Assembly (NCBI GenBank): GCA_026874595.1
Contig: CM049306.1
Span: 31,637,019-31,701,018, forward strand
Source of the DNA: Sipunculus nudus
Taxonomy: Eukaryota > Annelida > Sipuncula > Golfingiida > Sipunculidae
DNA length: 64,000 nucleotides
Direction of reading: 5' to 3'
Both the position numbers and the translations under genes were made by a program. Below are positions 1 through 64,000 of this stretch, in pieces (within the stretch, counting starts at the first letter, position 1; each line of letters begins with the position of its first letter). The notes beneath the pieces are model-generated. The model was not told where the DNA came from and ran no database searches. It saw only the letters and a program-made list of their open reading frames with translations.

Positions 1-1933
1 CTGGCATTACGGAGCTGGAAAAATACCCGGAGCCCGTACCTGAAGTGAAGTATCCTCGTACACCAGGACGGAGACCACATCCCGAGGAAAACCCCTATAA
101 TGCATGGTGTGCTGTCTTTCCATTCAGATTCACTCTTGAATTTTGCTTGTTGTTGTTTTTCTTCCCAAAAATAAATATCTAATTTTAATCAGCTTCTTAG
201 AATTACATAAATTACTGACTGACCTCGGAGAAATCCTATTCATTGAATGTGTTTACAAATGATCAAGCGATCAGGTTAAGATTCTACGAATCGTCTAAAA
301 ATCATTTAAATGTTCATCTTTTATAAATGTGTTAACTATTAGGTCATTGCTATACTTGTCTTGTCTTTCTATTTATATTTATTGTAAAGTTATATGTATA
401 TGTTCTAACCTTTCCAAAATATGTTTCTATTTTTTAACCCAAATCAGTTCCATATATTATACGGACTGTTGCTCAGAGAAATTTCACTTCTTTGAGTGTC
501 TCTACAATTGACCAAGTCATACGTCTAAACACTCGTATCTTCATGCTTACATTATTTTACATTTTATCATTTTTGCTGTGTAATTCTTCTGAGTGCACAG
601 TAATGCCTTGAACGTTATAATTGTTTATAACAATCACATTTTACTGTGTTTTTTTTTATCTTACGTCAAAAAAATTGTACAATGGTTTTTAGATCTCATT
701 TTGTATAAAAGACCCATGGATGACCTAACTATCGTCTAAACAACATATCCTGTATGTAAAACGAATACATAAATAAATAAATTAATAAATTACAAGATTC
801 CTACTATATGAAATCAAAGGTACGTCAAGACAAACATCCCTGGTGCGGCAGATGGCAAGCTCAAGGGCAAAACAGTGGTTGTCAAGGACAACATGGCGGT
901 AGCAGGGGTTCCGTGGAGCGTCGGATCCAAGTTACTTGAAGGATATATCCCTGAGTTTGATGCGACTGTGGTGACACGGGTTCTGGATGAAGGCAGGTTT
1001 AACTTATTATACCTCCGTTAGGTGGCGTGGTTTGTCTCACGAGCCTTGGTTCATTTTTTGCTAATTTATAAATTTAGCTAAACAGTCATGGATTGATTGA
1101 AATTGGTGAAAGTTATGGTAACACAAAGCGAACAAACAATTAAACTCGAAAGTAAATTTGATTCAAAGGAATCTTTTTTCCGATTTGAGACAAGATCATT
1201 TTTCTGATCCCGGTTGTGTTTTAAACCTAATATGTGAACCGAGTGTATTTAAGGCTCTAGTGCCGATATTATTGTAACAGATGTTTCTTTTACTTGAGGG
1301 AATTAGCTCCACGGTTAGATGACCTGGAAGGTTATCGTTACAAGTGATATCAAAAGAACCATTATATTGTATATCTTTAATTTGTTTTTTAGGTGGCACC
1401 ATTGTGGGCAAGGCTTCGGTTGAAGACTTTTGCATTTCCGGAAATGCATTCACTTCCTCCTTCGGACCGGTCCTGAACTTCTACGACAAAACTCGAAGTT
1501 CCGGTGGTTCTACTTCCGGCTGCGCAGTTCTGGTGAGTTATTGTTACAAATATACCCCAAAACATAATAACACGCATATGGATTGTTCATTTATACTTTT
1601 GTTTATTGATGTATACAAAAAAACTACATTTGTCGAAAAAAAAGAACCGCACCGTCTAATTATTTTGCTGACAAGTTAGCTGATTGAAAAGATATTCTTC
1701 TTAAAAATTTTTTTCCGGAAAAGGAGATTTAAAAGACCATTGAATTTTTTTTAACTGTGAGCAAGATATAATGGCCACACAAATAATAGGTATTACTTGC
1801 ACATTTAAAAAAAAGTACAATCTTACACAGAGATTTTACTTAACCTATGTATAATTGATATGACTACAAATCAACTCTTTATGCAAATGTTTGTAAATCA
1901 AAACCACTTTTATGTGAACGACCTGATTTCGGT

Positions 1934-2008
<75 letters not shown>

Positions 2009-5000
2009 TCATACACTTTTCAAATTTACTTCAATAAAGCTCTGGGTTTAAAGTTATATTACCACCGCTAATGCTAAATTGCTACTATGTCCATAGGACC
2101 TCAAAACTGTTCGAAAATAGTTAGGATTTTAGCTACTAAAAACAGAAACATATGTTTCAAATATAACTATAGGAAACATTAACATTCTATTAATATTTTG
2201 TATCCATCTCAGCTGGCAAGTGGGGAGGTGGACCTTGCTCTAGGTGGAGACACCGGAGGGTCAATCAGAGTGCCTTCCAGCTGGAGCGGAATTGTGGGAT
2301 TGAAACCCACCTTTGGACTGGTGTCTCTTACCGGAAGTATGCTTATTGAGCCAACGATTGATCACCTGGGACCGATGGCTCGAACGGTTCAAGACTGTGC
2401 ACTTTTACTTGAGGTAAGATCCAGATAAGAGTAACTGTCCTGGCTGAAAGACGCGGCCTCTCCTTGACTGGCTCCAATCATCACTGGAGTGTTTTAAGAT
2501 CACATGACCTGCAATTTTAAAATGCAATCCAAATTACTGCTCACAAGTTGATTTTGAATTTCATGAAATATTGATAAATTTAGATGTCTGCAAAATTCAC
2601 CTGACACCCGTTTTTCAGACTAATTAGTTGTGCTATTTATAGATAGCCTGGTACCTCTATTGGAATATTAAAGGATAAAATACTGAACATCTGGAATCAC
2701 ACTTCTTGTCTTGTTTTAGCACTTTCTCTGTTTGAGGATTCAAGTCAATGTCACGTGAATTAAGATACTGATGTTTAGGGTTATAGTCTAATGTTAGTTC
2801 TAGCTCACAGTAATCCCCGCTTACCGGCGTACTACTTTTCAGGTGATGGCCGGATACGATGAATTGGATGGCAGGCAGAACCCACACATTAAAAGTCAAG
2901 AATACTCTAAAATGGTAATATGTTAAATATAGGAATCATTTTATAAAATCTTTATATATACAGGAGATTAGGACAGACTCTTTTATTGACCGTCTGGTAA
3001 AAAAGAATTGGGACTGTTTTTAATTAAATGGGGCATGAAGCAATTAAGAAAGCGGACAATAAAAAGGTCTTGCCTCTGCTCAGTGTTCCACGCGTGGCAA
3101 CGAGAATGATTTATAGCTGTCGACCGATGTATAAAAAAAACACAACTAGAAATTTGAACTCAAAGAGCGCAGACCTCCGCTAACGCAGCTCATGAAATGC
3201 AGCATTTGTCCTCTAAATAAATTCCTGAATCCAGATGGTTTTCCGGATAACTCCCAAAATTTAATCAATTGTCATCAAAATCCGTTCATAACTTTGAGTT
3301 TTGTGCCAGCAGATAAACCAACGCCGGAAAAATTATAACACCCGTAAATTAGCAGAGGTAATAAAGTTTAAAGTAATAGATGGAGTAAATCAGGAGTTAG
3401 CTTTACACAGCTAATTTTTCTCAGGTGTCCAGCGACCTGACGGGGATGAAGATAGGCATCCTGACTGAGGGGTTTGAAGATGCTGAGCCTGACGTGGAAT
3501 CAATGGTACGAGAGGCGGCGATGAAACTCCAGAAATGTGGAGCAAAAGTGCAAGAAGTGTCTGTTCCCATGCATAAAGATGGTCAGTCTAAGAAGTTTAT
3601 TGTCTTCTATATGTATATATACATCTATGTGAGCCTTCATAAGAGGAATACGAGGCATTAAATGATAACGGGATTCCCATCTATATACATCAATGCGAGT
3701 GATCATATGAGCAATAAGTGTTAACAAATAATTATCTAAATTATTCTCAACCCTAAATGATACCCATGATTATTCTTCTTTCAGGACTTTTCTAAGTTAT
3801 GTATAATTCATCAAATTTGTTCATTGAAATGCCTTTTAATTTTACCCGTTACTTACAGCTGTAAATGTATTTCTACTTGTGGAGATGCCAGGCTCCTATC
3901 AAGCCATGGTTGACTGTGCTGGTAAGTTTTGCATCGCTTTTCATTGAAGTTTTGATCTTCTCAAGCGTCGAGGAACAGACAATATGCCTTCCTTTTTAAT
4001 ACTCAAGTGAAATTTTCCAATACTCAAGAGAAAGGTCTGTCAGCTGAAGACATTATGGCCATAATCGAGACAGAAGATTAGAAGGTTAACATATTTTTAT
4101 AACTACCTATAGGCGCTACCATGGGACTGAGGGGTTTCCAGCCCACATCCTTGGTTGATGCCGTTTCTAAAGGTATTAGAACCAGACCAAATGACCTTCC
4201 TAAACCTGTCAAAAGTATTTGTCTCTTTGGCAGATATATGAAGGTGAGCATAGTCACGACTTGTTTTAGATTTCACTTTTCCTTTCTGTGTATATATTCA
4301 AGCTATGATTATATTAAGAGGAACCTTATTTTATTACATAGCTCATTCAAGCATAATTCTTTGGATTAAGTCTACGTTTAAGACCATGTGTAAAATAAGT
4401 AAGGGGGGGGGGGGGGGATGTAGCAATTCTTTTATTGCTATACCATATATTCCAGAATATAATTCGCTCTTGCTTAGTTCATGTAGCATTTTCTAGATGG
4501 CGCTCCTGCCGTTTCCGAAACACCGTGCATAATTCCCGACAATTCAAGTCCAAAAACAGGCGTTTCCTAGGCGAAGCCACGGAGGTGTTGCGTGACAACT
4601 GTGTAGTGGCACTACTGTCAGCCATGGTATAGGTCTAAATGCTAAATAGTCGGATACCATAATCTTATTGTCTACGGCAAATGTGTGTTCATAATGCTTA
4701 TCACTTCTGCCACACTCGATTAACAATAATATCAATACATTACGACTCGCAATATAATTTTCAGGACAATTACAACTACCATCACTACACGAAAGGTGTA
4801 AATTTAATGCGGACCTTGGAGAAGGCGTATGACGTTGCTCTGGAGACATATGATGTTCTGGTGTTGCCGACGGTAAAGTTCAAGCCTGATAAACTTCCCA
4901 CAAGCGATCTGCCTGCAGCCGGTAAGGCATCTTAATAATCGTTCAGCGTAAAGACAAGAAATGATTTAATTATACAGGTTAATAAATAATTAAAGCCACA

Positions 5001-5657
5001 TCTTGATGATTAATTGGATTTGTTAAAAAGCAATTATCGTCTAAGATAATATATCTTCTTGAGTTATATGCAACTACAATTAGATTCTTCTCTTGACTTC
5101 GCATAGAATAATAGCCGTTCGAAGTTTGCTTCAGATACTGATAATAACTGCATGACTATGATCTGTTGTGTAAATCTGCAACATAAGAACAAATCTTGTG
5201 TAAGACACACGTTCCATGGTTCGCCATATTTCAAGAACTCGAAGTGTTTGTCCCACAGAGTAAAATCTATATTTGAGATGTTCTTGTCAGTGCGTATTTT
5301 TTTAAAGTATAATAACAGCCACACTGTTTTCAACTTCAGCCCTTGGTTCCGGACCCCTTTTATCTATATACAATTTGTTATTCTTTCATGTGACTTTTAA
5401 AAACATTAAAAGTTTGTAGCTCATAAACTGTATTATTAGTAAAAATGTTTTTTTTTTAATTTTCAGAATACATAAGTAAAGCATTCAGGAGCCTTGGCAA
5501 CACCTGTGCTTTTGACCTTACTGGTCATCCAGCCCTGACCGTAAATGCAGGCTTCTCTGAAGGCCTCCCGGTCGGAATCCAGCTCGTGGCAAAGCACTGG
5601 GATGAAGTATCATTGCTGAAAGTTGGCAGAGCAGTAGAAGTTACTCGTGATATCTAG
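1..5657 (+). CDS. Amidase copy A (amidase-signature family), 5' end cut by window edge
   Basis: Likely hydrolyses a carboxamide to acid plus ammonia; the natural substrate is unknown. Exons: 1-106, 820-992, 1393-1532, 2213-2413, 2843-2914, 3425-3581, 3859-3921, 4113-4243, 4765-4921, 5467-5657, all in frame, ending in TAG at 5655-5657. Seen in order: VVVKDNMAV (catalytic Lys), GGSTSG (cis-Ser), GGDTGGSIR (nucleophile Ser), GLKPTFGLV, then GHPALTV and [15 protein letters not shown] near the C-terminus. Lys to cis-Ser is 75 residues and cis-Ser to Ser is 24, the same as FAAH K142/S217/S241. By recall, the overall sequence resembles Rhodococcus-type aliphatic amidases of about 500-520 aa. About 57 N-terminal residues plus the start exon lie left of the window. 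The first intron boundary is TG|GTGTGC at 106/107. No lesion is visible, so this is the best candidate for a working copy. Confidence 0.9.
820..992 (+). CDS. Amidase A exon with catalytic Lys and GC donor
   Basis: Begins G|TAC after AG at 818-819 and encodes [14 protein letters not shown]... through [29 protein letters not shown] to LDEG. The Lys of VKDN is the triad base. The exon ends GATGAAG and is followed by GCAGGT, a non-canonical GC donor; the frame joins to GGTIVGK only if GC is used. It is 173 nt long, identical to its counterparts in copies B and C. Confidence 0.9.
1393..1532 (+). CDS. Amidase A exon with cis-Ser motif
   Basis: 140 nt, acceptor TTTTTTAG, donor CTG|GTGAGT. Encodes [16 protein letters not shown] through [23 protein letters not shown] carries the structural cis-Ser of the amidase-signature triad; the usual form is GGSSGG, so this is a mild variant shared with copy C. 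Confidence 0.9.
1938..2006. repeat. (TA)n microsatellite in intron of amidase A
   Basis: About 69 bp of uninterrupted AT dinucleotides. The equivalent intron of copy C (50853-51454) lacks it. Confidence 0.95.
2213..2413 (+). CDS. Amidase A exon with nucleophile Ser
   Basis: 201 nt, in frame throughout. It encodes [44 protein letters not shown] and [13 protein letters not shown], the core of the amidase signature. The Ser in GGSIR is the acyl-enzyme nucleophile. The Asp of GGDTGG is kept here, unlike copy B. Confidence 0.92.
4403..4418. repeat. Poly(G) tract in intron of amidase A
   Basis: About 15 consecutive G on the plus strand. Similar G or C homopolymers occur at about 10129-10142, 14782-14816, 24440-24453, 31311-31322 and 57423-57437. 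Confidence 0.85.
5467..5657 (+). CDS. Amidase A terminal exon
   Basis: Acceptor TTTTCAG, then 191 nt encoding [38 protein letters not shown] and VTRDI followed by TAG. This C-terminal block closes the amidase fold (the GHPAxxV and GLPVGxQ motifs). It is the exon missing from copy B. Confidence 0.92.
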
Positions 5658-5967
5658 TGATCATAGGAATGACAAGATGATTGATATTTTATAGGTCACC
5701 TATTCACTTAGGTATTTCTACAATCGATAAGATTGGACCAAAATGTGTTATTAAAACATTTGTTTCCATTCACCCATTTGAAATCATGTTAGTATTACAT
5801 TAAAAAGCGCGCCTTTTTGACATTAAGGAAATTTCACAGCAAATCAAACTTTTGCACAGTTCATTATCTGCACATTTCATTATCTGCCTTATTAGGTGAT
5901 AGTTATCGCAACCGTATGTTTGCAGTTTACATAACTGTGCAAGAATAATCACACTCAGTAAATGACA

Positions 5968-5973
5968 ATAAAT
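5968..5973 (+). promoter_or_regulatory. Polyadenylation signal of amidase A
   Basis: AATAAA (within AATAAATAAAT) lies about 310 bp after the stop codon. The 3'UTR shares recognisable segments with the 3' flank of copy C, which has its own AATAAA in the equivalent place. Confidence 0.6.
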
Positions 5974-6415
5974 AAATCATTTGAAACTATTTGTATGTTT
6001 TATGTCATTTCCTGTGCCTGGAACGTCTGAGATATTTGATTGATCATAACAATAAGCACTGTTAGTTTGCTAGCTGTAAATAAAAAAAAAACAGTAATCA
6101 ACTGCAAACTTTCGGAGGGGCAGAGGGGTTTCTGCAGCTCCTCTAAAGCCACGGTTATAATAGGTACCAGGCAATGGATGACCTGTTGGGTCGCCCTTAT
6201 AAGAGGAATGGATCATTGGCCCTCTGCATGCTTTGTGAAATTATTTTTTATAAGTGAGGTTCAGCTGTCCCATTTTCCAAAATAGTCGGTTTTCTTGTTC
6301 TGCTGAAGGTAATTTCAGTTACCGAAACGTGGCAGCACAAGTCGTTTATCACGTTATCTTCGGGTATTAATAAGTGTCAGTCATCATTGCGTTGTAAAAG
6401 GGTCTGTCCTATGTG

Positions 6416-6419
6416 TACA

Positions 6420-6485
<66 letters not shown>

Positions 6486-6565
6486 CAGAGACAGACAGAC
6501 AGACAGACAGAGAAAGAGTGAGAGTGTGTGTGTTTGAAAGAAAGAGAGATTGAGAGAGAGAGAAT
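6416..6565. repeat. Compound microsatellite (AC)n(AG)n(AGAC)n
   Basis: AC repeats to about 6438, AG repeats to about 6485, then imperfect AGAC and GAGA tracts to 6565. Confidence 0.95.
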
Positions 6566-7019
6566 ATATGAAATGAGATGTTAACATAGGATAAGCAGGA
6601 GGTCCAGCAGCATGGTGAGGAAAAGGTGAAGGAGGAGAAAAAAAGTACTAGAGGAGAACAAGAGGAAAAAGATGTGCATATAACCCTTACATCTTAACGC
6701 TAGATGATTCAGTGCAATTACTATCTGAATGCAAAGATATACCATCAGGAGCTCAATTCGCTGTTGTATAAGACCGTATATATTATTGTTCCAGTTGACA
6801 TGACAGTACATTAGTCTGAATAATGCATTTGTAAACCATTGCGGTTGAATTCCTTGGCAAATGTTAGACATGCAGTACACTAGGTCCTCTTCAGCATGAA
6901 TTTGGATTTTTGGCATCTTTTATATAGACTTTGATGCTTCTTTACGGGACTCTAAGGCAGAGATACCAGCTAAGATTATCATATATCTTAAATTCAATAT
7001 GACCGCCTAACCAAATTTA

Positions 7020-7880
7020 TAAAAGTGCGGAATTTTGATCAGTGGATCCCCAAATGGAACAGGTATAGTTATTGCTATTATATCTATTATTATAAGCTGT
7101 TCACAGGAGGTTATTTTAAAATCCCATAAAGTCCCAAAGAATAATTTGAAACAAGTATGGCCATGGCTATAATGGATTCGTGGGTTTTACATAGATGTTG
7201 CTACCAATTTAAAATTTCATCCCATGCTCACAAATCCCGATACATGTATAAGCAAATGCGGATTATTTAGAAATTCAATATGGCGGCTAAGCCACACTTG
7301 TTACATGTACGGCAAATGCTTTGATACATGTATCTTGGTATCGCAAACATGGATATTGATACCATTTGTATTCTTTTACGATGCTCAGGAGAACAGATAT
7401 AAAAAAAAGTTACAGATGGCGATCATTTTGAAATTTAATATCGCGGCCTAATCCAAGTTGGAGCAATTATGGCAATGGCTTAAATGGAATCCCTGGTATC
7501 GCAGATATGAATGTTACTACCATTTGTATTTTAATACGGTGCTGAAAAGTCCAGATATATGAATAAGTATAAGAAGAATGGCGGCCGGCTTAATCCAATT
7601 TATAGCAAGTATAACTTCTAAGGGAATCCCTGGTATCGCCAACATGGGTGTTGCTACCATTTATATTAGTCTACAGGTCTCAGAAATCAATATAAAAGGC
7701 AAAATATAAGAAAATAGCGGCCACTTTGAAATTCAAAATGGCAGTGAAGACGCGGCTGAAAATAAAGGCATCTGAATGGAATCCATAATCCAAGCTGGAA
7801 TCCATAACAAACTCTACTATATGTATTAGGGGATTTACACTGATACCGTTCTCGAAAGGCACAGGCCGAAACATTCATGC
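7020..7880. repeat. Degenerate tandem array, about 140-160 bp period
   Basis: The phrase 'TGTTGCTACCATTTGTATT' recurs in diverged form near 7196, 7347, 7505 and 7643. Each copy is followed by an ATGGCGGCC-like block and 'GGAATCCCTGGTATCGC'. Units are strongly diverged, so the array is old. Confidence 0.65.
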
Positions 7881-10800
7881 ACACCAGTTAATTATAACCC
7901 AGAGTCACCTTCGTTAGGAGCGCTTGGCAACGGACGTTTATGAAAAGACCGTCGAGCGCTGATAGGCGAGATTTTCTGTGTCCACTTTCACGGCTGAAGA
8001 CCAGACTTACTCTTAATAACTGGTATTTTATCTGTCCCCTTCCCTGGAGCGATCTCCCTCGATGGGGGCCCAAATGTTCTCCTTGGGAACTACTGGTATT
8101 AGCATATAGCGGCATCCTGTCACGCAAACGTCGATTTTTAATTAACTGAATATATTGAGGTGGCATTACAAGCTATTGAGTTCCCGTCAGTTCAAGTATA
8201 TGCAGATGTGCAGATCATTTCTAACAGAACTTTTTTCATTTTCATCTGCTTGTCGAAATATCTTTTCTTTCTGAGGTAAGACATAAAGTGACGTTATTCT
8301 GCTTGGAAAAAATAATTATTACATTCATGGCTGTTTAACATATATTCATGCAGCAGTTTTTAATAGCGAGGCTGGTTTTACTCGGAAAATTTGTCTCTGA
8401 GTCCATCATGATGGCTTGAGAGCTTCCTGTTAATCGATGCCATACAGAAGAAATGGGGTGATAAACATTAGTGATTTTGCGTAACAGCATTTTTTTTCAC
8501 TATTAAGCAAATATAACACGACCATATAAGCCTCTATCAAGTACTACCACACAGCAAATATTTTGATTCGAGCCTTGGCATTTGTCGTGTTATTCAACCA
8601 GCTGGTGAAATAATTAATAAACTAGTATGAAGGCTGCCTCTATATACTATATAACACGGCGTCTATCTTTGGTCAGTGCCTTGCCAGAACGTCCTCACCT
8701 CAACCCATTGATTCACGGGGAATTGACATTAATCGCCAAATTAACACTTAGTCTCAGGCAAAACAATGCACTTACTGACACCAAGTTTCTGTTCATGTAG
8801 ACCATAGGACCAGGTATAATAAACCTTTCTCCTCCAGATAGTATGCAGGGGCCGCCTCCATCATACGCTCCATAAGCAGCGGTTACGCTACGCTCAACTA
8901 TTCGCTATACTATATCCGCTGCATTAAACCGCCTTAGCGGTCAGGTTTGGCCACCAAGGGATGCTGTCTCTGTTGAATTCCCCCTGCGTAATATTTAACA
9001 AAACACATTGCATGTTTCACCATGCACAGTCGGAGGTACCAGTCACTTTGCACTGCTGTGGAAAGCGCTTGGTAACACAGACTTTTTCCAACCCCATTTG
9101 ATTACACACGATGCAATTGTCAACTCTCAATACTGACTTGCCTGAGGTCAGGTATCCCCACTGTCTGCATATTTCCTGTATTGCCGTGCAACACGAGCTT
9201 GCCATGGGCATAGCTATATGTTTGTTTATACGCTAAGCCAATCAAATTTCTTCTACAAGTTTTGCAGGTTTGTCAAAACACAGAGCCAATCAGATTTTAC
9301 TTTATCCAGCGCAGACTGACTGGGTTTTGCCAAACCTGAAAAATCCTGCTATTTCTCACAACGTGTGAGTGGAAGGTCAACGGGCCGGGAGGTCACGCGC
9401 TGTGTTCAGAGCGTACTTCCATCACATCTGACTGGAACAAATGCATGTGGAATGGGCGTTCTATTATGATTTGCATCATGACTGGCAGGCCCCTTTGAGT
9501 TTATTTTTAGAAAGGCATGAGTATCATGTTGTCATGGCTAGTATTACCAGTCTTCCCGTTGGCTACTCTTATTAAATAATAGGTCATATTACGCTTCTAC
9601 TTTGTTTCCGTTTCATCAACCGATATTTTATGACATTAAGACTATTTTAATGGTTGCTATGTATCCGTTGCCAGCAAAACGGGTACCAGCCAAGTGAGGA
9701 TAGCCAAGGGCTAATGCCGTTATATTTCGTTTTGACCGACAGCACATGCACCAGCCCGACCTCTCACAAGAGAGTTCCGGTAGGGTGGTTCTGGCTAGCG
9801 GTGTCAGGGGGCGTACATTTAAATGTGACTGGTTGCACAGATGATTTGATTTTTTTTTTATAATTTATGCCGCTAAGGTGGAATACAGAGTAGAAAACAA
9901 TGCGAGACGCCAAGTCCGGGGCCTGTGTTTTTCTGTATTTAGTGATTTTAGGTCACGCCTTATGTCAATCCTGCCCTAGGCGATTATCATCCTCGCTCTT
10001 AAAAAAATGTACCTTATGGCCGGCCTAGGTACGTATTTACATTCCACTATCACTCTGTTGTGTTTCAAGGACAAACGTGTTTTTATCGTTCTCGACAAGG
10101 GGAGGCAATACGGGGGTGGGGTTGTGGGGGGGGGGGGGGGGGTTGGTTATATACCCCTCCACATTTTGGCAAGGGGGAATCATCCCCACTGCTATTTAGA
10201 GAGTTATATTAAAATATTGGAAATGAAACAAGATTAAAAATATAATAGGTTGTCCCAAATTTTACCCCCCCCCTCCCCCACCCTGCGTGTCATCCCCCGC
10301 CACTGTTCTCAACTTCCATCTTCGATCTCCCTGCATAAGTATTTCACCTAGATCATGGCCACTTGTGTTTTATCATGGATTTAGGACTAGCGGTGCTTTC
10401 TTTTCCAGACAGATCATGTGGAAAGTCTTGACCGAAGTGTACTGAATCAAAATAGGCCACAACCGGGTAGTTCTTACTTCGCCGATTGGAGTTTAAGGGG
10501 GTGTCTCTCATGTGTGTTCGTGTGTTAAATTCTACAATTATCATTTAAAATGAACATAGTCTTGAAGAGTGGAAGCTGGTTTGGTTTAAAAACAGGAATA
10601 CTCTCGCCCAAGAACCAAAGAAAAAAACCTCTTTTCTGAAAAGTCTAATTCGTAGAATAATTGTCTTAATTTTAGCGTTTATTTGCTATATGCCACAATG
10701 ACGTGAAAATGTAAAATTGATATTTTATTCTGAATGACTACAGTTCATTGAGGAATATTGCAACACAGTGTCACGGTATTGAAAATAACTTTTAAAAGTT

Positions 10801-12169
10801 TACAGCTTAAAATTAGAGCCTATTTCAATGGTAAAATGACATTCATTTATTCAGTACATTATGTGTGTGTGTGATATAATATAGTATGCTCCCCCCCCCC
10901 TCCCCTTGAAAAGTTGGGGAACATGTCTCCCTCATGTTCACATCAGATTACGTCCATATGGTTAAGGCGGCACGACCTGTCCCGGATCTCCATCCTCATT
11001 CCACCCTTTTCTGGCCAGACTAGTTATTATATGGCCTGTTGACTTCATTTTCCCTTGAGGGTTCAAAGTTGTTTATGTTATCTGTATTGAATCCCCTGTG
11101 TTCTGGCTTTACCGGTGAGTGGGCACGAATGCGTATGCATAGAATGCGTATATGCATTGAATGGTGTACAGAATGGGGCATTGACCGATGAATATCAGAT
11201 TTTGTCCTGGCACTGATGTTGACGTGGAGGCTGGAGTAAAGATAGGGAGGATCAAATGTTTCCCCATTCTCCACACAAAGGATTTAATTATTTATGAATG
11301 TCATGGATCTGATGCTCAAACAGATGTTATCCCTGCGTAGAGGTTGATGTTTGCAAGGTAGGCATTCACTGTATCCGATTCTATTGAGATTAAAATGGTC
11401 GAAATTAAAGGATAAGGGGATTAGAACAGAAGCGCAGCAGCTAATGGAAAAATTGTTTAAATTGTGATAAAAGTACTAAATTTGGTACAGTTGTAGTATT
11501 GTACACTGGCTTTCATATAAGAAATAGTTCCACGAAATATTCATGTTATTTCAGGGGTGGATCCTGCAATTACTTCGGGGGTACGTATGATTAAATTAAA
11601 TAATTGATAAATAATGTCACATCTAAAAGCTTTCGATCAAGCGGCCTTTATTTTGAAGCATATGAAATACAGAACTCTGCTGATGCTCAAATTTACTTTC
11701 AAGTAAAGTTAATTCCGTTTAACAAGCAATCGGCATTAATGATAATGGAGCAGGACGTATTTAATTATCAACTATTGTGCAAAACTAACGCGATTTAGTA
11801 CGCCTTTTTTATTTTGTTAACATGTAAATATCGCACACATGCTTCATGTAAATTATAACAAGGCCTACAGGCCTAATGCGAACCTGTGCAATGGGATATA
11901 CATCAGGTATAATGTCCCATGCTGTACTGTTACTTTTCAAGTACATGTGTAACATGTATATGTACAATACCAGTACTGAACATTTTAAACCATAGTGCAT
12001 GCGCCAATTATACAAACGTCATTGCTGAAATATGTCATGGATGCACACAGCACAAAAATGATTTACCACCAGCTTTGTGTAAGAGAAAGCCATCAAAGAT
12101 GTATGGACATGAAATATTTCAAGCAGATACTTCAAACCACTGTTAGACTACGTGCACAGATGCATGAAA

Positions 12170-13830
12170 CAACAAGAAATCCGTAGTCGACAAGCGACAA
12201 CGTGTCTTCGCTGAAGTATGAGTGGTACGGGTGAAGTGACGAATGGATTGAGTGGTATGTCACACCACTGCTCAATATAGTCAACTTAAACTCTGAGAAA
12301 GGTCATTTATTAATTCAACAAAAGCATCTGCCGCCACCTGTCTGGTTTACGTGACAACTTTCCAAGATTGATCAACTTTCCAAATTTTAGAGCAATACCT
12401 TGACCTTCCCCAGAGATATGAGCAATTTACACCTAAAGCATATGTACTAATGGACGCTAGGGAAACCGATTGCAGATTGCGCCACCAGTCTTGAGTACAA
12501 GAGTCCCAAATCTATGGATATGCACAATTTTAGGCCAGTACTGCTAATTACTCCTGAGAAAATGACATTAATTTATTCTACGAAAACGGAAAGGTAGGTT
12601 GCGCCACCTGTCTTGTTTATGAGATAACTTTCCAAGATGGATGAACATGCCACATTTCAGAACAATAGCTTTAGCCCAGCAAAAATGAAACTAAAATGAA
12701 CTTAAGAACCCTGACAGTTTCCAGGGCTACAGCCATTCATGAGGTGTCCACGTGCAGTCTGGAGGGTCATGGCAATCGTGAGGTGATCACATGCAGCCTT
12801 GAGGGGCATTGCACCCTTGAGGTGTCCAAATGCAGAGTTGACCTAATGACCCCTGGCAAACTCCATGTGCACTCATTGACCTCTTGACCTGTACCTGGTG
12901 TAATTGATAAAGACTTACTATTAGTTACAAGTGTAACTTCAGCTTACTATGACTCTATCAAAATCAATGAACCCAATCTATTCTTATAAAATTGAGAGAA
13001 CTTATAAATTTCTTGTGAAAGCTTAAACCATTCAGCTTCAATTTTATCATGAATTATTTTTAAGGTGATTGAGGCTAAAATTACAAGGTTTTTGCCATAA
13101 AATGAACAGGTCGATGAAGTTGGCACCACAGACTTTCAGTTTCAAACATTAGATCTGTTGCAACATTTGCACAAAACAGTTTTCCCAACTTTTCCCCCAT
13201 AAAATGATGCAAGTGGCGACAAAAAAGCTATATCCCAGAACATTTGAGAGGTGACTGATTTTTGTGTAAATTTTGGGGATGTTAGCTCCTGCTGTTCCTG
13301 AGAAATTAAAGGTTAATGTACTGATAACCGATGACCCCTGCACAAGAAAGGTTGATGCAGGTGGCGCCACCAATACCTAAATTTCAGATATGACTCATAT
13401 GACCAACATTGGCATAATATTTGGTGATGATAGCTCCAGCAGTTTCTGAGACTGCAATTTTAGTATGCTTTTTCGACGAATGACAAAGTTCAACTTCCTG
13501 TAACTCGGCCAAAATCACCAAACTAGGTCCATTGGAAGAGAGTTGAATGGGATTGTTCTGGGAATATTCTGAGAAATATTGGACAATTTGGCTGATTAGT
13601 TTCGGAGAAAAGGATTTTAAAAGTTTTTTTTTAGCTTTTTCCCTATAAAATATAAGAAAATGCAGTTAGCCAAAAAAAAAGCAAAATCCGATATAGTTGT
13701 TTAGATGACTAATTTTTCGCTAAAAATTTGGTGATGCTAGTTCATGCCATTTTGGAGATAGTATGGGTTAACGTCAGACGACGGACGACGCCACACAATT
13801 GCATAAGCTCACAGGTTCGCTAACAGGCGT
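12170..13830 (+). repeat. Composite repeat element R1 (GGTGGCGCCACC family)
   Basis: Starts with a head containing GTAGTCGACAAGCGAC and GAATGGATTGAGTGG, shared with 52158-52242. The core has repeated GCGCCACC-type sites (about 12332, 12480, 12602, 13360) separated by segments with related phrases (CAAGATGGAT, GAGATATGAGC). It ends in a GACGACGGACGACG stretch near 13778 and a weak hairpin to about 13830. An imperfect ~45-bp repeat lies inside at 12735-12840. No coding potential, so probably non-autonomous. Confidence 0.6.
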
Positions 13831-14411
13831 AGGCTTACCATTTATTGAATAATAAACTAAATAAAGGGTACGGTGACAGCATGAATTATTACATGGATAT
13901 AATTATAACTATTTATGTTTGTCAAGCAGCCTACTAAAAAGCAAGTTAATTATTCAGTAAAAATGTTTCGGAACTCTGCCTGTCTACTTTTCCTGTTCGT
14001 CTGGGTGTGTATATATGTGAGTGTGTGCATGTCTGTCTGTAAGTCTAGCTTTGTCCTTCATTTATCTTAGTGCCAGTGTGTGAAAAATATTCTTATATAT
14101 CTGATACGGTGCTTTTCCTTATTTATTGACTGATTATTTTAAATCCGCGTGTCTTTACCTTCAGTTTATATGACTTTCACAACCTATCTTTTCTGTTTCA
14201 GGTTATTCATCAAGCATTTTATTTAACATAGAATGGTCAGTTGCACCTCCTCTCTGACGGTCTTTCACTCCAAGGCATTTTAACGCTTAACACTGATCTG
14301 ATTTTCCTGCATGTTTTCTGTTGATACTCTTGTACAGAATATTTTTTTGGGGGCGGGGGAGGGGGGTGGCGTGATATACTTAAATAATTAATACAGGAGA
14401 ACTGGTAAACA

Positions 14412-14636
14412 ATGATGTCCAAATCATACAATATGATAACTCCCGGCCCCAGTGAACAAACGAGCACTGCCGTGCAGCCAACGAACTGGCAGTTTTGTTT
14501 CCTGTGCCAGGAAGACAAATCAGACCAAGCTTTACCATGCCCTTCCAGAAGAAAAGTATACCAATCTAGTTATCAATACATTGCTCACCACTTAAGTATA
14601 CCTTTAATTGCAAAACTTCAAATTTTAGGAATTTAA
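14412..14636 (+). pseudogene. Possible exon or relic of an uncharacterised Cys-containing protein
   Basis: An ORF of 74 aa includes NWQFCFLCQEDKSDQALPCP followed by SSYQYIAHHLSIP. By recall, a similar pattern (NWxxCxxCQ...LxCP...YxxLA) opens multi-copy uncharacterised marine-invertebrate proteins. No partner exon or splice partner was seen nearby, so a transposed fragment is likely. Function unknown. Confidence 0.25.
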
Positions 14637-15520
14637 CCAGTTCTGCTACCTTAATATAAACAACAGATATTTTGCACTAAGAACAATAAAACTGTACATA
14701 ATTTTAAGCACGAAGAAAAACACATATTGTATGACAAAAAATGTAATGTTTAAACAGTGTACCCATACTGCTTAAGTAGTACCCCCCCCCCCCACCCCCC
14801 CCCCCACCCCCCACCGTCTTCTAAATACCTCAAAGGAGACATCGGTGAGATGTAAATTGAGAATAGTGATTTTACCTTACTTTTTAACAGAAATTTATGT
14901 CATATTAAAAACTAATTTAACTTTAGTTAACTGAATGTTATTGAATGGCAAATAGTCATCTTTTAATTTCAAATTTTTACATTTATGAGACCACAAAGGT
15001 TATTATTTTACATTTATCATGATGATGTTGATTAAATAGAACCAAATATTCCAAAATTTTACCCTATCTATAAGGAGAGTTTGAGATGTAATGTAATTAT
15101 GATGATCTTCCATGTATTTTTCATATAAAATTGAGTACCCTAACTTTAACATAGGACCGCCCCCGTTACACTGAGAAGATTTGGTGGAACTAATAAAAAA
15201 TGAAAATGTAATATCAAAACTTCATCACCACCAAATTTGGTACTTTTATCACAATATGAACACTTCTTCTGTGTTTTGCCGTTAACCGCTGCACTAATGC
15301 GCTTATATCTAAATTCTAGATTGTATCAAATTTTCATATAGATTTTTCCAAACATCCTTTTTTCAAACTGTGGATCGTAATGTCACTAAAAATCGAAGTT
15401 TGCATTTTTTCTACCCCCATATTAAAACATAAGCTATTTTATTACGGAACCTAATATCAGCAGATCACGTAGTCGTGACGAGCCTAAATCCTGATATGGA
15501 GACAAAATAAAATGAGATTC

Positions 15521-16292
15521 TGTAACACTAGGCAACGTGAAATGTCTATGGGAATGAATAAAGAAGTCAGTGGTTTTTGTTAACAAATAATTAAAATTTA
15601 TTCTTAAAACAATCCTAACATTACAATACATCAAATCAATACAATTACACAGTATAACAACAGTATAACAGCAAATCAATACAATCACACAGTAAAATAA
15701 ACAAAGTGCACGGTACCTAGATACCACCACTGTCACAGCAATAAGTCCTTTGAAATGTATAAGCCGGATGAACAGTTCACACAAATCTTCTCAGAGAATA
15801 ACAGTCCAATGTTATCACAAAATCAATCTACTGTAATCGAAAAGTGAAATCCTGGCAGTGATCCGAAAGGTAAACTGAAGACTATATAAAATCCGTAACA
15901 AATTTAGAAGAAAAGCTATAACTGCCGCAATTATAGGAAAAGGTCCACTCCTCTGTCCGCTGGAATATTCTCTCACCTCTCGGCTCTAAAACACAGCCCC
16001 TATATATAACCTTTCATCCGAAAACTCTAGAAAATTCCCTTTCACGAACAATCGAAAAGAACAAAACTCGCGCACAGACGTGAACATTCGAGACAGGCAC
16101 GGCAGCAAGCTGTTACACTCCGCGAGAGTTCAACCAGTACGCATCAAATCGAGCCCGCAACACCCGGCCAGGCGAGAAAGCCCCAGACTAGCATGACCGC
16201 TGTGTTTACGCCTTAGACACCACGCGCGGGCCGGGCTATGCCGCCATACACATGTAAGACCGCTGCATACAATAAAACAGAAATCTGTAACA
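15521..16292. mobile_element. Possible solo LTR, about 772 bp
   Basis: The segment begins TGTAACA and ends TGTAACA (TG...CA ends). On the minus strand it contains a TATATATA box near 16005 and an AATAAA near 15600, in LTR order. Its GC-rich 15950-16250 part differs from the AT-rich surroundings. No target duplication is visible at the ends, which keeps confidence low. Confidence 0.3.
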
Positions 16293-18187
16293 ATATATCA
16301 CTCGAAACGGATTTTATAGAATGATCTAACCCAAGAACCATTTGATAATCAGCAAATGAAAATTTTGTTGATATTTGTGTAACTTTTCCTTTATAATCAT
16401 TTTATGCTGCCAAAAGTTTTTTAGTTTACATATTTAACCAGATAACTTGCATAAATTTGCCTATCTGAATAAATCAATTTAATTAATCATATGATAAATA
16501 AAGCTATTGATTATATGGTTTTGAAAGGAAAAAGTAAAGTATTTCGGGTACAAAATATTCTAATTTGATAAGACACAATGTTAATTTATATAAATCATAA
16601 TCATAATTTATAAAATGCAGATATATTATGCAAATAAGACAAAGTATTGAGACGGTAATTTAGGGGTGCAGGGGTGTTTTATAAGAATATCATAACAAAA
16701 ATAGCTGCTTATTATTTCACATATTAGCCATAATATGAATTTTTTCAAGGTAATTTACATATTTTCGTTATTTTTTGTCAAATTACATATATAAATACAT
16801 TTGTTTGCATAAGTCCCATAGAAATAGCAATACTGATGGGAATTTAAAAAAAAATTGGATGAAATTTAGAAGTTAATATTCATTGACATTGTCTGCTAAC
16901 TGAGGTAACTGGATTTCCCCTCTAGTTGTCCAGTGAATATATAATTATGTAATTTGCATATATAATTAGCAACGGGTCGAATCCTAAGTATCGTGGGGTT
17001 TATGATGAGTGATACTCATCCATTGATTATTTATGTCAAGGTGTGCTTGCCTAAGTGCCGCGCTTTAATTGATCTTGATGTTCGTCCATCACTTTGCGAA
17101 GATGACCATGATGATCAAGGTTTTGTAGGTGATCTAGGTTTGTGAGTCTGGAGATGACTTGTCAGGCCAATCCGGGAATGGAAGAACCTCCCATATGCTG
17201 GACACGTGATCGGTGGTCGCTGTTGAGGTAGTTTCCATCCTCGCCTTGCGGACCTCACGTTTCCTCCAGGATAGACCCAGTTGTCACGACTGGGTCTACC
17301 TCCTGGACACCGCCAGTCTTATTTCTGGCATGCGGCTAGACCTAGTTGTGGCTCTGTTGTAAACACAGAACCACAGGTCGCTGTCTTCATGTATCTAGCG
17401 GACGGAAACGCATGCAGTGTTAGACGATGGTGAGCCGGGGTGAATGTTTCAGCCAGCTGTGTGCAGTGCACGTGTTACATCATCCTTGCCACCTTCCTGA
17501 CCAACCCATCTGAAATGTGACACATGCACCTGGACGGCTGAAACAATCCTGGTAACAACCCGTGTAGCCAGTGGTCTTGTGTAGCTAGTGGTCCAATTAC
17601 ACTATGCACTACAAACCGCTGGATGAAACAATCGCCCCGGTTCACCATACTCAAGATAAGATACATGTACTTAAACTGGGTGCATCGTCAGTAGATACAA
17701 ACATGCTAACTGCATGCTCATTGACACAAGAATGGCAAACAGCAGCAGATAACTCAGTTGCTCAACCATTCAAAAGCTGAGAAGTGAGAAGCAAAGACTA
17801 AAATGGATGTGTGTATGGCCGGATGAATAAGATGGAACCCACATCCCAATTAGTGTTGCACACTCAATCATAGGTGTTAAGTATGGTTTTGGGGTTTTTG
17901 GTGGCAGACAGATTACTAACAAAGATGAAACCCCTAATCACTGCTGGCTGACCATTGAAAAAGTAGACTTCATCGGGCCAAAGCCGATTTACAAGACCTT
18001 CCATATTTCTGCTGGTGCCCTATGCTCTCTGCCCTTCTCAGCCTTGTTACTTGTTACATAATGTGTGAGACTTGCTCCTAGTTCACTCAGTCACACTCAT
18101 AGTCAGCGGCCCTAGCTGTCATGTTCTTTGGTCTATCACAACATCCCCCCTCTCTCTTTTCTATATAGATGGAAATGTTATAAATAA

Positions 18188-18191
18188 ATAA

Positions 18192-18216
<25 letters not shown>
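18188..18216. repeat. (TA)n microsatellite
   Basis: A short AT dinucleotide run in intergenic DNA. Confidence 0.9.
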
Positions 18217-18222
<6 letters not shown>

Positions 18223-18581
18223 CCAAGAAGATGCATGTCAATAATATATGACTCCAAATAAGTACATAGAAACTTCTAATTAAATCTGGTATAACTGAAC
18301 TATAAGGGATGTAGCTCTAGTGAGTACCCTGCTTTTTAAAGAATAGTCACACTCATAGTTAGTAGCTCCAGCTCTTATGTAGTCAATCATAACATCTCTC
18401 TTTCTCTCTTTCAGTATCTATATATATATGTGGGCTTGCATTATAGAGTATAAATTTTTAAATGCATGAGGTCTTTTTAATATCACCTATTAAAATGTAA
18501 AATTAACAACTTGAGTCGACATTTCATAAGCAAATTATAATATTACTATAACATCAAACAGAAGACAATGATTCATGCTAA

Positions 18582-18712
18582 AAGTACTCATTACAGTACT
18601 TATGAGTACACGAGTACTGTCATGAAAATAGCTAAAATACTCGTACTTGTACTTGAATACTTTCTAAGTACTCAGTACTCTTCCTCGAGTACCTTCATTG
18701 TACTCGGACTCA
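18582..18712. repeat. GAGTAC/GTACTC-rich cluster
   Basis: About ten copies of GAGTAC or its complement GTACTC, some as the palindromes GAGTACTC or CAGTACTT, irregularly spaced over 130 bp. This is too irregular for slippage alone; it resembles the subterminal repeats of some DNA transposons. Confidence 0.5.
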
Positions 18713-20387
18713 ACACTGACTTATACATTACTAGTATGGAAATGTACAGATTAATCACACTATACCCAATCATTATATAAATCGATTTACATGCATGATA
18801 TGTCATACGATTCCCTCACAAGTTGCTAGACACCTATCGATAAATTTACAAAATTGAGGGACAGTTGTTAATGTATACAATATAAATTCTGTGTGATTAA
18901 GTTTCTTGTTATATACATTCTAAGAAATTTAACTGAGACCAACAGAAAATAGCAAAAAATGAAACCTGTATGTGAAAGGCCTTGACCCCCTGTAAATATC
19001 TAAAAAAACATACTGCAAATATCGTTACACCCGGAATGGATAACATATCCATTCACTTTCAGCCAAACATGAAAATGAGATGGAAATCCTCTTATCTTTA
19101 TTTCTTTTAATTTATGGTTATATGCTAGCTAAGAAAACATGACATTCAGGCATTTTTAAACTGACATGTGCCTGCGAATCATGATGCAAGTCATAATAGA
19201 ACATCCATAGCAGGTGTCGTATCAAATATTTGCTAAGTTGGAGTATTTGACATTAGGTTTTATATGGTCGTGTTTTATTTGCTAAATAATGAAGAGACGT
19301 GTTGTTACACATAATTTGTGGCGGTTAACCAAGCGGCGGGACAGTTTCGGCTACCGCAGTTTTATCTGCCCAGCCGTCATGACGAACGGAGAGACATACT
19401 TTCAGAGTTCACTGAGGGTATTAGGTGCTTGAAGATGCCCCATCATAACTATAAGTGTTGTTTAATGTTTTTGGAAATATATGATATCCTGTGTTTTAGT
19501 ATAATGACTTTAATGGTATAATTATTATCAGATGATCACATCTAGAAGCAATTCAATCTAGTGAGATAGAATGGGATGCATGAATCTATGTGAAATGCGT
19601 CTTTATTTCAGATAAAGACAAAGGACGATTCACTATTAGCGCATCTGGAAGTAAGTGGATTTCTTTGTATACAAGTATAAATAAATGATTTGTGCGGGGT
19701 CAAAGAAAGGGGTTTTCCTCGCTATACTTTGCCGATGCACGTCCCCTTGTCACCAAACTCTATCTACAGATAGGTTTCGCCTCGTCGAGTATTTTTGTGT
19801 CGCATCCCCCGCGCCCTTATCGAACCCTGACAGGTATCTTTCATCCAGTTTCACGAACCATTCATAGGGGCTGCCATTTTTTGTACAGACTAAAACTCGG
19901 ATGTCAAAGGTCGTATTTCGAAATAATGCATATACCGCTAATGAAAATGCAGAAATTATTTTAGGGCTCGCGCGATGTATCGCTTTCTCTCTTTTGAAGC
20001 CATTATATTTTTATCTCAATATAAACAGATTTTGGTGTAAATTTGTGCAGGGATAGGGTCACACCTGAGGAACAATTCCTTTGATTTTGGCTCTAGTTTT
20101 TACCTATAAAGCATGTATTTGTTCAGCTGATTCCTTGTGATATGAGGCAATTAGTTACACAGACAATAGTTTGAGTCAAGACTGATATCGTGTGGTTTGG
20201 GTACATCAATTTAGAAAGCCAGACGGGAATAGCTTTTGCTTCTTAATTGTATCCTCAGACAAAGTCGGGGATACTACGGTTTTAGCCCGGTCCCGAGATA
20301 ACTCTACAACGTTGACGAATTTCAAAAATTAATTCACGGATCTTTGTTCAAACTAATATGGGTGAATGGACGAAGCCTATTTAAAAT

Positions 20388-20830
20388 GGGGTCATGACTT
20401 CTACTAGGAGAATGACCTTGACCTTGAATAATTCAATTTTTTGTTAAAATCACACAAAATTTTAAATATCTCAAGAAAATCAAAAGATCCAAAAATCAAA
20501 GGACTATTATCCGTTTCTTGTTTTCGCGCCTTTTAAAACCCCCATCTTTGCCACCTGACCGTATTTTGAGCATTAATGCGGGTTATGGGATGAGATATAT
20601 TTAAGTTTGGGTCATGACCTTTACCATGAGAGTGGCCTTGACCTTGAATGTTTCCATATTTGGTGAAAATCACACAAAATCCTTAATATCTTAAGAAATG
20701 TTGCATATATTGGTCCAAAAATCAAGTTGACCAATATCTTGGATAGCTTTGTCTTCTGCGAGAGACAGACTGGTGGCGTCACTTGTTGTCCTTCTTGTTT
20801 TTTAATACCCCCTTCATTACTTCTTGACAG
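20388..20830. repeat. Duplicated ~221-bp unit with CCTTGACCTTGA motif
   Basis: GGGTCATGAC starts at 20388 and 20609. Both units share GACCTTGAAT..TT...AAAATCACACAAAAT and AATATCT.AAGAAA. The first holds TGACCTTGACCTTGA at 20413-20427 and the second TGGCCTTGACCTTGA at 20633-20647. Confidence 0.65.
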
Positions 20831-22125
20831 TACTATGAGCAATATAAAGTAAAATAAACTATCTAAGGAGTTCATGGTAAAATCTTGGAAACCCTAAATA
20901 AGGTTGCTGGAAGTACTCCTTCTCATTGTTCAACGCTCCTTAACAAATATTTTTCATCAGAGCATAAATAACACCAATAATTCATACATGTGTCATCGGC
21001 ATGTCAAAGTCAGCTGAGCGTCATGACATATGAGCCACTTGTTAGGTGAGGGGGCCTTCCTGAAGAATTCTTGCTTAACTATTTATATATACTGTATATG
21101 AACCACATGAAACAAAAATATTACATGTACAAATCTCAGGATTAAATTATGCGACAATCAGTCACTACCAGCTCATTAAAAATTGTTCGTCTTGCAGAAC
21201 CGTAGATTTTCCACAGTTGCAGCTAGTATAAATAGTTAACACAACAACATTCCCGTGATAGGTGAAAATTTTGTTCGACACGGCATGCCTAAAGTTAATT
21301 TGTATTTTAATCACCAGTAGATAAGGCAATACACAAGTTTATCTAAAATCCTACTTGAAACATGTATTATTATTAGAACCAAATTGTGTTTGTTGATGCA
21401 CTAAGTACCGTGTGGAGGGCCTCAGGCACTTCTTCAGAGTAACAAACTAAGCCGCTGTTTATCAAAAAATTTTTTTATATATATTTATACTTTTTTTCAT
21501 ATTTGTATTTTAATTTATTAAACCTGAAATTGTAAAAAAAATGGTGGATCATGTGGCATGTTCTCAATAAGCCCCGTTAAGGCCGTGTGCACAAGACATT
21601 CAGAGCATTAGGGTAATAACCATGATGGACTCTCATAATGAAGAGTCCCCTGTAGGGAGGGAGGCTCATATGGGTCGATGTGTAAGTAAATTATTTCTAT
21701 ATTCACATTTAAGTAAAAACATTGTTGATTGACCTTCATGAGTCCCCCTTCTCTGCTTACATTATATACCCCATATGGCTGATTTTAAATGGCTGAAATT
21801 TAAAAATTTGAAAGTGTAAGTCTTAGGTCCCAAATTTGCATCAGATATTTATTTTTGACATTGCCCTTATTCCACAAGCAATACACGCCCTATCAGTTAT
21901 CAATTATCGCTCACTTCTGATCCTGTTTGCTCCAGATCTCCGTTTGGCTGATTTGTCAAACTGCCGTTTGGTAAAATATCAGTCATAGCCTTGGAGAGGG
22001 GGTTTAAGATCACTGGGTTGGGGGTTAGTGGCGGGGACTAAGGGAGGATGTTGTAAAAACTTCTCTTGCGATTGCTCGGCGATTGCTTACATAAAGGTGT
22101 AAGTGTAATATTTGTTTTTACACAG

Positions 22126-22233
22126 AATTGAACCGGTCCCCTGCTGTTCAAAAACCTACACTCAAACAACTTTTGGATATTGCAGAAAAGTTCGGGTTCG
22201 AATTTGAAGAAGAGGAGCTTCGCTCCTACCATG
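22126..22233 (+). CDS. Amidase B first visible exon
   Basis: Acceptor TTACACAG, then [20 protein letters not shown] and a Glu-rich stretch to LRSYH, with donor G|GTAGGA. Its 108 nt match the exon at 47798-47905 of copy C. It corresponds to the N-terminal helical segment of bacterial amidases upstream of the signature domain and contains no Met that could start the protein. Confidence 0.82.
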
Positions 22234-25200
22234 GTAGGAAAATACAAAAAATGCAAATACAAATTAAATGATATCACAAATAAAGCTTCATAACGGTTGC
22301 TATAAATCCACACAAAATTTATTGTTCTATGGACTCGGGCGATATATTTAGCTTGAGACACAAGATATGGAATGCCAGCTTGCCAAGAAAATACAAAAAT
22401 GTGCTCCCGTTCTTGAATCATATATATGATAACTTAGTTCTTTCAGGGATTTTGTGTCCTAACACAAAACTGCCACATTAGAAAGGAACTGGTCTTATTC
22501 TGCAAAAAAAAAAAAAAAATAAAAAAAATAGGAGCATGGAACTATAATTTTGGTATCGCAACAATTTTTTTTAATTAAGTTGTAATAATCCTTTACAGTA
22601 TAAAAATCCAGTAAGAAATTGGTCTCTTTTCCTCCTTCTTTCTTCGTTTCATAATTCATGATGGCAATGACACTTCATGATTGAAAAGAAAGGTGACTTT
22701 ACTGAATAGAAGACTCTGGTGATCCGCACGCTAAATCGGCAGCTGTAATTTCAACGCTACTTGCAGAATTTTTTTCTGCAAAATAAAATCGGCCAGCAAA
22801 AAAATGAGAGACCGACATAAAGTTGTAAACACTATTGCTGTGGTGTCCAAGGAAATACGATAACATCCTCGGTTGTTTCAAACTATTCGTGGAAGAGAGG
22901 CCATAACAGACTAAAATGATTCTTTTATTGCTTTCAACATACCTTTCAGACTTCATTGGTAATGCAGTCGCTAGCATCACACAACTAGACAAATACCCAG
23001 AGCCTGTACCAGATGTCAAGTATCCGCGCACCCCTGGGAAAAGACCCGAGCCACAAGATAATCCTTATAATGCTTGGTAGGCAGTTATTATTTTAAGATA
23101 TTATTATAAGAGCTATTATTAAAGCCAAATGCACACGTGAAAGGTTGTTTTTTGTAAATCATGTTTTAAAAATATTCCGTCATGAACATATTGTTATTCG
23201 ACAAGCGTCATATTCTTTGGTAATGCCAACATGGATTCCCACTTAAATCGGAGTTTTTATAACCATCCGCATATCATATTTATCCAGCGGGCCTAGTTGC
23301 GATAAGTGGACATACCATTCTGTACTTACAGGTACGTCAAGACAAATATCCCTGGTGCAGCAGATGGCAAGCTTAAGGGCAAAAAAGTGGTTGTCAAAGA
23401 CAACATGGCGGTAGCAGGGGTTCCGTGGAGTGTTGGATCCAAGTTACTTGAAGGATATATCCCTGAGTTTGATGCGACTGTTGTGACGCGGGTAATCGAC
23501 GAGGGTAAGCCTATTAATTACTTCCTAGCTTCATTTTGTTATTGTTGTAAAAAATATTAAAGAACAAAGATAATAGGAAAAATGTTCTTGCGTTGTTTAG
23601 CACGTGTTGCGCTGATTTTATTGAGCGAGGTTTTGCCGTGCTCTTATCGTTTAAATAACACTATGTGACCAACTGAGGACTGCATATCCAATTCCCATGT
23701 TTACCTTGGTAACAAGCGTTACATATATTAACTTTTGAATGTTGCATGATTTGTTATAGGTTTATAGTTTTACATGTTTTTACAGGCATATTATGTTCGT
23801 AAAACTCAGAGATGAACGATTATATCTGGGACAGTGGGTAGCGAAAGGAGACAAGCCGTGATTGCACTTAAAATATTTACTTTTACATAATATTTTCCTG
23901 GCAGGGGGCACTATTGTCGGTAAGGGAATGGTAGTGGATTTCTGTTTTTCCGGGTCCAGCTTCACGTGCTCGTTTGGCCCCGTCTTGAACATCTATGATA
24001 AAACCCGTTGTGCCGGGGGCTCCTCTTCTGGCTGTGCAGTGCTGGTGAGAATGTTTACACTTTTACAAACCAACATGTTCTCCCTCGCATGTCATTGATG
24101 ATTACTCATTGTATAATAAAATGATGATCCCTGTTTTGTCATCTGCATAGATAGTGCATCTGTCTATGCACATTCCGACGTGACCGCATGTTAATTATTT
24201 TGGAGACCATCATAAATCATTCTCCATAGCAACAAGACAAATCGAGTCTCCATGTTTTTTCTTTTCAAGTCTGAAGTCTTCATCCTGAGGTCAAAAGGCA
24301 ACGGATATTTTGGTCTAAATAGACCTGGTCTAAATAATAAATTAAACTAAAATAAATGTATTTATCTCATTATTTGACTTTTTTGTTGTTGTGGTGAACG
24401 AGTCCAACATGGTTGCCAACACTAGATATGCGATGACGAAACCCCCCCCCCCCTTCCCCTCTGTGTGACTGCAGGATTCATGTTGATTCTTTATAAGCTT
24501 GCTAATGGCGACGTGGATTTGGCGGTTGGCGGGCATACCGGGGGATCTATCCGTATTCCGTGCAGCTGGAGCGGTATTGTTGGACTGAAGCCCACCTTTG
24601 GACTGGTTCCTCTGACAGGAAGTATGCTTATTGAGCCCATGATGGATCACCTTGGGCCAATGGCTCGGACTGTAGAAGACTGTGCGCTTCTTTTAGAGGT
24701 AACCGCTAATATATACATAGATAAAGAAAAAATGCAAGTTTTAAACAAAGAACTGCAATCTCCGAGCAAGCGCAGGATCCTCAGCCTGGTTACGATCTTG
24801 AAAATGAGTGTAGAAATGCATATCAGGTGCAAATCTGTCATTTGATATAATTGTTTCAACTAAAGGTCAGTTTAGGAGAATTAGTGGTATTGGAAATCTG
24901 GGGCAAACACGGACATAATGAAAATATTCTCGTGGAATAGTTTTACACTATTCGGTATCTATGAGTGCCCTTAAAATATGGGTCAAAATATTGATTTAGA
25001 AATCAGTCCAATGATCCTTATAAACTTCCCTTTTAAAGGAGGAGAGGCTTTTAAATATAAAACAACTGTCCAAACAGGGAACTTTCAATTCTGCCATACC
25101 TGATTAATTCTCACTGGTATTGGAGTATCCATTTACGGATGTTATCATGTCTACATGCTTTTCGCAGTCCCGTAATTTCGCTGGTTGTGAATATACTTCC

Positions 25201-28200
25201 AGGATATCATTACCCCGGGCGCAATCGACTAACGTTTGCCCATGAGATAAATTCCCGCGAGGAAAACCTGTATAAACCGTGGGTATTGTATTGATAGGAG
25301 CATACCTACTTCATGAAAATACTACTATAAATTGAGGAAACTAACGTAGTAAAAAAGCGTGCCTTTGCAACCAAACTCTCTTCGCAGATCCTCGCCTTGA
25401 CACTTTCGCATCACATCCGCGCGACATAACCGAACTCTGACAGGTTTAGTTCCCCGTTTTCTCAAAACCGCTCATGCGGGCTGCCATTTTGCGCACATCC
25501 TAATAACCTTAAGTTATGCCACAAGTCGCATGTAGGAACACATACTGTGAGTTAACAAAATTATATTTATTACAGAGTGAACCCTCAACCTATTTATATT
25601 AAATAGGGATGTGTTTGCAAATTATATATGGGTATTATCATGATAATTATGTACTACAATGAAATTCTTTAATTATAAACAAATACTGAATTAATACATG
25701 AAATTTAATGGAGTCAAAGATCCGCGAGAACATTCTGTCGTTTGAAGAGTTTTTTGCTTACTTTCTATGTGCGTTTATTTTTCAGGTGATTGCCGGATAC
25801 GATGAGCTGGATGGTAGACAGAACCCTCACATCATAAGCAAGGAGTATTCAAAAATGGTAAAGTTAAAGACAACATATTACATATACTTAGACCTATAGT
25901 TATCGAACACAGACATTTGATCAATTAAAAGCAATTTAATATTAAGGATCGACGGAGCCTATACATATGATGGCCAAACAATTGTAACAGTACCTGAATG
26001 AAGAAGCCGTCATGGCATAGAAACACACTTTTTCCTTGCCCGTACCTTTTGTACTTCTCTTTGATATGCTGCAAAATGTTTTTTTTTGCATCAAACTGCC
26101 ATGGCACCAAGCCGACTTCGGTAAAAAAACGGAAGAGGTAACATGGTCGTTTTTTTTTGCAGAAACCAAATAATAAAAACAAGTTTGTGTACTCGGAGCC
26201 CACACCCTCACCGGAATCAGACTTTTATATGCGTACACAATACCACACTTCAGTAACAGTGGTTCATCTAGTGAATGGTAAAGCCAGCACTTAAACCATT
26301 TCGTGTCAGTGGGCGGCTTGAACCTGGGGACAATGGAGTCGCCCTGTGTCACTTCTGATAAGAAGCATTTGGATAATAAATTTATGTTGGTGATCCAGAT
26401 AACCACAAAAAAAATAAATAAATGAAATGTTGATTGGATGTTAAACTAATCCTACCAGAAATTTCATAAAATTTTGTTCATTATTTATCATAACTAACGA
26501 ACCAAGGGGAAAACATAGTATTCCAAAGAATTGAGTATTGTTACGTTAGCTAGTAAAACAAAAAAAGATGTAAAGAAGAATGTGATGACCTCTGGTGATA
26601 AAATAAAACAGTTATTTTTGTGCCTAATTTCCAATTTATACAATTAATACCTGTTGGTACACATTGTTTGTATAGACACAATGCGGATAGAAAGCGTGTA
26701 ATTTGATCACTGATTTGTTAGTATTAGTCCCGTTGCGTTCTCCACTCTCTATTCACATACCATGCATGTTTATTATACATTATTTATAGAATTTTACCCT
26801 TTTAATATATCATAGTGTCTGCCAATATTTGGTTCTTAACCCGTTTGATTACCATTGTACACTTGAAAAGGGCGCGAACAGTCACGCTAAACAAAAAAAG
26901 CGCACCGCGCAACTTCAAAATTCAAGATTTTCGAAGCTCCACCTGGTTTTTCTTGTTTATTCTTTCATGGTTTTGCCCTAGTTTGGGAGTCGCTCACATG
27001 TACAAGAACTGACCTTTGGTTTAGTAGTCTTGTAATAGTAAACAGATACCTGTGGAATCTGTTAACTAATACACACAACTTAAACAATATTAAAACAGGT
27101 TAATTTGACAGAGTAAGTCCGTGAACAGGATGATTTTGCTGGGAAACATCTGTAATGATAGCGTGTGAAAATACACATATTAGGCCAAAAAATAAAAGGT
27201 ATGGTTCTCAGGCACCGCCCGCATCAATTTTATACCCCCGCATAAAAAAAATTTATTTTGATTTTCAAAAAACTTTCCAATTTTGAGCTGCTGCCGCTCT
27301 GACATTTCTTTCAAGAAGATAAAACCATACAATTTCCTTTGTTTTATAGTGCTCTTACTTGTTCAGCTAAAACTGTTATTTTCATGCTTTTCCCTTATCA
27401 TTTGACATTTTTATCGAAACATACCAAAAAATTTAAAATAAAAAAAGCGCCCGCCCGCATTGATTTCTGAAAAAAAAGCCAAGAACCATACCTTTTTTAT
27501 TTTGGCCTTATTGTAAATGTTACGCCCCTTAAACATATATGTATACCCTACCTAAGACGTTTGTTCATGATTTTATCAGGTGTCCAGTGACCTGACAGGG
27601 ATGAAGATAGGCATCCTGACTGAGGGGTTTGAAGATGCTGAGCCTGATGTCGAATCAATGGTACGAGAGGCGGCGATGAATTTAAAGTCTTGCGGTGCAG
27701 CAGTGGAAGACGTATCTGTCCCGATGCACAAAGATGGTAATTGCAAGCATACATTATTTATAATTACAAAATAGAAACCTGGTGTTGATTTCATACTTTA
27801 TTAATGGTTACCTTTGGTGGTTTCTGCTTGTTATCCGTTATGTTCCACAGATGCATAAAAAGTATTGGGGTATTTATAATAGACCGTTTACATAACACTA
27901 GCGACATCTGTTATCGATAACTGATACTAAAGTGGTGGATTTCATCATTTGGCATGGAAAGATATATATGCACTTTCCCATTCATAAAGGCAAAATGCCT
28001 GTCGATGTCTCTGGCATGTCTCTTGTTTCACTTTCACTTTCCCTAAGACCAAAAAAAAAAAAAAATAAATAAAAAAGGAATGGTTCTTAGGCACTTTTTC
28101 CAGAAATCAATGCAAGCGGGCGGTATAATATTTTTGGTATGTTTCGATAAAAATATCATATGATCAGGAAAAATCATGAAAATAACAGGTTTTTTGTTTT

Positions 28201-29796
28201 TGCTAAACAGGAAAAAGCACTACATAACAAAGGAAATCGTATCAAAATTGCATTATTTTATCTTCTTGAAAGATGAAAATCAAAATAAAAATGTCTGATG
28301 CGGGGGTTAAAATTGACGCGGGTGGTGCCTGAGAACCATACACATTTTTTTTTTTTTGCCTAATGCAGGTTTATTGGAACAAAACACAACAGACGACCGT
28401 TATGTGCAGTGCGCATGCTCGTGGAAGAGGTCTTAAATACCTCTTTCACACAACACGTTTTCAAATCGATTTGGGCAAAGTGGTTTGTCCGTTTGGTGTG
28501 TTCATACGGGCATCAAGCATAAATGCGTGTTGTGTACATTTCACATGTGAGACAATGTAACAATATGCCGACACAAACATTCGCGCTTGCGCTGTTACTG
28601 CTTGAAAACTGGGTCCAAATTATTTTAGAGCGTTCACACGACAGTTTAGGAAAACGGATAAACGATCCGCATTCAAAACAGTTTGAAACCACCTCCTGAC
28701 CTTGATCCTAAACGCTTCGGCCAAAACGGTTGGAAACCACTTTGGACTGTTGTGTGATTGCTCTTAAACGTTTTCAAAACATTTTAAACAGTTTGCATTT
28801 GCCGTGTGAGAGGGGTATTATAATGGAACATAGGCCTATAACCTTGTGGATAGAACCTGTTAATCAACGTAGCTATAGACCTAGATAAAAGTTGTTCACT
28901 CTGGGATTGATCGCCTTAATTGATGTGATTGTATTTTCATATATTTTCAGCTGTAAATATTTTTGTTCCCGTGGACGTGGCGGGTTGCTATCAAGCCATG
29001 GTAGACTGTGCCGGTAATTGTTTATTTATACTTTTTGTTTATTTGAAATATACCAAACAATGCGGTTATCCATCGCAAGTTACAAAAATGCATTCTATTA
29101 CTTAAATTATCTGCATAATTGTACACGAGATGAATATTGCAATGTATATAAGATAAATGGGAGAGAAGTTTTGGTTTAAAAAGTTATGAAGACTCTACTT
29201 TTCACCTACATTTATTCAGGAGCCACGATGGGCTTGAAGGGGTTCCAGCCAACTAGCTTGGTTGATGCAGTTTCCCGAGCTATCAAAACCAAACCAAACG
29301 ACTTACCTAAAGCCGTTAAGTATGTTTGTATGATGGGCAGATACATGAAGGTAATTATTTTCAAATGATAACTTGATCACTGTATTTAGCACAGAGTGTA
29401 TGTGTAAGGTATTTTTTAACATTTCCGCCAGGAATTGTCATGTCAATTTAAATATTTTTTCTCACTTGCAAACTCTTCCCAAGCGTTTTAACTGAATGTT
29501 GCATAAACTCTTGTACATTAACAATTGTTTGAAAAATGAAATTGTTTGATTTTCGTTGAGTTGAATATTGCAAAACATATTTTCATATATTTCTTATATT
29601 TCTATAGCCACAATTATCTTATGCATTTTCTTTTTTTAGGAAAACTACAATTATCATTTCTACATGAAAGGAGCAAATTTAATGCGGACCCTAAAGATAG
29701 CTTATGATACGGCACTGACGCAATATGACGTCCTTGTTTTGCCAACGGTCAGGTACAGGGCCCTCAAGCTACCAACAACAGACCTGCCAGCAGCTG
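22126..29796 (+). CDS. Amidase copy B, terminal exon not found
   Basis: Exons: 22126-22233, 22950-23076, 23332-23504, 23905-24044, 24498-24698, 25786-25857, 27580-27736, 28951-29013, 29220-29350, 29640-29796. All splice sites are GT-AG, there are no internal stops, and lengths equal those of copy A where both are visible. Numbering from the first visible residue (L of LNRSPAVQK), the triad is K100, S175 and S199. Odd points: GGHTGGSIR has His195 where A and C have Asp, PSSW is PCSW, and no terminal exon (about 62 aa with GHPAL and GLPVG) can be read between 29797 and the P450 or copy C. Either the gene is 3'-truncated or a diverged or rearranged end was missed. Reading through 29796 gives a short non-homologous tail with a stop near 29892. 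The first exon begins in phase (one nucleotide from an earlier exon plus AA TTG), so a start exon lies upstream, unidentified. Confidence 0.82.
24498..24698 (+). CDS. Amidase B nucleophile exon with Asp-to-His change
   Basis: 201 nt in frame encoding [38 protein letters not shown] and [13 protein letters not shown]. The catalytic Ser and the GLKPT block are intact. The residue two before the first Gly of GGSIR is His (codon CAT) rather than the Asp seen in A and C and in most of the family (FAAH Asp237 equivalent). Confidence 0.88.
27180..27511. mobile_element. MITE copy 1, long terminal inverted repeats
   Basis: The left end TAGGCCAAAAAATAAAAGG followed by TATGGTTCT is matched in reverse at 27482-27510. 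It lies in intron 6 of amidase B, about 330 bp, non-coding, in the orientation where ACCGCCCGCATCAA follows the left end. Confidence 0.75.
28045..28363. mobile_element. MITE copy 2, inverted orientation
   Basis: Same family as 27180-27511 but flipped: GGTTCTTAGGCACTTTTTCC at the left and GTGCCTGAGAACCATAC at the right. Lies in intron 7 of amidase B. Confidence 0.72.
28435..28821. mobile_element. Possible second-family MITE
   Basis: The left end AATACCTCTTTCACAC and right end GTGTGAGAGGGGTATT are imperfect inverted repeats (about 14 of 16 match). The inside repeats GTTTgAAACCAC and AAACG-type words. Immediately follows MITE copy 2. Confidence 0.45.
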
Positions 29797-32059
29797 GTAA
29801 GAATAAAAAAAGCTTGCAGTTCCCCTACTTTTTCTGTAGATTGTATCTGACTCCTGGAATTTCCTTTTACGGAATTCCTATTCAGAAAAGTTAAAGTTCT
29901 TAAAATACCACGTGCCGAATGTATATGCCTTGATCCTAAGCTTGATTATCTACAAGCTCTTAGTACACATGGTACATGATCGATCCAATGTTTGCTAAAA
30001 GAAAAACCATGTTATTTAAAGTGGCTGGTGGCAAATGTGCGTTACCTGAACGTTCACAAGACACCCTTTGAAAAAAGTCTTGTATGTTTGTTTTGCCGCC
30101 TGATGTTGTTGCTGAATGTGTTTTGATAATTTTTGCTGACCCCAACATGCTATAAACACGTGGACATAAACAAAACCAACAAACGTTAGTGCGGTGGGAT
30201 CGGCGTTTTCAGGCTAATTTTAATTTATAAAAGGTTTTGTCAATTATCTTTAGTTAATAGATGTCAGATATGCCCCTTTAATAGCAAGTTATATGTCAAG
30301 TACATTAGCTTAACCTTAGCAAAGGCTAGCTATGTTGCAATGAGTCTTAAATATATTTATATCAGATAAACACATACTGACGCTTCTCTTCCCCCGCCGT
30401 TGTTTTGGTACATCGTATCTTTGTTCATACGGAGTATCCTTATTCTGAGTGATAAGGAAAGGAAGTGAGACAGAACGAGTAGATGCTGCGAAATGTTTGA
30501 AAAGTTTTTGAGCGGATACGGCTTATTTTCGGTAGACAGGGAATCCTTATCACAATCTTAGCTGCTAGTGCTACCCCACATACAGAGGGCTGTTCCCTCC
30601 AGCAGCTGTTCCGTTAACCCGCCTGCCTGTACATTTTACCACAGAAAACCCATGTCTTGTTCCATATCAGAAGGGTGTCGCGATCCTTGGCTGTCTATCA
30701 TACAGCTTGTGCACACCGGTCAGTTTGAGAATTCGAACTTCATTGGCAGTCTGTCCAGAACACATAAAATTTGGTCTCCCCATCGGTACCCCTGTTAAAA
30801 TAGATCCGGCCAATGTTGAATGATCATTGCAGTCCCAGGGGTCTGGAGGACCTTTAGAAACAAGTTTTAAGTGGTCTTTGTAAAACCAATTCTCAATTCT
30901 TGAAGGATGCATGTGTATACTGAGCGCATCCGTGATAGATGAGAACGTCGCCGGTGATCGGATTCGATCCTGTGGTGTTTACTTTATAGTGACATTAAAC
31001 TATTTTATTTTCTAATAATTATTTGAAGAATGCGTGCTTTTTTAAAGCAGATATAACGTGCCCCAAGATGTATTATATCGATGAACGTGTTTTTTATGAT
31101 ATATTTATTGAAATATATATTTTACCTTCAGAATATTTGAAGGAAGCATTTCGAAACAAAATATCTGCCAGTAGCTCTACTATATTTATTTTTGTTACGG
31201 AATCTTTACTCATATGCTAACTACAAATGAAGTACATTTTTCAAACGAGGGTTGCAGGCTGAACCTTATCACATGAAAAAATTCAGCAATAGCAGAAACG
31301 AGTAATTTCAGGGGGGGGGGGGGTCTAGGTCGTCCTGTCCATTGGTAGGCGGTCCGTCATTTTGTAGTGCTGGACCACATTTTTACATCTAAAATACTGA
31401 GGTGTGGGATAAAATCAGTCATCAAGAAGAAAATCTTGTTGTAAGTCCATATTTAGTCAATTTAGTCTAATTTATATACATACGATTTGATATATTGTTT
31501 GAACAACAATCCTGTAGAAATTCAAGACACAGATTATATATGAGCACAGTATTTGTATATTTGTTTTCCATAATCGTAAATAATTCATAATCTTTTTTGT
31601 TATTAGACCAGAGTTAAGGAAATATACATGTACGTTGGACGGTATCAATTTAAGAATAATTTAAACATAATTAAGAAGTAATTAATTCCAACCATTTAAA
31701 ATCTCTCTGTTAAAATGTATAATTCGCCACACACCCACCAGGTTATTGATGGAAAATGTTTGGGAGGTTGTTTGCGCCCCTAAACTCTTTCACATATTTT
31801 CATATGATCACATACTAAGATCGAGTTTCAAGATTTAAAAAGATGGGGAAGCAATACAATTCCTAACTGGCTTCCTAAGTTGATGGACCCAAACCACACG
31901 ATGTCAGTATTCAACTTGTAACTGATAAAAGTTGGAATTAAGTAGTTTTTCAGTAATATCCACCTATACTTTGAAGATATCTCATCCGCCAGGAAACGAG
32001 CTATTATATTTTACCCTTAGTCACGTTATTTGGTTTTCCTGTAAGCAACTTTACACGAC

Positions 32060-32925
32060 AGGTTCACATAGTGAGGGGTTATCCAATTCATCACATTTTG
32101 TGAGGGGTCCGGGATGTCTACCTGATTAACAATTCATCACATTTTGCGAGGGGTATTGAATGGATGTCTACCTGATAAAATTAAACAATTCATCACATTT
32201 TTTGAGGGGTCAGGGATGTGTACCTGATTAACAATTCATCACCTTTTTGTGAGGGGTCAGGGATGTATACCTGATTAACAATTCATCACATTATGTGAAG
32301 GGTAAGGGATGAACACCTGATTAACAATTCATCACATTTTGTGAGGGGTCAGGGATCTATACCTGATAAACAATTCATAAAATTTTGTGAGGGGTCTTGC
32401 ATCGATGTGTACCTGATAAACAATTCATCACATTTTGTGATGGGTCAGGGATGTGTACCTGATTAACAATTCATCACATTTTGTGAGGAGTCTTGTATGG
32501 ATGTCTACTTGATAAACAATTCATCACATTTTGTGATGGGTCAGGGATGTGTACCTGATTAACAATTCATCACATTTTGTGAAGGGTTAGGGATGTATAA
32601 CTGATTAACAATTCATCACATCCTGTTAGGGGTCAGGGATGTATACCTGATTAACAATCTACATTTTGTGAGGGGTCATGGATGTATACCTGATTAACAA
32701 TCATTACATTTTGTGAAAGGTTAGGGATGTATTACTGATTAACAATTCATCACATTTTGTGAGGGGTCAGGGATGTTCTACCTGATTAACAATTCATCAC
32801 ATATTGTGAAGGATAAGGGATGTATACCTGATTAACAATTCATTACATTTTGTGAAGGGTAAGGGGTGTATAACTGATTTGCAATTCATCACATCCTGTG
32901 AGGGGTCAGGGGTGTATGCCTGATT
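32060..32925. repeat. Minisatellite, about 18 units of ~46 bp
   Basis: The unit contains ACCTGATTAACAATTCATCA, CACATTTTGTG and AGGGGTCAGGGATGTAT. Eighteen AATTCATCA-type anchors lie 42-62 bp apart. CACATTTTGTG is a small inverted repeat. Variants alternate between 'CAGGGATGTAT' and longer 'CTTG.ATGGATGTCT' forms, giving a higher-order pattern. Confidence 0.92.
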
Positions 32926-33371
32926 GGGCATGCACGGCTTTGTTAACTTTCTAACAGAGTTAAGTATAAGCATCAACTGCGCATTTTCTTTCACTTAAAT
33001 GTTAAAAAGAGTATCTCATTTCCAACTGCATTGATCGTTAGTCTGTCCTGTTAACCTTATCCTGCACTGTTTTGTTAATGGGCAAGTGATGGACTATAAT
33101 CGATATATTCAGTTAATAAGACTCTTCATTATGTGTATTCTCTATGAATAATGTCACAATGCATGAATCCAAACCACAGAAGTTTTATTCTTCAAAATAC
33201 CAAACACATCTATCATACAAATTTGTGGGAGAGGAAAGTCCAGGGCAGTACGAAATGTTTTTTTTTTCCAAATGAATTGATGAAATATTACGAAGAATGT
33301 AAGATTGCGAAATTATCAGTAGTGCGCTCTCTCTGTTTTCTCTCTCGCAAACATACACACATAAATATATG

Positions 33372-33373
<2 letters not shown>

Positions 33374-33444
<71 letters not shown>

Positions 33445-33450
33445 GAGAGA
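33374..33450. repeat. Compound (TA)n(GA)n microsatellite
   Basis: TA repeats to about 33406, then GA repeats to 33450. Confidence 0.95.
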
Positions 33451-34361
33451 AATCAATATAAAAGGAATTAGAGTAAGAAAGTCAACAAAAAATGTTCGAT
33501 ATTATAGGAACATCTTCTTGATAACTATTTTGAGAAATCACCAAGAAAGCACAAGATCGTCAGAGGAAAGTAATGTATCTCACATGTGTAGCTGGTTTTG
33601 TCAGTCCAGTGTGGAGGGCCATGATTATCTTACAGACCGCATACATTACAAGGGCAACGTCAAAGCGTTTGTGGTCCCCTTGTTTCATTTGCTTGTTTAA
33701 ATTTACTTATATTCTTTATATAAAAGTATATAAAATCTACCTGCTAGACCACAAGGCTTGGTATAGTTTGCCTATTAAGTTCATGTGACCTAATTAAAAC
33801 AATGTTTGTAAACTTGACGGTTTGTATGTACAAATAATAATAAAGGGTAAACACCATACACCATAAGACAATATATTGGCAATTCATATGCACGAAGCAA
33901 AAGCATAAGCACAAAATAGGGAAAAAATATAACAGGATAATATACATGTGCATTAACAAGAAATCTAGAATCTAATGACATAAAAATGTGTTGTTCAATT
34001 CGCCATTTCCCCCTTGGTCCTTTTCTACTTTTAGTTTATATATACTCTTTATATTCAAATTATATAATGTCCTACAATTCTGCTTGGATTTGGAAATGAG
34101 CTGTGTCAAAGACCGAGGTTGAGACACCAATACCACGGAACTCAGCATTTTGTTAGTTGTCTCTCATTACGTGTTCATTTCAAATATTTATACTTGTAAC
34201 AGAAAGGCCGTTTTAGTTTATACAGAAAAGAGTCTTCCAGCGTAAACATTACGGATTTAAATTCACGACCTAGGAACCCGACCTGTCTACATGTATCTGC
34301 GACTTAATAAATGAGTACATCAATGCTTATACAAATGTTAACTGTCCAACGGGAATACACA

Positions 34362-34572
34362 TCAAACTCTTCTTGCGATGGAACAATAGAAAGGCTTAGG
34401 TGTTACAGCTGTCGTCGTCTCAAAGTCTTTCGGGTCACATGAGGGAAGATCTTGGCCTTCCACGGGAAAGAATGAAAATTTCTGCCAAAGGGTCGCAATG
34501 AACAAGAACATCCGGTTTATGGCAAACGTTTTTCCAACGCAAAACCTCGGGCCAGCGCCGAATGGCATAAAT
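34362..34572 (-). CDS. P450 exon 6, heme-binding loop and C-terminus
   Basis: Acceptor CATTTCAG, then FMPFGAGPRFCVGKTFAINR and on to the stop at 34362. Cys458 is the axial heme thiolate. The 1.58-kb intron before it is the gene's longest and holds a SINE fragment and a GGTGGCGCCA-type repeat remnant. Confidence 0.92.
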
Positions 34573-37500
34573 CTGAAATGAAAAATAATCTCCTTGCATT
34601 CATATATAAAAAAAAATCAACAAAATGCTTCTTTAAACGGCATGTTAGATTACTGAAAATCCATACACACCGATATCTATATGTTGTCAATATCTTTTTT
34701 GGGATAGGCCCATGGCCCCTTGGTTGCACAGTCTATTGATTGAGGGTATATATATGTAATTATTCAGGCTTCTGGATTTCACATTTTATATGCACGGGGC
34801 CAGGATTAACCAAGAAATCATCACCTATTGTTAAGACATACGAGCGCGTCTCTGATTTTAAAACGGGATTCAACGTCATGCCTTTGAAGCATTGTCAGGT
34901 TTCGAACCGTGAACTCTCAGCTCCGAAGTTATACGCCTTAACCACAAGGCTACATCCTGCCCATGTGTTATGTATATGTTACAGTGAATGCCTGAAAAAA
35001 GGAAATGCGGGTATTTCCTGAAGCTATCAGTAACTACCTTCAATTCGTAAATCACTTTCAAACTTTGCTGAAAATTTGTTTGAAATGCACGTATTTCCTA
35101 AATAAAGTCCTGGACCAAATATTTTACGGATTTACTTATATGACAAACATAAATAACTTTAATATGGGACTACAGTTATGCGCCGAATTACAGAGGCATG
35201 GATAAAGTGAGGCATGAGATCTCTCCTCATGTGACAGCCTTTTAGATTTGTGGCATCAGAGAAGCCCGAGAATCCGAAGACGGATGGATGGATGGAAATA
35301 TTGTAGCTAGCACCACCAGTCATGTGCGCAAGATAATGCCGTTCTAGATTTATCGACATGCATTATTTCAGACCTTTACTTCAAAACACTTCTGGGATAA
35401 ATGCATAAAAGTATTTTATGAATGCATGATTGAAGGTGGCGCCAATAGTTTTGAACACATGATTAACGTTTCCACGGATTTATGATCTATGGACATGCAA
35501 AAAAAAAAAAAAAATCCAGGGATAAGTGCATGGGTTTATTCTCAGTTATAGGTAACGACAAGCTATCCTAGATGGATAGACATGCCATATTTCAGATTAT
35601 TACACTGAACCTAAACTGAGATATGTGTAATTTTACACCTTAAGCAAACGTAAGGATTGACGCCACGCAAAATCAATTGCAGATGGCGCCACTTGTCTTG
35701 ATTATGAGATAGAGGTACCCATGATTTATGGGCATTAAAGTTTACGGTTATAAGATTAAACTGGTCTTCAACCCTAGTTACCTTTTTCCTGCATGGGATC
35801 TTACAAATTAATAGTACATGTATATGCGCCTAACAGATAGATTAGTGAAATCTCTGAAAAGTTATCACTGCGAAATTTAGAACAACTATCCCTTAACTAC
35901 TTTGCAACCCCTGAGACCCATAAGCTAGTCGTGGTAAACCCGTGATTCTTCTGCATTTTTTCTCTAAGCCCTTTCAGTAAATCTTTGTCGAAATTATCTC
36001 TTAACTTCGGGGATCGCGTAAATTTCCAAAGACTTAGGGTAAATAAACGAAATCCCTGAGTGAATTACGAATTACAAGTATATGCTAAAATTTTCAAGAA
36101 ATACGCGTATTTCCCGCTAGCACACATTCACGGTAACATATATATTTAGACCTACCCTGGACGCCTCAGGTCATTTTCATTCAACAGCCCTTCCTTGTCT
36201 AGGAATCTTTCCGGTTGAAACACCCAGGGGTCGCCCCAATCACTACTGTGGTTAGCTTCCCACATGTTAATAATTATCTATAAAAGGGAAAATATTATAT
36301 AAGCAAAAAATAGTGAAAGCCCAATGTATAGTGGTGGTATCATTTGTAACAGCTCACCTTATCAAAACGATTATATTGTTATAAATATATAACGATGTTT
36401 AATAGAAATGGCATTGATAACTAAAGAAGGCTTAATGGTAAGATAATTCTCTCGAAACGAATGATATATATAGACAAAGCATGTTTAACAATATGAAACC
36501 AATATGTTCACCGATGTGTCCTTATCGATATCATATCCCCCAAGGCTTGTGTCCCTGGTGGTGGCCCGTGGCGTCAGAGCTGTAACCGACACATATCGTA
36601 ATGTTTCCAGCACAACAGCGTTAAGGTAATGCATGTCTGGTCTGTGATGAAGAGCAGGCATTTGCCCCTGTCCAATTACTCTGTCAATCTCCTCTTGCAG
36701 TTTCAGTTGGACGGTCGGGTAGTGCAAGCATATCAGCATCAGGGAGGACACAGCTGAGAATGTAGTCGCTACGCCTGGAACGAAATAAATACATGGTGAA
36801 ATTTGATTATTGTTGAGAAGATGTTCAGTACAGTTACGGATAATGTGTTTGGGACGAACTGTTGACATAAAGACACCTGAGATACTTGCTCACGTTCAGG
36901 AAAGGATCTACATAAACTATTAGTCATGTTTGAATGTGTATCAGAATCATTTCGTGTCATTGATCATATCGTTCATTATTTGTTTTTACAATAAATAAAT
37001 GTTATATATATATGTTTGCTTTTCAAACTTTTTAACACATCTGATATTAAATCTAAATTACATCCTTGGCATCCATGGAGTAGTTTATAACGGACCTGCT
37101 ACGAAGAGGTCCATCATAGATCCTAAGATATGTTCGTCACTGAGTAGAAGCTCGCCATCTGTTCCCTTTTCTATTTGCTGGGTTTGTATCAACATGTCCA
37201 CAAATCCCCTCAAAGAGTTAGGGTTGAAAGTTTCCTAAAACATTGAAATGAATAGAAGATTTCAACCGTGTTTCTATCACAACTTTTGCAAGAGGTGGCC
37301 AGAGTGCTCATGCGCATCACATGTCTGCTTACCAATGTGCTGTGGCGCCTACTACACCACCGCACCTCTCATCTCAGTGTAGTATTCCTGACCATACCAC
37401 TGACTGATGAACAACTGTCAGTACAACACCTGACATAACTTTTTGTTAACGCAAAAATACAACGTAAACACATTATTTAAATGTACTCACATTGCCGTCC

Positions 37501-38884
37501 GTATGCCGACTGGAAAAAAATGTGGGATTCAAAATATACAACACCTTTGCCTCCTTGAGGATCGGATCCAGAACGGTGTCCCTTGACTTAACTGCCCGTC
37601 TAAGAATTCTGGTACTGTTAACTGGAATCCAACGAAGGAATGGCATGATGTCTAATTCCACTCCGAAGCCGGGCGTCATGCATATTAGCATGTCCTCAAC
37701 CATGCTTTCAATATTTTTGGCTTCCAGTGAATTCCTTTCAACTTTTCTTCCAATACACTGTAAAATGAAGAAGATAATAATACCTGCCTCTTGGATCCTA
37801 GATACCTTTATCATTGGACTACCAAGAAAGAGCCTTGGTGATTTTATTTATGTCATACATTATGGAATGTGTACGGAATGATCATTATTGTATGGTTAAT
37901 CCAGATAGGGCCTTTGAGATCCTGTCGATATAAAAAGTTACATTTATCCAAACTTAGGAGGGATTTACTGCAGTTAAAGCTCAATGCGAAGAAAAATCGG
38001 CAGGTTGAATATATGAAGCCATACGTAAAACCGATCCAAGATATTCCAATAATTGAAAGTCCTGTAAGCGAGTATTGCTGTGATCAAAGAGGATAGAAGA
38101 TGACCCAGAAAGTTGCAGAAGAGCCGAAGAAAATCAGTGTCTTAATTTATGAAACAACAACATACAAGTTAGTTATCAGAATTACTTATACTATTCAGCA
38201 AACACTGGCAGTTGGCATAAAAACATTATTATAATAACATTGTAATATCCATTTAAAGTAAAAGAGACGTGTTTCTCATTCACAGTGAGAATGCGCCTGA
38301 ACACCAGGTACACCCATTATTTTTAGCACACTTACCAAAGATGCAATGATATTCACCAGGCTAAGTCTGAGACCAAGTTGAGGGTTCGTTGGTTTTCCAC
38401 AATTTCTTTCGTATTCTTCAACCAGCTCCTCAAGTTCATCTTGAATTAGCTGCTGAACTTCGATGTTTGCTTCACCATATGTTTTTATGCTTGCATGTAC
38501 AGCCTTTCTCAGACATGACCAAGATTTATCAGAAGGACTAAATATCACATCTCTTGCTTTATATGTTATTTCACTAACAACGTACGATGCCGCACTACGG
38601 CTGGCGAAATCATCTACCTTGATGTTATACGCCTCATGGATGAGCGCTGGAGAGCACACGACGAGAATTTCAGAGCCCATCAAATTAATTCTGAAGATAC
38701 CACCGTACTTTTTGCTTAACTCCGACAGACCCTCATGTAAGGCTGGAGCTTTCAGCTGGAAAATGTTCCCGAACAAAGGCACTCCTCGTGCCATTGGAGG
38801 CTTCCTTCGACTGAAGTCCATAATCCATCCGTAGATGTAGGGCAAGATGATAACTACAGCAAGTGATACGATAATCTCCCACAT
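34362..38884 (-). CDS. Cytochrome P450, CYP2-clan-like, six exons, about 516 aa
   Basis: A heme monooxygenase anchored in the ER membrane. Exons in transcript order: 38884-38336, 37757-37491, 37234-37096, 36774-36512, 36277-36156, 34572-34362, all GT-AG and in frame. Seen: N-terminal anchor (residues 1-22, MWEIIVSLAVVIILPYIYGW), a short hinge KPPMARGVPLFGN, C-helix W122xxxR126, I-helix AGVATT (318-323), ExxR as ETLR (375-378), PERF (428-431) and heme loop FGAGPRFCVG with Cys458. Length and motif order are typical of animal microsomal P450s. The fourth exon most plausibly ends at TCG|GTGAAC, which joins GGYDIDKDTS to IIINMWEAN. An acceptor (TTTTTATAG) lies just before the ATG, so a noncoding 5' exon is likely upstream. 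Odd: Ala replaces the acidic residue of the AGx(D/E)TT motif. The substrate cannot be told. Confidence 0.92.
34740..34968 (-). mobile_element. tRNA-derived SINE fragment
   Basis: The reverse strand reads GATGTAGCCTTGTGGTTAAGG (A-box-like, given from 34957 leftward) and then GGTTCGAAACC (B box) near 34895-34906, spaced as in a tRNA-type pol III promoter. The acceptor arms do not pair, so it is a SINE head and not a tRNA gene. It lies in the last intron of the P450. Confidence 0.6.
35390..35730. repeat. GGTGGCGCCA-type repeat remnant in P450 intron
   Basis: GGTGGCGCCA near 35434 and ATGGCGCCAC near 35686, separated by phrases (AGATGGATAGACATGCCA, GAGATATGTGTAATTTTACA) that also occur in element R1 (12640-12660). 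Intronic, minus-strand gene. Confidence 0.55.
36156..36277 (-). CDS. P450 exon 5, PERF region
   Basis: IIINMWEANHSSDWGDPWVF then QPERFLDKEGLLNENDLRRP, phase 2 end GG|GTAGGT. The WGDPxxFxPERF block is diagnostic for P450s. Confidence 0.9.
36512..36774 (-). CDS. P450 exon 4, I-helix and K-helix
   Basis: Starts GC GTA GCG ACT ACA, completing AGVATT, and continues through LQEEIDRVIG and LNAVVLETLRYVSVTALTPR to GGYDIDKDTS. ETLR is the ExxR motif. Confidence 0.9.
37096..37234 (-). CDS. P450 exon 3, leading into I-helix
   Basis: Encodes ETFNPNSLRGFVDMLIQTQQ, then a hydrophilic linker and DEHILGSMMDLFVAG. Ends in phase 1 (GCA G|GTCCGT), so the I-helix motif is split across the intron. Confidence 0.88.
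37491..37757 (-). CDS. P450 exon 2
   Basis: 89 codons, CIGRKVERNSLEAKNIESM to FFSSRHTDGN, acceptor TTTTACAG, donor GTGAGT. The F-G region includes LDIMPFLRWIP. Confidence 0.88.
38336..38884 (-). CDS. P450 exon 1
   Basis: 183 codons from ATG at 38884, covering the membrane anchor, hinge, A-C helices (SWSCLRKAVH) and up to VNIIASL, with donor GTAAGT. The start is supported by the hydrophobic N-terminus directly at the Met and by a splice acceptor about 10 bp upstream. Confidence 0.92.
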
Positions 38885-39498
38885 GTTGCAAACCTATAAA
38901 AATATTAAACAGCAAAGTAAAATATCATTTATACTTAAGAGATCAAATTCAGTGTGAGAGTTTGTGCTGGTAAAATGTCTCATATTATCTGTGACTGTAT
39001 TACTGCATTCATGATCAAATTCAGTGTGAGAGTATTTGCTGGTAAAGGTCTCATATCATCTGATTTATATTACTGCATGCATTACCTTCTTAACTGATTA
39101 ACTAATTAATGAGATACAGGCTTATTGCACTGAACAATGACATACATTGAAATTCATATTTCCAAGAATTAAATATATTGTATATCAAACTTAAATAATT
39201 TCCATATCTAAACATATGGCGGCTTATTATTTTTCATAGATTGGCATAAAATGGATGAGAGAGCGATAACACAAAAAGGTTCCATATGATATGATTCTTT
39301 TCTTTGTAGGAAAACATCCACTTATGACTCTCTAAAATGGTTAACTTATTACTAACGTTCACTTATGTTTGCAGAATGTATTGGTAATTCTGTGTTTTGG
39401 CAAGTGACATAAATATTTACTGAAATGCAATCTTTGGGCATGTTTGAAGGATGCAGGTCATCTGTTCTTATGTAAAAGCTGAACTATAAGAATGGTTA

Positions 39499-39797
39499 TA
39501 TAAAAAAGGTATGGTTCTCAGGCACTTTTTTCAGAAGTAAGTGCGGGCGGGCGATATTTTATTTTTGACCTCCTTTATAAATCGATAAAAATGTCATATG
39601 CTCGTGGGAAGGCATGAAATATCACCATTTTTATTGCTTAACAGGTAAAAGCACTACATAACAAAGAAAATATTATCGAAATTGTATAATCTTATCTCCT
39701 TGAAAGCCGGTTGAACATCAAAATAAAAATTTTGTTTGTGGGGGTTAAAATTGACGCAGGCAGTGCCTGGAAACCATACCTTTTATTTTGTTAGGCC
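39499..39797. mobile_element. MITE copy 3
   Basis: AAAAAAGGTATGGTTCTCAG followed by GCACTTTTTTCAG at the left; CAGTGCCTGGAAACCATACC and a TTAGGCC end at the right. Same orientation as copy 2. Lies about 0.6 kb upstream of the P450 start. Confidence 0.72.
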
Positions 39798-40974
39798 AAA
39801 GGTATTATCCGAATATTCACCCGTGAACCGAGAAAAATGTTATTCTAAACTGAGACAGTGAGCTTACAAGTCTGTAGACTGTTAGAGGATTTGATGTGTG
39901 GTGGATTCGGTCGTAGTTCCAGTCGTAGACTGTATTGTAGACGTAGCGATTTAAGATAATTTTGTTTATCCTCTTTTAAGAGGATTATCTTGATTTTATC
40001 GGTGTAGTGCCTCTATCGACAGGATGTACTTGGCTTGTCAGTAGAGTAGCTTATGGGATGATATATATTTTCAATTAGAAAACTCACCTGAACCAACGTC
40101 AGCATATAACTACAGAGAATAAAATGTCGGAGTTAAAGAGGTAGTCACGGGCTTTACAGGAAGGTACACCCTATAGTGATTTATTTAAATACAGGAAACT
40201 TGTTAAGTGTTGTGGGACTTGCAGCTAAGACTCCATACCACTGGCTTTGTGTAGACAGGAAATAAGTAGATTTCAACTAGCCCTATTAGAATGACATGTA
40301 TTGAGTGTTAGGAGAGAAGTGAAGTGTATACCTGAGGAATACAGAAAATCTCTGGAGGCAGGATTTAGAAATTGGTTTAGGGTAGAGTTTTTTGCCTCTA
40401 AGATTCTAGATATCTTTAAGATCGGGAAATACGACCAAGAAACAGCCTTGTTTTTTTTCTCATGACATACATTATGGAAGGAGTCATTATTGGTTATGAT
40501 TTATGTGGTAAATCCAGAAAGGGTTTTTGAGACCGTTCCTTAGGAGGGATTTAATTTAGGTAAAACTTAATAAGATTGAAATTGACAGGTTGAGTGATGA
40601 AACCATACGCAAGACCGAAGGAGGTTTTACCCCAGTACATTCCTAGATATTGAACCAGCTTGACCAAACGACAACGACTAACGACTTTAATGTAGCAGGG
40701 ACCCATACCATCGTAACTCCGTCATAATCCTTGTTCGTTATCTTCGATTTGGAAAGGCGTTAATTGTACAAAATTAAGGTGAAAAAGTGCGTGGATAATG
40801 GAATCGTTTGGGAAAGTCTATATTTTTACTGTGATCAGTATCATTTGAAAAGCGTTACAGATAGTTACGGAGGTTCATTTCAATTCTTTGATTATTTCAT
40901 TTCGATCTAAATTTGGAAAAATCTTTAAAAAACATAATCTCCTGGCAACTGGTGGCAAGCTAGATTGTAATTTA

Positions 40975-41400
40975 CCGTATTTTCTTGATTGCTCCGCCTT
41001 AAATAGTCCCCGGCCTTGTACAGTGGCCGGGGAAAAACATTGTCTTAGATAAAAAAACAAACAAAAAAGGCCGGACTTACATAGACGCAAGTCTTGTTCA
41101 GACGCCCGGAAGTAAGAGTATTTTTCGTGTTTAGGGCAGATGGCTCTTCCTGTCACTACAAAAGGTGCATGTCAAATTGACCCGTGCAACTGACCGGAGA
41201 TTGTTGTGTGGAATTCGGTTTGATTGTGTTGACAATATGTTAAATTCCCCTTTAAATTTATCTTTTTTTTTGTCTTATGTGCATGCCTTTCTGTTTCCTT
41301 AAGGGACACCAAATATTCCCAATTAGTCCTTTATAATTAAAACCGATCACCGGTTAAGAAGGCAAATCGCTTCCCTTTCATTTTGAAGTATTTCCTTTTT
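40975..41400. repeat. Dispersed repeat beginning TACCGTATTTTCTTGATT
   Basis: Shares 'GTGCATGTCAAATTGACC', 'GAGATTGTTGTGTG' and 'CAAATATTCC' in order with 61148-61290. Its left-end motif appears inverted at the right end of the 61-62 kb copy. Confidence 0.55.
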
Positions 41401-42262
41401 AATGACAACCAATACATTCGGTGGAATATTCCTTGCAGTAAATGTCACCAGTATATACCAGGATGGAAACGCTTGAATTCGCCGTCTCAAGCTGAATCAG
41501 TTTTATTTCAGCACTTGACATTTTAAAGCGTATGATATGGTATAGGCCTGTAGAAACACAACACTTCTGAACGTGAATCGACAAAAAACTGTTGAAGAAG
41601 CACGACTGCTGAGTGTCCTGTTTAATGATCAGCTTAAAACATCAAAACATAATGATATATAAATGAAACACTGAAGTAAACGTTACCTGTTTTTTTTTCT
41701 GTTTCCCATATAACTAAGGTGCTTGGTGTATATGATTAAAAAGCATTGAAGTATAAATAACCTGTTTGATCTGTTTCAAGGATATCTTCGAAGGTCTTCT
41801 ATGTGAATTTAAATCAATTTATATTCATAATTCGTACATAACTCCTCACAGTAGAGTAAACGCTAACTCGTGTTGTACGTGGATAGTCATCAATCTTGTG
41901 ACCAAAACATGGCCTTCCATGTATTCAGGAACTGGTCATGTGAGACGCAAGAATTGGTGCAATATTCAGGTCAGTCATCCTAGCTTCTAAGGGATAACAT
42001 TAATAGATGTGCATGGCTTAATTAGAGTTAATAATGACCATTTGTTCAGACACGATTGCTCTACAGGTTGAAAATATAATTTTCTTTTTACTGCCCTGAT
42101 ATAAGTTTGACAAGTGTTTGGTCAAAAGTATCCGATATGTGAGACTTACGAAATAATCAACTTCAACCGACAGCTCCTGCAATGCTTTCACAGGCGGTCT
42201 AAACCAAATTATATTATCTTTTAGACATTTAGATAGTGACAGTTACTATTAAATCCATAGGT

Positions 42263-42265
<3 letters not shown>

Positions 42266-42304
<39 letters not shown>
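42266..42304. repeat. (TA)n microsatellite
   Basis: About 39 bp of AT dinucleotides between two near-identical TTCTGAAA words. Confidence 0.9.
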
Positions 42305-42305
<1 letters not shown>

Positions 42306-43280
42306 TGAAATTCTGAAAAATGAAAAGAATAAATTTTGATAGAGAAGTTTGCTATATCCAGTGCTCGGGATTGCATGATGTTTAACAAATTGTCTGTTAC
42401 CTATGATACCACGTAGTGTACGTGGAACTTAAATACATAATTACATTCATCAACGGCTGTTCGCTCCTTACCTGCACCGCAAAGGATCCCTTTCACCGAT
42501 CCGTACTAAAATTTAACAGTTTCGTACCTGGCACGTTAAAGCCCTCCACTTAAGTTCATGCGAAACAGTTTACGTGTTTGCATAATAAAGCTAACAGTTC
42601 AACAAACCCACAGACATACACTGGTCTAAGAAAATTACCTCCTTACCGGATGTAACGTAACATTAATGTGGTATCTAACTCAGATATTAAGAAGCACAAC
42701 CGGAGTTATAAGAACAAGCACATTATTGTCTGATGATCACGAGCCCTGTATGCTGTGTACAGCACTTGCGTCATGCTAGCGATGTGTTTTTCCCTGCATC
42801 AAGTTGGCTTCCCTGTGCGCCGTCTGCGGTTGTTACTTAATATCACACTGGTGCGACGTGTTTTGAATTTCTGACGGCAATTTCTGGTACGTGACCTTCT
42901 TTATCTCATTATTGTTGTTGTTGTTATGTAGGGGTGTCGTTGATTTAGTTCTGATGGCCTCCACGGGACACCCATCTGTCTTTTTATTGAGGCTTTATTG
43001 TACAGCGGTGTTCATCCAGCGTGCCCCAGTTGTACGGTTTGCTGAAACCATTGCGCAGGTATAACATGAACGAGTCCACGGGAACCGACCTAACTGGCTG
43101 AGGCTAATTATTTATAATATTAAGGTCGTTCTTTTTCACTTTTTGATATGTAATCCTATTAACGTTATAACAAATCAAATAAATAATATTATATTTATAT
43201 TTCAGCTATATTTACTGCCAATTTACCACCATGTACTTTTTTTCTCACTGGTGCTTGACATGCCTTTTATAAGTTAGTCT

Positions 43281-43879
43281 CTCACTGGGCTGCGACAGCT
43301 TGCGACTAGTTGAAAACACAACAATTGCGAGATGATACGCGAATTAGCGACAATTTTCACTTGCAATCACACTGAATTATATTTACGACATGTTTGCGAA
43401 CATCGTTCGAGTGTTTGGCCAAAAATTCGGCTGGAGTTCGTATACCCGTCGTGCGAATGTCGTGCGATGATCACAAGACATTCCACACGACTTTTGTGAA
43501 AGATTCGCACGACTATTGGCGACCACAATGTCAGATTCTCTTTTTTATCTCCAAATATTCGCAATGTAGTGCATAGGTCGCAAACCCCTCTCAAAGTTGT
43601 CTCTCAGTTCTCGCAATTTCTGACTCGCAGAAACTGACTTGAGAATAGTTCGAGACATGTTTGAAACGGGTTTGAGACACAAGCGCCGCCTCTGCGACTA
43701 TTTTGCGAGGAATTTTGTTTTGAGAATTCTTTGAACATGTTCAAAATTTGTGCGACATGTCAGCGACACTTTGCGAATCACGCGAGGAAATTGAGAACCG
43801 CCGCGAATGTTCTAAGACACTTTTGAGACTCTCGCGAATGAATTCGCAATTTGTCGTAAAGCTGTCGCAGCCCAGTGAG
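43281..43879. mobile_element. 599-bp element with perfect 21-bp terminal inverted repeats
   Basis: Positions 43281-43301 (CTCACTGGGCTGCGACAGC plus TT) are the exact reverse complement of 43859-43879, and similarity continues weakly inward (CGACTAG against CGACAAAT). The interior is packed with GCGA, TCGCA and GAGAC words and is much richer in CpG than its flanks. No ORF. This is a non-autonomous DNA transposon by structure; the superfamily cannot be named because no clear target duplication is visible. Confidence 0.8.
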
Positions 43880-43983
43880 ATTACAGGCTTTACCACCTCG
43901 CTATAATGAAGCACATATTTTTTTAAATTTTTATTACCTGTATTGACACTTAAGACCTCTTACTGTCCACATTGATCAAAATT

Positions 43984-44329
43984 AAAAGAAAAAGAAAAAT
44001 GTATGGTTCTCAGGCACCGCCCTCGTCAAAGTTAACCCCGCATAAAAATATTTTTATTTTTATTTTTAATAGAAACCTACCAATTTGAGCTCCAGCCGCT
44101 CAAACATGTCTTACTAGGAGATAAACTAATGCCATTTTGATTAAATTTACTTTCTATGTATTGTTTTTACTTGTTGAGCAAAAAAATTATGTTATTATCC
44201 TGCTTTTTCCTGATCATATGACATTTGTATCGAAAAAATAAAGTAAAAAAAATAAATAAATAATAAAAAATCACCCGCCCGCATCGATTTCTGTGTGCCT
44301 GAGAACCAAACCTCAATTTTTGGGCCTAG
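43984..44329. mobile_element. MITE copy 4
   Basis: TATGGTTCTCAGGCACCGCC at the left and GTGCCTGAGAACCAAACC...TTGGGCCTA at the right, in the same orientation as copy 1. Begins about 100 bp after the 599-bp element. Confidence 0.72.
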
Positions 44330-46309
44330 TGCTAACATCTCTGGCATATGTGATTTTTTTCAGAATCTGACTGACGTTTCATGACGCAGACACATCATGA
44401 GTTCATCTGAATGTAAGTGAACGTTTTCTCCTTAGGAACATTTTATCTGTATTTGGTATGTTCACAGTTCTTTAATATGAAATGGAAGATTCTCAGATCA
44501 GTTTTCACTTGACACGTCTTGCTTATATTTGTTTATATTGTTAGAGTGCCCCATCAGGGGAATTCAGTATAATTACAACATAATAACCTGACACATCTTT
44601 CAGAGTACATATATCGCCACCAAGGCCCAATATACATTGTCCTACTTTTCCACTTGCAGTGAAGACGCAGACACACCACAAGAATAAAGTATGTGAAATA
44701 AATATATTTTATATAGCATCCCACTCGTATATAACCTTAAATTATTACACTTGATGATAGAAAACCCTATATTGAACAAAAATTCAAATTCATGCCTTCA
44801 TGGTGGGATCCGCCATAGCGATTGAGTGTCTTCCGAAACTCATATAGGCGAAAACTAAAGTAAACAAAGCTCCGTAATGAAGACTAATAGGTTCTGTCCA
44901 GTTAAAATACCACTTAACTAAAAAAACATCAGCGAGCATCGAAAAAGCAGACCCTCTTTGGTCGCCAAAACCGTTTAGGTGATGGCCGCATTGATCCTCT
45001 CGATGTTGAGTTCAAATCTTGATATTTTATTTATGGTGTGGATATTTTCCATTTTGGCCTACAATTCATCTGCAGGTCTCCAGGTCTTGTAGGTCAACGT
45101 ATTATACAATGTATCCCTTTCGATCGGGGATGATTATCAGAGCAGGCATTTTCTGGTTTGAAACGTACCCTGTTCCTCCCTCACTTCTTGGTATAGGACA
45201 CTTCGGACCTTTTCCTGTATAATTAAGAATGTATCATAGTTTGCTCACACGGGTGCACAGCAGCCAGCTCCCACAGCTCACCATGTGTCTTTAATTTCTT
45301 TGATAATATTTTAAAGAAGGCCTCCATTTTATTTCTTCCCCGTTTTATTATAGAAGACCTTCAGCTTGTCACAGGCCTGTCAGTGCCATTATGGGCCATA
45401 TTGCATCAGGTTTATATTGCTTCACGGACGTCACTATCCGGGCAGAGGCGATGCAGTACTTGATAATATTGGTATCTCTCATAAGATCTTCTTTGACTTA
45501 GGGCACAAGTCTCTAAATAAAACGGTGTCTTCGTTTTCCGTACCAGTACTGTCTCTCTAAGTTTACCAAGGTCCTTCGCCTTGAGTCGTTTTACAGGCAT
45601 ACTGGTGCTGGTTGATGTTATAGGTGAGGTTGTGAAAACCGCTCCTATTGTTTTTTCTCAACTGCTATATGTGCATATGAGACGAATTGATCAACAATTT
45701 TACTCTTGCCTATGATATATTCTGACATAAGATTTTGTCACAGCCATTTACTCTTCGATTCTATGTTTATTTTTCTGCGCTCGTTTTCTCTATTAAAGCG
45801 CCCAGCACTTTAACCCCTTCGATTCTAACTAACAGGTAGTTGAATTGGTTTCTTCTGTTTCTTCTCAACATAACCTTCATTGAGAAGAGCACGTCCTTTA
45901 CCTTTGTTAGGAAAGGTTTTGTGAACTTTTTCTTTTCCTTAGATAAAGACTATGAAATATTTTTTTTATATTGCTGCATTTGTGGGCTTTTACATCTTTA
46001 CAATGGTCATTTTCACCTCAAGCTTCGCAAGAACAAGAGTGGCTACGGGTCAGCACGACGGAATACCCAAGCATTTACAAACCCTTCACCGTCTAGTCAA
46101 TCTGAGACTCTGTAGCGTGACAGATACTTGTGTTTTATCCTTTTTATTTTAAGGATAGGTCCATTGCCACGTAGTGGCTATATGTCTGTTGAATGAGAAT
46201 CAAGCTAACCGAACGATACGAATGATATATTACTTTAGGTTTACTGGATGTCAGTTCTCATATGAACGGTTTTAGGTTCCAAAAACATTTCTTCATCATA
46301 TCATTCAGC

Positions 46310-46385
46310 CACATGTGGGTTTAAAACCAAGAAACTTCTGTTCTGAAGGCCAAAGCCTCAACCACAAAACTACACCGTACCCTGG
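46310..46385 (-). mobile_element. Second tRNA-derived SINE fragment
   Basis: The reverse strand reads GGTGTAGTTTTGTGGTTGAGG then, after about 30 bp, GGTTTTAAACCC. These are degenerate A and B boxes with the same layout as the copy at 34740-34968. Confidence 0.5.
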
Positions 46386-47655
46386 TCTATGTTACCTTTA
46401 AGATTCTATGATGTGTAAAAAGAGTTATAAAATAAAGCTGATCGTTCCGTAAAAACACGTCGAACAAGAATTCTGCATTTCCCTGAATCTACACGATTCC
46501 TTCCTATACCATGACAAACTTCTATGTGGTTTCCTTGTCTCAACGTTAAAGTCTCCAATTACCATTTTGATTTCTCGCCTTGGTGATATATCAGGCAGAC
46601 ATGGTTATAGAATTCCTCTTTGATTTGCCTTTCCAAAATAGCTCTGTATGGAAATTGATAATTGTCTTGACTGTTGAACATGAAATTGAACCCATAGCAC
46701 TGAGAGATTGATCCGAATATTAGTTGTCGTGACAGGAATCGATACCGCAACATTACTACTATATTTATAATATTTTTAGACCAGACGGTTCTTCTTTTGG
46801 GACTGATCTGTCCGTCATCGGTCTTAATTTAATGGGCCACGTACCCACATGTTACGCTGGCGTCATTTCTAATAAATAGGAAATGGAAAATGGAAATAAC
46901 CCCTTAGGACACACTTGTCATCGTTACTAGCACTTCAAGCATTTCCAAGGCATGGCCACAGAGAAATTACCTGGCGATTTGTGCCACCGTTAGTTATGAT
47001 ATAAATTGCATTAACAGTATTTTGAACCATGTATGTTGTATAAATAATCTTTTTTCGTGGCTAAGCTGAAGCATTTACCGCTGAATTCATTATAGTTCAT
47101 CACATGATGTATTTGTAACTCCCACAGCTGAGATTATTAAATTTACGCCCGATGGGAAATTAACACGATGTTTAAACATATCAATATTTTCGATAATATG
47201 TTATGAACAATCGATCGCCATACCTGTACTGCCATCAAGCTCTATCTGGCATTATATGTGTTTCGGAGATGAAGCAGAGGAAAACGACTGGAAATCATGT
47301 CACGCGTCCAGAGATTCACTTTAAATGTTACTTTTCGAGACTGGGCAAAGACCCACCCATACATGCACACAGGTCAGAGTATATAAGTAGTGCACACATT
47401 AAGTATATTTGTCCATTGTGTTATAGTACTACGTAAGAGCACAAACCCACACACTTATTAAAGTCAGTATGATATGTTCCCAAGGTACAAAACGAAATGG
47501 CCATCTGTACATTGCTGAACACATAATCAATCCCCTTCAGATTATAAGTCAGATCAATTTAATTTAATGGAAAAGGATGTATAACATGTTGCCTGCATGT
47601 GTTATGTAAACCATGCTGTTAACATGTACTTTCAAATTACGTTAAATACATTATA

Positions 47656-47656
<1 letters not shown>

Positions 47657-47697
<41 letters not shown>

Positions 47698-47716
47698 AAT
47701 ATATATATATATATAA
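47657..47716. repeat. (TA)n tracts just upstream of amidase C first visible exon
   Basis: Two TA runs separated by TATAAACAAT, ending about 80 bp before the splice acceptor at 47796-47797. Confidence 0.9.
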
Positions 47717-48607
47717 ACAAAAAGACACAAATAACAATTGGTTTACACATATGGAAAATATGTACTCCCACATAAGCCAATAGGTGTCTATATTCAGCAT
47801 TGTATCGGTCCCCTGCTGTACAGAAGCCTACACTGAAACAACTCGAGGATATCTCAGCAAAACTGGGGTTTGAAATCAAAGAGGAAGAACTGAGGTCTTA
47901 TCAAGGTCAGTAAACATAGAGCTCAGTACATTGACTGAATGACCCAAAATGATGTTTGGGTATGCAGAGAAGCATGGTTCCAATTTTGTGAAACATTAAG
48001 GTGTATTCTTTCAACAAAGTGATAAATACTGAATTATATGAAAATTTATTTAATTATTGAACTCGAAAATTACTACTCACAGTCACTTGCACTCTTCTAT
48101 ATCTCCAACAGTTAACATGTAAAGAGCTCTTATCTTGTGATTGGTCCTGCGATCAAATATATGATAAGACTGTACGGAACTATTGTAAATTGTATGTATA
48201 AACAATATTGTATATTGTCTAGACACTCATACAGGCGAGGCATAAGACTAAACGTTATGTTATGAATGCTTTTTTTGCACCTATAGAGTGCGGTTCGTAG
48301 CCGTGTATTTATGATACGCTGGTAATGCCATCAACAGACGGCAACCTGATATCCCACACATGTTTATATCATTAGTCTAAGCGGGCCCATACCCAGTAGA
48401 AAAAAAAAAACCTTTGCCAAGGCCTTACGTCCTGGGTTAGAAATGTATCAAAAACAGGGCTAGTACTATGAACCAATTAAACTCAATGTCGTCATAATAA
48501 TGTAAACTCGTCCCGGCATCTTTGCCGTCCGTCTCTCCGAAACGATGTTAACGCGATAACATGAAAAAAATTGAGTTAAAATAACACTGCAACATGCTAA
48601 TATGTAA

Positions 48608-48608
<1 letters not shown>

Positions 48609-48658
<50 letters not shown>
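48609..48658. repeat. (TA)n microsatellite in amidase C intron 1
   Basis: About 50 bp of TA, 80 bp before the acceptor at 48738-48739. Confidence 0.95.
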
Positions 48659-48659
<1 letters not shown>

Positions 48660-48739
48660 TTATTTTTCACTTATTTTTATTTCCTAATGTCCAACTTGTA
48701 AAATGTTCATATGATGTAATATTTTAAATTTTGTTTTAG

Positions 48740-48870
48740 AATTCATTGGAAATGCCGTCGCTGGCATTACGGAGCTGGAAAAATACCCGGAGCCCCTACC
48801 TGAAGTGAATTAAGTATCCTCATACACCAGGACGGAGACCCCACCCAGAGGAAACCCCCTATAATGCATG
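48740..48870 (+). pseudogene. Amidase C exon 2 with 4-bp insertion
   Basis: Encodes [20 protein letters not shown] then EVN and a TAA stop. Copy A reads GAA GTG AAG TAT here, while copy C has four extra bases (net TTAA) that shift the frame. Apart from this, positions from 48761 onward are nearly identical to 1-106. Confidence 0.85.
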
Positions 48871-51800
48871 GTGTGCTGTCTATCTATTCGGGTTAACTGT
48901 TAAATAATGCAAATGTTTTTCTTCCCTAAAATTAAAAATCTTATTTCGATCAACTTATATGTCTCATTTGATACACTGACTGATCACAGAGATATGCTCC
49001 TTATGTATGCCTTTACAAATGACCAAGCAATCAGTTTATTGGTCTACGAAACGTCTAAAAATCGTTTATTGTTCATTTTCATATATGTGTGTTAACTACT
49101 TGGTAATTTTCATACATACCTTGTCACAAAAATGGGTTCTTTTCTTAATTGTGTTTACTACTAGGTGTTTGTTATACATACCTTGTCAGAAAAATGGGTT
49201 CTTTTCAATTAAGTTCATCAAAAAGGAAAAAGAAATAGCATTTTAACAAACCTCTTAACCAAACGTGGGGTGTAAACACAATCCAATGTAAACCCTGAAA
49301 GAACCATCATATTTCGAACCCTGTTTTGCTTGTCATTTGGAGATAAGACTCGATTGACATCTTGGACTATGATCTGTAGCCGTCTTTTGAGCTTGAGTAC
49401 TGCTTATCCTGACAAGCTGGGCTTGCTTATTGACACTTAAACAATGCGAGCCAAGGTAGCCAGATGGTCTATTTACTACTTGACATTGGCGTCTGAGTGT
49501 GACACGTACAGACTTGATATTTTGCATTAAATCCACTGTTTACAGATGGTAGATGGATGAGAGTAAACCAAGAGGAAGGGAACAGAAGCATCATGATATT
49601 GATTCGTGCTTCACAACTGTCACTTGCATTCACATTTCAGTTAATGAACGAGACCAAAATAATTCCACCAAACAGGTCTTGCTTATCTTCAGAGTGTTCT
49701 TTTTCACAAACTAATAGGGATAAAGCTATCCAATTATGCACATATGTATTAAATTAAAACGTGATTTTAAAACAAGTTCCTTTTTCTTTTTTCCATATCT
49801 TTTTTATAAAGCTTCTTCTTCATATTTGATTGGAACAGAGGGGTGCACTGTTAAATTTATAATTATATTTGCTAATTTAAAGAGTCTTTTTTCATTTTAA
49901 GCAACAACTGACTGTATATAATTGTAATTTTTCGCATCTCATATTGTATAAAACTGTTAGCCGGCAATGCTTATTGTCTGACCAGGCTTCTATGCATTAA
50001 TACGTTATGTAAATATATTTAATAATAAATAAGATATCGAAAATAAATGCACCTTTATAAGTATATAGTATAAATTTACTCTCCTTGTTTTTTTTCGGTA
50101 CAGTTTGTAAAGGTCTCTCCTCTGAGTTCTTTTTATTAAGATAACAGTCACTTTATTATTACGGCCAAAATGGAATTAAGATAAATTAAACATATTTAAG
50201 TTATCTAACTTAAAGATTCTTTGTATGTGGAATCAAAGGTACATCAAGACAAACATTCCCGGTGCAGCTGAGGGCAAGCTCAAGGGCAAAGGAATTGCTG
50301 TAAAGGACAACATGGCGGTCGCAGGTGTTCCATGGAGTGTCGGGTCCAAGTTACTTGAAGGATACATCCCTGAGTTTGATGCAACTGTTGTGACGCGGGT
50401 ACTGGATGAAGGCAGGATTAACTTATCATTCATCCATCAGGTGGTTTGGTATATCCTAACCCCTTAGAATGTTTCCCTCTCCGTAACTCAAACAGTCATG
50501 AAAGGAGTTTCATGATATTTAGGGAAACACCAAGGGAACAACCATTGAATTTAGAAGGTTTTTCCTATTTATTTCTTTTCAATCAAAACAAGTATAAACG
50601 TACTTCTAAATGATGAAAAGGGATTACAAATGAAACAATAACGTTTTTTGAGGTAACTAGTCCGTATCGAAAACAAGTAGTTCCCAAAAACAAAAATATG
50701 TCTATTTGACAGGTTGCATCATTATGGGCAAAGCTTCAGTTGAAGACTTCTGTATTTCTGTAAATTCATTCACTTCCTCTTTTGGGCCGGTCTTGAACTT
50801 CTACGACAAAACTCGGAGTTCCGGCGGCTCTACTTCCGGGTGCGCAGTACTGGTGAGAAAATTTGTAACAAGAAATATAAAAAGTGACTGATTAACCTTG
50901 ATTTTATTAGTATTGTTTATAAATAAATACAAAAAATACTCTTGTACAGAGACGACTGTTAGCCGACTGTTATCTTATTTGTCTCTCTGAATATTTTCTA
51001 ATTTTGAACTTTTTCTTTTTGAAAACGAAGACTTAAACCACACCGTCAAGACTTATTGTTCGGTTTTATAACTTAAATGATATTTAATATGTATGTGTGA
51101 AATCAGGAAAATCAGCTATAATATTCTCCAAATCTGGTAATAAGTATTACTTTGAAAAAATTAAAAAAAAAGACTTAACCGGTGTTTAACTGATATATCA
51201 CAATGTATGTATGTTTATAAAACCATAGAGACAATTTCCTTTGAATGACCTTGCATGCAGTCTTATTACATTATGAGCTTTCACTTTTATTTTCTCATTA
51301 TAACAATATAAACATTTCAACACCGCATGTGTTTGTTGCGTCTATCTGACCATAGAATACATCATTATAATCTGTTTGAGCAGTTTCTAAATATGAAATT
51401 TACTTCACGGTAAGATATGCGAATTCTGCTAATCATATGTACCTTACTACTTAGCTTGCCAGTGGTGAGGTAGACCTGGCCCTCGGCGGGGACACCGGCG
51501 GGTCAATCCGAGTGCCTTCCAGCTGGAGTGGAATTGTGGGATTGAAACCAACCTTTGGATTGGTGCCTTTGACAGGAAGTATGCTTATTGAACCAATGCT
51601 TGATCACCTGGGGCCCATGGCTCGCACTGTTCAAGACTGTGCACTTCTACTGGAGGTAGGAAAATTCCTCAATAAGTTTTTTCAAGAGTACATCTTCTTA
51701 GCCTGTCAGTAATGTTGTTTAACAGTAATTTTTCGTGAATATGATTAAAAATGCGATCGGTATTAATCTTCCAGAATAATATGAACTTAACAATCCGCGA

Positions 51801-52157
51801 TTTGAGTTTCATTAATTTCGTTGGCTGCTAAGACCTGACTGAAAGACCCGCCTTGCCCGGCCTAATAAGTGGTTTTATTAATAGCCAGATAACATCCATA
51901 CAGCAAAGCACTACGACTATTGTTATTTAATAGTGAAATAGAGAAACAATGGAATAACATTTCTTCTACTGTTTCAGTAATTTGTTTGTATCATAAAATA
52001 GTTTGACGGTGTCCACAAACACACATATAAGTAAACGCTCCTCTAATGTCAATTACTTGTACTTATTGTCAAATCATTAGGATTTGAATGGTCTGTGATT
52101 CTCATGCAAGCAGGTACAGTAGACACCGGGCCTGGGTGACACAAATATAAAAATAAA

Positions 52158-52905
52158 ACTAGAATACGGGTAGTCGACAAGCGACTACGTGTATCCGCCG
52201 AAACCAGAGTGGGACGGGTGAAGTGAGGAATGGATTGAGTGGCAAGGGGAAATAGAGATAGGTGTGTTGCACATTAGCATGGACGTCTGTAGCCGAAATG
52301 TGTATGTAGGTGGCGCCACCTGCCACAAAATCCAGAAAGTTATCCAAGTTGTATACAATTGCAAATTTTCATGAAGATAAGTCAAACAACTGCCGCGATA
52401 TGAGTGATTTTATCCCACGGCAGACAAACAGACGGATGCTGTGCATAAATGATTAGAGGGTGGCGCCACCAGTGTTGCGTATGATAAAGAACTATGTGAG
52501 ATCTATACACATGCAAACTTTCAGGAAGATACCTCAAACAAGTCCTGAGATATGAGCCTGGATGTCTGCAGCCTGAACGTGAAAGAAGGTGGCGCCACCT
52601 GCCACAGAATCGAGAAAGCTATCCAAGATGTATATACATGCAAAATTCTATGCAGATAGGTCAAACCACTGCCGAAATATGAGTGACTTTATCCCATGGC
52701 AGACAAACAGACGGAAGCTGTGCAAAAATGGTTGCAGGTGGCGCCACCATTTTTATGTATGTTATAAAGCTATCCGAGGGTTACATTTTCGCAAAGATTT
52801 AGCCTGATCGGTCAAGCTGTTCCCGATATAGCAGTTAACATGTGACCCGATCATAAATCCGAATTTTAACAAGTGACCCTTGGGTCATTACGCTCAGCTG
52901 ACTTG
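52158..52905 (+). repeat. Composite repeat element R2 in amidase C intron 5
   Basis: Head with GTAGTCGACAAGCGAC and GAATGGATTGAGTGG, then exact GGTGGCGCCACC at 52309, 52459, 52588 and 52737. The segments between alternate as two types, giving a superunit of about 280 bp. Each carries 'CAAATTTTCATGAAGATA' or 'GCAAACTTTCAGGAAGATA' and 'GAGATATGAG'-like phrases. Ends around GGGTCATTACGCTCAGCTGA near 52881-52900. Confidence 0.75.
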
Positions 52906-52984
52906 GAAAACATTCGCAAAAGGAAATTTTATCATCTGAATGGTAGTATATACCCATTCAACTGAAGCATCAAACAGATTAACC

Positions 52985-54760
52985 AACAGGCCAAGACTGT
53001 GTCTGTATTTATATATCTCAAAAATAGAGAAAAAATGCGTAAACTTTAAAAATAAATACAGGTGGCTCCACCAGTCTGCAGAAACTAATAAAAACACTTA
53101 ATGGTCAATATCCATGCAAAGAATCATGGTGATCTCTGCATAAGTTGTTCAGATACTTCAGCTTTTGCATCAAATTTTCCATTATTCTGAGGGATACTTC
53201 GGAGTCCTATAGCTTGAAGGATATGGGTAACAGAGACCTAATTTCAGGTTTCCACAGAAACTTTTCATGGGCCTCCTTGCATGACAAGAATGAAGATTCT
53301 AGGTCCAGTTGTTACAATTTCTATCATGTTAACAGATGACAACATCCTTAAAGGTCTCAAAAATAGAGAAAAAAATTTCGAAAAAATTCAATAAAATATA
53401 GGTGGCACCACAAGTCTGCAGAAACTGATGAAACACTCCATGATCAATATCCATGCAAACAATTATGGTGATCTCTGCATTCAGATACTTCAGCTTTTGT
53501 ATGTAATTTTACATTATTCTGAGCTGTACTTTGGAGTGCCATAGCTCAAAGGATATGGGTAACAGAGACCTAATTTCAGGTTTCCATGGAGACATTTCAT
53601 GGGTCTCCCTGTGTGTAAAGAATGAAGATTCTAGGTCCAGTCGTTACAATTTGTACCCTGTTGACAGATAACTACACCCTTAAAGGTCTCAAAAATAGAA
53701 AAAAAAATTGTAAAAATTTGAAAAAATACAGGTGGTGCCACTAGTCTGCAGGAACTGATGGAACACCTCTTGATCAATAAGTATGTAAAAAATCATGACC
53801 ATCACTGTTGTATTTAATGAGATATTGTAGTTTTTGTATGAAATTTTTTACTATCCTGGGGGTACTTTGGGGCCCCAGAGCTCAAAGGATATGGGTAACA
53901 GAGACCTAATTTCTGATTTCCATAGAGACTTTTCCTAGGTCTCTCACTGTGTCAAGAATAAAGATTCTAGGTCCAGTCTTTACGATTTGTGCCCTGTTAA
54001 CAGATTTTCACATTTTTAAAGGTCTCAAAAATAGAGAAAACAATTCGAAAAAAATTGAAAAATACAGGTGGCGCCATCAATCTGCAGAAACTGATGAAAC
54101 AACTCATGATCAATATGTATGCCAAAAATCATGACCATCAGTGATGTATTTAATGAGATATTGAAGTTTTTGTATAAAATTTTTGACTATTTTGGGGGGT
54201 ACTTTGGGGCCCCATAGCTCAAAGGATATGGGTAACAGAGACCTAATTTCTGGTTTCCATAGAGACTTTTCATAGGTCTCTTACTGTGTCAAGAATGAAG
54301 ATTCTAGGTTCAGCGGTTACGATTTGTGTCCTGTTATCAGATGTTCACATTTTGAAAGGTCTCAAAAATAGAGAAAAAATTCGTAAAAAATCGAAAAATT
54401 CATGTGGCGCCACCAGTCTGCAGGAACTGATGGGACATCTCATGATCAATATGTATGCCAAAAATCATGACCATCAGTGATGTAGTTAATGAGATATTGA
54501 AGTTTTTGTATGAATATTTTTACTATTCTGGGGGGTACTTTGGGGCCCCATAGCTCAAAGGATATGAATAACAGAGACCTAATTTCTGGTTTCCAAGAAG
54601 ATTTTTCATCGACCTCTTAGAATGTTAAGTAACAAGATTCTAGGTCCAGCGGTTACGATTTGTGCCTGGTTAACGGACAGACGGACAGACAGACGGACAG
54701 ACGGACGACGGACAAAGAGTGATCGCTATAGCTCAGCATGACTGAAAGTCAGCTGAGCTA
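52985..54760 (+). repeat. Composite repeat element R3, ~335-bp tandem units with terminal hairpin
   Basis: GTGG..CCAC followed by AGTCTGCAG-AACTGATG recurs near 53062, 53402, 53732, 54068 and 54403 (periods 330-340). Units share GGATATGGGTAACAGAGACC, GATTCTAGGTCCAG and GGTCTCAAAAATAGAGAAAA. The array closes with a GACGGACAGACGGAC run near 54676-54715 and a hairpin at 54730-54759 (AGCTCAG/TGACT pairing with AGTCA/CTGAGCT). Confidence 0.85.
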
Positions 54761-54775
54761 AAAAATTATGCCCAG

Positions 54776-54827
54776 TGGTTCCGGAGGAGTTCTCCGGAAC
54801 CCTATTAGGCGGCGGCGGCGGCGGCGC
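54776..54827. repeat. 10-bp perfect hairpin followed by (GGC)n
   Basis: GGTTCCGGAG, loop GAGTT, CTCCGGAACC at 54777-54801, then a run of GGC triplets to about 54826. Lies 17 bp after the terminal hairpin of R3. Confidence 0.75.
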
Positions 54828-55090
54828 ACAAATGAAAACATAGTATACGATGACAGGAGGCGAGCGCTTCCGCCCTCTCACGTAGTCCCAAACCGAAATG
54901 AAAAAGAAATTGAAAAATGGAAGCTGTTATCTTTTTATTTTTCCTTTTTATTTATATTTAAAAAAAGCATCTTGCTTGCATCTTTTTTGATTGTCTCTTA
55001 CTGAATTTGGAACTAGATACGGTCGTGATGTCAGTGGATCTTGTAAAGTGAGAGTTATATCACATTTTATAATGGTAGTTCTCTTATGGA

Positions 55091-55146
<56 letters not shown>
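55091..55146. repeat. (TA)n microsatellite
   Basis: About 56 bp of TA in intron 5 of amidase C. Confidence 0.95.
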
Positions 55147-55148
<2 letters not shown>

Positions 55149-56287
55149 CAAAAATACATATTAAAATATTCTGGAATCGTCAGTATCCTGTCGTGTATCT
55201 CTTTATGAACAAAACTTGGAAGATCAGTTATTTTTGCTCTGCCTCTGATTTGAATCCTCAGGATTAATAGCTTCACTGTCCCCACTTCTGATTGAATTCA
55301 TTCACTACATTTAACGGCCATTTTAAGTGCAGCTTGTTATTATCAGTATGACGAAGGATAAGCATATTATGTTACGTGATCTTTTTGTTGCCTCCACAAA
55401 CAGGGGTATACATTCATCGCCCTTCCTGTTATGTGCGAGTGTTCGCAAATGGACAAATGTACAATCATTTATGCACGAATGAAAGTGGGACCATAAATGC
55501 GACAAGATTTAATCGTTTTCCTCAAGCTTCAAGAATTGATATATGTTATTCTGCATTATTATATGGTTCTAGTCTCTACTGCCTAGGTATCATACTAGTT
55601 CCAGTATGTGAATGATCACAGTCAGAGAAATGTTTGAATGTCTAAATGTTTGAAAAGCTGACAGTACCGAAAACATGTAAACTTTCGTGATGGTTTGGTT
55701 TAGAATGCAAATCAATGTCTCGTAAAATTTGTAACTGGTGTTAAGTAAGTTCCTCATTATTGAATTTTTCGCTAATTGGAATGATAATTTTCAGGTGATA
55801 GCTGGCTACGATGGACTGGATGGCAGGCAAAACCCACACATTAAAAGTCAACAGTACTCTAAAGCGGTAATATATTAAGTTATGCATACGAAATATAATG
55901 ATTCGTTCTATGAGATCTTCGACTAAACAGCGAAACACGATTAGAGACGATATGGTCAATGATTTGTAATTAGCTCCTGTTTCAGCTACCTAATGTGTCT
56001 TAAGCCGTAACGTTTAAGGGAACTAACAATTATACAATCTATAACACCGTTGTCTAACGTATTGAAGTTAAAAAATAAGGCCCTAGGTATTCGTATCAGG
56101 TCTAGGATCATTGGTGTTCTCTGGGTCCTCAGGTGTCTAGAGAAAACATGACCCTACCATCTGCCTCATGGAATGTGCAATGTATTATTTATAACAACTA
56201 TTGTATGATCCATGAAAAATAAAGTTAAAAAAATTTACGGGAATAAATGTCAGGAGTAATCTTTATTAATGTAAGGAGTTTTTTAAG

Positions 56288-56419
56288 GTGTCCAGTGTTC
56301 TGACAGGGATGAAGATAGGCCTCCTTACTGAGGGGTTTGAAGATGCTGAGCCAGATGTGGAATCAATGGTACGAGTAGTGCAACAGTGCAAGAAGTGTCT
56401 GTTCCCATGCATAAAGATG
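56288..56419 (+). pseudogene. Amidase C exon 7 with 25-bp deletion
   Basis: Starts GTG TCC AGT, encodes [20 protein letters not shown] and continues to MVR, then loses 25 nt relative to 3425-3581. The frame shifts so that the conserved VSVPMHKD block is read as [14 protein letters not shown]. Confidence 0.85.
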
Positions 56420-57399
56420 GTCAGTGTAAGAAGTATATTGCCTCCCGTTTGCTGACACAAAGTTACTCTGATATGATTCGTTGAGTTTAATTTGCGTCAC
56501 CCATTGCATTTTTTACAGATATTTAAAAGTATTTTGAATAATAGGTAACGTACGCTCCCCTGGCAGCGGAAATCTTGCGCTTCTAAAGAAGCAACTGATT
56601 TTCACGCTGCCAGCTTTGACCGTTTATGATATATTTAGACACCAGATGGCGGTTCGTTGTCCGCTGAAAAATACGTGCGTATGATGTGACAAGCAGCCAA
56701 CCAGATGCCAATAAACAAACACTCGACAGGCATCCTGGCTCCGCCCATAGCTGCGCTTCAAACGCCGCTTTATGAGTTTACGGTCGAATTTTAATTGCTC
56801 CCTCTGCATTATGGCATCATCGACCGATTCGATTATGACATTATGACTGTGTTAGCGTAGCCATGGATCTGTTGTCTGCAGAACTGAAACCAGCCAGCGA
56901 GGTGTGCAAGTATACCCTTTGTTGTCACGTTTCGTTTGAATTACAGCTCACCGGCCGGGCATCCTATGTGCTCAAGGCCCTAAGCAAACCACGTCAGGGG
57001 CAATTCTCTCTGAGCCTGTGGCCTGTTACCGGGGCGATGAGCTGTCAATCAAAACGAAATGATTATGATTGGCCCCGTGTATTCCTCGCTTGGCAGTGTC
57101 TTCCAGCACAAAGTCTCACCTGATTGGACAAAAATACAGTGCTCCCCTCTGGTGTAGCAATTCAGGATACGAGGTCATAACAAACAGCGCTTGGGATATA
57201 GGTACTAGGCCTATAGTTAAAGCGCTGTGTAAAGAGCGTATAGGTAACGGGAAAAAAACATGTGGCCCATGGGCCATGACGCTCAGCTAATTTTGTTCTG
57301 GCGCTCATTTCTTTTATAAATGTTATCTATTGTCTGTGAGAATATCCTATGGCTAATGTTACTATGTTCATAAATGGACAGAAAATAAAAGCTTCAGGA

Positions 57400-59690
57400 T
57401 ATTTAAGAGACCTGCCCAGGACCCCCCCCCCCCCCCCGGGTTTCCCAATAGAGGGTTTCAAGGAAAATTGATACAATTTGTACTCTGTCTGTCTAGGTGA
57501 TAAAAATCATGATTCTTGTCCAATTTCAGGTTTCCAAGGAAAATTGCCAAGGACTTCACTGAATGTCATGTTAGAAGTGTCTAGGGCTAATGGATACAAT
57601 TTGTGCCCTGTCTGACTGCTCAAAATCATGCTTCTGGTCAGTAGCCTGCAGAATATAGGTTACCATGACCTAATTTAATAGAGATTTGCTCATGACCTTG
57701 GCGTAATGCATACAATTTGTACCCATCTGACGTTAAAGGTACTCAAATCATGTTTTGGCCTGTCACGTGCAGGTTTCGAGTGGGATTTGTGAAGATCTCC
57801 CTTGATGTTGTATTTAGGGCTTAAGGATACAATGTGTGCTCTATCTACCTGTAATTGACATGTATTGTAAACATTAAGTTACCTATTTCAAAGAAGTCAT
57901 GCCAAAGACTTCCCTAGACTTTTCAACAAAAGGTTAAAAATAGATACAATTTTCTCTTGTTTGTCTGGTGCTCAAACTCATGTTTTAATTTTTCTCATTC
58001 TCATAGCGCACAGAATATAGCCTGTGCACCATGCGTAATTTCTGGATTCCAAAGAGATTTACCTATAACCTCCCTGGATGTTACTTTAGAAGATCCTAGG
58101 CCCAATGCATACAATTTGAGCCCATCTGACATTCAGGGTCCTCATATGACACCTTTTTCTCTGCAGGTTGCCAAATATAGGTCACAATGACCTAATTTCA
58201 TGTTTCCAAGGAAACTTGCCTGGAACCTCCCTGAATATTATGTTGGAATATTCTAGGTTTAATGGATACATTTTTTGCAAATCTGTCTGGGTGCTCAAAA
58301 TTATTTTTTTCTGCCAAAGTTGCAAAATATAGGTTACCATGACCAAATTTCAGGTTTCCAAAAAGATGTGCCTAGAAATTCCCTGGCTTTTGTGTTATTG
58401 TGGACTTACCAGACACGATTTGTGCCTTTATCTGACATTCATTGTGCTCATATGACATCTTTTTCCTATAGGTTGCAGAATATGGGTCACCATGATCTAT
58501 TTCATGTTTCCAAAAATATTTACCTCGGACCAACCTGGAAGTCATAATAGAAGATTCTAGGTCTAATGGATACAAATTGTGCCTCCTTTGACTGTTAAGG
58601 TGCTCTCAACCATTTTCGGCCTATAGGTCACAGAATATAGGTCACCATGACCTACTTTCAGGTTTCCGAGGACATTCGCCAAGGATTTCCATGAATTTTA
58701 TGTTAGAAGCTTTTAGGCCTAATGGATACAGTTTGTGCCACATCTGACTGCCCGGGTGCTCAAAACTTTGTTGCTGCCTAAGTTGCAAAATATAGGTTAC
58801 CACGGCCTAATTTCAGGTTCCCAAAGAGATATGCGTAGATTCTCCCTTGTTTTTGTGTAAGAAGACTTGGACTTAACAGACACGATTTGTGCCTATCTGA
58901 CATTCATGGGCTCATATGACACCATTTGCTATAGGTCACAGAATACAGGTCATCATGAACTTCTTACATGTTTCCAAAGACATTTGCCTAAGACCAACCT
59001 GGATTTTTATGATAGAAGATCATAAGCCTTATGGATACAATTTGTGCCCATCTGACGTTCAGGGTGCTCCTAATCGTGTTTTTGTCCTAAGATAACAAAA
59101 TATAGGTCACCCTGACCTAAAGTCAGGTTTCCAAGATGAGTTGCTTAGAAACTCCCAGGATATTGTGTAAGGAGATTCTAAGCCAAACAGATACTACTTG
59201 TCACCAACTGACATTCAAGTGCTCATATTACATCTTTTCCCTAAAGGATATTGTGTTAGAAGATTCTAGGCCTAACAGATACAATTTGTCCCCATCCATC
59301 TTTCAGGGTGCTCAAATGAAATCTTTTCCCTATAGGTCACAGTGACTTTATTTCAGGTTTCCAAGGACCGCTCTAAATGTCAAGTAAGAGGATTCAAGTC
59401 CTAATAAATACTATATGTTTCCCGTCTGACTGTCTGGCCTCTGGGTCCTCAAAATCAGGTTTTCGGCGCGTATGTCACAAAATATAGGTCACCATGACCT
59501 AATTTCACGTTTCGAAGGAGATTTCCCTATGACATCCCTGGATTTACAGTTAGAAGTTTCTATAGGTCTAATGATTACGATTTGTGCCCTGTCAACGGTC
59601 GGGCGGCCAGACGGCCGGACAAGCGGACGGCACGCCAGACAAATGGTGATCGCTAGAGCTCAGATGACTTACAGTCAGCTGAGCTAACTA
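57400..59690 (+). repeat. Composite repeat element R4, ~150-bp tandem units with the same terminal hairpin
   Basis: The phrase AGGTCACCATGACCTAATTT then CAGGTTTCC recurs in varied form near 57533, 57663, 58186, 58333, 58483, 58636, 58796, 58951, 59105, 59336 and 59486. 'GATTCTAGG' and 'ATGGATACAATTTGTGCC' recur with it. It ends in a GACGG-rich run near 59600-59640 and a hairpin at 59657-59685 with the same two stems as R3 but a different loop. Lies in intron 7 of amidase C. Confidence 0.82.
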
Positions 59691-61029
59691 GGGCCCGCTT
59701 AGTCAACCACTTATCCGTCATTCCTTCCGTCTGTGCGTCTGCATCTAAAGAAGCATTCAAGCAATTACTGTGGGAATTTTACTTACAGCGGATGTGCGCT
59801 ATTGAATTTCAGACCAATAGGTAGTTTAATATGGCTACAAGGAAAATATTATTTTTAAATCCTCTTGCGTGCTTTTTCCCAGTAAACGTTTGAGACATTG
59901 ACATAATAGTTTCAAAGGCTGGTCCGTTTGAGATTGTGATAAATTCTAGACCACTCTAACACCCAATATGGCCATATGATTGCAATTATGAGGAACTTGG
60001 TAGCACAAGGCCCAACCAAGGACACTAAGGGTCCAGTCATTTTTAGTGGGAAATATACGAATCGCAATATTGGCCGATACGTTAAGTGAATGCACATGTG
60101 GTCCCACCTCTGAATTCTAACATAAAACTAATGCCTCATACTGTATGAAGTATTTTTACATGAACGTATGGAAGAAATATAGTTTTTAGACACTATTATA
60201 AAGATCAGCTTATGTTCTAACAGCTCGGTTGTTTTATTCAGCTCAACGCTATATATTTCTATGCAACGTATTCCTTCGGCTTACTTATCTCGGCTAATAA
60301 TCACAGACGTAATTGTGATACCCATTCATCATTATATGAACTGTCACAATTTATTTTCTCAATATGTGATCCTTACAGAATTTCTTGACTAATAATATGT
60401 AATATGTAATGCACTTATTGTAAATTTTATTCTGCTTCTTCCAGCTTTAAATGTATTTTTGCTTGTGGAAATGTCAGGCGCCTATCAGGCCATGGTTGAC
60501 TACGCTGGTAAGTTTTCCATTGTTAACTTTGAAAATTATTCTTGCTTTGTAATGACAAGATACCACCCTTATTCGTACTCAAGTGACACGTTTGAATATT
60601 CAAGAGAGAGATCTGTCAACTAAGGCTATAATAGACCATAATGCTGACAGCAGGTTAGAAGTGTTAAATGTAACATGTTAACATATTTTTTTAATTAATC
60701 ATATAGGCGCTACCGTGGGAATGAGGGGTTTTCAGCCCACATCCTTAGTTGATGCCGTTTCAAGAGGCATCAGAACCAGACCAAATGACCCTCCTAAACC
60801 TGTGATAGGTACCTGTATGTTTGGCAGATACATGAAGGTAGCATAATCAGATATATATTTATCTCCTTTTCCTTTTTAAATATATATTAATGTTATATGT
60901 ATATTAGGAAGAACCTACATTTCTTTCCATAACATACAGCCCTTTTTGTCGTTCAGTTAAAGTCCTTATGTAAAATATGTTGTTTAAAGAGCACAATTAC
61001 CTCGCATGCCTTATTAAGTAGCCGGGTCA

Positions 61030-62147
61030 AAACGATGTATACGAAAAATAAACGTCCGCCTTCAATTGACGCGGCGTTTTGTTTAGGGGGCGGCTTCCAC
61101 AAAAATTTTTATGTTTGCCGCCATGTCTTTTCCCGTCTTTGTGATGCGTCCATGTCATATTGACCGATGGAGATTGTTGTATGAATTTCTATTTTTTGTG
61201 TGTGTTAATAAAATGTGTAATTCCTCTATTAATTCCTCTTTAGACGTACGTGCCACGTCTTGTTTTTCCTTACCTAGAAGCAAATATTCCTGATTCGTCC
61301 ATTATTACAGCCTGTCACCAATCTTAACACACGGACGCAGATATATTGTCAACAGTAATAGGGCTATCACTAACGCAAGTTTTATATATATCACCACTGT
61401 CAGTGTCACGCCAATCATGCCCGCGTTTCCAATGTCACCAAAGACCACGCTTCCGAGATAAATTGTTTAAAATATTATTTCCCTTTTGTTGCCGGTCACT
61501 ACAACAGATGGGTTGCCTACAGTCAACGTCACTTACGAGTATATCATAGTTCAAATGCGCTTGAATACACTATATATTAAGCCGATTCCGTCAAAAGTCG
61601 GTAAGAAAGTGTCATAAAAATAAATTGCGCAGTGCCATCATACGTATCTACCCACCATATTCTGATGGAACCAATGTACGTGGTGCACAATTATTAGAAG
61701 AGCCACTGCATGTTCAGATGGAAATCATGTTATCAAATGCACGTGGTGCAACAATTCAACGGGACAACCTAACGAAACGCCGCGATACCTGCGAGAGCCC
61801 TTGCAAATAAGATCCGGTGGATAACTGTAATATCCCCCGCTGTGATTCCCCGTAAATTGTGTTATATTAAGTGCGAGATTTAGCGTTTCCCATTTGACAT
61901 CTTAGGATATTTGGTGAACACAGTTCGTTTACCGGCGATGTTCTCAACTGCGTCCCGATCGATTTTAGTGATCAGCGAGTTTGTTTTTTCGGCGTGTTGT
62001 TTTTTGCTTTTGTCTGCCAAGTTTTAAAATGTATTTAAAAAACGCAGGCTTTAAATAGACGCCGGTTTTGTTTAGACGCTTGGTCAAAGCCAGGTCCGAA
62101 AAAAAATAAACGCCCTTGCGTCTAATCAAGGAAATACGGTACATATG
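61030..62147. mobile_element. ~1.1-kb dispersed element in amidase C intron 9
   Basis: The right end reads CTAATCAAGGAAATACGGTA, the inverse of the left end of 40975-41400, and the internal blocks at 61148-61290 match that copy in order. Both ends carry AAAATAAACG..C and GTTTTGTTTAG words. The matching intron of copy A (4244-4764) is about 1.1 kb shorter, as expected for an insertion. Confidence 0.55.
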
Positions 62148-62451
62148 TTCTGTATCATGTATTCTTGAATATTGCCCGCTCGTGCGTAGTCCATGCATTG
62201 TATTATCTGATGACCGATGGTTCTACAATGCAACATAACTTACAGATTGTTCAAACCTAAGAGATTGGCATTTCCGAGTTGTTGCCAAAGAGAAGTCACG
62301 TGTCACCAGTCATAATATAGGTGTGCATGCACAATAAGAGATTAGTCACTAATGATATGCATGGATAATGTGTACCAAAGATGCTACACTTCTGTGCTTC
62401 ACTTGATTTAAAACTGCGTCACCACATCAGGACTTCCTATTAATTTTCCAG

Positions 62452-62609
62452 GATAATTACAACTACCATTACTACACGAAAGGTGTGAATTTGATGCGAA
62501 CGTTGGAGAAGGCGTATGACGTTTGCTCTGGAGACATATGATGTTCTGGTGTTGCCGACGGTAAAGTTCAAGTCCGATAAACTTCCCACAAGCGATCTGC
62601 CAGCAGCCG
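62452..62609 (+). pseudogene. Amidase C exon 10 with 1-bp insertion
   Basis: Matches 4765-4921 ([23 protein letters not shown] in copy A) but reads GACGTTTGCTCTGG where A has GACGTTGCTCTGG. The extra T brings TGA into frame at 62539-62541. Confidence 0.85.
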
Positions 62610-63510
62610 GTGAGCCATCTTTATTTATCTTTCAGTGTCAAAACTAGAAATTCTTAAATTATGTTCAATTATAATTGAATTTTTCTCTTGTCGTTGTAGA
62701 GAAAATAGGGACAAGAATTCTTCTGGGGATAACCATTTGCATTAATTAATGTATTATCTATGGAGTGCCTATATATTCTCATACAAGACATATGTGATCT
62801 GTCGTGCCAATCTAAAACGTAGGCACAAGTGTGAGGAGATATCTGACTGAATACTAGAAAAGGGCATCTTAATTCCTTTTCTGAGAGGTCCTTATTATTT
62901 CGTGTTTGTTTACAGTGTACTAACAGCTCCATGTTTTTGTCGGCCAGCTTCAGATCTGGGTCCATTTTGTCTCTCTTTATATACATACTAATATTCATTC
63001 ATGTTACTTTTAAATATGGTACAATTTTGTAGCAGTGGAACTGTATAATCTTTGCAAAATAAACATCTCTTTTTACAGAATACATAGATAAAGTATCCAG
63101 GAATCTTGTTAACACCTGTGCTTTTGACCTTACTGGTCATCCAGCCCTGATTGTTAATGCAGGCTTCTCTGAAGGTCTCCCGGTCGGAATCCAGCTCGTG
63201 GCGAAGCACTGGGATGAAGCGTCATTGCGGAAGGTCGGACGGGCGATGAAGGTTACTCGTGATGTCTAGTAACCATCGACATAATTGGAGCAAAACTATA
63301 GTAGAGGTCACCTATTTACTTGGGTATTTCTACGTTGGATTAGATTTGACTTATGTGAATTATTTTTTTTATAAATGCTAGTAACATACTTAAAGCAACC
63401 TGAGAAATAAACAACTTTAGTAATTTTTCTTTAATGCATAATTGCCTTGTCGCTATCTGATATTTTTATTTTACATCGGATGGGCAACAGTTATTGACCT
63501 CTGTTTATAC

Positions 63511-63516
63511 AATAAA
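63511..63516 (+). promoter_or_regulatory. Relic polyadenylation signal of amidase C
   Basis: AATAAA about 240 bp after the TAG at 63267-63269. It sits in an AATAAATAAATCATTT context like the signal after copy A. Confidence 0.5.
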
Positions 63517-63550
63517 TAAATCATTTTGATCTATTCGTACGTTTCATGTC

Positions 63551-63880
63551 TTAGCGTTTCTTGGATGTGGGGCAGCTTCTAATGGCAATAAAACTTAGCT
63601 TTCTAGCCTTCGTTGTCTTATTAGCTGTGAATGTAGATGCCATGGCAATTTTCATGACAAAGATGTGGGGTTGACGCCATATAATCGGCTTTTCTGGGAT
63701 CCCTAGAGCCGTCCTGTACTCAGGGTTCATTTGACCAAATAACACAAACGAAAGGTGCCAGCACAAGGAGCGAAATTGAATTATTGTTACCATATCGAGC
63801 AAATTATCTTTGCAGTCGGTGGGTTGGCCCCCCTGGCTAATTATCCACAGTTCGTCTTGGGCTGCTAGGCTTGCCCCCAT
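63551..63880 (-). other. Unassigned 109-codon ORF
   Basis: An open frame on the minus strand from MGASLAAQDELWIISQGGQP to CPTSKKR, downstream of copy C. No domain is recognised. The amino-acid composition is not obviously random, so it could be an exon of a neighbouring gene or part of a repeat. Confidence 0.15.
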
Positions 63881-64000
63881 TGACTTGATGCAAAAACAAG
63901 ATGAATGTAATAAATTTCATGTTTAATTCATGGTTGTTCTAACTTATATTTATGATCAGTATTGCAAATTTATATAATTTTTTAAATATTTAAATGGGAT

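Follow-up and report, generated by a model that had tools for sequence, protein, structure and literature searches.

Non-coding repeat elements of Sipunculus nudus that look like Helentron derivatives with satellite-like arrays, one nested in another

Several tandem-repeat tracts (R1 to R4) in a 64,000-nucleotide stretch of Sipunculus nudus contig CM049306.1, hereafter the window, share parts of their sequence, which raises the question of whether they are variants of one mobile family or members of several. The initial annotation chose one family, bounded by a head common to R1 and R2 and a hairpin common to R3 and R4. We analyzed the ends, the cores and the genomic copies of these elements, whose features are listed in Table 1. 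They look like several non-coding Helentron-like (rolling-circle) elements bearing short satellite-like repeats, one nested in another. We are highly confident that the interval from R2 to R4 contains minus-orientation non-autonomous Helentrons (HINEs) with short satellite-like tandem arrays, and that these belong to at least two families (R2; R3 with R4 alongside) with distinct subTIRs and 3' hairpins. The longest stop-to-stop open reading frame starting in the R1, R2/R3 and R4 stretches has 94 amino acids, in agreement with the lack of coding capacity expected of a HINE.

Table 1. Features of the repeat elements in the window
Feature	Position	Strand	Evidence or remark
R1, putative element with left end TTAGCGAACCTGTGAGC..., a microsatellite, a boxed core and an R2-like 3' end CTTG|TT	12173..13823	-	
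E21: R3/R4-like 3' end adjoining boxed unit	20667..21041	+	3'-end motif, boxed unit
R2, 3' part of R2-family HINE	52159..52869	-	3' terminus 52159, TT target 52157-52158; cut at 52869 by R3
R2 3' hairpin GTAGTCG-cttgt-CGACTAC	52170..52188	-	fold and presence in family copies
R2 3' subTIR (GTTTCGGCGGATAC)	52191..52204	-	pairs with family 5' subTIR GTATCCGCCAAAAC, one mismatch
R2 core: two ~279-bp units containing four GGTGGCGCCACC-boxed subunits	52309..52843	-	
Outer part of R2 left flank, with CCG microsatellite and GGTTCCGGAG-type hairpin	54762..54849	-	local alignment to R2-family left flank
R3, HINE with both ends	52870..54761	-	5' end 54761, 3' end 52870; nested in R2; same ends in other copies
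R3 3' palindrome (TGACCCAAGGGTCA) and 3' subTIR	52874..52904	-	subTIR: 13-letter perfect match to 5' subTIR
R3 array of ~335-bp units	53016..54676	-	TRF; nhmmer cross-hits
R3 left-flank microsatellite, GTCC/GTCT type on minus strand	54676..54714	-	TRF
R3 5' subTIR and inverted copy (hairpin)	54730..54759	-	DNA fold -12.6 kcal/mol, z -5.65, 0/200 shuffles
R4, HINE-like element, ~155-bp units	57259..59687	-	5' end 59687, 3' end 57259; both ends resemble R3's
R4 3' palindrome TGGCCCATGGGCCA	57263..57276	-	read by eye
R4 array	57393..59590	-	nhmmer
R4 5' subTIR and inverted copy	59657..59685	-	DNA fold -11.1 kcal/mol, z -3.92, 0/200 shuffles

On the minus strand, R3 and R4 have the same anatomy: a 5' subTIR with its inverted copy, a microsatellite, the array, a 3' palindrome and an end of the form CWWG|TT. 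The perfect 13-letter pairing between the subTIRs of R3 was reached by none of 2000 shuffled sequences. The 5' subTIR of R4 is that of R3, and the R4 pairing is weak (8 letters, matched by 60/2000 shuffles). Compared by eye, the palindrome of R4 departs from that of R3 by a paired change (G-C to A-T) and another in the center, and as folds neither is better than chance (72/200 shuffles for R3, 70/200 for R4). The end with microsatellite and hairpin that R3 and R4 were said to have in common was confirmed (54576-54761 versus 59496-59687, 75%, E = 7e-28); however, this hairpin, taken as terminal, marks the 5' end. The opposite ends of R3 and R4 (52870 and 57259), absent from the initial annotation, are likewise similar.

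R2 is split by R3 into the two parts shown in Table 1; in other words, what had been described as neighboring variants are an element and an insertion within it. The 5' subTIR is visible in copies of the R2 family but lost from the window copy, in which the outermost ~26 nt of the left flank are not recognisable. Family copies begin NATTGTATCC and bear a 5' subTIR, its inverted copy and a CCG microsatellite; the family ends are NATTGTATCCGCC on the 5' side and the hairpin followed by CCGTATTCTAG|TT on the 3' side. The subTIRs of the family pair at 14 of 15 letters, a score reached by 0/2000 shuffles. The 3' hairpin has a DNA fold of -7.3 kcal/mol (z -1.9; 5/200 shuffles equal or better), and among the 3' structures present by sequence (hairpins in R2 and R1, palindromes in R3 and R4) it alone stands out as a fold. 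The head common to R1 (12183) and R2 (52170) was confirmed (73 bp, 86%), its 16-mer occurring twice with 0 mismatches where shuffles averaged 0.13 matches with as many as 3 mismatches allowed. The motif GGGTCACATGTT near 52840 was considered as a second HINE 3' end and rejected, being part of the left flank of the R2 family. An autonomous Helentron with matching ends would be expected to carry TTAGCTCAGCTGACT...CACTTG|TT or ATTGTATCCGCC...GTATTCTAG|TT.

Defined ends and an insertion-site preference were checked in copies sampled from the same 1.43-Gb genome, where scoring was limited to the copies that match the window best (40 of 13,047 first-look candidates for the R2 query and 39 of 15,584 for the R3 query, most being unscored). 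In the R2 search, 39 of the first 40 rows, window included, start at query positions 1-3. The R2-family 3' end aligned in 27 other loci, where similarity ceases past CTAG(TT); CTAG is retained in 23 of them and missing in 4. The same R3-type 3' end is present in 10/10 listed copies outside the window. Copies of both types thus have fixed ends at many dispersed places, and they lie at TT: against a background of 0.11, TT follows the 3' end in 28/30 R2-type copies (the exceptions being AA and AT) and 14/14 R3-type copies, and it precedes the R3-type 5' end in 37/42, although these counts include nested and duplicated copies and are not all independent. For R2-type 5' ends, a T stands two letters ahead of ATTG in 34/34. 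Within the sampled loci, both ends were present in 39 elements, of which 26 are R2-type and 13 R3-type (window R3 counted twice).

We then joined the flanks of these 39 entries and obtained junction-spanning matches for 17 (window R3 twice), of which 6 were clean, 2 probable and 9 set aside. The site of window R3, an oligo-T in the R2 left flank, is empty in L017, L020 and L024 (86-89% over 97-100 letters, gapless; two entries). The other clean sites are those of an R3 in an R3-type array (L034, 95.8% to L058), of R2 in R3-type DNA (L034 and L047, 95-98% to L060, one-base gap), where the same flanks probably indicate one event, and of R2 in a minisatellite (L026, 86%, one-base gaps). Empty sites are probable at L015 (R3 inside an element with the R1 left end, 80-82%, small gaps) and L006 (84-87%). 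The matches at L022 (twice), L023, L024, L030, L035, L036, L038 and L060 were self-hits, low-identity or gapped. No target-site duplication is present at the clean sites of either type. Empty sites were also sought through paralogous introns of three related gene copies in the window, and none was obtained; from one gene copy to another, the introns that surround R2/R3 and R4 can be aligned solely beside exons. The Helentron-like origin of R2 and R3, raised earlier as a possibility for what looked like non-autonomous mobile elements, is now well supported by their fixed ends, TT insertion and duplication-free empty sites.

R1 is a different case. Its left end recurs five times in four further loci, each time after TTT, and the window copy is preceded by CCTG; in L042, pieces of the R1 body occur in the same order at 62-70%. 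SubTIRs at both ends were found in the R2 family and R3, whereas the ends of R1 do not pair (score reached by 1635/2000 shuffles), and R1 was therefore not filed as a HINE. Its 3' hairpin fold was equaled by 20/200 shuffles. The inverted copy of the 5' subTIR and the left microsatellite are shared by R3, R4 and the R2 family. T-rich insertion has two exceptions in the window, namely the 5' flanks of R4 (CTAG) and R1. In E21, the 3'-end motif has 3 mismatches of 34 (best in 20 simulated windows, 10), the boxed unit was detected at E = 0.001-0.035, the palindrome fold was no better than chance (130/200 shuffles), and a left end looked for in the window was not found.

The cores had been regarded as unrelated. 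The repeated boxes were found as described (exact GGTGGCGCCACC four times in R2 and once in the R1 stretch, degenerate forms in R1 and R3), as were the ~335-bp units of R3 (336-bp period, 4.9 copies by TRF) and approximately the length of the R4 units (~152-157 bp), but not the lack of relationship. Each R3 unit consists of a boxed subunit A (R2-like, weak), a subunit B (R4-like, strong) and an A/T-rich spacer. The R4-unit HMM matches 5/5 R3 units (nhmmer, E = 1.5e-10 to 2.2e-16; the reversed window gave none up to E = 1), so that R3-B and R4 are clearly related. The R2-like part was detected in 4/5 units at E = 4e-4 to 0.016, which is weak and leans on the box, and an R1 model gave no match to R3 with nhmmer; with these weaker statistics, R3-A, R1, R2 and the piece at ~20.7 kb have a common boxed unit. 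Judged from sequence similarity, the R3 unit combines an R4-like part, strongly supported, with a boxed R2-like part on weaker evidence, and it may be a fusion of a boxed ~140-bp unit (R1, R2, R3-A) and a ~155-bp unit (R3-B, R4). We tentatively suggest, at somewhat less than even probability, that independent HINE families here draw on one small set of core repeats, which they swap among themselves or acquire anew time after time. In this view, the GGTGGCGCCACC unit would occur with at least two unrelated end pairs and the R3 unit would be a recombinant of two cores, perhaps through insertion into each other's A/T-rich spacers followed by joint copying. With this composite unit, a genome-wide tally of which cores occur with which ends could test how satellite-like cores move from one element family to another.

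A single non-autonomous family with conserved ends and exchangeable, unrelated cores would account for the like ends and unlike unit lengths of R3 and R4, and group 2 of the oyster Cg_HINE elements is described as having related flanks with unrelated repeats (PMC7492417). However, the two supposed boundaries are a 3' end (R1/R2 head) and a 5' end (R3/R4 hairpin), R2 differs from R3 and R4 in its subTIRs, 3' hairpin and left flank, R1 has a third left end, and R3 units contain both R4-like and R2-like parts, all of which makes this reading improbable. Somewhat less improbable, yet still unlikely, is that R1 and R2 are canonical Helitrons (5' TC, 3' hairpin and CTAG, A|T insertion) and only R3 and R4 are Helentron derivatives. 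The R2 terminus is indeed a hairpin followed by CTAG, and CTAG-ended Helitron-like elements of oyster, some with subTIRs, are described as possible intermediates (PMC7992393). A canonical R2, read from CTAG and a nearby A|TC, was nevertheless ruled out by the left flank of its family: copies start NATTGTATCC (R3-type copies TTAGCTC) instead of TC, carry the 5' subTIR, inverted copy and CCG microsatellite, and in 28/30 cases are followed by TT in place of the A|T junction. As for the 3' termini, CTAG of R2 and the 23 loci stands beside CTTG in R1 and R3 and CATG in R4, compared with Helitron CTRR.

It is very improbable that R2 and R3 form a single composite element, bearing two arrays, that moves as a whole, as the oyster double-array elements Cg_HINE_10_13 and _11_12 might suggest (PMC7492417), since R3 has two ends of its own and an oligo-T site that is empty in three loci; moreover, none of the 26 complete R2-type elements is longer than 1,198 bp, which leaves no room for R3, although longer ones were possibly missed where loci were cut short. 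Even less credit can be given to ordinary satellite arrays spread by recombination alone: tandem duplication does occur (L034 left ends), but for R2- and R3-type copies the ends are fixed in places scattered over many contigs and the empty sites are clean, which speaks against such spread. The same low probability applies to MITE-like cut-and-paste elements with terminal inverted repeats. Inverted repeats lie near both ends, and pearl elements were previously classed as MITEs (PMC5139131); however, the repeats here are subterminal, the two ends are built differently, and no target-site duplication is seen at the clean empty sites.

We thus prefer HINEs of at least two families, a type for which Crassostrea gigas offers the closest description. 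Cg_HINE elements are reported to have a left 5' subTIR with an inverted copy and a microsatellite (often GTCY/GTCC/GTCK), satellite-like units averaging 140-180 bp, a right 3' subTIR and palindrome, a TT preference without target-site duplication, insertion into repetitive DNA, and related or unrelated ends and cores (PMC7492417). Judged from described anatomy, R3 and the R2 family share these features, as R4 does in part, whereas the ~335-bp composite unit of R3 and the CCG microsatellite of R2 have no counterpart in the portion of that description used here. The account of HINE/DINE-1 elements (PMC4067079) agrees in subTIRs near the 5' end, a 3' stem-loop, an unmodified T-rich target and, in some, central repeats. 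By description, the pearl family (CvA, CvE, CvG), DTC84 and MgE of bivalves are similarly modular with few ~160-bp satellite-like repeats (PMC5139131, PMC7492417, PMC11136912). The CTAG-ended C. gigas elements share with R2 the hairpin-CTAG 3' end together with, in some, subTIRs, but they are described as starting with TC and mostly inserting between A and T, and R2-family copies do neither (PMC7992393). Tandem-repeat-bearing HINEs are already known from oysters and flies, and the window elements look like new, well-resolved representatives.

The Rep/helicase of an autonomous Helentron elsewhere would nick these elements and copy them by rolling circle, a putative stop signal being formed by the 3' subTIR together with the palindrome and CWWG, and the copied strand would be joined into T-rich DNA. 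Array length may vary within the elements, the arrays having a presumed common ancestry. The Helitron Rep-like family is PF14214. A scan of a viral contig collection gave no match, and one of a genome contig collection gave two matches to bacterial records, taken for chance. A search of the published literature with the element sequence motifs returned nothing on transposons by title, although this does not establish the families as unpublished. For tandem-repeat-bearing Helentron derivatives, these results add a further genome with exact ends and empty sites, and they show how nesting can produce an apparent mix-and-match family.

The sampled copies are diverged, with a mean K2P distance to the consensus of 0.067 for 31 R2-type 3' ends and 0.042 for 12 R3-type 3' ends, and recent activity is not shown, although the closest R2-type 3'-end pair is identical over ~74 letters. 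In L034, two R3-type left ends separated by 1,057 bp have an identical 30-letter flank, a tandem duplication.

We determined the ends of the minus-strand repeat elements R3 and R4, whose tandem organization, as proposed in the initial annotation, was confirmed by repeat tools (336-bp unit in R3, ~152–157 bp in R4); the head (3΄ end) common to elements R1 and R2 (73 bp, 86%) and the microsatellite-hairpin end common to R3 and R4 (E 7e-28) likewise held. In minus-strand orientation, both R3 and R4 open with TTAGCTCAGCTGACT; next come an inverted copy, a microsatellite of GTCC type and the array. Both terminate in AGCTGAGCGT, a palindrome (TGACCCAAGGGTCA in R3 vs TGGCCCATGGGCCA in R4) and CTTG or CATG. 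The 5΄ hairpins, formed by the subterminal inverted repeat (subTIR) and its inverted copy, had z values of –5.65 in R3 and –3.92 in R4 (0/200 shuffles each). A third 3΄ end of this kind was found on the plus strand at 21010–21041, in the 20.7-kb piece E21, with 3/34 mismatches, the best in 20 simulated windows for that motif being 10. The 3΄ palindromes did not fold better than shuffles (R3, 72/200; R4, 70/200; E21, 130/200). Pairing between subTIRs covered 13 letters in R3 (0/2000 shuffles) and only 8 in R4 (reached by 60/2000). By eye, GTTAAC or GTCAAC lies at the array/microsatellite junction in R1 (13767–13772), R3 and R4.

Copies were sought in the genome (1.43 Gb, 153 contigs), in which the window occupies C1:31637019–31701018. 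With R2 as query there were 13,047 first-look candidates, 40 of them scored, and 67 matches. Among the first 40 rows, counting the window's own, 39 start at query positions 1–3. Because this query itself begins at the element end, the end was tested on the fetched loci: in 27, that is, every R2-query locus except the window's own, similarity ends after GTCGACTACCCGTATTCTAG and TT, with CTAG kept in 23/27. The left flank of the family carries NATTGTATCCGCCAAAACAGAGTTTTGCGGATAC and a CCG microsatellite, and the 5΄ and 3΄ subTIRs pair (0/2000 shuffles). Complete R2-type copies (n = 26) measure 854–1198 bp and cluster near 900 and 1,170 bp; we infer that a single ~279-bp unit was gained or lost.

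For R3, 15,584 first-look candidates (39 scored) yielded 77 matches. Excluding the window's own, 9 of 29 loci had both the R3-type left end and the full-length right end (L032, L033, L034, L035, L036, L038, L049, L058 and L060); in 19/29 the left end was present but the right end incomplete or missing (L051 has a partial one at the locus edge), and L040 had neither R3-type end. Fetched loci lacking the right end may often stop inside the array. TT came next after all 10 printed non-window R3-type 3΄ ends. An R3-type start lies at (L060, ~1505) or a few letters past (L038, ~1506) another 3΄ end resembling a non-autonomous Helentron (HINE), as if inserted head to tail. In L034, two R3-type left ends (449 and 1506), 1,057 bp apart, share an identical 30-letter flank; perhaps an inserted end was amplified along with the array it entered.

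R3 is inserted within the R2 left flank, and R2 therefore comprises 52159–52869 and 54762–54849. The R2-family left flank contains CACTGGGCAGAATTTTTTAAAATTCGG, and the same site is interrupted in the window, which reads CACTGGGCATAATTTT, R3, TTAAAATTCGG. The joined flanks of R3 matched R2-family copies L017, L020 and L024 at 86–89% over 97–100 letters, ungapped, and this comparison revealed no duplicated target at the insertion point. The outermost ~26 nt of R2 are unrecognisable in the window copy.

Counting nested and duplicated copies, TT stood next to 28/30 R2-type 3΄ ends (the remaining two having AA and AT), 14/14 R3-type 3΄ ends and 37/42 R3-type 5΄ ends, on the outer side in each case (background frequency of TT 0.11). 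T lay two letters upstream of ATTG at 34/34 R2-type 5΄ ends. The window's 5΄ flanks are CTAG at R4 and CCTG at R1. Junction-spanning matches were obtained for 17 of 39 joined-flank elements (window's R3 entered twice); those accepted as clean are listed in the table. The R2 insertions in L034 and L047 have the same flanks and are probably one event.

Accepted clean empty sites and features surrounding the repeats
Feature	Coordinates	Strand	Remark
Empty site, window's R3			
Empty site, L034 R3			95.8% over 120 letters, to L058
Empty site, L034/L047 R2			95.0% and 97.7% to L060, one-base gap
Empty site, L026 R2			within minisatellite; 86%, one-base gaps
Intron-rich gene, three related copies (exon-like stretches)	773-5752; 23285-29801; 50192-63364		matching stretches ~22-33 kb apart
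Cytochrome P450 (PF00067), two ORFs	36485-36889; 38276-38893	minus	between gene copies
Minisatellite	32084-32925		46-bp unit, 18 copies
Dispersed repeat	27179-28364; 39497-39800; 43985-44313	both orientations	identity 68-76%
Inverted arms	34970-35056; 36059-36145		87 bp, 73.6%

We further compared the cores. The R4 model matched 5/5 B-subunits of the R3 unit (E 1.5e-10 to 2.2e-16), and the R2 model matched the R1 stretch at five places (E 1e-8 to 1e-3), 4/5 R3 A-subunits (E 4e-4 to 0.016), the 20.7-kb piece (E 0.001) and a remnant at 35.3–35.7 kb (E 0.003–0.025). With E values up to 1 allowed, none of the core models found a match in the reversed window; R4 and R3-A did not match in either direction, nor did the R1 model match in R3. 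In pairwise tests against 200 simple letter shuffles, the R3 consensus score was reached by 0/200 for R4, three R2 units, 2/3 R1 units and the 20.7-kb piece. By these model matches and pairwise scores, the R3 unit is an R1/R2-type boxed subunit joined to an R4-type subunit, the R1/R2 link being much weaker and leaning on the 12-letter box.

Five other occurrences of the R1 left end, TTAGCGAACCTGTGAGC (13823 in the window), lie in four loci (L053 twice, L048, L015 and L007), all five directly preceded by TTT. L042 holds fragments of the R1 body, collinear with it (62–70%). The two ends of R1 are unpaired (score reached by 1635/2000 shuffles); R1 may therefore be a single diverged element or a fusion of two, and was left unclassed.

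Ends, target, empty sites, nesting and dispersed copies are all observed here; the mechanism would be rolling-circle transposition, as the Helentron literature describes it (PMC4067079, PMC7492417), with Rep/helicase supplied in trans by a putative partner. The anatomy matches published descriptions of Cg_HINE and pearl-type elements of bivalves, for which related ends with unrelated repeats and also double arrays are on record. We rate the finding as a further member of this already described type. Mean K2P to consensus at the 3΄ ends, window included, was 0.067 for 31 R2-type and 0.042 for 12 R3-type copies; the closest R2-type pair was identical and the closest R3-type pair 0.035 apart.

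The R2/R3/R4 interval sits amid exon-like stretches of the third gene copy. A family scan covering gene copies 1 and 2 placed amidase (PF01425) in ORFs of both. The exon-like stretches, together with the amidase and cytochrome P450 ORFs, mark the window as eukaryotic DNA. The boxed repeats at 35.3–35.7 kb lie between the two inverted arms.
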